NCBI GenBank assembly: GCA_017403185.1
Contig: JAFQON010000018.1
Span: 1 to 41,147, forward strand
Source: Clostridia bacterium
GTDB taxonomy: Bacteria; Bacillota; Clostridia; Oscillospirales; Acutalibacteraceae
Length of the DNA stretch: 41,147 nucleotides
Reading direction: 5' to 3'
Every line of letters begins with the position of its first letter. Within the stretch, counting starts at the first letter, position 1. Below the pieces are notes generated by a model. The model saw only the letters and a program-made list of their open reading frames with translations. It had not been told where the DNA came from and searched no databases. The position numbers were made by a program, and so were the translations under genes. Below, one piece after another: positions 1 through 41,147 of this stretch.

Positions 1-382
1 CGTTAAGGGTCTCGGCCCCGTTCTTCAGATTGTTGAAGGCTGGACAGTTAACCTTCCCGACGAAGTTTCAGACATCATCTGGAAGAGAACAGACTACACA
101 TGGCCCTGCACATGGTTCGCACCCAGATGCACAGGCGAAGGCGCATTCAAGAGCGCATATGACCTCATGAACAACTGGGGCGCAAACCACGGCGCTATCT
201 CATACGGTCATATCGGTGCAGATATCATCACAATGGCATCAATGCTCCGCATCCCCGTTGCTCTCCACAATGTTCCCGAAGAGAAAATCTTCCGTCCCGC
301 TTGCTGGGGTGCATTCGGCACAAAGGACCTTGAAGGCGCAGACTTCAGAGCCTGCGAAAACTACGGTCCCCTTTATAAATAA
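1..382 (+). CDS. fucI: L-fucose isomerase, C-terminal part (5' end outside window)
   Basis: The reading frame is open from base 2 and ends in TAA at 380-382, so only the last 126 codons are present. FucI interconverts L-fucose and L-fuculose, the first step of cytoplasmic fucose catabolism, using Mn2+. The C-terminal family signature is clear: [39 protein letters not shown] and the ending [10 protein letters not shown], all close to the known FucI C-terminus as I recall it. The codons strongly favour GCA, ACA, TTC and AAC, like the ribosomal protein genes in this window, which suggests high expression. The upstream context cannot be seen. A strong hairpin follows directly. The family call is secure; substrate preference (fucose or arabinose) is inferred from the signature. 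Confidence 0.93.
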
Positions 383-388
383 AAACTC

Positions 389-457
389 AGGGCAGCCGCA
401 AGGCTGCCCGCAAATGATAAAAGCTTACACAGAGGAAATCCTTGTGTAAGCTTTTTG
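389..457. terminator. Tandem hairpins, bidirectional terminator between fucI and the ROK kinase
   Basis: There are two stem-loops. The first pairs GGGCAGCC (390-397) with GGCTGCCC (402-409) around a GCAA loop. The second pairs 13 bases (419-431) with 443-455 and carries T-rich flanks on both sides, so it can stop fucI transcripts on the plus strand and the convergent ROK gene on the minus strand. It starts directly after the ROK stop codon. Confidence 0.85.
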
Positions 458-1333
458 TTATATTTTTGATGCGAGATATGCCGCACCGAGCTTGTTTGCG
501 TCATTGCCCATAAGGGCTTTAACGATTTTCACTTCATTGAAGCTGCCCATAAGCTGAGTGTGAAGGCGATTGTTGATTTCGTCAATAATATATTTCTCGT
601 TCATAATTCCGCCGCCCGCAACGATAAGCGGGGGATTGAAAATATAAATGAGGCTTTTCAGGCCGATAACGATTTCGTCAATCCACTCATCAATCAGCGT
701 TCTGATTTCGGGATTTTCAAACTCCGCAAAAATCTCTCTGCCGTTCATTTCTCTGCCGAGCTTTTCTCTCACATTGTTTACGAGTGCCCTTGCCGAAGCA
801 TAGGCCTCATAGCAGCCCTTGCCGCCGCAGGTGCAATCTCTGCCGTTTGCGTGGGTTATCATATGACCGAATTCACCCGCTGAAAATGAGCAGCCCGTGA
901 ACAGCTTGCCGTCAAGAAAAATTGCACCGCCGATGCCCGTGCCGTAGGTCAGGCAGATAAAATTCGGGCAGCCTTTTGCAGCGCCGAAAACAGCCTCTCC
1001 GATTGCGGCTGAATTAACATCATTTTCAACCGCCGTGGGAATTCCCGTTTCAGCCTCGATAATCTCCTTGATTTTTGTGCCTGTGTAGCCGGGGATGCTG
1101 TCCGTAGCATAGATAACTGCGCCTTTTTCGCTGTCAATCTGGCCTGCGGTTGAAATGCCTATTCTGTCCGCACCGCCGCAGTCTTTGATAATCTCAACAA
1201 TGCGCTCGATTATTCGTTTGCCGCCCTCGTGTGCATTCGTGGGAACGGAATTTTTTTTGCTCAGGCTGAAGTTTTCATCACAAAAGGCGTATTTTATCTC
1301 CGTGCCGCCGATATCAAAAGCGAGAATTTTCAT
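458..1333 (-). CDS. ROK-family sugar kinase, probable N-acetylmannosamine kinase
   Basis: This is a 291-residue cytoplasmic kinase of the ROK family (glucokinase/NanK type). It starts with the ATP-binding motif in MKILAFDIGGTEIKYAF and holds the ROK zinc site in CTCGGKGCYEAYAS, following GEFGHM. The ATG at 1333 is chosen because GGAGGAATCC lies just upstream and the protein begins with the phosphate-1 motif; a longer upstream frame to 1483 overlaps nanE and lacks homology. It lies 52 bp downstream of nanE in the same direction. ManNAc is phosphorylated by ROK kinases (NanK) and ManNAc-6-P is then epimerised by NanE, so NanK is the best functional guess. Glucokinase or N-acetylglucosamine kinase cannot be excluded from sequence. 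Confidence 0.85.
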   Translation of the reverse strand: MKILAFDIGGTEIKYAFCDENFSLSKKNSVPTNAHEGGKRIIERIVEIIKDCGGADRIGISTAGQIDSEKGAVIYATDSIPGYTGTKIKEIIEAETGIPTAVENDVNSAAIGEAVFGAAKGCPNFICLTYGTGIGGAIFLDGKLFTGCSFSAGEFGHMITHANGRDCTCGGKGCYEAYASARALVNNVREKLGREMNGREIFAEFENPEIRTLIDEWIDEIVIGLKSLIYIFNPPLIVAGGGIMNEKYIIDEINNRLHTQLMGSFNEVKIVKALMGNDANKLGAAYLASKI

Positions 1334-1385
1334 TTGGATTCCTCCGATTAAAGAAACGGCGGGAGCAAGCCCCCGCCCTGCGTTA

Positions 1386-2090
1386 TTATTTTGATTCTTC
1401 AAGAGCTTTAACGAAACGCTTTGTGATATCCATGGGTCGTGTGATGGCTGTGCCGACAACGGCTGCATATGCGCCGCTTTCAAATGCCTTTACAAGCTCA
1501 TCGGGTGCCCAGATACCGCCCTCCGCAATAACCGTTGCACCGAGCTCTTCACTGTAACGCTTCATAAGCGTGAAATCGGGCAAGGGAGTGCCCTTTGTGT
1601 AGGGTGTGTAGCCGCTCATTGTTGTGCCGAGCAGGTCAAAGCCGAGCTCAAGCGCCTTCTTACCCTCTTCAAAGCATGAGGTATCCGCCATAAAGAGCTG
1701 GTCGGGATACTTTGCGCGCACCTCTTTGAAGAATTCTTCAAATGAAACGCCGTTTGGTCTTGTTCTGTTTGTTGCATCGACCGCAATGATGTCGCAGCCG
1801 ATTTCGACGAGTGCATCAACCTCCTTCATGGTGGGGGTGATGTAAACATCGCTGTCGGGGTAAACTTCCTTGATGATGCCGATAATCGGCAGGCTGACTC
1901 TTTCCCTGATAGCCAGAATGTCAACAACAGTATTTGCCCTTATGCCCACGGCACCGCCGAGGGATGCGGCATAAGCCATTTTGCTCATTATATAGCTGTC
2001 ATACAATGGCTCTGTTGACAGGGCTTGGCAGGAAACTATGAGACCGCCCTTGATTTGATTGAGAATTTCTGTGTTTGTTAACTTTTTCAT
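1386..2090 (-). CDS. nanE: N-acetylmannosamine-6-phosphate 2-epimerase
   Basis: The 234-residue product is a TIM-barrel epimerase that converts ManNAc-6-P to GlcNAc-6-P in sialic acid or ManNAc catabolism. Family signatures visible are GGLIVSCQAL near the N-terminus, GAVGIRAN, DIIAVDAT and VIAEGGI. The length is normal for NanE. The ATG at 2090 gives the expected N-terminus, but no Shine-Dalgarno precedes it; a perfect -10 hexamer ends only 7 nt upstream, so the mRNA may be leaderless. A TTG at 2153 would add 21 residues, overlap spoIIE and span the promoter, and is unlikely. It forms an operon with the downstream ROK kinase. Confidence 0.92.
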   Translation of the reverse strand: MKKLTNTEILNQIKGGLIVSCQALSTEPLYDSYIMSKMAYAASLGGAVGIRANTVVDILAIRERVSLPIIGIIKEVYPDSDVYITPTMKEVDALVEIGCDIIAVDATNRTRPNGVSFEEFFKEVRAKYPDQLFMADTSCFEEGKKALELGFDLLGTTMSGYTPYTKGTPLPDFTLMKRYSEELGATVIAEGGIWAPDELVKAFESGAYAAVVGTAITRPMDITKRFVKALEESK

Positions 2091-2097
2091 ATTTAGG

Positions 2098-2126
2098 ATT
2101 ATATCACGAAAAAACAGCCAATTCAA
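2098..2126 (-). promoter_or_regulatory. sigma-A-type promoter of nanE, apparently giving a leaderless mRNA
   Basis: On the minus strand, TTGAAT (2121-2126) is followed by exactly 17 nt and TATAAT (2098-2103). Seven bases (2091-2097) separate the -10 hexamer from the nanE ATG, so the expected transcription start is at or next to the start codon. The promoter sits just beyond the spoIIE stop codon. Confidence 0.8.
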
Positions 2127-2136
2127 TATTTTTTTG

Positions 2137-4431
2137 TCATATTTCTTCAGCAACGGCGGTAATAACCGTCATATCATCAAATTTCTTGCCGCAGCGGCGG
2201 CGTGCGGAGTCAAGAATCATCTCCGAAAAGCCGCTTGCATCCGTGCCGCCCGAAAAAGCCTTGATTTCATCCTTCAGCCAAATGCTGCCGCAGCCGAGTA
2301 TGCCGTCACTGACCATAACGAGGGTATCGCCGCCCCGAAGCTTCAGGCTGTAGCGGCTGAATTTAACCTTGCTGAGAATTCCGAGCGGAGTTGACGGAAT
2401 TTCAATCTCCCTGACCTTGCCCGAAAAGGTGTAGAATGACGGTGCAGCACCCGCTTTGAGGATGACCGTGCTGCCGTCAAACAGGTCGATTTCCGCAATG
2501 TCAAGTGTGGAGAGAGATTCGTCATCCGATTTTACCGAAAGTGCGGAGTTTGTGATGCTCAGGGCACTGTCAAGGCTGATTCCCGCCCTGATAAGTCGGG
2601 AGAAAAGCTCAACCGTCATTGTGGAGTCAATCGCAGCCCTGCCGCCCGTGCCCATGCCGTCGCTGAGGATGATGTATGCCTTTGAGTCGGTGCGGAAGCA
2701 TTCGAAATAATCGCCGCAGAGCTTTTTGCCGCCGCAGCTTGCCGCCGCTGAGCCGAGGCGTATTTTAATCAGCTCTTTTCTGAGGAATACAAGCTCTTTC
2801 CCGCCTTCCGTTTCACGGATTTCGGGCGGATTCAGCTGTGCTTCAAGCTCTCTTGACAGTGCGGCGGTGAGAGCTGAAAGGCTTGTTGACGGCGGAACTC
2901 CGTCAACCGTGCAGGTCAGCTTCAGCGCTCCTGAAAGGGGCTGAATGCAGCTTGCGCTCTGCACCTCAAAGCCGAATTCAGAGAGAACTCTTGCCGCACA
3001 TTTTTCTTTGTTGAAAAGAACCTGAGCGCCCTTGCCCAAATCCTCGGAAAGCTCACGCAGCAGGTCTGCAGTCCAGTCAAACTGACCGCAGGCAAGCTCT
3101 CTGTTTCTTGCTGAATTTGCCTGCATTGCGTTGATTGCTGTGCGGCTTGCGTGCACTCTGTTGAAGCAGTCGGCAAGCCTCGGCACGCTCGGGCATTTAG
3201 CGTTGAAATTGGCAGAGAAATCCTCTGCACTGACCGTTTCGCCCTGAGAAAGCTTCTCAAGTATCTGTGCAAATTCGTCGTTTTCGGGGCAAAAAGTATC
3301 CTTAAGCGGGCACTGTGAGCACACTCTTTCGCTCACCCGCATACATATGAGAATATCGTTTGCGGGCGACATCGCTTCAATGCCCTTTGATACGCTTGAA
3401 ACGCACTCCGAAACCGAGCCGATTGCCCGTGACGCTTCAAGCAGCCTTTCGCCTGCCGAGCCGAATTCGTTTTCAATTCTTCTCACCTTCGGGTTAAGGA
3501 TGTTGCTCCTTACCCTCGATAAACGGCTTTTCGGAATGGCTGCAAAGATAAACGATGCCGCCGCAGCCTCCGCAAATACGCACAGGCCTTCATTTGAGCC
3601 GTCAAGCAGGGCGGCAATCCCCGCTGCAAGGGTAAAAACGACGGCGCATACGATTTGCCCGAATTTTGAAAAAATCCCCGAGAGCAATCCGCATATTCCG
3701 TAGCATATGCTCAGCGCAACGCTTGTGCCCGAAACCGCTATGCACCCGCCGATTGAAATTCCCGCAATGCTGCCGCCCGAGCGGCTGAAAAGAAAGGCTG
3801 CCGTGACGATTACAAAGCAGCCGAAAAATCTTGCGGGGCGAAAACCGAGCAGGCTTATTTCCGACGAGCCGAGAAGCAGCGTGCACAGGCTTGCAACAAT
3901 GCACACAAGGCTGTGATTGTCGAGCATATACGGGCTTCGCCTTTTCCTTATGCAGTCAGTTGTGCCCGAATAAAAGGTGACGGATGAAGCACATAAAAGG
4001 CTTGAGCAAACGGCAAGAATAAAAGCGGGAAGAGTGGGAGCTTGGCTGAACATAACCGCAGTGCCGCAGACAAAGCAGAGCAGGAAAACGCTGACCGAGA
4101 GAATGAGCTGCCTTTTTTTGACTGCTCCGTATTTTTCGAGAATGAAAATGATTAATGTAATGCCTGAGAGGGGGATAACAGCGTTGAGTCTTACCTCCGG
4201 GGTGAGGCGGAGCATCGCTCCCAGCAAACCGCCCGCCGTAACGCATAAAAGTTCGCTGCCCTTGCAGGCGGCGGCAAGTCCGATGCTCAGCGGAGCTTTG
4301 ACAGAGAGCAATTCGGCACCCGAAAGAACGAAGCTGCTGACGAAATACAGCACAAGAGTAAAAATCCGTGAGCCCTTTTCAACAAGAATATCCGCAAGGT
4401 CGCCTTCACGAAGAGATTTTGAATTTTCCAT
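2137..4431 (-). CDS. spoIIE: Stage II sporulation protein E (serine phosphatase)
   Basis: SpoIIE is a membrane-bound PP2C phosphatase that dephosphorylates SpoIIAA at the sporulation septum and so activates sigma-F in the forespore. The 764-residue product has an N-terminal block of many hydrophobic segments (about residues 25-300), a charged central region, and a C-terminal PP2C domain (about 560-764). The PP2C metal motifs are present: DGMGTG at D591, STLDIAEID near 642-648, VSDG with D709, and FDDMTV with D752/D753. The ATG at 4431 is preceded by AAAGGA. The gene has its own putative promoter 40-75 bp upstream and lies divergent from rlmB. Its presence indicates a sporulating lineage. Confidence 0.93.
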   Translation of the reverse strand: MENSKSLREGDLADILVEKGSRIFTLVLYFVSSFVLSGAELLSVKAPLSIGLAAACKGSELLCVTAGGLLGAMLRLTPEVRLNAVIPLSGITLIIFILEKYGAVKKRQLILSVSVFLLCFVCGTAVMFSQAPTLPAFILAVCSSLLCASSVTFYSGTTDCIRKRRSPYMLDNHSLVCIVASLCTLLLGSSEISLLGFRPARFFGCFVIVTAAFLFSRSGGSIAGISIGGCIAVSGTSVALSICYGICGLLSGIFSKFGQIVCAVVFTLAAGIAALLDGSNEGLCVFAEAAAASFIFAAIPKSRLSRVRSNILNPKVRRIENEFGSAGERLLEASRAIGSVSECVSSVSKGIEAMSPANDILICMRVSERVCSQCPLKDTFCPENDEFAQILEKLSQGETVSAEDFSANFNAKCPSVPRLADCFNRVHASRTAINAMQANSARNRELACGQFDWTADLLRELSEDLGKGAQVLFNKEKCAARVLSEFGFEVQSASCIQPLSGALKLTCTVDGVPPSTSLSALTAALSRELEAQLNPPEIRETEGGKELVFLRKELIKIRLGSAAASCGGKKLCGDYFECFRTDSKAYIILSDGMGTGGRAAIDSTMTVELFSRLIRAGISLDSALSITNSALSVKSDDESLSTLDIAEIDLFDGSTVILKAGAAPSFYTFSGKVREIEIPSTPLGILSKVKFSRYSLKLRGGDTLVMVSDGILGCGSIWLKDEIKAFSGGTDASGFSEMILDSARRRCGKKFDDMTVITAVAEEI

Positions 4432-4471
4432 GATTTTTTTATTCCTTTCGCCTTTTTTGTCGTACGCTTTA

Positions 4472-4504
4472 ATTTTATACGGCTCAATTGGTAAAAATTG
4501 TCAA
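4472..4504 (-). promoter_or_regulatory. Putative spoIIE promoter with 21-bp spacer
   Basis: On the minus strand, TTGACA (4499-4504) is followed by TAAAAT (4472-4477) with a 21-bp spacer; a TATAAA reading gives 19 bp. In Bacillus subtilis, the Spo0A-activated spoIIE promoter is known for an over-long spacer. A partial match to the Spo0A box (ATTGTCAAT, 4497-4505, opposite strand) overlaps the -35. The promoter is supported by position; Spo0A control is inference. Confidence 0.5.
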
Positions 4505-4582
4505 TAGATGCGCTGAAACAAGAAAATTTCCGTGTATTTTTTTGTAAAAATTATATTTATGCTATTCTTTTTTGAAATTATA

Positions 4583-4591
4583 TGTTATAAT
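4583..4591 (+). promoter_or_regulatory. Extended -10 promoter of rlmB
   Basis: TGTTATAAT is an extended -10 element 37 bp before the ATG of the methyltransferase gene. No good -35 is visible at the usual distance, which is common with extended -10 promoters. Confidence 0.55.
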
Positions 4592-4628
4592 AAACTGATT
4601 ATAGTTGAAAATAGGAGGAGTCTGCTTT

Positions 4629-5372
4629 ATGGAAAACCGGAATGAGCAGCAGGGTCTTATTATCGGGCGCAATGCCGTTGCCGAGGCGTTAAAAAGCGGC
4701 AGAGCGATTGATTGCCTGCTTGTTGCCAAGGGCGAGAGGGGCGGCTCTGTAGGTAAAATTATAGGTCAGTGCCGTGACAAGGGCATTGTTGTTAAAGAAA
4801 CAGACAGAAGAAAGCTTGATAAAATCTGTGAGGGCGAAAATCATCAGGGCGTTGCTGCCTGGGCAGCCGTGCACGAGTATTCGTCAATTGAAGATATTCT
4901 TGAAAACGCACAGAGCAAAGGTGAAGAACCTTTTGTTATCATTTGTGATGAAATTGAGGACCCTCATAATCTCGGCGCAATAATCAGAACTGCGGATGCC
5001 TGCGGTGCGCACGGGATAATCATCCCCAAAAGAAGAGGCGTTGCTCTGACCTATGCGGTAGGCAAGGTTTCGGCGGGTGCGGTTGAATATGTGCCCGTTG
5101 CGAGAGTGTCAAATCTGCCGTCAACGATTGAAGAGCTTAAGGAAAAGGGCTTCTGGGTCTACGGTGCGGATATGGACGGCAAGCGCTGGGATGAGCAGGA
5201 TTATTCGGGCAGGGTTGCCCTCGTGGTCGGCTCTGAGGGCAAGGGTGTGAGCCGCCTTGTGAAGGATAAATGCGATTTTATCGTGTCGCTCCCGATGAAA
5301 GGAAAAATCAATTCCCTCAACGCTTCAGTGGCGGCGGGAATTTTAATGTACGAAATTGCTAAACACAGGTAG
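4629..5372 (+). CDS. rlmB: 23S rRNA 2'-O-methyltransferase, RlmB/TrmH family
   Basis: This 247-residue SPOUT methyltransferase probably makes a 2'-O-methylguanosine in 23S rRNA. The N-terminal substrate-binding domain (about 1-85) begins with GLIIGRNAVAEALKSG, the typical RlmB opening. The knotted SAM-binding part has motif 1 (DPHNLGAIIRTADACGAHG), motif 2 (LVVGSEGKGVSRLV) and motif 3 (LPMKGKINSLNASVAAGI). The ATG at 4629 is preceded by TAGGAGGAG at the right distance; a TTG at 4605 lies before that site and is rejected. The family is certain. The exact nucleotide (G2251) is inferred from RlmB resemblance. The next gene starts within about 10 bp, so the two are cotranscribed. Confidence 0.9.
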   Translation: MENRNEQQGLIIGRNAVAEALKSGRAIDCLLVAKGERGGSVGKIIGQCRDKGIVVKETDRRKLDKICEGENHQGVAAWAAVHEYSSIEDILENAQSKGEEPFVIICDEIEDPHNLGAIIRTADACGAHGIIIPKRRGVALTYAVGKVSAGAVEYVPVARVSNLPSTIEELKEKGFWVYGADMDGKRWDEQDYSGRVALVVGSEGKGVSRLVKDKCDFIVSLPMKGKINSLNASVAAGILMYEIAKHR

Positions 5373-5381
5373 GTGAATGCT

Positions 5382-8210
5382 TTGAGCGATTATTTGAAAA
5401 AGAATAATGACAGCGAGATTGATGAAATTCTTGCTCAGGTGAAAAGGTCAAATTCAACCGAAGAAGCAGAGGCGGAAGCTCCTTCAAAAAATTGGTCGCT
5501 TGACGATATTGACAGGCTTATCGCTCAGGCAAACGGCGAGGAATATGTGCCTCCCGTAAAGAAAAAGGAGCCCACTCCCGCAGAGGATTTTGAGAGAATT
5601 CTCAGCCGTGAATTCGACACGGGAATTTTCACTCTCAGACCCATGGAGGAGGCTGCGCCCAAGCCCGAAATGCAGGATATTTCATCAATGTCGGGCGAGA
5701 GCGAGGTTGACGGGCAGGAGACCTTCTTTAATCCTGAAGAGGAAGAGTTTGACGAATCACTTTTTGAAATCGAAACGGTGATTGTGCCCGAGGATGAGCC
5801 CAAACCCGCCGCCGCAAGGTTTGCGTGGCAGGAGCAGCCTGCTGCCGAGCCTGCGCCCAAGGAGCCGCCCGAGATAAAGAACTTTTATGAGGGCGATGCG
5901 CCTGCCTCGGCTTTTTTTGAGAAAAAGGCTGAGGAAAAGAGCGAGGAAAAGCCGATTGACTACAAAACACGCTTTTTCACCACCCTCAAGCTTGAAAATA
6001 CTCTGGAAATGGAGCCGGTGCAGAGCGGACCTGTTGACCGCTCGGGTATTGTTGTTCAGAAATCGGACGCTCAGGCTGAAAACGGCCTTGAGGCAATGCC
6101 CAGAGTGCTTGCCGCAGAGGATGCAAAGGAGCTTGATGCCGAGAAAACCCGTATAATGGAAGCCGTCGGCAAGGCGGAGAAGAAAATATCCAACGCAGGC
6201 AATGATGTTGAAGGGCAGATAATGCTTACCGGCTTTGAGTATATCCCGTCGGAAACTCTTCCCGAGCAGACTCATGAGGGCGATGTTGAAGAGAAGCTCT
6301 CCGAAATGCGTAAGCAGAAGGCGAAAAATTTCAAGCTTATCAACGCACTTGACCTTGACGAGGATTTTCAGGGTGAATTTGAGGCTCCTCCCGAAGAAAG
6401 AGCAAGGCAGGAGAAAAAGATAAAGAAAATCGAGAAGCAGCAGGAGCAGGCAGCACCCAAGGCTGTTTCAAAGGAATACACATCGCCCGCCGAGCGTGCA
6501 ACCGTGCACACAATGCTCAGTGAAAGAAGCCGCAAAGCGACCGTGGGTCTGATTGCTGCGGGGGCGGTGGAGGCTCTTGTTATGCTGGTCAACATAATCC
6601 CCGTGATTGCCGATAAGCTTGCACTTGAAACAGCGGCGTTTGTCAAGGGCTCAGCGTTTATGTGCGTTATCAATGCTCTGCTGATTATTGCGGCTGCCGC
6701 ATTGAACAACGCCCGCTTTTTTGACGGAATTATCGGTCTTTTCAAAAAGAATATAACGGGTGACACTGCGGTGAGCCTTACCCTTGTTGTTGCGCTTTTT
6801 CAGAATGTTATTGCAGCGTTTGCAGGCGGTGAAAGCGAGATTGCCGCAACGGTATTCTCTGCCGCTGCGGTCGGTGCGGTGCTCATAAGCAAGGCGACAG
6901 AAAAGATAAATGCCCGCCGTACGCTTGCAAATTTTGAGGTTTGCACATACAAGTATGAGCACAATATGTATGCTGTGCATCCGTTTGAGAATGAATCTGA
7001 AATATTTGAGCTCGGCAGAGGTCTTATGATGGGCAACGCCGATTTGCTCTATTCATCAAAGGTTGAATTTCCGCAGGACTTCATGAAGAATTCCGAGGCA
7101 GAGGCATCGGATGCAAAGCTTGTGAAAATCCTTATCCCCGTTGCAGCCGGAGCTGCTGCGGTGGCTGCTGTGGCGGCAGGAATTATCGAAAAGGATATCA
7201 TGGCGGCACTGTCCGCATTTGCGGGCACCTTCTGCGTATGCTCGCCCGTGTTTGCTTCAATTATTCCCGCATTCATTGCAATGCTTGCAAACCGTGACCT
7301 CAACGCAACGGGCACAATGATTTCATGCCTCGGTGCCGCTCAGGAAACGGCGTCTGCAAATGCCGTTGTTATGGATTGTGCAGATATATTTGACCGCTCC
7401 AAGTGCACAATGCACGGCATGAAGGATTTCAAGAATATCAGAATTGACGATGTGCTGCTTTATGCGGCGGCGCTTGTCATCAAATCGGGCGGTCCGCTCA
7501 GGGAAAGCTTTGAGCAGGTGGTTGACGGCAGGCAGGATTTGCTTCCCCCCGTCAAGGAGCTCGTTTATGAGGATAAGCTCGGCATTGCGGCAAGAATTCA
7601 CGGTCAGAAGGTGCTTCTGGGCAACAGAAACCTGCTTATAAATCACAGCGTCGAGGTGCCCGAAAAGTCGCTGGAGGAGAGATATTCTCATGGCGGCAGA
7701 AAGGTGATGTACCTTGCCGTTGCAGGCAAAATTGCAGCCTTGTTTGTTGTAAGCTACACGGTTGACATGAACCTTGCACCGTATTTCAGAATGCTTGAGA
7801 GCAACGGAATTCAGGTGCTTGTGAGAACAAACGATGTTAATGTTACCGAGGAGCTTATAGCCAAAAGCTTCAATCTGCCTCAGCAGACCTTCAAAATTCT
7901 TTCATCGGTTGCAGGCAAGCTCTTCAAGCGCAGAAGAGATGCGGTTTGCGACAAGCTTCCCGCAAAAATCGTGCATGACGGCACGGCGTTTTCGATGCTC
8001 AGGGCGGTTGCGGCAGCCTGCAGCATGAGCGAGCAGATGAGGCTCGGTTCTGTTGTTCAGGCGGTGCTCACGGCTCTCGGCTTTGTGCTCAGCATGGTGC
8101 TTTACTGCACATCGAACGGGGCGGCGTTTAACGGAATAACGGCGGCGCTGTTCCTTGCGTTCGGTGCAATTCTCTCGTCAATCATGATTGTTTTGCGAAA
8201 AATCAAATAA
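5382..8210 (+). CDS. Degenerate P-type (P1B-like) ATPase homologue with long acidic N-terminal extension
   Basis: The 942-residue product has an acidic, Glu/Pro/Lys-rich cytoplasmic N-terminus of about 390 residues with no recognised domain. After it, the layout follows heavy-metal P-type ATPases: six hydrophobic segments, soluble domains, then two final segments. A CVC at 618-620 sits where the CPC motif lies, and VVMDCADIFD (D665) replaces the phosphorylation motif DKTGT. An N-domain-like stretch contains KVLLGNRNLL. RTND (T816-D818) replaces TGD, and HDGTAF (D866) replaces GDGxND; no TGE actuator motif is seen. The changes at every catalytic motif suggest it cannot pump by the usual cycle. 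TTG at 5382 fits AGGTAGGTG; GTG at 5373 is the alternative. Function is unknown. Confidence 0.8.
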   Translation: MSDYLKKNNDSEIDEILAQVKRSNSTEEAEAEAPSKNWSLDDIDRLIAQANGEEYVPPVKKKEPTPAEDFERILSREFDTGIFTLRPMEEAAPKPEMQDISSMSGESEVDGQETFFNPEEEEFDESLFEIETVIVPEDEPKPAAARFAWQEQPAAEPAPKEPPEIKNFYEGDAPASAFFEKKAEEKSEEKPIDYKTRFFTTLKLENTLEMEPVQSGPVDRSGIVVQKSDAQAENGLEAMPRVLAAEDAKELDAEKTRIMEAVGKAEKKISNAGNDVEGQIMLTGFEYIPSETLPEQTHEGDVEEKLSEMRKQKAKNFKLINALDLDEDFQGEFEAPPEERARQEKKIKKIEKQQEQAAPKAVSKEYTSPAERATVHTMLSERSRKATVGLIAAGAVEALVMLVNIIPVIADKLALETAAFVKGSAFMCVINALLIIAAAALNNARFFDGIIGLFKKNITGDTAVSLTLVVALFQNVIAAFAGGESEIAATVFSAAAVGAVLISKATEKINARRTLANFEVCTYKYEHNMYAVHPFENESEIFELGRGLMMGNADLLYSSKVEFPQDFMKNSEAEASDAKLVKILIPVAAGAAAVAAVAAGIIEKDIMAALSAFAGTFCVCSPVFASIIPAFIAMLANRDLNATGTMISCLGAAQETASANAVVMDCADIFDRSKCTMHGMKDFKNIRIDDVLLYAAALVIKSGGPLRESFEQVVDGRQDLLPPVKELVYEDKLGIAARIHGQKVLLGNRNLLINHSVEVPEKSLEERYSHGGRKVMYLAVAGKIAALFVVSYTVDMNLAPYFRMLESNGIQVLVRTNDVNVTEELIAKSFNLPQQTFKILSSVAGKLFKRRRDAVCDKLPAKIVHDGTAFSMLRAVAAACSMSEQMRLGSVVQAVLTALGFVLSMVLYCTSNGAAFNGITAALFLAFGAILSSIMIVLRKIK

Positions 8211-8225
8211 ATTTCAAAAAAACTC

Positions 8226-8254
8226 TTGACATTTCCTCGGATATGGATTACAAT
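8226..8254 (+). promoter_or_regulatory. Promoter of the infC-rpmI-rplT operon
   Basis: TTGACA (8226-8231), a 17-bp spacer and TACAAT (8249-8254) form a near-consensus sigma-A promoter. Transcription should begin near 8261, giving a leader of about 185 nt before infC. Confidence 0.85.
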
Positions 8255-8260
8255 AGCTTG

Positions 8261-8445
8261 CACAATAAAGCAGAGCAGGTTTTGCTCTCACCTTCCGGGG
8301 AAGTCCTGAGTCGGTCAATAATTTCTTTTCAATCGGGCATATTCTGCCCGTGTCAAAGAGTGTTGATTATGCGAGGCCAGGGTTCCTGCCCTCGCTTTTT
8401 TATTTGACCTTCCTGAAAGGGAAGTATTTTTGGAGGTGCTTTAAC
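8261..8445 (+). promoter_or_regulatory. L20-type leader RNA of the infC operon, with attenuator terminator
   Basis: The leader holds several hairpins, for example CGGGCA (8334-8339) with TGCCCG (8345-8350), and ends in an intrinsic terminator. That terminator pairs GCGAGG (8371-8376) with CCTCGC (8390-8395), then CAGG with CCTG across a C-C mismatch, followed by TTTTTT. In low-GC Gram-positive bacteria, excess L20 binds the infC leader and promotes premature termination. The gene order and terminator fit that mechanism here; L20 binding itself is inferred. Confidence 0.7.
8371..8401 (+). terminator. Attenuator terminator in the infC leader
   Basis: A 10-bp stem (GCGAGG/CCTCGC and CAGG/CCTG with one C-C mismatch) with a GTT loop is followed directly by a run of six T residues, 45 bp before the infC start codon. 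Confidence 0.8.
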
Positions 8446-8967
8446 ATCAGCAGCAAGCAAGAACAGCAGATCAATGAGGAAATCCGTGATAAGGAAATAA
8501 GAGTTGTTTCCGATGACGGTGAGCAGCTCGGCATCATGTCCGCAGCAGAAGCTCTCAAAATTGCCGAAAGCAGAAATCTTGACCTTGTTAAGATTGCTCC
8601 CATGGCAAAGCCTCCCGTTTGCAAGATAATGGATTACGGCAAGTTCCGATTTGAAAAGGCAAAGAAAGAGAAGGAAGCAAAGAAGAATCAGAAGACCATC
8701 GAAATCAAAGAGATCAGGCTTTCTCTCAACATCGATACCCACGATTTTGACACAAAAATCAACCACGCCCGCAAGTTCATTGCGTCAGGCAACAAGGTTA
8801 AGGTTTCCATCCGCTTCAGAGGCCGTGAAATGGCTCATCCCGAGCTCGGTTTAACAATTATGAAGCGTTGTGCGGAGGCCATGGCTGATTGTGCGAGTAT
8901 CGAGAAGCCCGCAAAGCTCGAGGGCAGACAGATGCTGATGTTCCTGGCTCCGAAGAGCTCAAAGTAA
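8446..8967 (+). CDS. infC: Translation initiation factor IF-3
   Basis: IF-3 binds the 30S subunit, keeps it apart from 50S and checks start-codon pairing. The 173-residue product has the N-domain opening QQINEEIRDKEIRVVSDDGEQLG and DLVKIAPMAKPPVCKIMDYGKFRFE, a Lys-rich linker, and the C-domain KVSIRFRGREMAHPELG. The start is the rare codon ATC at 8446, placed correctly after GGAGGTG; IF-3 genes are known for AUU/AUC/AUA starts, which IF-3 itself discriminates against (autoregulation). The frame is also open upstream to a GTG at 8350, but that runs through the attenuator and is rejected. It is the first gene of the infC-rpmI-rplT operon. Confidence 0.95.
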   Translation: MSSKQEQQINEEIRDKEIRVVSDDGEQLGIMSAAEALKIAESRNLDLVKIAPMAKPPVCKIMDYGKFRFEKAKKEKEAKKNQKTIEIKEIRLSLNIDTHDFDTKINHARKFIASGNKVKVSIRFRGREMAHPELGLTIMKRCAEAMADCASIEKPAKLEGRQMLMFLAPKSSK

Positions 8968-9000
8968 GAAAAGGTTTTTATTATTAAGGAGGAAATACAA

Positions 9001-9198
9001 ATGCCTAAAATCAAGACTCACAGTGGCGCAAAGAAGCGCTTCAAGCTTTCAAAGAACGGCAAGCCCATGCGTGCCCATGCTTACAAGTCACACATTCTCA
9101 ATAAGAAGAGCACAAAGCGCAAGAGAAATCTTCGCAAGACAACTGTTGCTGATGTTACAAACTGCAAGCAGATCAAGCGTCTTGTTCCCTATAAATAA
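9001..9198 (+). CDS. rpmI: 50S ribosomal protein L35
   Basis: This is a basic protein of 65 residues, the usual L35 length, beginning [15 protein letters not shown] and containing [16 protein letters not shown]. It is part of the large ribosomal subunit. AGGAGG lies 9 bp before the ATG. It sits between infC and rplT, the conserved order. Confidence 0.98.
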
Positions 9199-9248
9199 TA
9201 GGAACTTTGTAAACCACTAACACACAAGATTAACGGAGGATAATAAAA

Positions 9249-9605
9249 ATGGCACGTATTAAAGGCGCTATAATGACTCGCAAGAGAAGAAATAAGGTAC
9301 TCAAGCTCGCTAAGGGCTACTACGGCTCAAAGCATTCACTTTTCAAGACAGCCAAGCAGGCTGTTATGAAGAGCGGCAACTACGCATACATCGGCAGAAA
9401 GCAGAAGAAGAGAGATTTCCGCCGCCTTTGGATCACAAGAATTTCAGCTGCTTGCCAGGCAAACGGCATGAACTATTCAACATTCATCAACGGTCTTAAG
9501 AAGGCAGAGATCAGCCTCAACAGAAAGATGCTTGCTGAAATCGCTGTTTCAGACCCCGCAGCATTCACTGCTCTCACAGAGAAGGCAAAGGCTGCTCTCA
9601 ACTAA
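9249..9605 (+). CDS. rplT: 50S ribosomal protein L20
   Basis: The 118-residue basic protein shows L20 signatures: the N-terminal [20 protein letters not shown], then [21 protein letters not shown] and [21 protein letters not shown]20 is needed for early 50S assembly and in related bacteria represses its own operon through the infC leader. The Shine-Dalgarno GGAGGA precedes the ATG. A strong terminator follows 15 bp after the stop. Confidence 0.98.
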
Positions 9606-9620
9606 TCATAAAGATAATTT

Positions 9621-9657
9621 ATCAGAGATGTAACATATAGTTGCATCTCTGATTTTC
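9621..9657 (+). terminator. Terminator of the infC-rpmI-rplT operon
   Basis: Fourteen bases at 9621-9634 pair with 9640-9653 (one G-T wobble) around a 5-nt loop, followed by TTTT and a T-rich stretch. Confidence 0.85.
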
Positions 9658-9684
9658 TCGTTTTATGTACTTTTATAATTTGTA

Positions 9685-9713
9685 TTGCATTTTTCAAAAA
9701 ATGTATATATAAT
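9685..9713 (+). promoter_or_regulatory. Promoter of the SpoU methyltransferase-dprA operon
   Basis: TTGCAT (9685-9690), a 17-bp spacer and TATAAT (9708-9713). The expected leader is about 60 nt. Confidence 0.75.
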
Positions 9714-9782
9714 AAGGTATCAAATATTTAAACAATATATTTGTTGTTTTTTGCAGAACAATGACGAATCGGCGGTAATGGT

Positions 9783-10565
9783 ATGGAAAAGATAACCTCA
9801 AGAGCTAACGAAAAAATCAAATATGCCGCTCGCCTTGGAGAAAGCGCTTCGCTCAGAAAAGAAACGGGCGAATTCCTTCTCGAGGGCGCACGCCTTTGCT
9901 TTGATGCCGCTCAGACGGGCATTGAAATCAGGCAGGCTTTTTTTACCTCAAAGGCTTTGTGGAAATATGAGGAGTATGTTACGGATATTATCGCCAAAAG
10001 CAGCGTATGCTGTGAAATAGGTGCGGAGGTTTCTCAAAAGCTCTCGGGCACCGAAAGTTCGCAGGGCGTTTTCTGCATCTGCTCAATGAAGCCGCAGCCC
10101 GAATCGGAGCTGCTCAACACAAGCGGCAAGTACATTGCCCTTGAAAATCTTCAGGACCCTTCGAATCTCGGCGCAATCTGCAGGAGTGCCGAGGCAATCG
10201 GTCTTGACGGGTTGATTGTCAGCGGCGGCTGTGATATCTATAATCCGAAGGCTCTCAGGGCGGCGATGGGCTCGTCACTGAGAATGAATATTCTCTCGGT
10301 TGATAATCTTGACGAGATTATCTCTGCGGCAAACGAAAAAGGAATGCTTACCCTTGCATCCGTTCCCCGCAACACGGCAGAGGATATCCGCACCGTTTCA
10401 ATGAGCGGCGGCGTTATCTGCTGCGTTGGTAACGAGGGCTCGGGGCTTTCACGGCAGGTTATTGAAAAATGCAAAAAGCAGGTTGTTATACCCATGAACG
10501 GCAGGGCGGAATCCTTCAATGCCTCGGCAGCGGCGGCGATACTTGCATGGGAGCTGAAAAGATGA
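9783..10565 (+). CDS. TrmH/SpoU family RNA 2'-O-methyltransferase
   Basis: This second SPOUT methyltransferase of the window has 260 residues. The N-terminal domain (1-105) starts EKITSRANEKIKYAARL, typical of the group that includes B. subtilis YsgA. The catalytic domain has LENLQDPSNLGAICRSAEAIG, CCVGNEGSGLSRQV and IPMNGRAESFNASAAAAIL, matching SpoU motifs 1-3. It shares only these motifs with the RlmB at 4629, so the target is probably another rRNA or tRNA nucleotide. The ATG at 9783 has only a weak ribosome site (GGCGGTAATGG). It overlaps dprA by 4 bp (ATGA), implying translational coupling. Confidence 0.9.
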   Translation: MEKITSRANEKIKYAARLGESASLRKETGEFLLEGARLCFDAAQTGIEIRQAFFTSKALWKYEEYVTDIIAKSSVCCEIGAEVSQKLSGTESSQGVFCICSMKPQPESELLNTSGKYIALENLQDPSNLGAICRSAEAIGLDGLIVSGGCDIYNPKALRAAMGSSLRMNILSVDNLDEIISAANEKGMLTLASVPRNTAEDIRTVSMSGGVICCVGNEGSGLSRQVIEKCKKQVVIPMNGRAESFNASAAAAILAWELKR

Positions 10566-11719
10566 ACGATTACAAAAAATATTGGATATGGCTCTCAATG
10601 ACTCTCGGTGCATCTGCGAGGGTAGACGAGGTTTTCTCTGCGTTCAAAAGCCCTCACAAAATTTTTGAATCCACCGAAAAAGAACGAATTCTTGCGGGCG
10701 TTTTTACCCGCAAGCAGCTTGAAAACTTAAAAAATCCGAAGCTTGACAATGCACTCACCGCTGTATCCGTTTGTGAAAAGAACGGCTGGCAGATACTGAC
10801 TCCCGATGATGCGGATTATCCGAAAAGCCTTTCAAGGCTGCCCGATCTTCCGCTTGTGCTCTATGTTGACGGCGATATAAACTGCCTGAAGGACAAAATT
10901 GCGATAGGTGTTGTCGGCACACGCAAGCCCTGCTACGAAAGCATAGCGATTACCCGCAAAATCTGCGGCGACCTTGCCTCGGCAGGTGCCGTTGTTGTGA
11001 GCGGCGGCGCATTGGGCATTGACAGCGCAGCGCATGAGGGCACTCTTGCCGCAGGCGGAAAAACAGTGTGCGTTATGGGCTGCGGACTCGGTGCAAGATA
11101 CCTTATGGAAAACGAAGCCATGAGGCGTCAGATCAGCAAAAACGGCGCTCTTGTGAGCGAGTTTGCTCCGCTTTCAAGCGCATCAAGAATAACCTTTCCG
11201 CAGCGCAACAGAATTATCTCGGGCCTGAGCGACGGCGTGCTCGTTGTTGAGGCAGGCGATAAAAGCGGCTCGCTGATAACCGCAAACCGTGCGAGCGAGC
11301 AGGGCAGAGAGGTTTTTGCAATCCCGGGCAGCGTGCTTTCAACGGCATATTCGGGCGCAAACAAGCTAATTCGTGACGGAGCAAAAGCGGCAACCTGTGC
11401 AGAGGATATTCTTTTGCCGTATTCGATAATGTATCCCGACAGAGTCAATATCAAGGCAGCCGGCAGCAAGCTTGCCGTTGCGGCGGAAAAGCCGCAGGAG
11501 GAAACGAAAATTCCGCCTCCCGTCAAAAAAGAATGCCCCTCGGGTCTTGACCCGGATGAGCAGGCGGTCTATAATCTTTTCGGAGAGGGACCTCTCCACT
11601 TCGATGAAATATGTGCGATGAGCGGTCTTGCGGCACCGAGGGTTATCACGGTGCTGATGGAGCTTGAGCTCAGCGATTATATCGAGCAAACTGAAGGAAA
11701 AAATTATACTTTAAAATAA
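10562..11719 (+). CDS. dprA: DNA-processing protein DprA
   Basis: DprA binds single-stranded DNA and loads RecA during natural transformation; many non-competent bacteria keep it too. The 385-residue protein has an N-terminal HhH/SAM-like part, a Rossmann-like core with GVVGTRKPCYES, VVSGGALGIDSAAHEG and FPQRNRIISGLSDGVLVVEA, and a C-terminal winged-helix region (from about 310: LDPDEQAVYNLFGEGPLHFD). The ATG at 10562 overlaps the previous stop codon; a longer frame from 10469 lies inside the upstream gene and is rejected. It precedes topA, a common order in Firmicutes. Confidence 0.95.
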   Translation: MNDYKKYWIWLSMTLGASARVDEVFSAFKSPHKIFESTEKERILAGVFTRKQLENLKNPKLDNALTAVSVCEKNGWQILTPDDADYPKSLSRLPDLPLVLYVDGDINCLKDKIAIGVVGTRKPCYESIAITRKICGDLASAGAVVVSGGALGIDSAAHEGTLAAGGKTVCVMGCGLGARYLMENEAMRRQISKNGALVSEFAPLSSASRITFPQRNRIISGLSDGVLVVEAGDKSGSLITANRASEQGREVFAIPGSVLSTAYSGANKLIRDGAKAATCAEDILLPYSIMYPDRVNIKAAGSKLAVAAEKPQEETKIPPPVKKECPSGLDPDEQAVYNLFGEGPLHFDEICAMSGLAAPRVITVLMELELSDYIEQTEGKNYTLK

Positions 11720-11738
11720 ATCTACAGGAGAAAAATCC

Positions 11739-13844
11739 ATGTCAAAGCTTATTATAGTTGAGTCCCCCGCAAAAGCAAACACAATAAAAAAATATCTGGG
11801 CAAGGACTTTGATGTTGTTGCATCCAAGGGTCACATCAGGGATTTGCCCGCAGCAAAGCTCAGTGTTGATGTTAAAAACGATTTTGCTCCCAAATATGCG
11901 CTTATCAAGGGTAAGGAAAAGCTTGTAAAGGAGCTTAAGGATAAGGTTGAAGCCAGTGATGCGGTTTATCTCGCAGCCGACCCTGACCGTGAGGGAGAAG
12001 CAATTTCATGGCATCTTGCAACGGTGCTCGGTCTTGACCTGAGCAAAGAAAACCGTGTTACCTTCAATGAAATCACAAAAACGGGTGTCGCAAACGGTAT
12101 GGCAAACCCCAAAAAAGTCAACATTGACCTTGTAAATGCTCAGCAGGCAAGGCGTGTGCTTGACCGCCTTGTGGGCTACAGACTCAGCCCCTTTGTTTCG
12201 CAGAAAATCAGAAGAGGCCTTTCGGCAGGCAGGGTGCAGAGCGTTGCGGTAAGGCTTATTGTTGACCGTGAAGAAGAAATCAAGGCGTTCAACCCCGAGG
12301 AATACTGGATTATCGATGCAAAGCTTGCAACGGCGCAGAGAAGGATTCTCACCGCAACCCTTTATTCCGATGAAAACGGCAAAATCAAAATCACAAACGA
12401 GGAGCAGGCAAAGGTTTATCTTGCAAGGCTTGACGGTGCGGAATATGAAGTGAAATCCGTCAAGAAGGGCACAAGAAAAAAGAACCCCGCCCCTCCGTTT
12501 ATCACCTCGACCCTTCAGCAGGAGGCTTCAAGAAAGCTTGGCTTCCAGGCTGAAAGAACAATGAGAGCCGCTCAGGAGCTCTATGAAGGTGTCAATGTTC
12601 AGGGCATGGGCATGACGGGTCTTATCACCTATATGAGAACGGATTCACTCCGTATTTCAGAGGAGGCAAGAGCCGCAGCAACCGAATATATCACAAAAAC
12701 CTTCGGCGGCGAATATATTCCCGAAAAGCCCGTATATTATAAATCAAGAGCGAACGCTCAGGACGGTCATGAAGCTATCAGACCCTCAATTCCGTCACTC
12801 ACCCCCGAGCAGGTAAAATCAAGCCTTACAAGTGACCAGTATAAGCTCTATAACCTTATCTGGAAGCGATTTATGGCGAGCCTTATGGCAAGCTGTGTGC
12901 AGAACACGGTGAAGGCTGAGATTATCGCATCAAAAGAAAACAGCGAAAAGGATTTCCTTATCTTTACTGCGGCGGGTTATTCCGTTAAGTTTGACGGCTT
13001 CACAAAGCTTTATGAGCTGCCCGAAGAGGATACTGAAAAAGGCGTACTGCCCGAAATCAAGGCGGGTGACCCCCTTAAGCTGCGTGAAATTACCCCCAAC
13101 CAGCATTTCACTCAGCCCCCCGCACGCTATACGGAAGCTTCTCTTATCAAGGAGCTTGAAGAAAACGGCGTGGGCAGACCCAGCACATACGCAACAATTC
13201 TTTCAACCATCATCAAGAAGGATTATGTTCAGAGAAAGGCGAAGCAGCTTGTGCCCACAGAGCTCGGCTGTGCAATCACGGGCCTGCTCAAGGATAAATT
13301 CCCCAAAATCGTAAACACCAAGTTTACCGCACAAATGGAAATCAATCTTGACCGTGTAGGCAGCGGCGAAGAGGATTATGTGAGAATGCTCGACGAATTC
13401 TACACCGACTTCGAGAAGAATCTCGATAAAGCCAAGGTTGAGATGAAGAATGTGAAAATCCAGCTTGAAGAGGATACAACGGATATCCCCTGCGATAAGT
13501 GCGGCAGAATGATGGTTATCAAAACGGGCAGATACGGCAGATTCCTTGCCTGCCCGGGCTATCCCGAATGCAAAAATGCAAAGCCGCTTATTGTCAACAC
13601 GGGTGCAAGATGCCCCGTCTGCGGCGGAGAAATTATTGAGAGAAAGTCCAAGAAGGGTCATGTATTCTATGGCTGCTCAAGCTGGCCCAAGTGCAACTTC
13701 ATGAGCTGGGACGCTCCCGCGGGCGAAAACTGCCCCGATTGCGGCAAGTCTCTTTTCAAAAAGAAGACGGGCAAGCTTGTGTGCATGGCAGAGGGTTGCG
13801 GCTACGAAAAGGCAGCGCCCGGAAAGAAAAAGAATAATGAATAA
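11739..13844 (+). CDS. topA: DNA topoisomerase I
   Basis: This type IA topoisomerase relaxes negative supercoils. The 701-residue product has the Toprim domain (SKLIIVESPAKANTIKKYLG; acidic triad AADPDREGEA), the SAGRVQSVAVRLI motif, and the active-site tyrosine in GLITYMRTDSLR (about residue 300). Three C-terminal zinc ribbons follow: CDKCGRMM...CPGYPEC, CPVCGGEI...CSSWPKC and CPDCGKSL...CMAEGC. Its length is typical for Firmicutes. Good Shine-Dalgarno ACAGGAGA. The 3' end overlaps the trmFO start by 8 bp, so the two genes are coupled. Confidence 0.97.
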   Translation: MSKLIIVESPAKANTIKKYLGKDFDVVASKGHIRDLPAAKLSVDVKNDFAPKYALIKGKEKLVKELKDKVEASDAVYLAADPDREGEAISWHLATVLGLDLSKENRVTFNEITKTGVANGMANPKKVNIDLVNAQQARRVLDRLVGYRLSPFVSQKIRRGLSAGRVQSVAVRLIVDREEEIKAFNPEEYWIIDAKLATAQRRILTATLYSDENGKIKITNEEQAKVYLARLDGAEYEVKSVKKGTRKKNPAPPFITSTLQQEASRKLGFQAERTMRAAQELYEGVNVQGMGMTGLITYMRTDSLRISEEARAAATEYITKTFGGEYIPEKPVYYKSRANAQDGHEAIRPSIPSLTPEQVKSSLTSDQYKLYNLIWKRFMASLMASCVQNTVKAEIIASKENSEKDFLIFTAAGYSVKFDGFTKLYELPEEDTEKGVLPEIKAGDPLKLREITPNQHFTQPPARYTEASLIKELEENGVGRPSTYATILSTIIKKDYVQRKAKQLVPTELGCAITGLLKDKFPKIVNTKFTAQMEINLDRVGSGEEDYVRMLDEFYTDFEKNLDKAKVEMKNVKIQLEEDTTDIPCDKCGRMMVIKTGRYGRFLACPGYPECKNAKPLIVNTGARCPVCGGEIIERKSKKGHVFYGCSSWPKCNFMSWDAPAGENCPDCGKSLFKKKTGKLVCMAEGCGYEKAAPGKKKNNE

Positions 13845-15132
13845 GGTAAAAATAATCGGCGGCGGCTTCGCAGGCGTTGAGGCTGCGTGGCAGCTTGCAA
13901 ACAGAGGCATAGAGGTTGAGCTTTATGAGATGAAGCCCGTCAGGTTTTCACCTGCGCATTCGAGCGAGGGGCTTGCGGAGCTTGTGTGCTCAAACTCGTT
14001 CAAGGCAATGCGTTTGGGCTGTGCGGCAGGAATGCTTAAGGCTGAAATGGAGCTTATGGGCTCGCTGTGTGTTGAATGCGCAAAGGCAACGGCAGTGCCC
14101 GCAGGCGGTGCTCTTGCGGTGGACAGAGATAAATTCTCCGCTCTTGTTACGGAAAAAATTCTTTCGAGAAAAGAAATAACTCTTATCAGAGAGGAAGTTA
14201 CCGAAATCCCCGACGGCGTTGTGATTATTGCGGCAGGTCCGCTTGCTTCTGCAGCTCTGAGCGAAAAAATCAAGGAGCTCTGCGGCGGAAACCTCAGTTT
14301 TTTTGATGCGGCTGCGCCCATAGTCACTGCGGAGAGCATTGACCTTGAAAAAGCATTCATGCAGTCGAGATATGACAGGGGTGACCCTGATGACTACATC
14401 AACTGCCCGATGAACAAAGAGGAATATGAGGCTTTTTATGAGGCTCTTATTAATGCGGAGAGCGCACCCGTAAACGATTTTGACAAACGCAAGGGTGTGT
14501 ATGAGGGCTGTATGCCCATTGAGGTTATGGCATCAAGAGGGCACGACACAATCCGCTTCGGTCCGATGAAGCCCTCGGGTCTCAGAGACCCGAGAACGGG
14601 GCACAGACCGTGGGCAAACCTTCAGCTCCGCAAAGAAAATGAAGCGGGCACGATGTATAATCTTGTCGGCTTTCAGACAAATCTCAGATTTCCCGAGCAG
14701 AAGAGGGTATTCTCAATGATACCTGCTCTTGCGAATGCGGAGTTTGTGCGTTACGGTGTTATGCACCGCAACACTTTTATCGATTCGCCCCGCCTTCTTG
14801 GCAGCGATTTTGGTCTTAAGCAAAAAGAAGGTCTGTATTTTGCAGGTCAGATAACCGGTGTTGAGGGCTATATGGAATCTGCCGCATCGGGAATACTTGC
14901 AGGCATAAATGCCGCCAACAGAATTCTGGGCAAAGGGGAATTTGTTCCCCCCGAGCTTACCATGACGGGAGCTCTTGCCCGATATATCAGCGATGCAAGC
15001 ATCAAGAATTTTCAGCCCATGGGTGCATCCTTCGGACTTTTGCCGCCTCTTGATGAAAAAATCAGGGACAAAAAGCTCAGATATGAGGCGCTTGCACAGC
15101 GTGGCTTGAAAGCGCTTGAAAACAATATATAA
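13837..15132 (+). CDS. trmFO: Folate-dependent tRNA (uracil-54-C5) methyltransferase
   Basis: TrmFO makes ribothymidine at U54 of tRNA using methylenetetrahydrofolate and FAD. The 431-residue protein opens with the FAD-binding fold KIIGGGFAGVEAAWQLANRG and contains the family stretches CSNSFKAMRLGCAAGMLKAEM, YINCPMNKEEYEAFYEAL, GCMPIEVMASRGHDTIRFGPMK and YFAGQITGVEGYMESAASG. The ATG at 13837 lies inside the last codons of topA; an extension to 13777 would overlap the zinc-ribbon coding region and is rejected. Topoisomerase I next to TrmFO is a classic firmicute arrangement. Confidence 0.96.
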   Translation: MNKVKIIGGGFAGVEAAWQLANRGIEVELYEMKPVRFSPAHSSEGLAELVCSNSFKAMRLGCAAGMLKAEMELMGSLCVECAKATAVPAGGALAVDRDKFSALVTEKILSRKEITLIREEVTEIPDGVVIIAAGPLASAALSEKIKELCGGNLSFFDAAAPIVTAESIDLEKAFMQSRYDRGDPDDYINCPMNKEEYEAFYEALINAESAPVNDFDKRKGVYEGCMPIEVMASRGHDTIRFGPMKPSGLRDPRTGHRPWANLQLRKENEAGTMYNLVGFQTNLRFPEQKRVFSMIPALANAEFVRYGVMHRNTFIDSPRLLGSDFGLKQKEGLYFAGQITGVEGYMESAASGILAGINAANRILGKGEFVPPELTMTGALARYISDASIKNFQPMGASFGLLPPLDEKIRDKKLRYEALAQRGLKALENNI

Positions 15133-15163
15133 ACGGTTCCGGAAACCACAGGAGGAATGTTTT

Positions 15164-15373
15164 ATGTTAGAAAAGGTAATTTCATTGATTTGTGAAGAGC
15201 TTGGCTGCGAAGAGGATGCAATAAGCGAGAGCACCGAGCTTAATGAGCTCACCGAATACGGCACCGAGCTTGACGAAATTATTCGCCTTATCGAAGGTGA
15301 GTTTTATGTTGACCTGAGCGAAGAAATCAGCGGCGATATGACCGTGGCTCAGGTTGCTGAAATGCTTGAATAA
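15164..15373 (+). CDS. Acyl-carrier-protein-like protein lacking the phosphopantetheine serine
   Basis: This is a 69-residue acidic helical protein directly upstream of rnc, the position normally held by acpP. It has the ACP pattern of helix 1 (MLEKVISLICEELG), helix 2 (LDEIIRLIEGEF), and an ending TVAQVAEMLE like ACP helix 4. However, the region that should carry DSL with the phosphopantetheine serine reads EYGTELDEII (residues 31-40) and has no serine. It therefore cannot be modified in the standard way. A frameshift or sequencing error is unlikely because the frame and spacing are intact. AGGAGG precedes the ATG by 7 bp. It may be a scaffold, regulator or non-carrier paralogue; function is unknown. 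Confidence 0.75.
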   Translation: MLEKVISLICEELGCEEDAISESTELNELTEYGTELDEIIRLIEGEFYVDLSEEISGDMTVAQVAEMLE

Positions 15374-15399
15374 TTATTTTAACGAAAGGAAGTTTTGAA

Positions 15400-16077
15400 A
15401 TGAGCGATAATCTTGTGCAGTTACAAAAGAATCTCGGATACAGGTTCAAGGATATTTCTCTGCTCAAAACTGCGCTTACCCATTCGTCATATGCGAATGA
15501 AAAAAATGACGGAACAATCTGTAATGAGAGGCTTGAATTTCTCGGCGACTCGATTCTCGGCTTTGTTTCGGCAAAATATTTCTATGAAAATTTCGATTAT
15601 CCCGAGGGTGAGCTCACAAAACACAGAGCCGCAAAGGTGTGCGAAAACGCACTTTGCACCTTTGCAAGGGAGCTCGGTATAGGCTCCGCCCTGCTTTTGG
15701 GCAAGGGAGAAATCAGAATGGGCGGTGCGGACAGACCGTCAATTCTTGCCGATGCGTTTGAGGCTGTGCTTGCTGCGGTTTATCTTGACGGCGGTCTTGA
15801 AGAAGCGGCAAAAATCGTGCTCCGCTTTATTCCCCGCAATGACGGCTTTGAGCAGAACAGAGATTATAAAACCGTTTTGCAGGAGGTTGTGCAGCGCAAC
15901 CGTGAGGAGCATGTTGAATATGTGCTCACCGATTCCAGCGGCCCCGACCACGCAAAGGTTTTCACCGTCGAGGTGCATCTTAACAGCAATGTTATCGGCA
16001 GAGGTGTGGGCAGGAGCAAAAAGCTTGCCGAGCAGCAGGCCGCAAAGGAAGCCCTTGAGCTTATGGGTATAAAATGA
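15400..16077 (+). CDS. rnc: Ribonuclease III
   Basis: RNase III cleaves double-stranded RNA in rRNA processing and mRNA turnover. The 225-residue protein has the catalytic domain (about 1-150) with the signature NERLEFLGDSILGF and the second acidic site in ILADAFEAVLAAVYLDGG, then a dsRNA-binding domain (about 155-225) ending GRGVGRSKKLAEQQAAKEAL. Shine-Dalgarno GAAAGGAAG. The stop overlaps the next start (ATGA). Confidence 0.97.
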   Translation: MSDNLVQLQKNLGYRFKDISLLKTALTHSSYANEKNDGTICNERLEFLGDSILGFVSAKYFYENFDYPEGELTKHRAAKVCENALCTFARELGIGSALLLGKGEIRMGGADRPSILADAFEAVLAAVYLDGGLEEAAKIVLRFIPRNDGFEQNRDYKTVLQEVVQRNREEHVEYVLTDSSGPDHAKVFTVEVHLNSNVIGRGVGRSKKLAEQQAAKEALELMGIK

Positions 16078-17075
16078 AGCATATAAATGTTGCACTTTTT
16101 GTTGTGCATAAGGGCTGCCCTCATATGTGCTCGTTCTGCAATCAGCGCAGCATTTCGGGCAGCGGCAAGGATATAACTGCGGCGGATGTGCACGAAGCGG
16201 CGCAGACGGCAATCGCATCACTTTCGCAAAGCGAGGCGGCAGGCGGAGAAATTGCATTTTTCGGCGGCAGCTTCACTATGGTTGAGAGGGAATATATGCT
16301 CTCGCTGCTTGAGGCAGCTTATGAATATGTTGAAAAAGGTATATTCAAGGGCATAAGAATTTCCACCCGACCCGACGGAATAAACAGAGAAATCTGTGAA
16401 ATTCTCAAAAAATACGGTGTGACCGCCGTTGAATTGGGAGCACAGAGCCTTGATGACAGAGTGCTCATGCTTAACGAGAGAGGTCACACGGCCCGGCAGG
16501 TTGAAAATGCGAGCCGAATGCTGAAAAAATACGGCTTTGAGCTTGGTTTGCAAATGATGACGGGGCTTTACGGCTCGGTTGATTCCGACAGCATTGAAAC
16601 AGCGGAGAAAATAATTGACCTTGCTCCCGATACGGTCAGGATTTACCCCACCGTTGTCATAAAAGGCACACGGCTTTATGAGCTGATGAAAAACGGTGAG
16701 TTTGTTCCGAAAGGCATACCCGAAACGGCGCAGCTTTGTGCAAGGCTTATCCCCATGTTTGAAAATGCGGGCATAAAGGTTATCAGAGTGGGTCTGCACT
16801 CGGGCGGCGGAGTTGAAGAGGGCTTTGCGGGCGGTGCATATCACCCTGCACTGCGTGAAATCTGTGAGAGCAGGATTTATTATGATTCCGCAGTCAGGCA
16901 GCTTGAAAAGCTCGGTAAGGGCAGCTATATTCTCGGAGTTTCTCCAAAGGAAATATCCAAAATGACAGGGCAGAAGAAAGAAAATCTTATAAAGCTTCGT
17001 GAAAACGGCTGGGAATGCACCGTAAAAGGTGTTGAAGGTCTTTCAAAATACGAGGTTGAAATACATAAAGGTTAG
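16074..17075 (+). CDS. Radical SAM protein, Elp3-like clostridial family
   Basis: The 333-residue protein has the radical SAM cluster motif in KGCPHMCSFCNQ (C15, C19, C22), followed by FFGGSFTMV and ISTRPDGI, with a C-terminal accessory domain from about residue 240. These resemble Elp3-type and coproporphyrinogen-oxidase-like radical SAM enzymes. Proteins of this type are commonly found between rnc and smc in Clostridia, to my knowledge without an assigned reaction. It overlaps rnc by 4 bp and ends 8 bp before smc, so expression is coupled to that operon. There is no acetyltransferase domain, so it is not a full Elp3. Confidence 0.88.
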   Translation: MKHINVALFVVHKGCPHMCSFCNQRSISGSGKDITAADVHEAAQTAIASLSQSEAAGGEIAFFGGSFTMVEREYMLSLLEAAYEYVEKGIFKGIRISTRPDGINREICEILKKYGVTAVELGAQSLDDRVLMLNERGHTARQVENASRMLKKYGFELGLQMMTGLYGSVDSDSIETAEKIIDLAPDTVRIYPTVVIKGTRLYELMKNGEFVPKGIPETAQLCARLIPMFENAGIKVIRVGLHSGGGVEEGFAGGAYHPALREICESRIYYDSAVRQLEKLGKGSYILGVSPKEISKMTGQKKENLIKLRENGWECTVKGVEGLSKYEVEIHKG

Positions 17076-17083
17076 GTATTCAG

Positions 17084-20000
17084 ATGATATTAAAATCGCT
17101 TGAAATGCAGGGCTTCAAATCCTTCCCCGATAAGACGGTGCTCGAATTCGGGAAAGGCATAACCGCAGTTGTCGGCCCCAACGGCTCGGGTAAGAGCAAT
17201 ATTTCCGACGCTGTGAGGTGGGTATTGGGTGAGCAGTCAACCAAAACCCTCAGAGGTGCTAAAATGGAGGATGTTATCTTCGGCGGCACAAGCCAGCGAA
17301 AGGCTCTGGGCTATGCCGAGGTTACTCTGCGCCTTGATAACTCCGACAGAGGGCTCAATAACGATAAGGACGATGTTGCCGTCACCCGCCGCTACTACCG
17401 CTCGGGTGAGAGTGAGTATAAAATCAACGGCGAGGTGTGCAGGCTCAGAGATATCCATGAGCTTTTCATGGATACGGGTCTTGGCAGAGACGGCTATTCA
17501 ATGGTCGGTCAGGGCAGAATTGCCGACCTCGTTTCCGCCCGTTCAACTCAGCGCAGAGATATGCTTGAAGAGGCAGCGGGAATTTCTCATTTCCGCTACA
17601 GAAGAGCCGATGCAAACCGCAGGCTTGACCAGGCGGAGGAGAATCTTGTGCGCCTGCGTGATATCCTCGCCGAGCTTGAGGGCAGAATAGGTCCCCTTAA
17701 AATCCAGAGTGAAAAGGCTATGAAATTCCTTGCCCTTGCCGACGAAAAGAAAACTCTTGAAATCGGCCTATGGCTTCACACAATAGAAAAATCAAAAAAC
17801 GGTCTGCGTGAGCAGGAGCATAAGCTTTCGCTTGCTTCGTCGCAGTATGAGCAGACCGAAAATGAGCTTGTTGAGCTTATAGAGCAGATTGAGCAGGCAA
17901 TCAGCGAGGGTCAGCAGATTACCCTTGAAATCGAGCGTCTGAGGCAGTCTATTTCAGACAGTGAAGAGGAGGCCGCTGTTATTGACGGTAAGGTTGCCGT
18001 TGAGAAAAACACGATTGAGCATAACGAGCAGACAATCGAGCGTATAACGGGCGATATGGGCGACAGCGAAACTTCAAAGGCTGAGATTGATGCTCAGATT
18101 GAGCAGGCAAAGGCAGATACCGAGCAGAAGGAAGCTGTTATTGCCGAGAAAAAGGATGCTCTTGAAGCGGAGCTTAAAAGGCTCAGTGAATTGCTTGGTC
18201 AGAACAGTGAAAACAGCGAAAAATCAAGAGAAATAAACGATAAGATTACCGCTGCGGCTCTCAGGCTTGCCGATATGCGTGTTGAAAAGTCAACCGCTCA
18301 GTCAGCCCGCCATGAGCTCAGCGCAAGAATCGATAACATAAATGAGGTTGTTGAAACAAGGGGCGGTATCATCACTTCCCTTGAAAATGAGAAATCCGCC
18401 GCTCAGCTTGAGCTTGACCGCCTTAATGCCGTTGCCGCAGAGCATGAAAATTCGCTTGAGGGCTACAGAATGATAATCGGCACGAGGGCTGAAAAGGTTG
18501 AGCGCTTTCGCAAAGAGCTTGAAAGCATAAACCTTGACATTTACCAGAAAAACGCACGCATAAAGATGCTTGATGACCTTGAAAAGAATCTTGACGGCTA
18601 TGCGGGCAGCGTTCAGAAGGTTATCAAAGAGGCAAAGAGAGGTGCCCTCAGAGGCATTCACGGCACTCTTTCGCAGCTTATAACTGCTCCTGCCGAGTAT
18701 GCCGTTGCAATCGAAACAGCCCTCGGTGCTGCTGTTCAGAATATTGTTACCGATAACGAAAACACCGCAAAGCTTGCCATTAATTTCCTTAAAGAAAACA
18801 GAGCAGGCCGTGCAACCTTCCTTCCGCTTACATCGGTCAAGTCAAGACCGTTTACGGAGAAGGGGCTTGATAGCTGCGAAGGCTTTGTTGATATGGCGGA
18901 TAAGCTGCTTGAATATAACAGCAAATATTCCGAAATCATCGGCTCTTTGCTTGCAAGAACGGCGGTTGTTGATAATATCGACAACGGCATCGCAATGGCC
19001 AAGAAGTATTCCTACCGTTTCAAGATAGTTACCCTTGACGGTCAGGTGCTCAATGCTGGCGGTTCGATGACGGGCGGCTCAAGGGGCTCGGGTGCGGGCT
19101 TCCTCAGCAGAGCAACGGAAATCGAGTCGCTGAAAGAAAAGGTTGAGGTGCTTGAAAAGCAGCTTGCTGATAAGCAGGAAACCTTCAAGACTCTCTCCGA
19201 AGAGCTTGCGCTCGTTCAGGCGGAGCTTGATGCGAGCGAAGCTGAGCTTATCAAGGCTCAGGAGGATATAATCCGTGCCGAAAGTGCGCTTAATCTTATC
19301 AAAGACAGATATGCCGCAGCAAAGGGACATATCAGCGAGCTTGAAGCTGAGAAGGAGAGGGCGAAGGCGAGAATTGCCGAGGCTGAGGCAGATGAAAAGA
19401 AGGCGGATGCCGAAATTGCAGCTGCAGCCGCAGAGAGTGAAAGGCTCAATGCCGAGCTTGATGCGCTCAACTCCGAGCGTGAATCGCTTGATAAGCTGCG
19501 TGAGGAATCGGCTGAAATCCAGAATGCGCTCAATCTTGAGATTATGGCGCTGCGCAAGGATATTGAGGCGAACAACGAAACAATCGCTCTCTGTCTTGAG
19601 CGCAAGGCAACTTTTGATATCCGTGAGAGTAAGCTGAGCGAAGAAATTGCGGCGATTAAAGAAGAAAACGAAAAAATCCTTGCAAATATTGCAGAGCTTG
19701 AAGCGGGTGCGGCAGCATTGCGCGAAAACTCCGTAAAAACAAGAGAAAAGATTGAAAATCTTACCGAAAAGCGTACTCAGGGCGAGGCGAGAAGCACAGC
19801 TCTCCGTGCAAAAGAGCGTGAAATGACCGGCGAGAGAGAAAAGCTCAGCGGTGAGCTTGCAAGGCTTGAGGAACGCCGTGACGCAATGCAGAGAGAGCTT
19901 GAAACGGCGCAGAACAAGCTTTATGACGAATATCAGCTTTCGCTGCGTGAGGCGGCAGAGATGAATATTGTGCTTGACGATATCCCCAAGGCGCAGCGCA

Positions 20001-20653
20001 CTCTGCAGGAAATCAAGAATAAAATCAGGGCACTCGGCAGCGTGAATGTGGGCGCTGTTGAGGAATACAAAGAGGTATCCGAACGCTACGAATACATGAG
20101 CGGTCAGATAGGTGATATCGAAAAGGCGAGAGAAGAGCTCATAAAGCTTATTGAAGAGCTTACGGGTAAGATGGCGGAGCGATTCAGAGAGCAGTTCAGA
20201 CGAATCAACAACCACTTCGGCGAAACCTTCAGGGATTTGTTTGACGGCGGTAAAGCCGAGCTTGTGCTTGAGGACCCGCAGGATGTGCTTGAATGCGCCA
20301 TCAACATAAGGGTTCAGCCGCCCGGCAAGAATGTTCAGAATATTGACCTTCTCTCGGGCGGTGAAAAGGGTCTTGCGGCAATCGCCCTCCTTTTTGCAAT
20401 CCTTAAGGTTACGCCTGCGCCCTTCTGTATTTTTGACGAGGTTGAGGCTGCGCTTGACGATGTCAATGTAAGCCGCTATGCGTCATATGTAAGAGAGATG
20501 ACGGGCAGCACGCAGTTCATTCTCATCACTCACAGACGAGGCACAATGGATGAGGCGGATATGCTCTACGGCGTTACGATGCAGGAAAAGGGCGTTTCAA
20601 AGCTGCTTGAGCTTAAGACTGCTGAAATGGCGAAAAAGCTTGGGTTAGAGTGA
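17084..20653 (+). CDS. smc: Chromosome segregation/condensation ATPase SMC
   Basis: SMC forms the bacterial condensin with ScpA and ScpB and organises newly replicated origins. The 1189-residue length is standard. The order is: N-terminal head with Walker A GPNGSGKSN (31-39), first coiled coil rich in Glu/Lys/Leu (about 170-500), hinge (about 510-670, with GGSMTGGS), second coiled coil (about 680-1020), and C-terminal head with the ABC signature LLSGGEKGLAAIAL and Walker B FCIFDEVEAALDD. All catalytic motifs are intact. Start ATG with AGGTTAGG upstream. No clear terminator follows, but a new promoter lies 52 bp after the stop. Confidence 0.97.
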   Translation: MILKSLEMQGFKSFPDKTVLEFGKGITAVVGPNGSGKSNISDAVRWVLGEQSTKTLRGAKMEDVIFGGTSQRKALGYAEVTLRLDNSDRGLNNDKDDVAVTRRYYRSGESEYKINGEVCRLRDIHELFMDTGLGRDGYSMVGQGRIADLVSARSTQRRDMLEEAAGISHFRYRRADANRRLDQAEENLVRLRDILAELEGRIGPLKIQSEKAMKFLALADEKKTLEIGLWLHTIEKSKNGLREQEHKLSLASSQYEQTENELVELIEQIEQAISEGQQITLEIERLRQSISDSEEEAAVIDGKVAVEKNTIEHNEQTIERITGDMGDSETSKAEIDAQIEQAKADTEQKEAVIAEKKDALEAELKRLSELLGQNSENSEKSREINDKITAAALRLADMRVEKSTAQSARHELSARIDNINEVVETRGGIITSLENEKSAAQLELDRLNAVAAEHENSLEGYRMIIGTRAEKVERFRKELESINLDIYQKNARIKMLDDLEKNLDGYAGSVQKVIKEAKRGALRGIHGTLSQLITAPAEYAVAIETALGAAVQNIVTDNENTAKLAINFLKENRAGRATFLPLTSVKSRPFTEKGLDSCEGFVDMADKLLEYNSKYSEIIGSLLARTAVVDNIDNGIAMAKKYSYRFKIVTLDGQVLNAGGSMTGGSRGSGAGFLSRATEIESLKEKVEVLEKQLADKQETFKTLSEELALVQAELDASEAELIKAQEDIIRAESALNLIKDRYAAAKGHISELEAEKERAKARIAEAEADEKKADAEIAAAAAESERLNAELDALNSERESLDKLREESAEIQNALNLEIMALRKDIEANNETIALCLERKATFDIRESKLSEEIAAIKEENEKILANIAELEAGAAALRENSVKTREKIENLTEKRTQGEARSTALRAKEREMTGEREKLSGELARLEERRDAMQRELETAQNKLYDEYQLSLREAAEMNIVLDDIPKAQRTLQEIKNKIRALGSVNVGAVEEYKEVSERYEYMSGQIGDIEKAREELIKLIEELTGKMAERFREQFRRINNHFGETFRDLFDGGKAELVLEDPQDVLECAINIRVQPPGKNVQNIDLLSGGEKGLAAIALLFAILKVTPAPFCIFDEVEAALDDVNVSRYASYVREMTGSTQFILITHRRGTMDEADMLYGVTMQEKGVSKLLELKTAEMAKKLGLE

Positions 20654-20704
20654 AAAATTCACAGCAATGTTACAAATGTGCCTGATTTAAGGCCGTTATG
20701 TATC

Positions 20705-20733
20705 TTGATTAAAAATTTTTATTATGTTATAAT
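20705..20733 (+). promoter_or_regulatory. Promoter of the aminotransferase-aldolase operon
   Basis: TTGATT (20705-20710), a 17-bp spacer ending in TGT, and TATAAT (20728-20733), giving both a -35 and an extended -10. Confidence 0.8.
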
Positions 20734-20750
20734 AAGATGTAAATTATTTC

Positions 20751-20770
20751 TAAGCGGGGAAAACCGCTTA
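20751..20770 (+). promoter_or_regulatory. 5' UTR hairpin before the aminotransferase gene
   Basis: TAAGCGG (20751-20757) pairs with CCGCTTA (20764-20770) about 10 nt after the expected transcript start and just before the GGGAGG ribosome site. It may protect the mRNA 5' end; there is no T-run, so it is not a terminator. Confidence 0.5.
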
Positions 20771-20786
20771 AAAGGGAGGATATAAA

Positions 20787-22265
20787 ATGTCAAATCACGG
20801 TATTATCAATTACCCCGATGCGCAGGCTGTGCAGAAGCAGCTTGATGAGCTTATCAAAAAGCCTATTTATTCAATCGCACCCGATGCACTCAAGAAGTAT
20901 GAAGAGGAATATTTCGATAAGAAGTGCGCAAAGTCAAAGGCAATGATTGAAGAGGCAAAGCAGGTTATCCCCGGCGGCGTTCAGCACAACCTTGCTTTCA
21001 ACTATCCGTTCCCCCTCGTTTTCACAAAGGCTGAGGGCGCATATCTTTATGATATCGACGGCAACAGATACTATGACTTCCTTCAGGCAGGCGGCCCCAC
21101 AGTATTGGGCAGCAATCCTCCCGCAGTTCGTGAGAAGGTTATTGAGCTTCTCAACACCTGCGGCCCCTCAACAGGTCTTTTCCACGAGTATGAATACAAG
21201 CTCGGCAAGAAGATTGCAGACCTTATCCCCAGTGTTGATATGTTCCGTATGCTCGGTTCGGGCACAGAAGCTTGTATGACAGCTATCCGTGTTGCCCGCC
21301 TTGCAACAGGTAAGAAGAAGATTCTTAAAATGGGCGGTGCATACCACGGCTGGTCAGATCAGCTTGGCTACGGCATCCGTGTTCCCGGCTCAAAGTTCAC
21401 TCAGGCAACAGGTGTTCCCCTGTTCTGCTTCAGAGATACGGAAGAATTCTTCCCCGGCGACCTCAATGACCTTGAAAGAAAGCTCAAGGCTAACCGCTTC
21501 AAGGGCGGCACAGCAGCAGTTATGCTCGAGCCCGTCGGCCCCGAAAGCGGCACAAGACCCGTTGACAAGAACTTCTGCAAGGGCGTTGAAGCTCTCTGCC
21601 GCAAGTACGGCGCACTCCTCATCTTTGATGAAGTTGTTACCGCATTCCGTGTAAGCATGAGCGGTGCTCAGGGCTACTTCGGCGTTTCACCCGACCTCAC
21701 GGTATTCGGCAAGGTTATGGCAGGCGGATACCCCGGTGCAGGCGGTCTCGGCGGCAAGAAGGAATACATGAAGCACCTCGGCGCAGGTCTTGACGATACA
21801 GGCAAGAAGGTTAAGAAGGCATTCTGCGGCGGCACAATGTCAGCTAACCCCCTCAGCTGTGTTGCAGGCTACACAATGCTTGAAGAGATGGAAAAGGCTG
21901 ATGCTTGCTACAAGGCAGCTCTTGCCGGTGACAGACTCACTGCAGGTCTTCAGGAAATCATCAAGAAGAAGAACCTTCCCTTTGTTGCATTCAATCAGGG
22001 CTCAATCTGCCATCTTGAAACAGTAGGCACTCTTAACTTCTCAATCAACTGGAAGAAGCCCTGGCAGATTCCTTCAGTTCTTGATGCTACATCGGCACGC
22101 AAGAAGGAAATGACTCACATGGGCGCAGCTTACATGGCAGAAGGTCTTGTAACTCTTGCAGGCAGCCGTCTTTACACAAGTGCTGCTTACACCGACGAAA
22201 TGATTGACGATGCACTCGCAGCATTCGACAGAGTATTCGACAACATCGTTTGTCTTGAGAAATAA
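20787..22265 (+). CDS. Class III PLP-dependent aminotransferase, GSA-aminomutase-like
   Basis: The 492-residue product is a fold-type I PLP enzyme related to glutamate-1-semialdehyde aminomutase and acetylornithine-type aminotransferases. Visible motifs are GSGTEACMTAIRVAR (around 158-171), AYHGW (185-189), LLIFDEVVTAFR with the PLP-contacting D281, and FGKVMAGG with the Schiff-base lysine K309. It is about 60 residues longer than GSA aminomutase, with an extra N-terminal helical stretch. No heme genes are nearby, so heme synthesis is not supported. Codon use is as biased as in the ribosomal genes, suggesting an abundant enzyme. It is followed 24 bp later by a class II aldolase-like gene; a joint pathway is inferred but the substrate is unknown. 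Confidence 0.85.
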   Translation: MSNHGIINYPDAQAVQKQLDELIKKPIYSIAPDALKKYEEEYFDKKCAKSKAMIEEAKQVIPGGVQHNLAFNYPFPLVFTKAEGAYLYDIDGNRYYDFLQAGGPTVLGSNPPAVREKVIELLNTCGPSTGLFHEYEYKLGKKIADLIPSVDMFRMLGSGTEACMTAIRVARLATGKKKILKMGGAYHGWSDQLGYGIRVPGSKFTQATGVPLFCFRDTEEFFPGDLNDLERKLKANRFKGGTAAVMLEPVGPESGTRPVDKNFCKGVEALCRKYGALLIFDEVVTAFRVSMSGAQGYFGVSPDLTVFGKVMAGGYPGAGGLGGKKEYMKHLGAGLDDTGKKVKKAFCGGTMSANPLSCVAGYTMLEEMEKADACYKAALAGDRLTAGLQEIIKKKNLPFVAFNQGSICHLETVGTLNFSINWKKPWQIPSVLDATSARKKEMTHMGAAYMAEGLVTLAGSRLYTSAAYTDEMIDDALAAFDRVFDNIVCLEK

Positions 22266-22289
22266 TTTCTCTCCGAAAGGAAAATTACA

Positions 22290-23486
22290 ATGGATGTTTT
22301 AACCGCTAAAAAATTGGTTATCGAAGCAGGCGAAAGGCTTGTTGAAACAGGCCTTATCGCCAGAACATGGGGCAATGTAAGCTGCCGTGTTGACGATAAA
22401 ACCTTTGTTATCACACCCAGCGGCAAGCCCTATATCGGTCTTACTCCCGATGATATTGTTGAGGTTGCCATCAACACTCTTGAATGGGGCGGCAATGTGA
22501 AGCCCTCGTCTGAAAAGGGCATCCACGCTGAGGTTTATAAAGAATTCCCCGAGGCAAATTTCGTTATCCACACCCACCAGAAGGTGGCTTCCGCAATCAG
22601 TGCTCTTTCAACGGGCATTGAAAAGGTTGTGGGTGATGCAGGCAAATTCATCGGCGGCAGAATTCATGTTGGCTCATACGGTCTGCCCGGCACAAAGAAG
22701 CTCAGAAAGGGTGTTACAAAGGCTCTTCGCCTGAGCCCTTCAAAGGCTGTTATCATGGCGCACCACGGCGCTCTTTGCTTCGGCAAGGACAGCGAAGAGG
22801 CTTTTCAGGTTGCAAATACGCTTGAGCAGGTGTGTGCAAAGCATATTCTTTCAGCCGCAAAGGATAAGTTTGGCATAAACTCAGACAATCTTGACGATTT
22901 CTGTTCGGAAATGGCCAACAAGCTCACAAATTCTCAAAAAACAGTTGAAATTGATAATTCTTTGGTGTATAATAGCAAATGCAACAGAGACAGCGGAGAA
23001 ATCGTTTTCACCAATAAGGAAGACGGCTCCGAGGTATCAATGGATCTCAACACCGGTGCGGCAGAAAAGGCACTTGCAGACACCGCAAATGCCCACAGAG
23101 ATATCTATCTTGCCCGCCCCGATTTCAATAACATAATTCATAACACTTCAAGCGAGGCTGTGGCCGTTTCAAGGCTCGGCAAAACAATGAAGCCCTTGCT
23201 TGACGATTTTGCTCAGATTTGCGGCCCCACCGTTAAGACCGTTGCTCCCGAAAAGTGCGCTAAGGCAATCAAGAGGAAGAATGCGGTGCTTATCAAGGAT
23301 CAGGGTGCTCTGTGCTGCGGCTCCAACGAGGGCGATGCGCAGGCGGTCGATATGATTATGAGCAAGAGCTGCCTCACTTTGCTTACCGCAAAGGTATTTG
23401 GCAAGGAGAAGGCAATCAATCCCATTGAAGCCTGGCTTATGAGAATTGTTTATCTCACCAAGTATTCAAAGAAGGCTTCAGAATAA
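22290..23486 (+). CDS. Two-domain class II aldolase/adducin-like protein, second domain degenerate
   Basis: The 398-residue protein holds two class II aldolase-like halves. The first (about 1-205) has the catalytic set seen in L-fuculose-phosphate aldolase: SSEKGIH with E75, FVIHTHQ with H94 and H96, and MAHHGALCF with H158/H159. The second (about 220-398) keeps the fold-like pattern (DIYLARPDFNNIIHNTSSEAV; AVLIKDQGALCCGSNEGDA) but has HNT and DQG where the metal ligands HTH and HHG should be, so it probably does not bind the metal. Aldolases of this family cleave sugar phosphates or related hydroxy acids; decarboxylase-type members also exist. It is in an operon with the preceding aminotransferase. 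The substrate is unknown. Confidence 0.85.
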   Translation: MDVLTAKKLVIEAGERLVETGLIARTWGNVSCRVDDKTFVITPSGKPYIGLTPDDIVEVAINTLEWGGNVKPSSEKGIHAEVYKEFPEANFVIHTHQKVASAISALSTGIEKVVGDAGKFIGGRIHVGSYGLPGTKKLRKGVTKALRLSPSKAVIMAHHGALCFGKDSEEAFQVANTLEQVCAKHILSAAKDKFGINSDNLDDFCSEMANKLTNSQKTVEIDNSLVYNSKCNRDSGEIVFTNKEDGSEVSMDLNTGAAEKALADTANAHRDIYLARPDFNNIIHNTSSEAVAVSRLGKTMKPLLDDFAQICGPTVKTVAPEKCAKAIKRKNAVLIKDQGALCCGSNEGDAQAVDMIMSKSCLTLLTAKVFGKEKAINPIEAWLMRIVYLTKYSKKASE

Positions 23487-23530
23487 TTAATTTGAACACT
23501 ACCATCTTTTGTCCCCCCCGTTTTATACGA

Positions 23531-23563
23531 GAAAAATCCGAGGCTTTGTGCCTCGGCTTTTTC
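23531..23563 (+). terminator. Terminator of the aminotransferase-aldolase operon
   Basis: CCGAGGC (23538-23544) pairs with GCCTCGG (23550-23556) around TTTGT, flanked by A and T runs (CTTTTTC after the stem). Confidence 0.9.
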
Positions 23564-23581
23564 TTTATACAATAAAATATA

Positions 23582-23610
23582 TTGAATTATCAAAAATTTC
23601 GTGGTATACT
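23582..23610 (+). promoter_or_regulatory. Promoter of a structured non-coding RNA
   Basis: TTGAAT (23582-23587), a 17-bp spacer and TATACT (23605-23610). The expected start, near 23617, coincides with the first base of the closing helix of the RNA downstream. Confidence 0.8.
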
Positions 23611-23616
23611 GAAATT

Positions 23617-23776
23617 GCGAAACAAATCCGAATAACCCTGTTCACAAGTGTGTATTTTAATTATGTAAAAATACATGCTCTGTTTTCGCATACTTGTGTT
23701 ATGGGAGAATGATTTGTTTCGCAGCAATCGGAGACATGTGTTTTTGTGCGCAGCTTCGGCTGCGCATTTTTGTTTT
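23617..23776 (+). ncRNA. Structured small RNA, candidate 6S RNA
   Basis: This RNA of about 160 nt has its own promoter and terminator and no credible ORF. A perfect 12-bp closing helix joins 23617-23628 to 23711-23722. It encloses a large, nearly symmetrical internal loop (14 nt at 23629-23642 and 12 nt at 23699-23710). Then comes an arm of 10 bp (23643-23652 with 23689-23698, one wobble), topped by an AT-rich hairpin (TATTTT with AAAATA). That order, closing stem, open bubble, terminal arm, is the architecture of 6S RNA, which mimics an open promoter and binds sigma-A RNA polymerase. It is a structural match only. The terminator pairs TGCGCAGC (23747-23754) with GCTGCGCA (23759-23766), then TTTTTG and TTTTT. 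Confidence 0.6.
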
Positions 23777-23828
23777 TACGGGAATATTTTATAATTCCGA
23801 TATTATTTTCAAATTTTTTCAAAAATCC

Positions 23829-23868
23829 TTAGACCAAATGCAAAATTCCTTCGTCTTTAGGGTGTAAG
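23829..23868 (+). promoter_or_regulatory. ECF-type promoter element, copy 1
   Basis: TTAGACCAAA (23829-23838), 13 nt, TCGTCTT (23851-23857), TAG, GGTGTAAG. Read as an ECF-sigma promoter it is TAGACC, 16 bp, CGTCTT; CGTC is the core -10 of many ECF sigma factors. It lies 35 bp before the first of two small membrane-protein genes. A GGGGTC/GACCCC hairpin (23868-23885) follows. Two more copies are at 24723 and 29983. Confidence 0.7.
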
Positions 23869-23902
23869 GGGTCAGAAAGGACCCCGATAAGGAGGAAAAA
23901 AT

Positions 23903-24277
23903 ATGAAAATCAAAAATTACAAATCGCTTATTATCTCATCTGCGGCAATCATTCTGGAAGCCGTCGTGCTTTATGTTATATGCTTATGCACGGTTCATAT
24001 TGATGCAATGACGGTTCCGTTTATCTCGTATTTTATACTTTCGGCAACAACCGCAGCATTGTCAATCTATGTCGGTGCGGCAAATCCGATAATGCTCATT
24101 CCCTTTGCGGTTGTTTCATTTGCAACTCAGGTGATTATGCCGAGCATTTTGTGGCAGGAATTAATGCCCTTGGAGTCTGCACTCGGAATGATTCCTTTTT
24201 ATGTTCTTCTTCCCGTGGCAGCGGGCGGGTTAATCGGATTTATCATCAGAAAATTAATAAAAAAACTCAGAAAATAA
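23903..24277 (+). CDS. Small integral membrane protein of unknown function
   Basis: The 124-residue product is not a family I recognise. It is very hydrophobic, with about four membrane segments (around 10-30, 37-58, 62-82 and 98-117), a short basic N-terminus (MKIKNYK) and a basic tail (RKLIKKLRK). GGAGG precedes the ATG by 7 bp. It is the first gene after copy 1 of the ECF-type element and is probably cotranscribed with the next small membrane protein, 40 bp downstream. A role in the cell envelope is inferred from membrane character and promoter type. Confidence 0.75.
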   Translation: MKIKNYKSLIISSAAIILEAVVLYVICLCTVHIDAMTVPFISYFILSATTAALSIYVGAANPIMLIPFAVVSFATQVIMPSILWQELMPLESALGMIPFYVLLPVAAGGLIGFIIRKLIKKLRK

Positions 24278-24317
24278 CAAGCCGAAACAGTTTCTTTATT
24301 TGATAAGGAGAAACAAT

Positions 24318-24716
24318 ATGAAAAACAAGGTTAAGAAGATGTTGACAGCATTTCCGTTTTGTTTTCCGTTTGCGTTCTCATTTTTCGCTGTTAATTATTA
24401 CCTCAGCAAGGAATGGTCGTGGCTGAGCATTGCGGCGGCAGTTCTTTTGGGTGTTCTCTCATTCGTCTACGCAGTGGTCGGCAAAGAAAGCGAGATGCTT
24501 ATGAGCAGCAAGGTGGGCATTTTAATATCATTTATAATTATCTGCTTCCTCTGGAACAGCGTAGATAAATTGAGCTTTTGGGAGAATTACGGAATGACAT
24601 TCAGACATTATTTTGAACTGATGGAGCTCATATCGTTGGGAATCCCGCTTTTTGCGGCAATTGTTGTGAAAATAATAAAAAAGATAAAAAATAAAACAAA
24701 AAAGCAAAACTTTTAA
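24318..24716 (+). CDS. Small integral membrane protein of unknown function
   Basis: The 132-residue protein has about four hydrophobic segments (near 9-29, 37-57, 68-86 and 104-124) and a Lys-rich C-terminus (KIIKKIKNKTKKQNF). The ATG at 24318 follows AAGGAG; a start further upstream at 24300 lacks a ribosome site. It resembles its neighbour in size and layout but not clearly in sequence. It lies between ECF-type elements 1 and 2, so it is likely the second gene of the first transcript. No function is known to me. Confidence 0.75.
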   Translation: MKNKVKKMLTAFPFCFPFAFSFFAVNYYLSKEWSWLSIAAAVLLGVLSFVYAVVGKESEMLMSSKVGILISFIIICFLWNSVDKLSFWENYGMTFRHYFELMELISLGIPLFAAIVVKIIKKIKNKTKKQNF

Positions 24717-24722
24717 AAAACT

Positions 24723-24762
24723 TTAGACCAAACCAAAAAATCAATCGTCTTTAGGGTGTAAG
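24723..24762 (+). promoter_or_regulatory. ECF-type promoter element, copy 2
   Basis: TTAGACCAAA (24723-24732), 13 nt, TCGTCTT (24745-24751), TAG, GGTGTAAG. Spacing between TAGACC and CGTCTT is 16 bp, as in copies 1 and 3. It lies 46 bp before the secreted-protein gene at 24809. Confidence 0.7.
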
Positions 24763-24808
24763 AGGTTAAAAAGACCCGATTTTTCAGATAAAAAAGGAGA
24801 AAAGAATC

Positions 24809-26065
24809 ATGAAAACAAAGAAGACCTTCAAAGCAGTTATCGCAATGGCACTCGCACTTATACTTTCACTCGGCGCAATGTCCGCAGCGTTTGCTGCAAA
24901 CGACAGCATCACATGGACTGTTTATGATGAAACCGCAAGCTGTGCTTACCATTCAGACCTTGCTCTCGGCACAAACACCGTAGCAATTAAAGAAGGCGGC
25001 TATTACTACTTCGATTTGTCAGAGCTTGAAAACGGCTATTACTCCGTTGAAATCACAGACAGCGTTTTTGAATATTTCTGTGTGCCCGAGAAGTCAGGCA
25101 ACAAATATGTCGGCTGGGGTGACGGCGAAAACTTCTTCAGCTATGATGTTGACCGTTTCGTTTTCAACCGCAATGAAAAAACAGATGTTGCAATCGTAGG
25201 CGCTTACGGCGCAGCTGAAGCGGTGAATGTTGAGGTTGAATATCTCGGCGAAGATATTGAGTCTGTTGAGCTCAACGACGAGAATATTGATGAACTCATT
25301 CTTCACTATGACATTATTGAATATTACACCAATGAATACGGAACAGGCGTTTATGTACCTTCAGACTCCGCTGACATTAAGGTTGACAGAACAAGCTACG
25401 GAGTTGATCTCGACACAAAAGTAACCTTCACAAGCGGCAAAACCTTGGAAGAGGAAGGCGTAAGATACTGGTTTGATTATGACGGCGGTCTCAAGAAGGG
25501 CGAAAACACCGTTACTCTTGAATTTGCAGGTCATGAATTTGAGCAGAAGCTCAATGTTGCTCTTATCTCGGATTATATTTCAGGTGTTGAGGTTGAAGGC
25601 TCTGCAAATGCACGCATTTATTATAACGGCTATTCTGTAGACGATGTATTCGACGAAATCACCGTTGTTTTTACCGACAACACAAAGCAGACTATAGAAA
25701 ATACTTATCCTTGCGAGGTAACTCTTCCCAACGGCAGAGAAATTGAGCTTGACTGTATGTATGCCGAAGATGTTGATGAGCTTAAGGTAAGACTTGTTAT
25801 CGGTGCAGGTTCAAATCAGATAGCTGTTATTGATCTTGAAACAGAGAAGGCAAGCATCAGCGAAAATATCAGCCGTTTTGCAGAAAACATAGGTTGGTAT
25901 ACAGAATATATCGAAAGCGAGTTTGAGCAGGCTTCGCTTATGATGAAAGCGGGTATGATTCAGGAGGCTATGGCTCAGTACGGCTATGCGTTCAGATATA
26001 TCGGCTACACAGTTGAAAATATCTTCAGCGAAATCGGAGCTTTTGTGAACTTCATGTTCAAATAA
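24809..26065 (+). CDS. Secreted protein of unknown function, paralogue of the next gene
   Basis: The 418-residue protein has a clear Sec signal peptide (basic MKTKKTFK, hydrophobic core, cleavage after AAFAA near residue 29). The mature part is acidic and rich in Tyr, Glu and Val. One stretch (DEITVVFTDNTKQTIE) has the look of a bacterial Ig-like or bacterial surface beta domain. The last 70 residues are predicted helical (ISENISRFAENIGWYTEYIE and onward). There is no LPXTG or lipobox, so it may be released. AAGGAG precedes the ATG. It sits downstream of ECF-type element 2. The downstream gene has an almost identical signal peptide. No enzyme motif was recognised. Confidence 0.8.
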   Translation: MKTKKTFKAVIAMALALILSLGAMSAAFAANDSITWTVYDETASCAYHSDLALGTNTVAIKEGGYYYFDLSELENGYYSVEITDSVFEYFCVPEKSGNKYVGWGDGENFFSYDVDRFVFNRNEKTDVAIVGAYGAAEAVNVEVEYLGEDIESVELNDENIDELILHYDIIEYYTNEYGTGVYVPSDSADIKVDRTSYGVDLDTKVTFTSGKTLEEEGVRYWFDYDGGLKKGENTVTLEFAGHEFEQKLNVALISDYISGVEVEGSANARIYYNGYSVDDVFDEITVVFTDNTKQTIENTYPCEVTLPNGREIELDCMYAEDVDELKVRLVIGAGSNQIAVIDLETEKASISENISRFAENIGWYTEYIESEFEQASLMMKAGMIQEAMAQYGYAFRYIGYTVENIFSEIGAFVNFMFK

Positions 26066-26140
26066 AAACTTTTTCGCTTTTGTTAACCGTGTCCGCAAAT
26101 TTAACACTATTATATAAAGAATATTAAAAGGAGAATTACC

Positions 26141-27439
26141 ATGAAAACAAAGAAAACTTTCAAATCGGTTATCGCAATGCTTCTTGCAGTTATCCTTTCA
26201 TTCGGTGCAATGTCATCGGCTTTTGCGGCAAATGTAGGCGAAATTATCGAATGGCCCAGCAAAGAGGAATATGAACTCATAGACGAATATGTATACAAGG
26301 GTGAGCTTGTTGAGGGATCAAACGCTGTCAAAGAAGAAGATCCGGGATACTACGATACGTGCTATACCTTTGAAGCTGAAAAATCAGGATATTACACCTT
26401 CAGCAGAGGCTACGGACTGAGTATTTTTGTTTCCGAAGCAGTTGCTGACGGTAAGCCCAGTGATTATGCGACAACAATCAGCGCACAGAAAGGCGAGGGC
26501 GATTCAGCTGAGTATACGCTTGTGACATATCTGAACGCAGGCACGGCATATGTTGCCGTAAGATATTACACAAAACCTGTTGATGATGAAATTGTTATCG
26601 AATACATCGGCGAAGAACTTGTCGATGTTGAAATTGATGAAGCTTTACTCCAAAATCTTGTAATGTACTATGATTTCGGGTATGGCAGCGGCAAAGGTTT
26701 TGACCTTCAGAGAGATATCACCTTTGTTTTTGCTGACGGCAGCAAAAGAACATTTGAAGGAGCATATATTCGTTTTGCAACTGACAATGGTGGCGGTGAA
26801 GCAACGGAAGGCGAAAACACCGTTACAACAATTAATACCTTCGGCATCAAAAAGCAGTACACAATGACCTGCTACCCTGCAACATACTTCATTAAGAAGG
26901 TTGAAATCAGCAATCTTGACAAATATCTCAAGGGTGTCAAATATTATTCTGAAGACGACTACAGCTTTGATTTTTACGGTACCGAAGATGATACAGACGG
27001 TGTCGGCGGCGAAACAGTTACGGTTACCTTCAATGACGGCACAACTCAGACCAAAGAGTTTTATATGTATGAGCCCATCATTGTTGAGACTGCATACGGC
27101 AGTGAAATATATCTGTATTACGGTGAGGCCATGATAGACGGCGAGATTTGCTTTGCTGTTGTAACAAGCGGCGAAAACATTTTGCTCAAGGAAAAGATTG
27201 AAGTAACAGAAGCAACGGCTGTTCAGAATATCAAGAGACTCGGTGAACGCATCGGGGAAGAGTTTTCGGCTATGGTTAATTCCGTTAAATTCTGGTTTAA
27301 TGTAATGACAAATCCCGAAGAGTATCCGTACTATACAATTGCAGAAGCAATGATCTATCTTTTGGACAGAGTTTTCTCAAGACTCGGATCGATTGTCGAG
27401 GAAATCGGAGATTGCTGCGAACATCTCATTCTCGGATAA
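26141..27439 (+). CDS. Secreted protein of unknown function, paralogue of the previous gene
   Basis: The 432-residue protein shares the signal peptide pattern MKTKKTFKSVIAM...SSAFAAN with the gene at 24809 and the same order: acidic beta-rich middle, then a helical end (from about residue 350). The segment GGETVTVTFNDGTTQTKE resembles bacterial Ig-like repeats; GTAYVAVRYYT and YYTFSRGYG suggest a jelly-roll or pre-peptidase C-like domain near residues 75-150. No catalytic motif or cell-wall anchor was seen. There is no ECF-type element in the 75-bp gap before it, so it is probably read through from element 2. AAAGGAG precedes the ATG. Confidence 0.8.
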   Translation: MKTKKTFKSVIAMLLAVILSFGAMSSAFAANVGEIIEWPSKEEYELIDEYVYKGELVEGSNAVKEEDPGYYDTCYTFEAEKSGYYTFSRGYGLSIFVSEAVADGKPSDYATTISAQKGEGDSAEYTLVTYLNAGTAYVAVRYYTKPVDDEIVIEYIGEELVDVEIDEALLQNLVMYYDFGYGSGKGFDLQRDITFVFADGSKRTFEGAYIRFATDNGGGEATEGENTVTTINTFGIKKQYTMTCYPATYFIKKVEISNLDKYLKGVKYYSEDDYSFDFYGTEDDTDGVGGETVTVTFNDGTTQTKEFYMYEPIIVETAYGSEIYLYYGEAMIDGEICFAVVTSGENILLKEKIEVTEATAVQNIKRLGERIGEEFSAMVNSVKFWFNVMTNPEEYPYYTIAEAMIYLLDRVFSRLGSIVEEIGDCCEHLILG

Positions 27440-27445
27440 CATAAA

Positions 27446-27487
27446 AAGAAACCCTAAAGGGAGTGTTATGTAACACTCCTTTTAGGG
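27446..27487 (-). terminator. Terminator of the asparaginase operon, convergent site
   Basis: Bases 27452-27468 pair with 27471-27487 (one wobble), a long stem with a very tight loop. On the minus strand the stem is followed by TTTCTTTTT, so it chiefly ends the asparaginase operon; it may also stop plus-strand transcripts from 26141. Confidence 0.7.
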
Positions 27488-27502
27488 CGTTGAATATACT
27501 TT

Positions 27503-28477
27503 TTATACAAGCTCATTGGCAATTTGCCTTTGAGCAAATTTTGCTGTATCGGCACCGAGGCTAACGGCAGCCCAGATTTTCATATATGCCGCAATATAGG
27601 TGCTGAAGGGCAGCGAAACAATGTTCAAATGAGCAAAGAGCTCCGTGCTTTCGTAGCTTATTCCGTGCTTCACATTCACGGCAAAAACGGGAATTCCCGC
27701 AGCGGCTGCCTTTTCGCAGAAGGCTTCAAGCGATGCGCTTGCGGTGCACAGCGTTGCGGAGTGATAGGGCTTGAGAATAACAGCCTTTATTCCGTCAAGG
27801 GAGTAGGCGTAGCTGTCGCCGGGTCGGCTGTCAATAACAAGCACGGCAGAATCCTCCGTGTAGGGAACATATCCGAGCGCATTCTGATTTTCAGATTGCT
27901 TTGCGCCGCAGAGAGCGACCTCGCCGTCATAGCGTGCGTATGGCACACCCTCAATGCTGAATATATCGGCGCTGCATTCTGCGTGCTGAAGAATGCGTGA
28001 GGCAAGGTGGATGCTTGTGAAGGCATCGGCGCTGTTTTTGTAGCTCACAAATACGCCGCCTTCCGGCTTGCTTTTGATGAATTCAACGGCAGCCTCAAAA
28101 TTCGGGTGCCCGTTTGAGCTTTCATCCTCAAGAGGGAAATCCGATGAAACCAGCACTACGGGGATGCTGCAGCCGCAGATTGCGTATTCGATTGCGGCGG
28201 CAGTATACTGAAGAGTATCCGTGCCGTGAGTGACGATTATTCCGTCATAACCCTTGTCAAGATTGCCGATAACTTCTTTTTGAATAAGATTAAGCTCGTT
28301 TGCGGAGAGGTTTTCACTCAGCACGCTGAAAGGGGTGCTGATATCAAAGTCTGCTCCGCCGCATACGGACTTATATCTGTTGATTAAAACATATTTTGTG
28401 CTCTCATCGGTAGCGATGCTTCCGTTTTTTTCGCAGCTGCCGATGGTGCCGCCGGTAAATATAACCAGAATTTTCAT
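27503..28477 (-). CDS. Type I L-asparaginase
   Basis: Asparaginase hydrolyses L-asparagine to aspartate and ammonia; with no signal peptide this one is cytoplasmic (type I). The 324-residue protein has the first active-site motif FTGGTIGS near residues 8-15 and the second, IIVTHGTDTLQYTA, near 79-92, both with their threonines. SSDFPLEDESSNG also fits the family. The ATG at 28477 is preceded by AAGGTG. It follows the TIR-V4R gene after only 20 bp, so the two are cotranscribed. Other amidohydrolases of this fold (glutaminase, Asp-tRNA amidotransferase GatD) are less likely by length. Confidence 0.88.
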   Translation of the reverse strand: MKILVIFTGGTIGSCEKNGSIATDESTKYVLINRYKSVCGGADFDISTPFSVLSENLSANELNLIQKEVIGNLDKGYDGIIVTHGTDTLQYTAAAIEYAICGCSIPVVLVSSDFPLEDESSNGHPNFEAAVEFIKSKPEGGVFVSYKNSADAFTSIHLASRILQHAECSADIFSIEGVPYARYDGEVALCGAKQSENQNALGYVPYTEDSAVLVIDSRPGDSYAYSLDGIKAVILKPYHSATLCTASASLEAFCEKAAAAGIPVFAVNVKHGISYESTELFAHLNIVSLPFSTYIAAYMKIWAAVSLGADTAKFAQRQIANELV

Positions 28478-28497
28478 TATACTAAGACACCTTATGA

Positions 28498-29493
28498 TTA
28501 TTTCGTTTTGAGCTCAAAGACACACTGAGTTTTGAACCTGCTTTTGAGCGGGCATTCACTGCAGGTGAGCTCAACCTCAATTGAGTTGAGAAGATTTTCA
28601 ACAACGCCCGAGGAGTAGCCGCGGATGAAGGCGCAAATCTTCCTCTTCTTTTTATGGTCAACAATGAAGGGTTCGTTTATTCTTATTTTGCCCGTCAGGC
28701 TGTCATTTTCTTCATCAATAAAGATTTCGGATGAAAAAAGTCCCCAGCCCACGGCTGAATCGAACTCGCACCATTTGTTGATTTTGTTCTTTATATCCTC
28801 AAAGGAATAGCCCGTATCCCACTGATTGTTGATTTTTTCGGAAAAGTTTTTTCCGCTTGCGTAGCCGCTGTCAAAGAATATGCTTTCGGCGGCTTCGCTT
28901 CCCGCAATTTCTTCAACTCTTTCAAAAATCCCGCCCATCATGTTGACAATGGTGTCTGTTCTGAAGCTCACATTTCTCTGGTGGTCCTCAGGGTTAACCA
29001 TAATGCCTCTGTCGGGGTAATAATCAAAAACGGTTGTTTTTGACAAATCCACGGGCTCTGCTTTCTCAGGCACCGCCTCAACAACGGGCGCTTCACTGGG
29101 AAGATATTTTGATGCCGTGTCAAGAATTTTCTGAAAATAAGTCTGCGGAGGGTCAGGGTAGGCGATAATCCAGTGCTTTCTGCCGAGATAATATCTGTAA
29201 TCGTCGCTCAGCTCAAAGTCCTCAACAAATACGGGCAGAATGGTTTTCTTTTTTGCGAAAACAACATCAACCTCGTTGAGCACGTGCTCAGATTCGTTGA
29301 TTGACTTTGACGCAATCAGCATAACTGCGGCGCAGTTGTAGATTGCATCCATGAGAGCCGAGGCATAGGGCTTTCCGCCGTCAATATCTCTGGGGGCAAT
29401 GAAGCACTGAACGCCGTTATCCTCAAGATACTCAACTAAATTATATGCAAATTCTCTGTCTTTGCTCGAATAGCTGATAAATATTTTTTTCAT
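28498..29493 (-). CDS. TIR domain protein with C-terminal V4R-like ligand-binding domain
   Basis: The N-terminal third (about 1-135) is a bacterial TIR domain: KKIFISYSSKDREFAYNLV, CFIAPRDI, and INESEHVLNEVD, where E74 sits at the position of the catalytic glutamate of NAD-cleaving TIRs. After a linker, residues about 160-331 look like a V4R (4-vinyl reductase) domain, a small-molecule-binding fold: SGYASGKNF, a GWG stretch, then CAFIRGYSSGVVENLL and the Cys-rich end CSECPLKSRFKTQCVFEL. I am sure of the TIR part and fairly sure of V4R. No membrane segment. It is the middle gene of a minus-strand operon. NADase or signalling function is inferred. Confidence 0.8.
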   Translation of the reverse strand: MKKIFISYSSKDREFAYNLVEYLEDNGVQCFIAPRDIDGGKPYASALMDAIYNCAAVMLIASKSINESEHVLNEVDVVFAKKKTILPVFVEDFELSDDYRYYLGRKHWIIAYPDPPQTYFQKILDTASKYLPSEAPVVEAVPEKAEPVDLSKTTVFDYYPDRGIMVNPEDHQRNVSFRTDTIVNMMGGIFERVEEIAGSEAAESIFFDSGYASGKNFSEKINNQWDTGYSFEDIKNKINKWCEFDSAVGWGLFSSEIFIDEENDSLTGKIRINEPFIVDHKKKRKICAFIRGYSSGVVENLLNSIEVELTCSECPLKSRFKTQCVFELKTK

Positions 29494-29529
29494 TGACTCA
29501 CATCCATGCTTTTATACGAATTAAGCTTA

Positions 29530-29841
29530 TTATGCTACTCTGTGACCGTCCTTGAACTTAACCTTGCCGAGGAAGGGGATTTTGACAAAGCCGTCAAATT
29601 CGTCGCCGTCAAAGGTAACGCAAAGGTCAATGTCCTTGTCAGGGAGAAGGCTGGTCTGAACCACTGCATTGATTGTGTCGTCATCCTCTTCAATCTTTTT
29701 GATTGTGATATCGGGAACGGTTACGCCGGGAACCTCAAGCTCAAAGCCGTATTTGCCGTTGTCATCAAACACTCTGATTTTTGCTTCGCCGGAGAAAAAC
29801 ATTGTGTTTACATTGCAAGCCCATGTGCCTAAACCGATCAT
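29530..29841 (-). CDS. Small beta-rich protein of unknown function, first gene of the TIR operon
   Basis: The 103-residue protein has no recognised domain. Alternating hydrophobic residues (AKIRVFDDNGKYGFELEV, DLCVTFDGDEFDGFVKIPF) suggest an all-beta fold, and it is acidic. There is no signal peptide or membrane segment. AAGGAG lies at the correct distance before the ATG at 29841. It is 36 bp upstream of the TIR-V4R gene and shares its promoter, so it may be a partner of that protein. Confidence 0.75.
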   Translation of the reverse strand: MIGLGTWACNVNTMFFSGEAKIRVFDDNGKYGFELEVPGVTVPDITIKKIEEDDDTINAVVQTSLLPDKDIDLCVTFDGDEFDGFVKIPFLGKVKFKDGHRVA

Positions 29842-29919
29842 AATATAATCTCCTTTTTCTTCTTAATATGTTCTTTGTCTGCACAATAACTTCTCATATG
29901 ATTATTGCTCACACAGAAT

Positions 29920-29948
29920 ATATTATCACAAAGCCCGCAGAATGGCAA
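29920..29948 (-). promoter_or_regulatory. sigma-A-type promoter of the TIR-V4R operon
   Basis: On the minus strand, TTGCCA (29943-29948), 17 bp, TAATAT (29920-29925). It lies only 35 bp from the divergent ECF-type element at 29983. Confidence 0.55.
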
Positions 29949-29982
29949 GATATTAAAAATTTTTTCATAATCTCATTTTTTG

Positions 29983-30022
29983 TTAGACCAAACCCCGATT
30001 TGCTTCGTCTTATAGGTGTAAG
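29983..30022 (+). promoter_or_regulatory. ECF-type promoter element, copy 3
   Basis: TTAGACCAAA (29983-29992), 13 nt, TCGTCTT (30005-30011), ATA, GGTGTAAG. The TAGACC-CGTCTT spacing is again 16 bp. It lies 33 bp before a small gene that is followed by the sialidase-like gene. Confidence 0.7.
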
Positions 30023-30054
30023 GGCAAAAAACACCAATCAAACGGAGGGATGGC

Positions 30055-30315
30055 ATGAATGAAAATGTGAAAAAAACCAGAGTGAATCTTGACGGGCTTC
30101 ATTCGCTCGAAATTTCGGTTAATGAAGAAAACAAAACCGTGATTGCCGAGCTTGTTGTGCCCGATGAAAACCCCACCTTTATCTACGCCGAAAAATTCGA
30201 TGCTCCTTGCAACTACCTTAAGGCAGCGATAAAAAAAGGGGTTGTCTATCTTGACGCAAACAAAAACGGGCGTCTGCCGGGCAGCAGAAATGACCCGGGC
30301 ATTCTTAAAGGATAA
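30055..30315 (+). CDS. Small hypothetical protein upstream of the sialidase-like gene
   Basis: The 86-residue soluble protein is not one I recognise. It contains LHSLEISVNEENKTVIAELVV, an aromatic-free beta-like stretch, and a C-terminal DANKNGRLPGSRNDPG segment. There is no signal peptide or membrane segment. CGGAGGG precedes the ATG. It is the first gene after ECF-type element 3 and 21 bp before the sialidase-like gene. Its small size and position would suit a regulator or chaperone of the locus, but nothing in the sequence shows that. Confidence 0.7.
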   Translation: MNENVKKTRVNLDGLHSLEISVNEENKTVIAELVVPDENPTFIYAEKFDAPCNYLKAAIKKGVVYLDANKNGRLPGSRNDPGILKG

Positions 30316-30336
30316 GAAGAAAAAGGAGATTACATT

Positions 30337-31491
30337 ATGAAAAATTTTATTAAAAAGTCAATTGCAACGGTTTTATGCTGCTGCACCCTTGCAGGCACCG
30401 CCTGCCCCGCTTACGCATTTGAAAACAACTCGGCACAACCCGATTTTTCTGCAAGCATCGTAAGCTTTTTTGAGGATTTCAGAGAGAAGCTTTTCAGCCT
30501 TCTGGGGATAACATCAAATGAAACAGAAGGCATGGATATCAAAATTGACCGCGGTGAGGTTTTTGAGGCAAAAGAATATTTCAACAGTGCTCACGCATCA
30601 ACACTTGTAAAAATGTCAAACGGCGATATACTGTCGGCATGGTTTGCAGGCAGCGGCGAGGGCAACAGTGATGTGAGAATATGGTATTCGGTTTATAACG
30701 GCAGCGAGTGGAGTGAGCCGAAGCAGCTTGCGTCAGAGGATACCGTGGCTCATTGGAATCCCGTGCTTCAGGACATGGGCGATTTCGTAAGGCTTTATTA
30801 TAAGGTCGGCAAGAATACCGAAAGCTGGGTTACAAAGTATTCCGATACCTATGATTACGGTGCAACATGGACTCAGCCCAAGGAGCTCGTTGAGGGTGAC
30901 ACAAGCGGCGGCAGAGGTCCCGTAAAAAACAAATGCCTTGTCACATCGGGCGGTGTTATGATTGCCCCTGCTTCAACCGAGCAGGGCGAATGGAAGGCGT
31001 TTTTTGATATTTCAACAGACGGCGGCGAAACATGGCAAAAAACAGATTATATTTCGGCAAAGGACAGCAGAGGCAAAACGGTTGCAATGATTCAGCCCAC
31101 TCTCTGGGAGGATGCAGACGGCAATATTCATGCGATGTTCAGAACAAGAGCGGGCAAAATTTACAGAAGCGACTCCTTTGACGGCGGCTGCACATGGAGC
31201 GAGGCGTACGCCACACAGCTCCCCAACAACAGCAGCGGAATTGACTGCGTTATGAGCGATAACGGATGGCTCTGGCTTGCATATAATCCCATCGGCGTTG
31301 AAGGAATACGCAACAAGCTTGTTCTCTCCGTTTCAAAGGATAACGGCGAAACATGGGAAGAGGTTATGACTGTTGAAAACAGATTTTTCGGCGAATACTC
31401 ATACCCGTCAATAATTGCAGACGGTAACGAGCTTTATATGACTTATACCTACACAAGAACGAAAATCAACTATTTGTTTATTGAATTTTGA
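30337..31491 (+). CDS. Secreted BNR-repeat (sialidase-like) protein
   Basis: The 384-residue protein has a signal peptide (MKNFIKKSIATVLCCCTLAG..., cleavage likely after AYA) and a six-bladed-propeller-like body with at least four Asp-box motifs: YDYGATW, STDGGETW, SFDGGCTW and SKDNGETW. The first blade, NSAHASTLVKMSNGDILSAWFAG, matches predicted neuraminidases (BNR_2 type). A catalytic Arg triad and Tyr/Glu pair cannot be confirmed by eye, so activity on sialic acid is probable, not shown. No cell-wall anchor. It follows ECF-type element 3 and would supply sialic acid to a ManNAc route such as nanE-ROK at 458-2090. Confidence 0.8.
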   Translation: MKNFIKKSIATVLCCCTLAGTACPAYAFENNSAQPDFSASIVSFFEDFREKLFSLLGITSNETEGMDIKIDRGEVFEAKEYFNSAHASTLVKMSNGDILSAWFAGSGEGNSDVRIWYSVYNGSEWSEPKQLASEDTVAHWNPVLQDMGDFVRLYYKVGKNTESWVTKYSDTYDYGATWTQPKELVEGDTSGGRGPVKNKCLVTSGGVMIAPASTEQGEWKAFFDISTDGGETWQKTDYISAKDSRGKTVAMIQPTLWEDADGNIHAMFRTRAGKIYRSDSFDGGCTWSEAYATQLPNNSSGIDCVMSDNGWLWLAYNPIGVEGIRNKLVLSVSKDNGETWEEVMTVENRFFGEYSYPSIIADGNELYMTYTYTRTKINYLFIEF

Positions 31492-31516
31492 ACTTTACGG
31501 TAGTATAATATAATAT
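31488..31516 (+). promoter_or_regulatory. Putative sigma-A promoter of the ECF sigma gene
   Basis: TTGAAC (31488-31493, overlapping the sialidase stop codon), 17 bp, TAATAT (31511-31516); a 15-bp spacing to TATAAT also exists. No copy of the ECF-type element lies here, so the sigma gene does not look autoregulated through that element. Confidence 0.5.
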
Positions 31517-31571
31517 ATTATATTGTTCAAATAGAATTTTAACGCAGAAATAAATTGCGGAAGGTGCGCTT

Positions 31572-33104
31572 ATGGAAACGGGATATGAAAGAATAGCCGA
31601 GCTTGTCGTGAAGCTTCAGGGCGGCGATAACAGTGCGTTCAACGAGCTTTACAAGCTGACAAGCGGCAGGGCATACTTTGTTGCGCTCGAAATCACAAAA
31701 AACGAGCAGGATGCAGAGGATGTCCTTCAGGAAAGCTACATAAAAATGCTTGAAAAAATCAATACGCTTGATAAGCCTGAGAGCTTCGTGAGCTGGTTTC
31801 ACCATATGGTTGCCAATAAGAGCAAGGATTCTCTTAAGAAAAAGAAACCTTCGCTTTTTGAAGCGGGAGAGGAAGAAGCGTTTGAGGTTATTCCCGATGA
31901 GGACACCTCGTTCAATCCCGAGGAAAATCTTAATCAGGATGAGCTGCACTCCGCTGTTATGGAGGTTATCGGTGAGCTGACCGAGGAAAAGCGTGCCTGC
32001 GTGATGATGATGTATTTTGAGGAGATGAGTGTTAATGAAATTTCAGAAACACTCGAAATCCCCGTCAGCACCGTTAAAAACAGGCTTTTCACCGCAAGAA
32101 AGGATCTGAAGGCGAAATTTGAGAAGAGGGGAATCACCTCTCTTTACAGCACGGCACCTGTCGGCGTTGTTATCTGGGCTCTTGCCAGAGCGTCGGAATC
32201 CGTTTCGTCAACCTTTGCGGAGAGTGCAAATTCAGCCCGTGTGCTGTCAGGTATCGCAATATCGGGCACTGCAGCGGCGGCGACCACTGCAGCAGGTGCA
32301 GGCACGGCGGCTACAACCGCTGCAGCAACCACAGCCGCAACAACCGCAGCCTCGACCGCAGCCACAACGGCGGCATCAACGGGTGCGGGCGTTGCCGTGA
32401 AAGCCTTTGCGCTCACCACTGCTCAGAAGGTTATTGCAGGTCTTGCGGCAGTGGGAATTATCGGCGGCACTGCTGCAGGAGTTACAACGGTTGTTAAAAA
32501 CAGAGAAAAGGAGCCTGAAACCACGGGCGTAATTCAGGAGGAGGTTACAACCGCCCCCGCTTTTGAGGAGGAAACCGTGCTGCCTGCAGTTGTTCCCGTC
32601 AGCGAAACCTCAACCTCTGTTACAACCGCTCCCGATGAGAGCACAACAAAGGCTTCGTCAACAACAACAAAGAAAAATACTACCACGACAAAGGCGACGA
32701 CAACAAAGAAAACCACAACAACCGCAACAACCAAAAAGACTACCACCACAACAAAAGCAACTACAACCAAAAAGACCACTACCACAACTCAAAAGGAAAC
32801 AACCACCAAAAAAGTAACCACAACCACCGAGCCCACAACCGAGGAGCCCACAACAACAAGGCCGACCACCACAACCACTACCGAGGCGGCAAAAGCAACG
32901 GTAACATTCACGGTGCTTGAGCTTGACAATACCGTTGCCGACTCCTTCAGTGTGGAGGTAGAGCCCGGCACTCTGCTTAATGATGCTTATATTGCGGGGC
33001 TTGTTGAGGCGAGAGGTCACTTGCCCTACGGCGGAATCGACGGCCCCGGCGACTCCCTCTATGCGGAGTCGGGTCAGACCTACGAAATGGTTGCTTATTT
33101 ATAA
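31572..33104 (+). CDS. ECF-type sigma factor fused to a membrane segment, Thr/Lys-rich stalk and C-terminal domain
   Basis: The first 178 residues form an ECF sigma factor: region 2 (about 15-85, SAFNELYKLT, NEQDAEDVLQESYIKML, SFVSWFHHMVANKSKD) and region 4 (about 125-175, EEMSVNEISETLEIPVSTVKNRLFTARKDL). Unusually, 330 more residues follow. Residues about 181-285 are hydrophobic to Ala/Thr-rich, then a membrane segment AGLAAVGIIGGTAAGV (about 289-304). A stalk of mostly Thr and Lys (about 345-440) follows, then a terminal beta-rich domain (about 440-510, ATVTFTVLELDN...YEMVAYL). It looks like a sigma factor tied to the membrane with an external sensor. It is 15 bp ahead of the first giant surface gene. 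Orientation is inferred; the basic KNREK after the segment weakly argues against it. Confidence 0.82.
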   Translation: METGYERIAELVVKLQGGDNSAFNELYKLTSGRAYFVALEITKNEQDAEDVLQESYIKMLEKINTLDKPESFVSWFHHMVANKSKDSLKKKKPSLFEAGEEEAFEVIPDEDTSFNPEENLNQDELHSAVMEVIGELTEEKRACVMMMYFEEMSVNEISETLEIPVSTVKNRLFTARKDLKAKFEKRGITSLYSTAPVGVVIWALARASESVSSTFAESANSARVLSGIAISGTAAAATTAAGAGTAATTAAATTAATTAASTAATTAASTGAGVAVKAFALTTAQKVIAGLAAVGIIGGTAAGVTTVVKNREKEPETTGVIQEEVTTAPAFEEETVLPAVVPVSETSTSVTTAPDESTTKASSTTTKKNTTTTKATTTKKTTTTATTKKTTTTTKATTTKKTTTTTQKETTTKKVTTTTEPTTEEPTTTRPTTTTTTEAAKATVTFTVLELDNTVADSFSVEVEPGTLLNDAYIAGLVEARGHLPYGGIDGPGDSLYAESGQTYEMVAYL

Positions 33105-33119
33105 TCGGGAGGAGTTAAA

Positions 33120-36100
33120 GTGAAACGATATCTCAAAAAACTGACTGCTTTTTTACTGTCGGCATTAATGATTTTCGGTGCTGTCTCGGCTGTAAGGATA
33201 GAGGCAAACGCAGCAGTGAAGTATAAACAGAAAGAAATAATCAAATTCGGTTCATATCCGCAGAGTGAGGTCACAGACACGGCTTTGCTCAGCAAGCTCA
33301 ATGATTTAGAGCTTGATTGGGTATCATACGGATACTATACGGGCAATGGCTCTCTCGGCGGCATGGTTCAGAGCGATTATATGAAATATGCCGATGTTAC
33401 ATACGGCGGCAGCAAATACAGAGCCGTAACCTTCACACAATACAGACCCACATATGTAAAATATGCTGCGGATGAAACAGGTGAACACAGCCGTCAGGAT
33501 GATAACGGATACAATATAAATAATGTATACTGGTTCAAATACGAGCCTTTGGAGTGGAAGATAATCGACCCTGTAAACGGGCTTGTAATGTGTCAAAGCA
33601 TTATTGACTCGCAGCCGATAAGCGCCACCGTTTACAGCGGATATTACAACAATATAGCTGAGGGCTTCAGCAAGCGTTATATCTGTGACTATAAATCAAG
33701 TTCGCTCAGAGCGTGGCTTAACGGCGATTTTTATAATCTTGCCTTTACCGATGCTGAGCGTGCGGAAATTCAGCTCACTCACCTTGACAGCACGGCAAGC
33801 AATGTGTACTACGGTCACGCAAGTGATGATTATATTTATTTTCTCACCACTGATGATGTTGTGAATTCTGACCTGACCTTCAGCGATAACAGGTATTTTT
33901 CTTCTTCAACAAGGCAGGCGTCAGGCACGGATTATGCGAAGAGTCAGGGTCTTTATGTGACGAACGCTCCGGGAGAAGACGATGACGGAATGTCAAGATG
34001 GTGGCTCCGCAATCCTTACGGCAGAATGAACGATTCCGTGCATATTGTTACGGCTGACGGCTACAGCCCCACGGGCACCGATGCAGCGAATACCGATGTG
34101 GGTGTAAGGCCTGTTATGAGGCTCGGAATGGTCATAGATGCCAACAAAAAATACAAGGTTGAATATAAAATCGAGGGATATGTTCCCGAATACTACACCA
34201 AAGAGCTTGAACCGGAAACGGTTCAGGTTGGCGCTGATGTGAAACCGGTGGATTTCGGCAGCCCGAGCGGTGATTATACCTTTGACGGCTGGTATTACAA
34301 CGGCGAAAAGGTAACAACCCTTGAAATGCCTGCTCACGATATTCAGCTTACCGGCAGATGGGTCACCGATGAGCCTGCGCTGGGCATTGAAACCCGTTTT
34401 TATAAGTATGACGAAACAGCTCAGGATTGGGTTGAAACAAACAGGGTTGAGCCCGGTGAAGAAGTGAAGCTCAGACTGTTTGTTGATACAACATATGCTG
34501 CAGGCTACGGCGATGTTCTTGTGTTTTATGACAGCACATTCTTTGAAGATGATTATGTTACCGATGATTGGCATGAACTCACAGTGAATACCGACCCTGA
34601 AAGCTCAGCGGCGGTGAATGAAGTATGGGGTGATTTCCAAAAGCTTGATCGATCTGATGATTTGATTTTTGAGCAGCTCAGAAAAGACGAACTTTACAAG
34701 GAGAATTATTACGACTACAATGCGTTTAAGATCTTTTTCGAGCTCGGCACGGGAGAATGTGCAAAGCTGAGCGGCGATCAGTGGCTTGCGGAATTTGACC
34801 TGAGGGTTTCGCCGGATGTTATAGGCTACGCTCAGGCACCTGTTCCCTCGAGCACAGTCAAATATTCTTATGATGACTCGGGCTACACAGATGTTACTAT
34901 AGGCGTTGAGGGGGAATCCGTATATGACTCGGTTACCCTTTATAAATCAGATGTATGGAACAGCTCAGTCAGAAACGGCTATGTTACCACAAGCACCACC
35001 GTTACATGGTACGGTAACGGCGGCATCTTTGAGGGCGTTTACGACGAACACGGCTATGAAGCATATGAGGTGACGAAGGTGTTGCCAAGCGGCGGATATC
35101 TATATCCCGATTATGACCTCGGCACATGGGTTTACAGAGAAGGCTACAATCTTATGGGCTGGTATGATGAATACGGCTATGACTATGACCGTGAGCCGTT
35201 TGACCCGATCCCCCTTGACAGAGCGGAGATTTTTTTGGGTGCCGAGTGGGAGCCCATGACCGTAACCGTTGAATTCCTTGACAGCTATTACGGAGAGCTT
35301 ATCTATTCTCAGGATTTTTTATATGATGAAGAGATAGTGTTCCCGGATATGCCTGAGTTGGAAGGCTTCACCTTCGGGGGCTGGCTGGATGATAACGGTT
35401 ATCCTGTTGAAGAATACGAACGGGTGAATCTGAGAAATACAAGATATCATGCGGCATATTATTATAATGAGCATGATGTTGTGTATATGTCAGACGGCGT
35501 TGAGCTTGAAAGGTATACCGTTTTATACGGCGATAAAGTGCCGGAGCCTTCGTACCCGCCCACAAAGAAGGGTCACACCTTCGCAGGCTGGAAGAGTGTT
35601 ACTTATATAGAGGGTGTTGACGGAATCCCCGAAACCATGCCCGACAGCGAGCTGATATTTGAGGCGGTTTGGGAGGCAAACAGGCACACGGTAACATTTG
35701 TCGATATCAACAATTATGACAGCTTATGTGCCGTTTCATACGAATATGGCGAGCTTGTTGAAATGCCCGACCCCGACTATACTGTCAAGACGGGATATAC
35801 TTTTGACGGCTGGTATTTTGAAGACGGCACACCCGTTGCATTCCCGTTTGAAATGCCCGATAACGATGTGATTATCTGTGCAGACTGGGTTGAAAATGTA
35901 TATGAAATCACTTTTGATTCCTTGGGTGGCTCGCCTGTTGAGCCGATAAAGGCAGATTATCTGTCAGAAGTTGATGCTCCCGCAGAGCCCGAAAAAGAAG
36001 GCTTCCGCTTTGTCGGTTGGTCATATGTTCACCCTGACAGCGGTCATGAAACAGAAATGGTTCAGTTCCCGTTTTGGGTTCCTGCTGACTGTATAACTCT

Positions 36101-37424
36101 TTATGCAGTTTGGGAGGCAAACGAACACACGGTAACCTTTGATACACAAGGCGGCAGAGAGATTGAGCCTGTCAGCGCAAATTACGGCGAGCTTGTTGAA
36201 ATGCCTGACTACCCTGTTAAGACGGGATATGCGTTTGCAGGCTGGAGCTACGAAGACGGCACGCCCGTTGAATTCCCGTTTGAAATGCCCGACAGCGATG
36301 TGGTTATCCGTGCGGAGTGGATTGTTTATCAGTTCGAAATCAATTTCGAATCTCAGGGAGGTTCGTTTGTTGAGCCGATAAAGGCAGATTATTTGGCAGA
36401 AGTTGATGCTCCCGCACAGCCCGAAAAAGAAGGCTTCCGCTTTGTCGGCTGGTCATATCTGCCCGATGACTATTATCAATCGGCAATGGCTGAATTCCCG
36501 ATTGTAATGCCCGTTAACGGCACAACCCTTTACGCCGTATGGGAGCCTGAAAAATACACAGTAACCTACAACATCGGCGAAGAAAGTCTCGTGTATTCCG
36601 TTGAGTTTGACTCGGAGATTCCTCAGCCGGATATGTCGGATTTTGACGGCAAGGAGCTTATTTGCTGGCTTGATTCCGACGGCAACGAGGTGCAGATACC
36701 CTTCCTTATGCCTGCGCATGAATTGGAGTTCACCGCAAGGTTCAGATATGTGAGCGTTTCCGATGAGTTCAATGTTACCGCAACATATGACGATGATTGC
36801 TTTGCCGAGGATGCGAAGCTGAGCGTCAATGCAATAAGCGGTGAAAGCAAGCTCGGCAGCATTTATATGCTCGGCGGCAGCTATTACAAGCAGGTGGGCT
36901 TTTTCAACATAAAAATGCTCAACGGTAAATCTGAGGCTGTTCAGCCTCAGAACGGCAAAAAAGTAACCGTCAGCTTCCCGATTCCTGCAGGCTGCAGTGA
37001 GAAAAATGAGTTTATAATCACTCATTGGCTTTCCGGCGGCGGCAGAGAGAGGTTCACAACCGGCAGCAATGCCCGAATAGAGAGCGGCTTTATCTTTATT
37101 GAAATCGGCGAGTTCAGCGAATTCTCAATCCATGTCAGGTCATCCGCAAAGGTAACAAAAGCACCTTCAAAGACGGCATATAATTATAAGGAAGAGCTTG
37201 ACCTGAGCGGAATAGAGCTCACCGTGACAATGACCGACGGCACAACCCGTAAAATCACGGACACCTCAAAAATAAATGTCAGCGGTTATGATTCCTCAAA
37301 AATCGGCGAGCAGACCGTAACCGTTGATTATAACGGCGAGAAGGCTGCGTTCACAGTCACCGTAAGCTATGCTTGGTGGCAGTGGATAATCAGAATTCTC
37401 TTCCTCGGATTCCTCTGGTATTAA
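33120..37424 (+). CDS. Giant secreted InlB/Flg_new-repeat surface protein
   Basis: The 1434-residue protein starts with GTG at 33120 after GGGAGGAG and has a signal peptide (MKRYLKKLTAFLLSALMIFG..., cleavage near ANA). Next comes a DUF6273-like domain (about 40-340: SSLRAWLNGDFYN, WWLRNPYG, DVGVRPVMRL). A cohesin-like stretch lies around 415-600. About nine Flg_new/InlB B-type repeats (VTFDTQGG...GYAFAGW...AVW) fill most of 340-1220. The C-terminal module (about 1207-1434) ends in a bacterial Ig-like domain and the tail AWWQWIIRILFLGFLWY. It has no LPXTG. It is cotranscribed with the ECF sigma gene and is likely a surface adhesin or sensor; binding partner unknown. Confidence 0.85.
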   Translation: MKRYLKKLTAFLLSALMIFGAVSAVRIEANAAVKYKQKEIIKFGSYPQSEVTDTALLSKLNDLELDWVSYGYYTGNGSLGGMVQSDYMKYADVTYGGSKYRAVTFTQYRPTYVKYAADETGEHSRQDDNGYNINNVYWFKYEPLEWKIIDPVNGLVMCQSIIDSQPISATVYSGYYNNIAEGFSKRYICDYKSSSLRAWLNGDFYNLAFTDAERAEIQLTHLDSTASNVYYGHASDDYIYFLTTDDVVNSDLTFSDNRYFSSSTRQASGTDYAKSQGLYVTNAPGEDDDGMSRWWLRNPYGRMNDSVHIVTADGYSPTGTDAANTDVGVRPVMRLGMVIDANKKYKVEYKIEGYVPEYYTKELEPETVQVGADVKPVDFGSPSGDYTFDGWYYNGEKVTTLEMPAHDIQLTGRWVTDEPALGIETRFYKYDETAQDWVETNRVEPGEEVKLRLFVDTTYAAGYGDVLVFYDSTFFEDDYVTDDWHELTVNTDPESSAAVNEVWGDFQKLDRSDDLIFEQLRKDELYKENYYDYNAFKIFFELGTGECAKLSGDQWLAEFDLRVSPDVIGYAQAPVPSSTVKYSYDDSGYTDVTIGVEGESVYDSVTLYKSDVWNSSVRNGYVTTSTTVTWYGNGGIFEGVYDEHGYEAYEVTKVLPSGGYLYPDYDLGTWVYREGYNLMGWYDEYGYDYDREPFDPIPLDRAEIFLGAEWEPMTVTVEFLDSYYGELIYSQDFLYDEEIVFPDMPELEGFTFGGWLDDNGYPVEEYERVNLRNTRYHAAYYYNEHDVVYMSDGVELERYTVLYGDKVPEPSYPPTKKGHTFAGWKSVTYIEGVDGIPETMPDSELIFEAVWEANRHTVTFVDINNYDSLCAVSYEYGELVEMPDPDYTVKTGYTFDGWYFEDGTPVAFPFEMPDNDVIICADWVENVYEITFDSLGGSPVEPIKADYLSEVDAPAEPEKEGFRFVGWSYVHPDSGHETEMVQFPFWVPADCITLYAVWEANEHTVTFDTQGGREIEPVSANYGELVEMPDYPVKTGYAFAGWSYEDGTPVEFPFEMPDSDVVIRAEWIVYQFEINFESQGGSFVEPIKADYLAEVDAPAQPEKEGFRFVGWSYLPDDYYQSAMAEFPIVMPVNGTTLYAVWEPEKYTVTYNIGEESLVYSVEFDSEIPQPDMSDFDGKELICWLDSDGNEVQIPFLMPAHELEFTARFRYVSVSDEFNVTATYDDDCFAEDAKLSVNAISGESKLGSIYMLGGSYYKQVGFFNIKMLNGKSEAVQPQNGKKVTVSFPIPAGCSEKNEFIITHWLSGGGRERFTTGSNARIESGFIFIEIGEFSEFSIHVRSSAKVTKAPSKTAYNYKEELDLSGIELTVTMTDGTTRKITDTSKINVSGYDSSKIGEQTVTVDYNGEKAAFTVTVSYAWWQWIIRILFLGFLWY
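35667..36540 (+). repeat. Tandem duplication of a two-repeat unit in the giant surface gene
   Basis: Two adjacent units of 441 and 429 bp, beginning at GTTTGGGAGGCAAAC (35667) and (36108), each encode an A-type repeat (GELVEMPD...KTGY.F.GW, EDGTPV.FPFEMPD) then a B-type repeat (EPIKADYL.EVDAPA.PEKEG, FRFVGWSY). The A-B-A-B order shows a recent duplication of a two-repeat block. Confidence 0.85.
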
Positions 37425-37429
37425 TAAAT

Positions 37430-37454
37430 CGGGAGAAGCTTTTTGCTTCTCCCG
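37430..37454 (+). promoter_or_regulatory. Intergenic hairpin between the two surface genes
   Basis: CGGGAGAAGC (37430-37439) pairs perfectly with GCTTCTCCCG (37445-37454) around TTTTT. No T-run follows, so it could be a partial terminator, an mRNA-stabilising hairpin or a processing site that sets different levels of the two genes. Confidence 0.6.
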
Positions 37455-37479
37455 TGAATGTGTTTAAGGAGCGGCTTTT

Positions 37480-40251
37480 ATGAAAACAAAGTCAAAAAGA
37501 ATTATTTCAATCTTTCTTACAGCCGTAATGCTTATGAGCATTGCGGCAATGGGCATTTCGGCGTTTGCGGCAACGGAATACACGGAAGGCTCTTATCGCT
37601 ACACGGTTTCGGGCAGCGAAGCAACAATCACAAAGGCAACGAATGTTTCGGGTGATATAACTCTTCCTGCAGCCCTCGGCGGCTACCCCGTAACAGCGAT
37701 AGCAGACGGAGTTTTTGCTCACAACACTGCGATCACGCAAGCTGTTATCCCCGACAGCGTAAAAACCATCGGCAACAGTGCATTTGAGGGCTGCACCGCT
37801 CTTGCAGGCATAGAGATTACCGCAAGCGTTACGAACATCGGCTCAGGTGTGTTCAGAGGCTGCACATCCCTTGAAAAAATAGCGGTTGAAGAGGGCAATC
37901 CCTCATACACCGCCGACGAAACAGGTGTTCTTTTCACTAAAGATAAGACAAAAATCGTTGGCTACCCTGCAGGCAACAAGAGAACGGAATATGTTATACC
38001 TGATTATGTTACCGAAATTGAAAGATATTCATTTGCGGGCAGCGTGAATCTTGAAGAGGTTATCTGGAATAATCCTGCTATCAAGCTTGGTCTTGGTGCA
38101 TTTTCGGATTGCAGGGGGCTTCGCACCGTAACAATTCCCGAAGGCACGACTCATCTGAGCGACTGGCTTTTCAATGCCTGCTTCAGCCTTTCGGAAATAA
38201 ACTTCCCCGAAAGCCTTGAATCAATAGCTTCGGGCACCTTCCATTGGTGCACAGGACTTGAATATGTTGAGCTTCCCTCGGGGCTTAAGGAAATCGGCAA
38301 CAACGCATTCAGGGAGTGTGAAAGGCTTAAGGGAATCAAGCTTCCCGACGGCCTTGAGGTTATCAGACCCAACGCATTTCATCAGTGCTTCAGCCTGGAA
38401 AGCATTGAAATCCCCGAAAGCGTTACATACATCGGAGATACGGCGTTTTACCAGTGCTATTCACTTAAAGAAATTACATTCCCCAAGGGAACAACCGCAA
38501 TTTACGGCTCAACTCTGCGCTATTGTGTTGACCTTGAGAATGTATCGATTCCCGACAGCGTCACAGCCATTAACGATGATTCATTCATGGATTGCAGAAG
38601 CCTTGAAACCGTCACAATTCCTGAAAATGTAAAAGCCGTAACAGGCAAGGCGTTTGTTAACTGCATTGCCTTTGAAAGTGTATCCGTTGATGCGGATAAT
38701 CCGTATTTCACCGCAGACAGCAGCGGAGTTCTTTTCAATAACAACAAAACAAAGCTTGTTTATTATCCTGCCAACAAGCAGCAGAAGGTTTATACCGTGC
38801 CCGATACCGTAACCTCAATCGGCACTTATGCTTTTGGCAGCGCTCAGACTCTTGCAAGCGTTATTATTCCCGACAGCGTTACGGCGATTGAAGCCGCAGC
38901 TTTTTACGGCAATAATATACGTGATATTTATTTCGAAGGCACTCAGGAGCAGTGGAATGAATTTGCTGCTGCAACAGATACGGCAAATCCCGTTACCGCA
39001 ACGGTTCATTTCAATCATAAATCAACTGACCATGTGCATGAATATGCACAGTCAATCACAGCTGAGCCCACCTGCTCGGCAAACGGAACAAAGTCGTATT
39101 CCTGCTCATGCAGTGAGAGTATACAGACAAGCTTGCACTACAGCACTGCAAAAATGCTGTGTTCAGATGCAGAGCGTGAATGGAAGGTTGTTGAGCCTGC
39201 GGATTGCTCGGCGGCGGGCACACGCAATCTCTGCTGCAGCAAGTGCGGCTATGCCCTTTTGGTCAGAGATACGGAAAAGCCTGCACACAGCCTCGGCATA
39301 ACTGTTTCGGACTCGGCAATTGACTTTGAATGCACAGACTGCGGATACTCATACACCGAGGAAATCCCCGACGGCGCAGGCTATGTTCATTATAAGGGCG
39401 GCGAAAAAGAAAGAGTTCATATTTATAATGCGGGCGAAAAAATTGTTGTTCCTCCTGTACCCGAAAAAGAGGGTCTGAGCTTCTTCGGTTGGAAGGATGA
39501 GAGCGGAAATACCGTTGAGCTCGGCACAATGCCTGCGGGCAACCTTGTTCTTACCGCCGCTTTCGGCAAAATTCTTGAATCGGAGAGCTTCGATGTTACC
39601 GCAACCTTTGACGAGGACTGCTTCAATGAGGATGTCAGCCTGAGTGTAAAGGAAGTTGAAGGCGAAAGCAAGCTCGGCAGCATTTATATGCTCGGCAAGG
39701 AGAGCTATAAGCAGGTCGGATTCTTCAACATTAAAATGGTTAATGAAAAGTCCGAGACCGTTCAGCCCAACAGCGGCAAAACGGTAACTGTTAAATTCCC
39801 GATTCCCGAGGGATACGGCGAAGGCGACAGATTCATAATCACCCACTGGTTCTCAAACGGCGACAGAGAACGCTTCTCAACCGATGCGGGCGGCGGCGCA
39901 ATTATCGAAAACGGATATATAATCATTAGTGTCGGTCAATTCAGCGAGTTTTCAATCCATGTCAAAACATCGGCAAAGGTGTCAAAGCTTCCTTCAAAGA
40001 CGGCGTACAACTACAAAGAAGGGCTGAATCTCAGCGGAATTGAATTGACCGTAACAAACTCAGACGGCACAACCGAAAAGGTTACGGACACATCAAAAAT
40101 GACGGTCAGCGGTTATGATTCCTCAAAAGTCGGCGAACAGACGGTGTTTGTTGAGTATGACGGCTGCCGTGCCGAGTTCACCGTCACCGTAAGCTATGCG
40201 TGGTGGCAGTGGATAATCCGAATTCTTCTTCTCGGTTTCCTCTGGTATTAA
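37480..40251 (+). CDS. BspA-like leucine-rich-repeat surface protein
   Basis: The 923-residue protein has a signal peptide (cleavage after ISAFA, near residue 29). From about 60 to 520 it is a chain of LRR_5/BspA-type repeats (VTAIADGVFAHNTAITQAVI, IPDSVKTIGNSAFEGCTALAG and so on). Two Cys-containing segments follow (SCSCSESI; CCSKCGYAL; CTDCGY), then one Flg_new-like repeat (GLSFFGW) and the same C-terminal module (about 695-923) as the preceding gene, ending AWWQWIIRILLLGFLWY. BspA-like proteins often act as adhesins in gut and oral bacteria. AAGGAG lies before the ATG. It is probably cotranscribed with the upstream genes, 55 bp away. No LPXTG. Confidence 0.87.
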   Translation: MKTKSKRIISIFLTAVMLMSIAAMGISAFAATEYTEGSYRYTVSGSEATITKATNVSGDITLPAALGGYPVTAIADGVFAHNTAITQAVIPDSVKTIGNSAFEGCTALAGIEITASVTNIGSGVFRGCTSLEKIAVEEGNPSYTADETGVLFTKDKTKIVGYPAGNKRTEYVIPDYVTEIERYSFAGSVNLEEVIWNNPAIKLGLGAFSDCRGLRTVTIPEGTTHLSDWLFNACFSLSEINFPESLESIASGTFHWCTGLEYVELPSGLKEIGNNAFRECERLKGIKLPDGLEVIRPNAFHQCFSLESIEIPESVTYIGDTAFYQCYSLKEITFPKGTTAIYGSTLRYCVDLENVSIPDSVTAINDDSFMDCRSLETVTIPENVKAVTGKAFVNCIAFESVSVDADNPYFTADSSGVLFNNNKTKLVYYPANKQQKVYTVPDTVTSIGTYAFGSAQTLASVIIPDSVTAIEAAAFYGNNIRDIYFEGTQEQWNEFAAATDTANPVTATVHFNHKSTDHVHEYAQSITAEPTCSANGTKSYSCSCSESIQTSLHYSTAKMLCSDAEREWKVVEPADCSAAGTRNLCCSKCGYALLVRDTEKPAHSLGITVSDSAIDFECTDCGYSYTEEIPDGAGYVHYKGGEKERVHIYNAGEKIVVPPVPEKEGLSFFGWKDESGNTVELGTMPAGNLVLTAAFGKILESESFDVTATFDEDCFNEDVSLSVKEVEGESKLGSIYMLGKESYKQVGFFNIKMVNEKSETVQPNSGKTVTVKFPIPEGYGEGDRFIITHWFSNGDRERFSTDAGGGAIIENGYIIISVGQFSEFSIHVKTSAKVSKLPSKTAYNYKEGLNLSGIELTVTNSDGTTEKVTDTSKMTVSGYDSSKVGEQTVFVEYDGCRAEFTVTVSYAWWQWIIRILLLGFLWY

Positions 40252-40261
40252 AACACTTTTG

Positions 40262-40296
40262 CGGACACGGCAAAAATTTTGCTGTGTCCGTTTTTC
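40262..40296 (+). terminator. Terminator after the surface-protein operon
   Basis: CGGACACGGCAAAA (40262-40275) pairs with 40277-40290 (one wobble; the central A/T pairs would open as loop), followed by TTTTTCT. It starts 11 bp after the stop codon. Confidence 0.9.
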
Positions 40297-40323
40297 TGTA
40301 TTTAGGGGGATTTTTTTGCAAAC

Positions 40324-40337
40324 ACACCATATGGTGT
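40324..40337. promoter_or_regulatory. 14-bp perfect palindrome in an AT-rich spacer
   Basis: ACACCATATGGTGT is a perfect inverted repeat, 139 bp before the rpsJ promoter. The stretch 40297-40475 around it has no ORF of note and is AT-rich. The palindrome could be an operator for a dimeric regulator or the end of a lost element; no protein is assigned. Confidence 0.4.
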
Positions 40338-40475
40338 ATAGCTCCATATATTATATATACCTTTTATATATGTGCTTTTGCATCGGAATTCAATTCACTG
40401 AGTTAAAGCGTCAAAACCCTTGATATCATTGGGATTGAGGGCTTTAAAAAAATTGAAAAAATTTGAGAAAAACTA

Positions 40476-40504
40476 TTGACACACCAAATATATTATGTTA
40501 TTAT
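40476..40504 (+). promoter_or_regulatory. Promoter of the S10 ribosomal operon
   Basis: TTGACA (40476-40481), a 17-bp spacer ending TGT, and TATTAT (40499-40504). Expected transcript start near 40511, leaving a leader of about 320 nt. Confidence 0.85.
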
Positions 40505-40510
40505 CTTAAG

Positions 40511-40829
40511 GCACGGGTTCAGGACAAAGGGGCAACTATGCCCGAAAATCTTCTGAAACCATGCTGATATGCGTTGATGCAGGAGGTGGCCGCTCACTGA
40601 AGCGGGAAATTTCTGCGGAGTATGTCCGATTTTAAACCGGGCGAATTGTGTCCTTGCGAAAGGTCTGCCGTTCCCGGGCAGCCTTGTTGCGGGATACCTA
40701 TGTGCAAATGAGCGAAAGCTTTCCCGGAAATATGTTTTTCCGGTTTTTAAATCGGACGGGTTGAAACACCCGGGTCGGTTTTCACGAATTTGCAATTCAC
40801 AGCCCGCCAAATTCTAAGGAGGCGTTCAC
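40511..40829 (+). promoter_or_regulatory. Structured leader of rpsJ with terminator and competing long-range helix
   Basis: No credible ORF is present. Local hairpins include GGGCA/TGCCC (about 40530-40543), CCGCT/AGCGG (40590-40604) nested in GCAG/CTGC, and AAGG-CTGCC with GGCAG-CCTT (about 40660-40685). GTCCGATTT (40624-40632) pairs with AAATCGGAC (40749-40757), and AAACCGG (40634-40640) with CCGGTTT (40740-40746), a 16-bp long-range helix. This helix uses the 3' side of the terminator at 40724-40748, so the two cannot coexist. An upstream GGACA (40522-40526) can pair with TGTCC (40623-40627) and would compete with the long helix. The ligand, perhaps a ribosomal protein such as L4, is unknown. 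Confidence 0.65.
40724..40748 (+). terminator. Attenuator terminator in the rpsJ leader
   Basis: CCGGAAA (40724-40730), loop TATGTT, TTTCCGG (40737-40743), then TTTTT. The stem is short (7 bp), as is common for conditional terminators. It lies 81 bp before the rpsJ start codon. Confidence 0.65.
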
Positions 40830-41141
40830 ATGGCAGTTAAGGGAAAGATCAGAATCAGACTCAAGGGCTACGACCACAGCCTTGTTGACAAGGCAGCGGA
40901 AAAGATCGTTGAGACCGCTAAGAGAACAGGCGCTCAGGTATCAGGTCCCGTTCCCCTTCCCACAGAGAAGGAAGTCGTAACAATCCTTCGTGCTGTTCAC
41001 AAGTATAAGGACAGCAGAGAGCAGTTTGAGCAGAGAACACACAAAAGGCTTATCGACATCATCAGACCCTCAGCTAAGACAGTTGAAGCTCTGACAGGTC
41101 TTGAGCTTCCCGCAGGCGTTGAAATCGAAATCAAGCTTTAA
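40830..41141 (+). CDS. rpsJ: 30S ribosomal protein S10 (NusE)
   Basis: The 103-residue protein has the S10 signatures [37 protein letters not shown] and [15 protein letters not shown]10 is a small-subunit protein and also binds NusB in antitermination. AAGGAGG precedes the ATG. It is normally the first gene of the large S10 operon, whose other members would lie beyond the window end; only 6 bases remain after the stop. It is preceded by the long leader described at 40511. Confidence 0.98.
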
Positions 41142-41147
41142 TTTCAA

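Follow-up and report, generated by a model that had tools for sequence, protein, structure and literature searches.

How might a sigma factor be controlled when a membrane helix, a stalk and a folded tip are built into the same chain? The question is raised by a single ATG-start open reading frame of 510 amino acids (31572..33104, forward strand) in the window, by which we mean the whole stretch of 41,147 nucleotides that was analysed. We take up in turn the protein, its relatives, its operon and promoters, and the manner in which the sigma part might reach the DNA.

Architecture and orientation of the fused protein

An earlier note on this DNA had claimed that a sigma factor with regions 2 and 4 continues in frame into a hydrophobic section, a membrane segment, a stalk and a beta-rich end. 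This is confirmed; all of these lie in one frame of 510 residues. Sigma region 2 occupies residues 27–92 (31650..31847; Pfam PF04542 Sigma70_r2, 8e-11) and region 4, with the recognition helix STVKNRL, residues 128–179 (31953..32108; PF08281 Sigma70_r4_2, 3e-13). Region 3 is absent, as in ECF (group 4) sigma factors. Past residue 185 a Pfam scan of the protein returned no match at E ≤ 0.1. There follows a hydrophobic linker with two predicted helices (residues 196–217 and 219–236; 32157..32279), its blocks at pLDDT 66–81 and lower at the end, and then a Gly/Ala/Thr-rich membrane helix at about residues 288–308 (32433..32495). The 19-residue hydropathy peak of this helix falls at residues 279–297 and the best 21-residue window on the GES scale at about 287–308.

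Directly past the membrane helix stands the motif EEVTTAP (32538..32558), which recurs as EE(V/Y/T)(T/I)T(A/S)x in 14 of the 15 fusions of groups I–III (see below) and is a possible region for a first cleavage. The stalk (residues 341–440; 32592..32891) is of low complexity, with 53 Thr and 14 Lys per 100 residues and a pLDDT below 50 up to residue 437. The chain ends in a tip, residues 442–510 (32895..33101), that belongs to no Pfam family. Structure prediction, which the earlier note had recommended, is confident here: the tip is predicted to be beta-grasp-like, with the order beta-beta-alpha-beta-beta, and its ten-residue blocks have a pLDDT of 88–92 save for one block at 77.

On which side of the membrane does the tip lie? 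The 15 residues before the helix carry a net charge of +2 and the 15 after it –2 to +1 in all 22 window-clade fusions, that of the window included. The tips of homologues are of the LRR_5, CAP, Big_2 Ig-like and WG types. LRR, CAP, Ig-like and WG domains are usually found outside cells. From the charge bias, the tip types and the secreted proteins encoded in the operons we infer that the sigma part lies inside and the tip outside. Hydropathy cannot tell one membrane helix from three, and either number fits a tip on the outside; two helices would place it inside.

That second arrangement, in which linker and membrane helix pair as a hairpin of two helices, leaving stalk and tip to sense something within the cell, draws on the hydrophobic character of the linker (residues about 190–245), which passes the threshold for a helix in several relatives, and on the lysine-rich stalk. 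Since it runs against the charge bias, the tip types and the secreted partners alike, we regard it as highly improbable. The claim that sensor, anchor and sigma factor are one chain gains support from the charge bias, from the outside-type tips of the homologues and from the recurrence of the fusion in 41 cases.

A family of fused sigma factors

Could the fusion be an accident of assembly? The source genome is a draft of 2.40 Mb in 50 contigs, 80% complete, whose nearest relatives are Clostridia MAGs from the hindgut of goat, sheep, roe deer and water buffalo. It contains six such fusions, and the sample of its genus contains 41 (the window included), each a single open frame with a sigma part and a later hydrophobic helix. 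A fusion was counted when at least one 19-residue window with a hydropathy of 1.5 or more followed the sigma part in the same open frame. The 41 remain from 48 sigma-like rows at 42 loci after seven were dropped as lacking a membrane helix, unfused or remote (L077, L088, L013, L014 and the second rows of L011, L099 and L105); among them L011 and L099 are near-identical, and the start of L074 is cut by a contig end. Loci repeating contigs already counted under other labels were not recounted, and L111 was added to the counts of promoter sites and charge. With six fusions in one genome and 41 in the genus, an origin by assembly error or by a chance frame is ruled out. The possibility that the stalk is a separate gene joined by misassembly, which the earlier note had raised against itself, is thereby refuted, and the same fusion is indeed found in relatives, where the note had suggested looking.

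How widely does the family extend? At E ≤ 1e-20 there are matches in 16 of the 40 genomes sampled, the source genome among them; in G036 the sole match is L088, an unfused sigma protein. Across the order, with E ≤ 1e-25 as the threshold, matches occur in at least 18 of 295 genomes (own included) and at least 17 of 149 genera, these counts being lower bounds because at most seven candidates were scored in most genomes. Thirteen of the 18 order-wide loci could be parsed, and in all 13 a membrane helix follows the sigma part.

The tips differ. Within the genus they are beta-grasp-like, LRR_5, CAP or a domain of some 450 residues to which no Pfam family matches; homologues elsewhere in the order have Big_2 Ig-like or WG-repeat tips. 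In a tree of 59 sigma parts the tip types cluster, eight changes being needed (minimum 4, shuffled mean 30), with tip labels assigned by a rough script, the tipless L077 labelled as beta and no unfused outgroup in the tree. The window clade comprises 23 rows with a support of 100/99: the 15 beta-grasp fusions of groups I–III, seven fusions of a 740-residue type, and L077.

Several relatives stand apart from these counts or show unusual arrangements. L077:4889-5515 (G011:C19) encodes a sigma protein of 208 residues within the fused clade without a membrane part; it may have lost its tail, or may be a naturally free sigma factor. L013:4912-7179 (G000:C33) codes for a distant protein that combines sigma region 4, a strong membrane helix at residue 407, WG repeats and an SH3 domain; it is another tethered sigma-like design, outside the fusion counts. 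An uncultured Ruminococcus carries a tandem pair of fused sigma genes (L123:6508-7941 and 7968-9887). Three genomes have a further, more distant fused sigma gene arranged head-to-head with the group III operon (L010, L092 and L094, on G000:C47, G020:C2 and G002:C69).

Operon, promoters and probable regulons

In the window the fused gene stands among genes of one strand. At 29985..30008 lies AGACCAA-N14-CGT followed by CTTATAGGTG, at the head of the operon. ECF promoters have an AAC-like –35 element and CGT at –10, and the match at 29985, AGACCAA-N14-CGTC, is of this type. Behind it come a gene for a protein of 86 residues (30055..30315), a gene for a BNR/sialidase-like repeat protein with a signal-peptide-like start (30337..31491), the fused sigma gene, and two genes for secreted products. 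Canonical ECF sigma factors have a gene for a membrane anti-sigma factor beside them; the neighbours here are the genes just listed, among whose products the BNR protein has an N-terminus weakly like DUF4179 (E 0.0032; 18.3 bits against a cut-off of 30.1). The promoter lies 1.6 kb ahead of the sigma gene, with the BNR gene and a gap of 80 bp between, a distance that speaks against simply assuming a common transcript. The first product, a large InlB-repeat/Big_3 protein of 1434 residues ending in WWQWIIRILFLGFLWY (33120..37424), starts 15 bp past the sigma gene and is likely to be co-transcribed with it. The second (37480..40251) has LRR_5 and Big_3 domains and a tail almost identical to that of the first. 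On the opposite strand, not far from the operon, is a gene for a TIR-domain protein (28498-29493; Pfam TIR_2), which could serve in defence or signalling.

Is this order of genes general? A gene with a signal-peptide-like start comes next after 30 of the 41 fusions, against 30 of 177 control ORFs; the control began from 205 mechanical ORFs rather than gene calls, 28 at locus edges being left out, and the rule for signal peptides was a crude hydropathy test. Of the 11 fusions that depart from this order, six belong to the 740-residue type (which has seven members), three are LRR types, and the remaining two are L101 and L108, where the script may have misplaced the start. A papain-family protease gene comes next after the CAP-tipped fusions L075 and L107. 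Three members of an LRR subgroup (L079, L080 and L076) have a divergent gene whose product starts like a signal peptide. Upstream of LRR-type fusions (L079, L080, L081, L012 and L082) lies an inverted GTGAAC...GTCT or GTATCT motif; its GTGAAC...GTCT form precedes L079, L080 and L081, points at the divergent gene in L079 and L080, and was not found at L076, L083 or L128 of the related LRR subgroup.

The secreted products share a hydrophobic C-terminal tail, WWQWIIRILLLGFLWY in the window (37374-37421 and 40201-40248) and GFFxRIIAFFKxLFG-like in the others. The C-terminal 80 residues of the first product have ten matches in the genome, six of which reach the very end. Five of these six lie within fused-sigma operons, four directly past the sigma gene and one as the second product in the window; the sixth (C26) has neither fusion nor motif nearby. 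The tail is possibly an anchoring or sorting signal and is not LPXTG-like.

What role might be played by the 86-residue protein at the head of the operon? It belongs to no known family, shows no signal peptide, and is predicted to consist of four strands and one helix (pLDDT 72). In the 40 genomes it has 14 copies, every one upstream of a group I–III fusion and one for each of the 14 fusions of these groups, and many residues are invariant across six copies. Because the linkage to groups I–III is strict, two proteins may be required for signalling, the small one possibly as a gatekeeper. Might it instead act as a soluble anti-sigma factor and be the main brake, so that the tether chiefly determines location? 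The strict linkage and the invariant residues would suit such a role. The same small protein was not found, in the 40 genomes, alongside the LRR, CAP and 740-residue fusion types, which share the architecture, and fold comparison gave no convincing match and no anti-sigma factor among the best 50 rows. We therefore think the small protein rather unlikely to be the main brake, and continue with the tether as the principal restraint.

Do the fused sigma factors act on promoters of their own? An exact site lies within 2.2 kb upstream of 21 of the 22 window-clade fusions; the exception, L100, shows a deviant one by eye, and the scan returned additional hits that look like chance (another in the window, one for L012). 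The site stands ahead of the small gene or, in the 740-residue type, ahead of the fusion itself. It reads AGACCAA-N14-CGT (TGT in one case) in groups I, II and 740, and TGAACCG-N15-CGTCTAA-like in group III. The recognition helix follows this division: STVKNRL accompanies AGACCAA (15 fusions, two of them near-identical) and GTVKTRL accompanies TGAACCG (six), a correspondence that amounts to essentially one evolutionary split.

Further sites exist beyond the operons. In the window 0.06 copies of the short pattern are expected and three occur: at 29985, at 23831..23854 (forward strand) ahead of gene 23903, which encodes a membrane-protein-like product of 124 residues, and at 24725..24748 (forward strand) ahead of gene 24809, whose product of 418 residues has a signal-peptide-like start. 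Genome-wide the short pattern has 14 sites against one in the control; the extended motif, with up to three mismatches, likewise has 14 against none in the reversed control, and 11 sites are common to the two lists. Nine of the 14 gene products encoded downstream of the extended motif start with a hydrophobic segment. The set includes a secreted papain-family protease (C15), an ABC transporter (C12), and a membrane protein (C4) with HESGH and a weak M50 match (E 0.0012, below the cut-off). The hydrophobic start is lacking in another ABC ATPase of the set (C25) and in two products identified by eye, a zinc-ribbon protein (C2) and an acetyltransferase-like one (C46, at three mismatches); at C13:42976 there is no clear gene.

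The sister motif of group III, whose promoter is at G000:C47:68075, has three sites in the genome, at the operon head, at the gene for the secreted product and at one further gene, whose product has a signal-peptide-like start and also matches part of the tail query. Among the 40 genomes this motif occurs in exactly five, those with a group III fusion, and the control is zero in all 40. The short window pattern is abundant (5 to 14 sites, control 0 to 2) only in G000, G006, G008, G011 and G017, all of which have window-clade fusions. Four genomes without clade fusions show a small excess over the control (G007, 2 vs 1; G022, 1 vs 0; G024, 2 vs 0; G031, 1 vs 0); their fetched sites, a set that leaves out one in G007, are without the CGTCTTATA continuation. 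Several fetched sites show no ORF, the gene start lying beyond the range of the script.

It could be that the motif is read by another, unfused ECF sigma factor, the fusion operon being merely one of its targets. Apart from its six fusions the genome gives 20 other hits to sigma region 4, and G008 (88% complete) has four further window-type sites although a group I fusion was not found there, so that another sigma factor could read the window motif. Against such a reader stand the confinement of the sister motif to the five genomes with the sister fusion, the restriction of large window-pattern counts to five genomes that all have clade fusions, and the tracking of the –35 element by the recognition helix; we hold it to be distinctly improbable. 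From this correspondence we infer which sigma factor reads which motif, and because of the promoter evidence the sigma part looks functional. We conclude that the fused sigma factors are very probably active, control their own expression and each command a private regulon.

Probable release of the sigma part and known systems

If the sigma factor is tethered and yet works, how does it reach its promoters? The reading that we favour, and consider probable on balance, is that a working ECF sigma factor is tethered by its own C-terminal half, with the tip held outside on a stalk, and is released by cleavage to fire its own operon and a private regulon. While tethered it would be kept off its promoters. 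An event at the surface, sensed by the tip, would set off a stepwise cleavage, the first cut falling outside, perhaps near the conserved EEVTTAP, and a site-2 protease making the second within the membrane helix. Once free, though perhaps subject to gating by the small partner, the sigma part would transcribe its own operon and a private set of genes, mostly for secreted or membrane proteins, from AGACCAA-N14-CGTCTTATA promoters, so that the output of the regulon would be more sensor and more surface protein. The sequences support the fusion and its recurrence, the operon, the sets of promoters and the paralog-specific promoters; proteolytic release of the sigma part appears likely. The earlier note had proposed a search for a site-2-type protease, and a strong M50 gene of this type is present (C10:38994, 198.9 bits), though such genes are near-universal and equally present in all 14 control genomes.

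Need the sigma part be released at all? ToxR and CadC are membrane regulators that act while in the membrane. In the same manner the tip might reshape or cluster, and the tethered sigma factor bind RNA polymerase at nearby promoters with no cleavage. Some targets do lie near the sigma gene (its own operon and the copies at 23831 and 24725), the sister paralog has a site directly ahead of its own product gene, and no site-1 protease was identified. But 13 of the 14 extended-motif sites are on contigs other than that of the window, the helix is Gly/Ala/Thr-rich, as would be expected of a site-2 substrate, and IutY, the characterised fused case, is cut by Prc and RseP. Action from the membrane thus seems unlikely, and release by cleavage remains the reading that we carry forward.

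Does any known system combine these features? Sigma factors of the ECF243/IutY type have a FecR-type periplasmic anti-sigma domain and a TonB-dependent receptor as partner. Neither was seen here, the Pfam scan past residue 185 being empty at E ≤ 0.1 and no receptor being present among the scanned neighbouring genes. In IutY of Pseudomonas putida (ECF243) sigma and anti-sigma factor form one chain, and release by Prc and RseP has been demonstrated. Like the window protein, IutY unites an ECF sigma part, a membrane segment and an extracytoplasmic part in one polypeptide; what lies outside in IutY is a periplasmic anti-sigma domain responding to aerobactin via a surface receptor. The window family differs in its Thr/Lys stalk, exchangeable tips, many paralogs and linked small protein.

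A second parallel is ECF52, exemplified by SCO4117 of Streptomyces coelicolor, for which autoregulation has been suggested and proteolytic release proposed. The window protein shares its layout of sigma part, membrane helix, low-complexity stalk and C-terminal domain, which in ECF52 is a binding domain. ECF52 proteins have a zinc-finger domain, a carbohydrate-binding module and a Pro rather than a Thr/Lys stalk, and are described as exclusive to Actinobacteria. HxxxCxxC is absent from all 59 sequences scanned here, there is no Pfam zinc finger, and the window protein has a single Cys, C143. ECF48 and ECF53 are expected, according to a review, to work like IutY and ECF52.

For many paralogs with promoters of their own, the closest analogue is SigI/RsgI of Clostridium thermocellum, with paralogous sets, different outer sensors, separate promoters and secreted targets, and with steps of autocleavage, RseP and ClpXP. 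SigI and RsgI are separate proteins and SigI is without region 4, whereas the window protein is fused and has region 4. The nearest classified groups are possibly ECF262 (Ruminococcus albus) and ECF288 (Blautia producta), clostridial ECF groups with extensions that stand under ‘Others’ in a review table, where ECF288 is compared with the Cys-rich CorE type. The principle of a fused, tethered sigma factor is already known from IutY and ECF52. What seems new here is a clostridial version that is multiplied and modular, with a Thr/Lys stalk, exchangeable tips, a linked small protein and no zinc-finger anti-sigma domain.

Separate promoter codes apparently exist within one genome. A wider scheme, which we offer tentatively and regard as possible though doubtful, is that the paralogous tethered sigma factors form parallel, non-overlapping channels, each with its own tip, promoter code and surface proteins, with gating by the small protein as a novel type of partner and with feedback on the channels through proteases of the regulon (papain-type and M50-like). 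If these readings are true, several parallel one-chain lines connect the surface of a gut clostridium with its promoters, every line having a DNA code and surface proteins of its own, and one cell would read several surface cues in parallel through transcription channels that do not overlap. Tethered sigma factors would then be a modular signalling class in clostridia, pairs of sigma factor and promoter without cross-talk would be gained, and the switching-on of surface proteins in uncultured gut bacteria would become directly testable.
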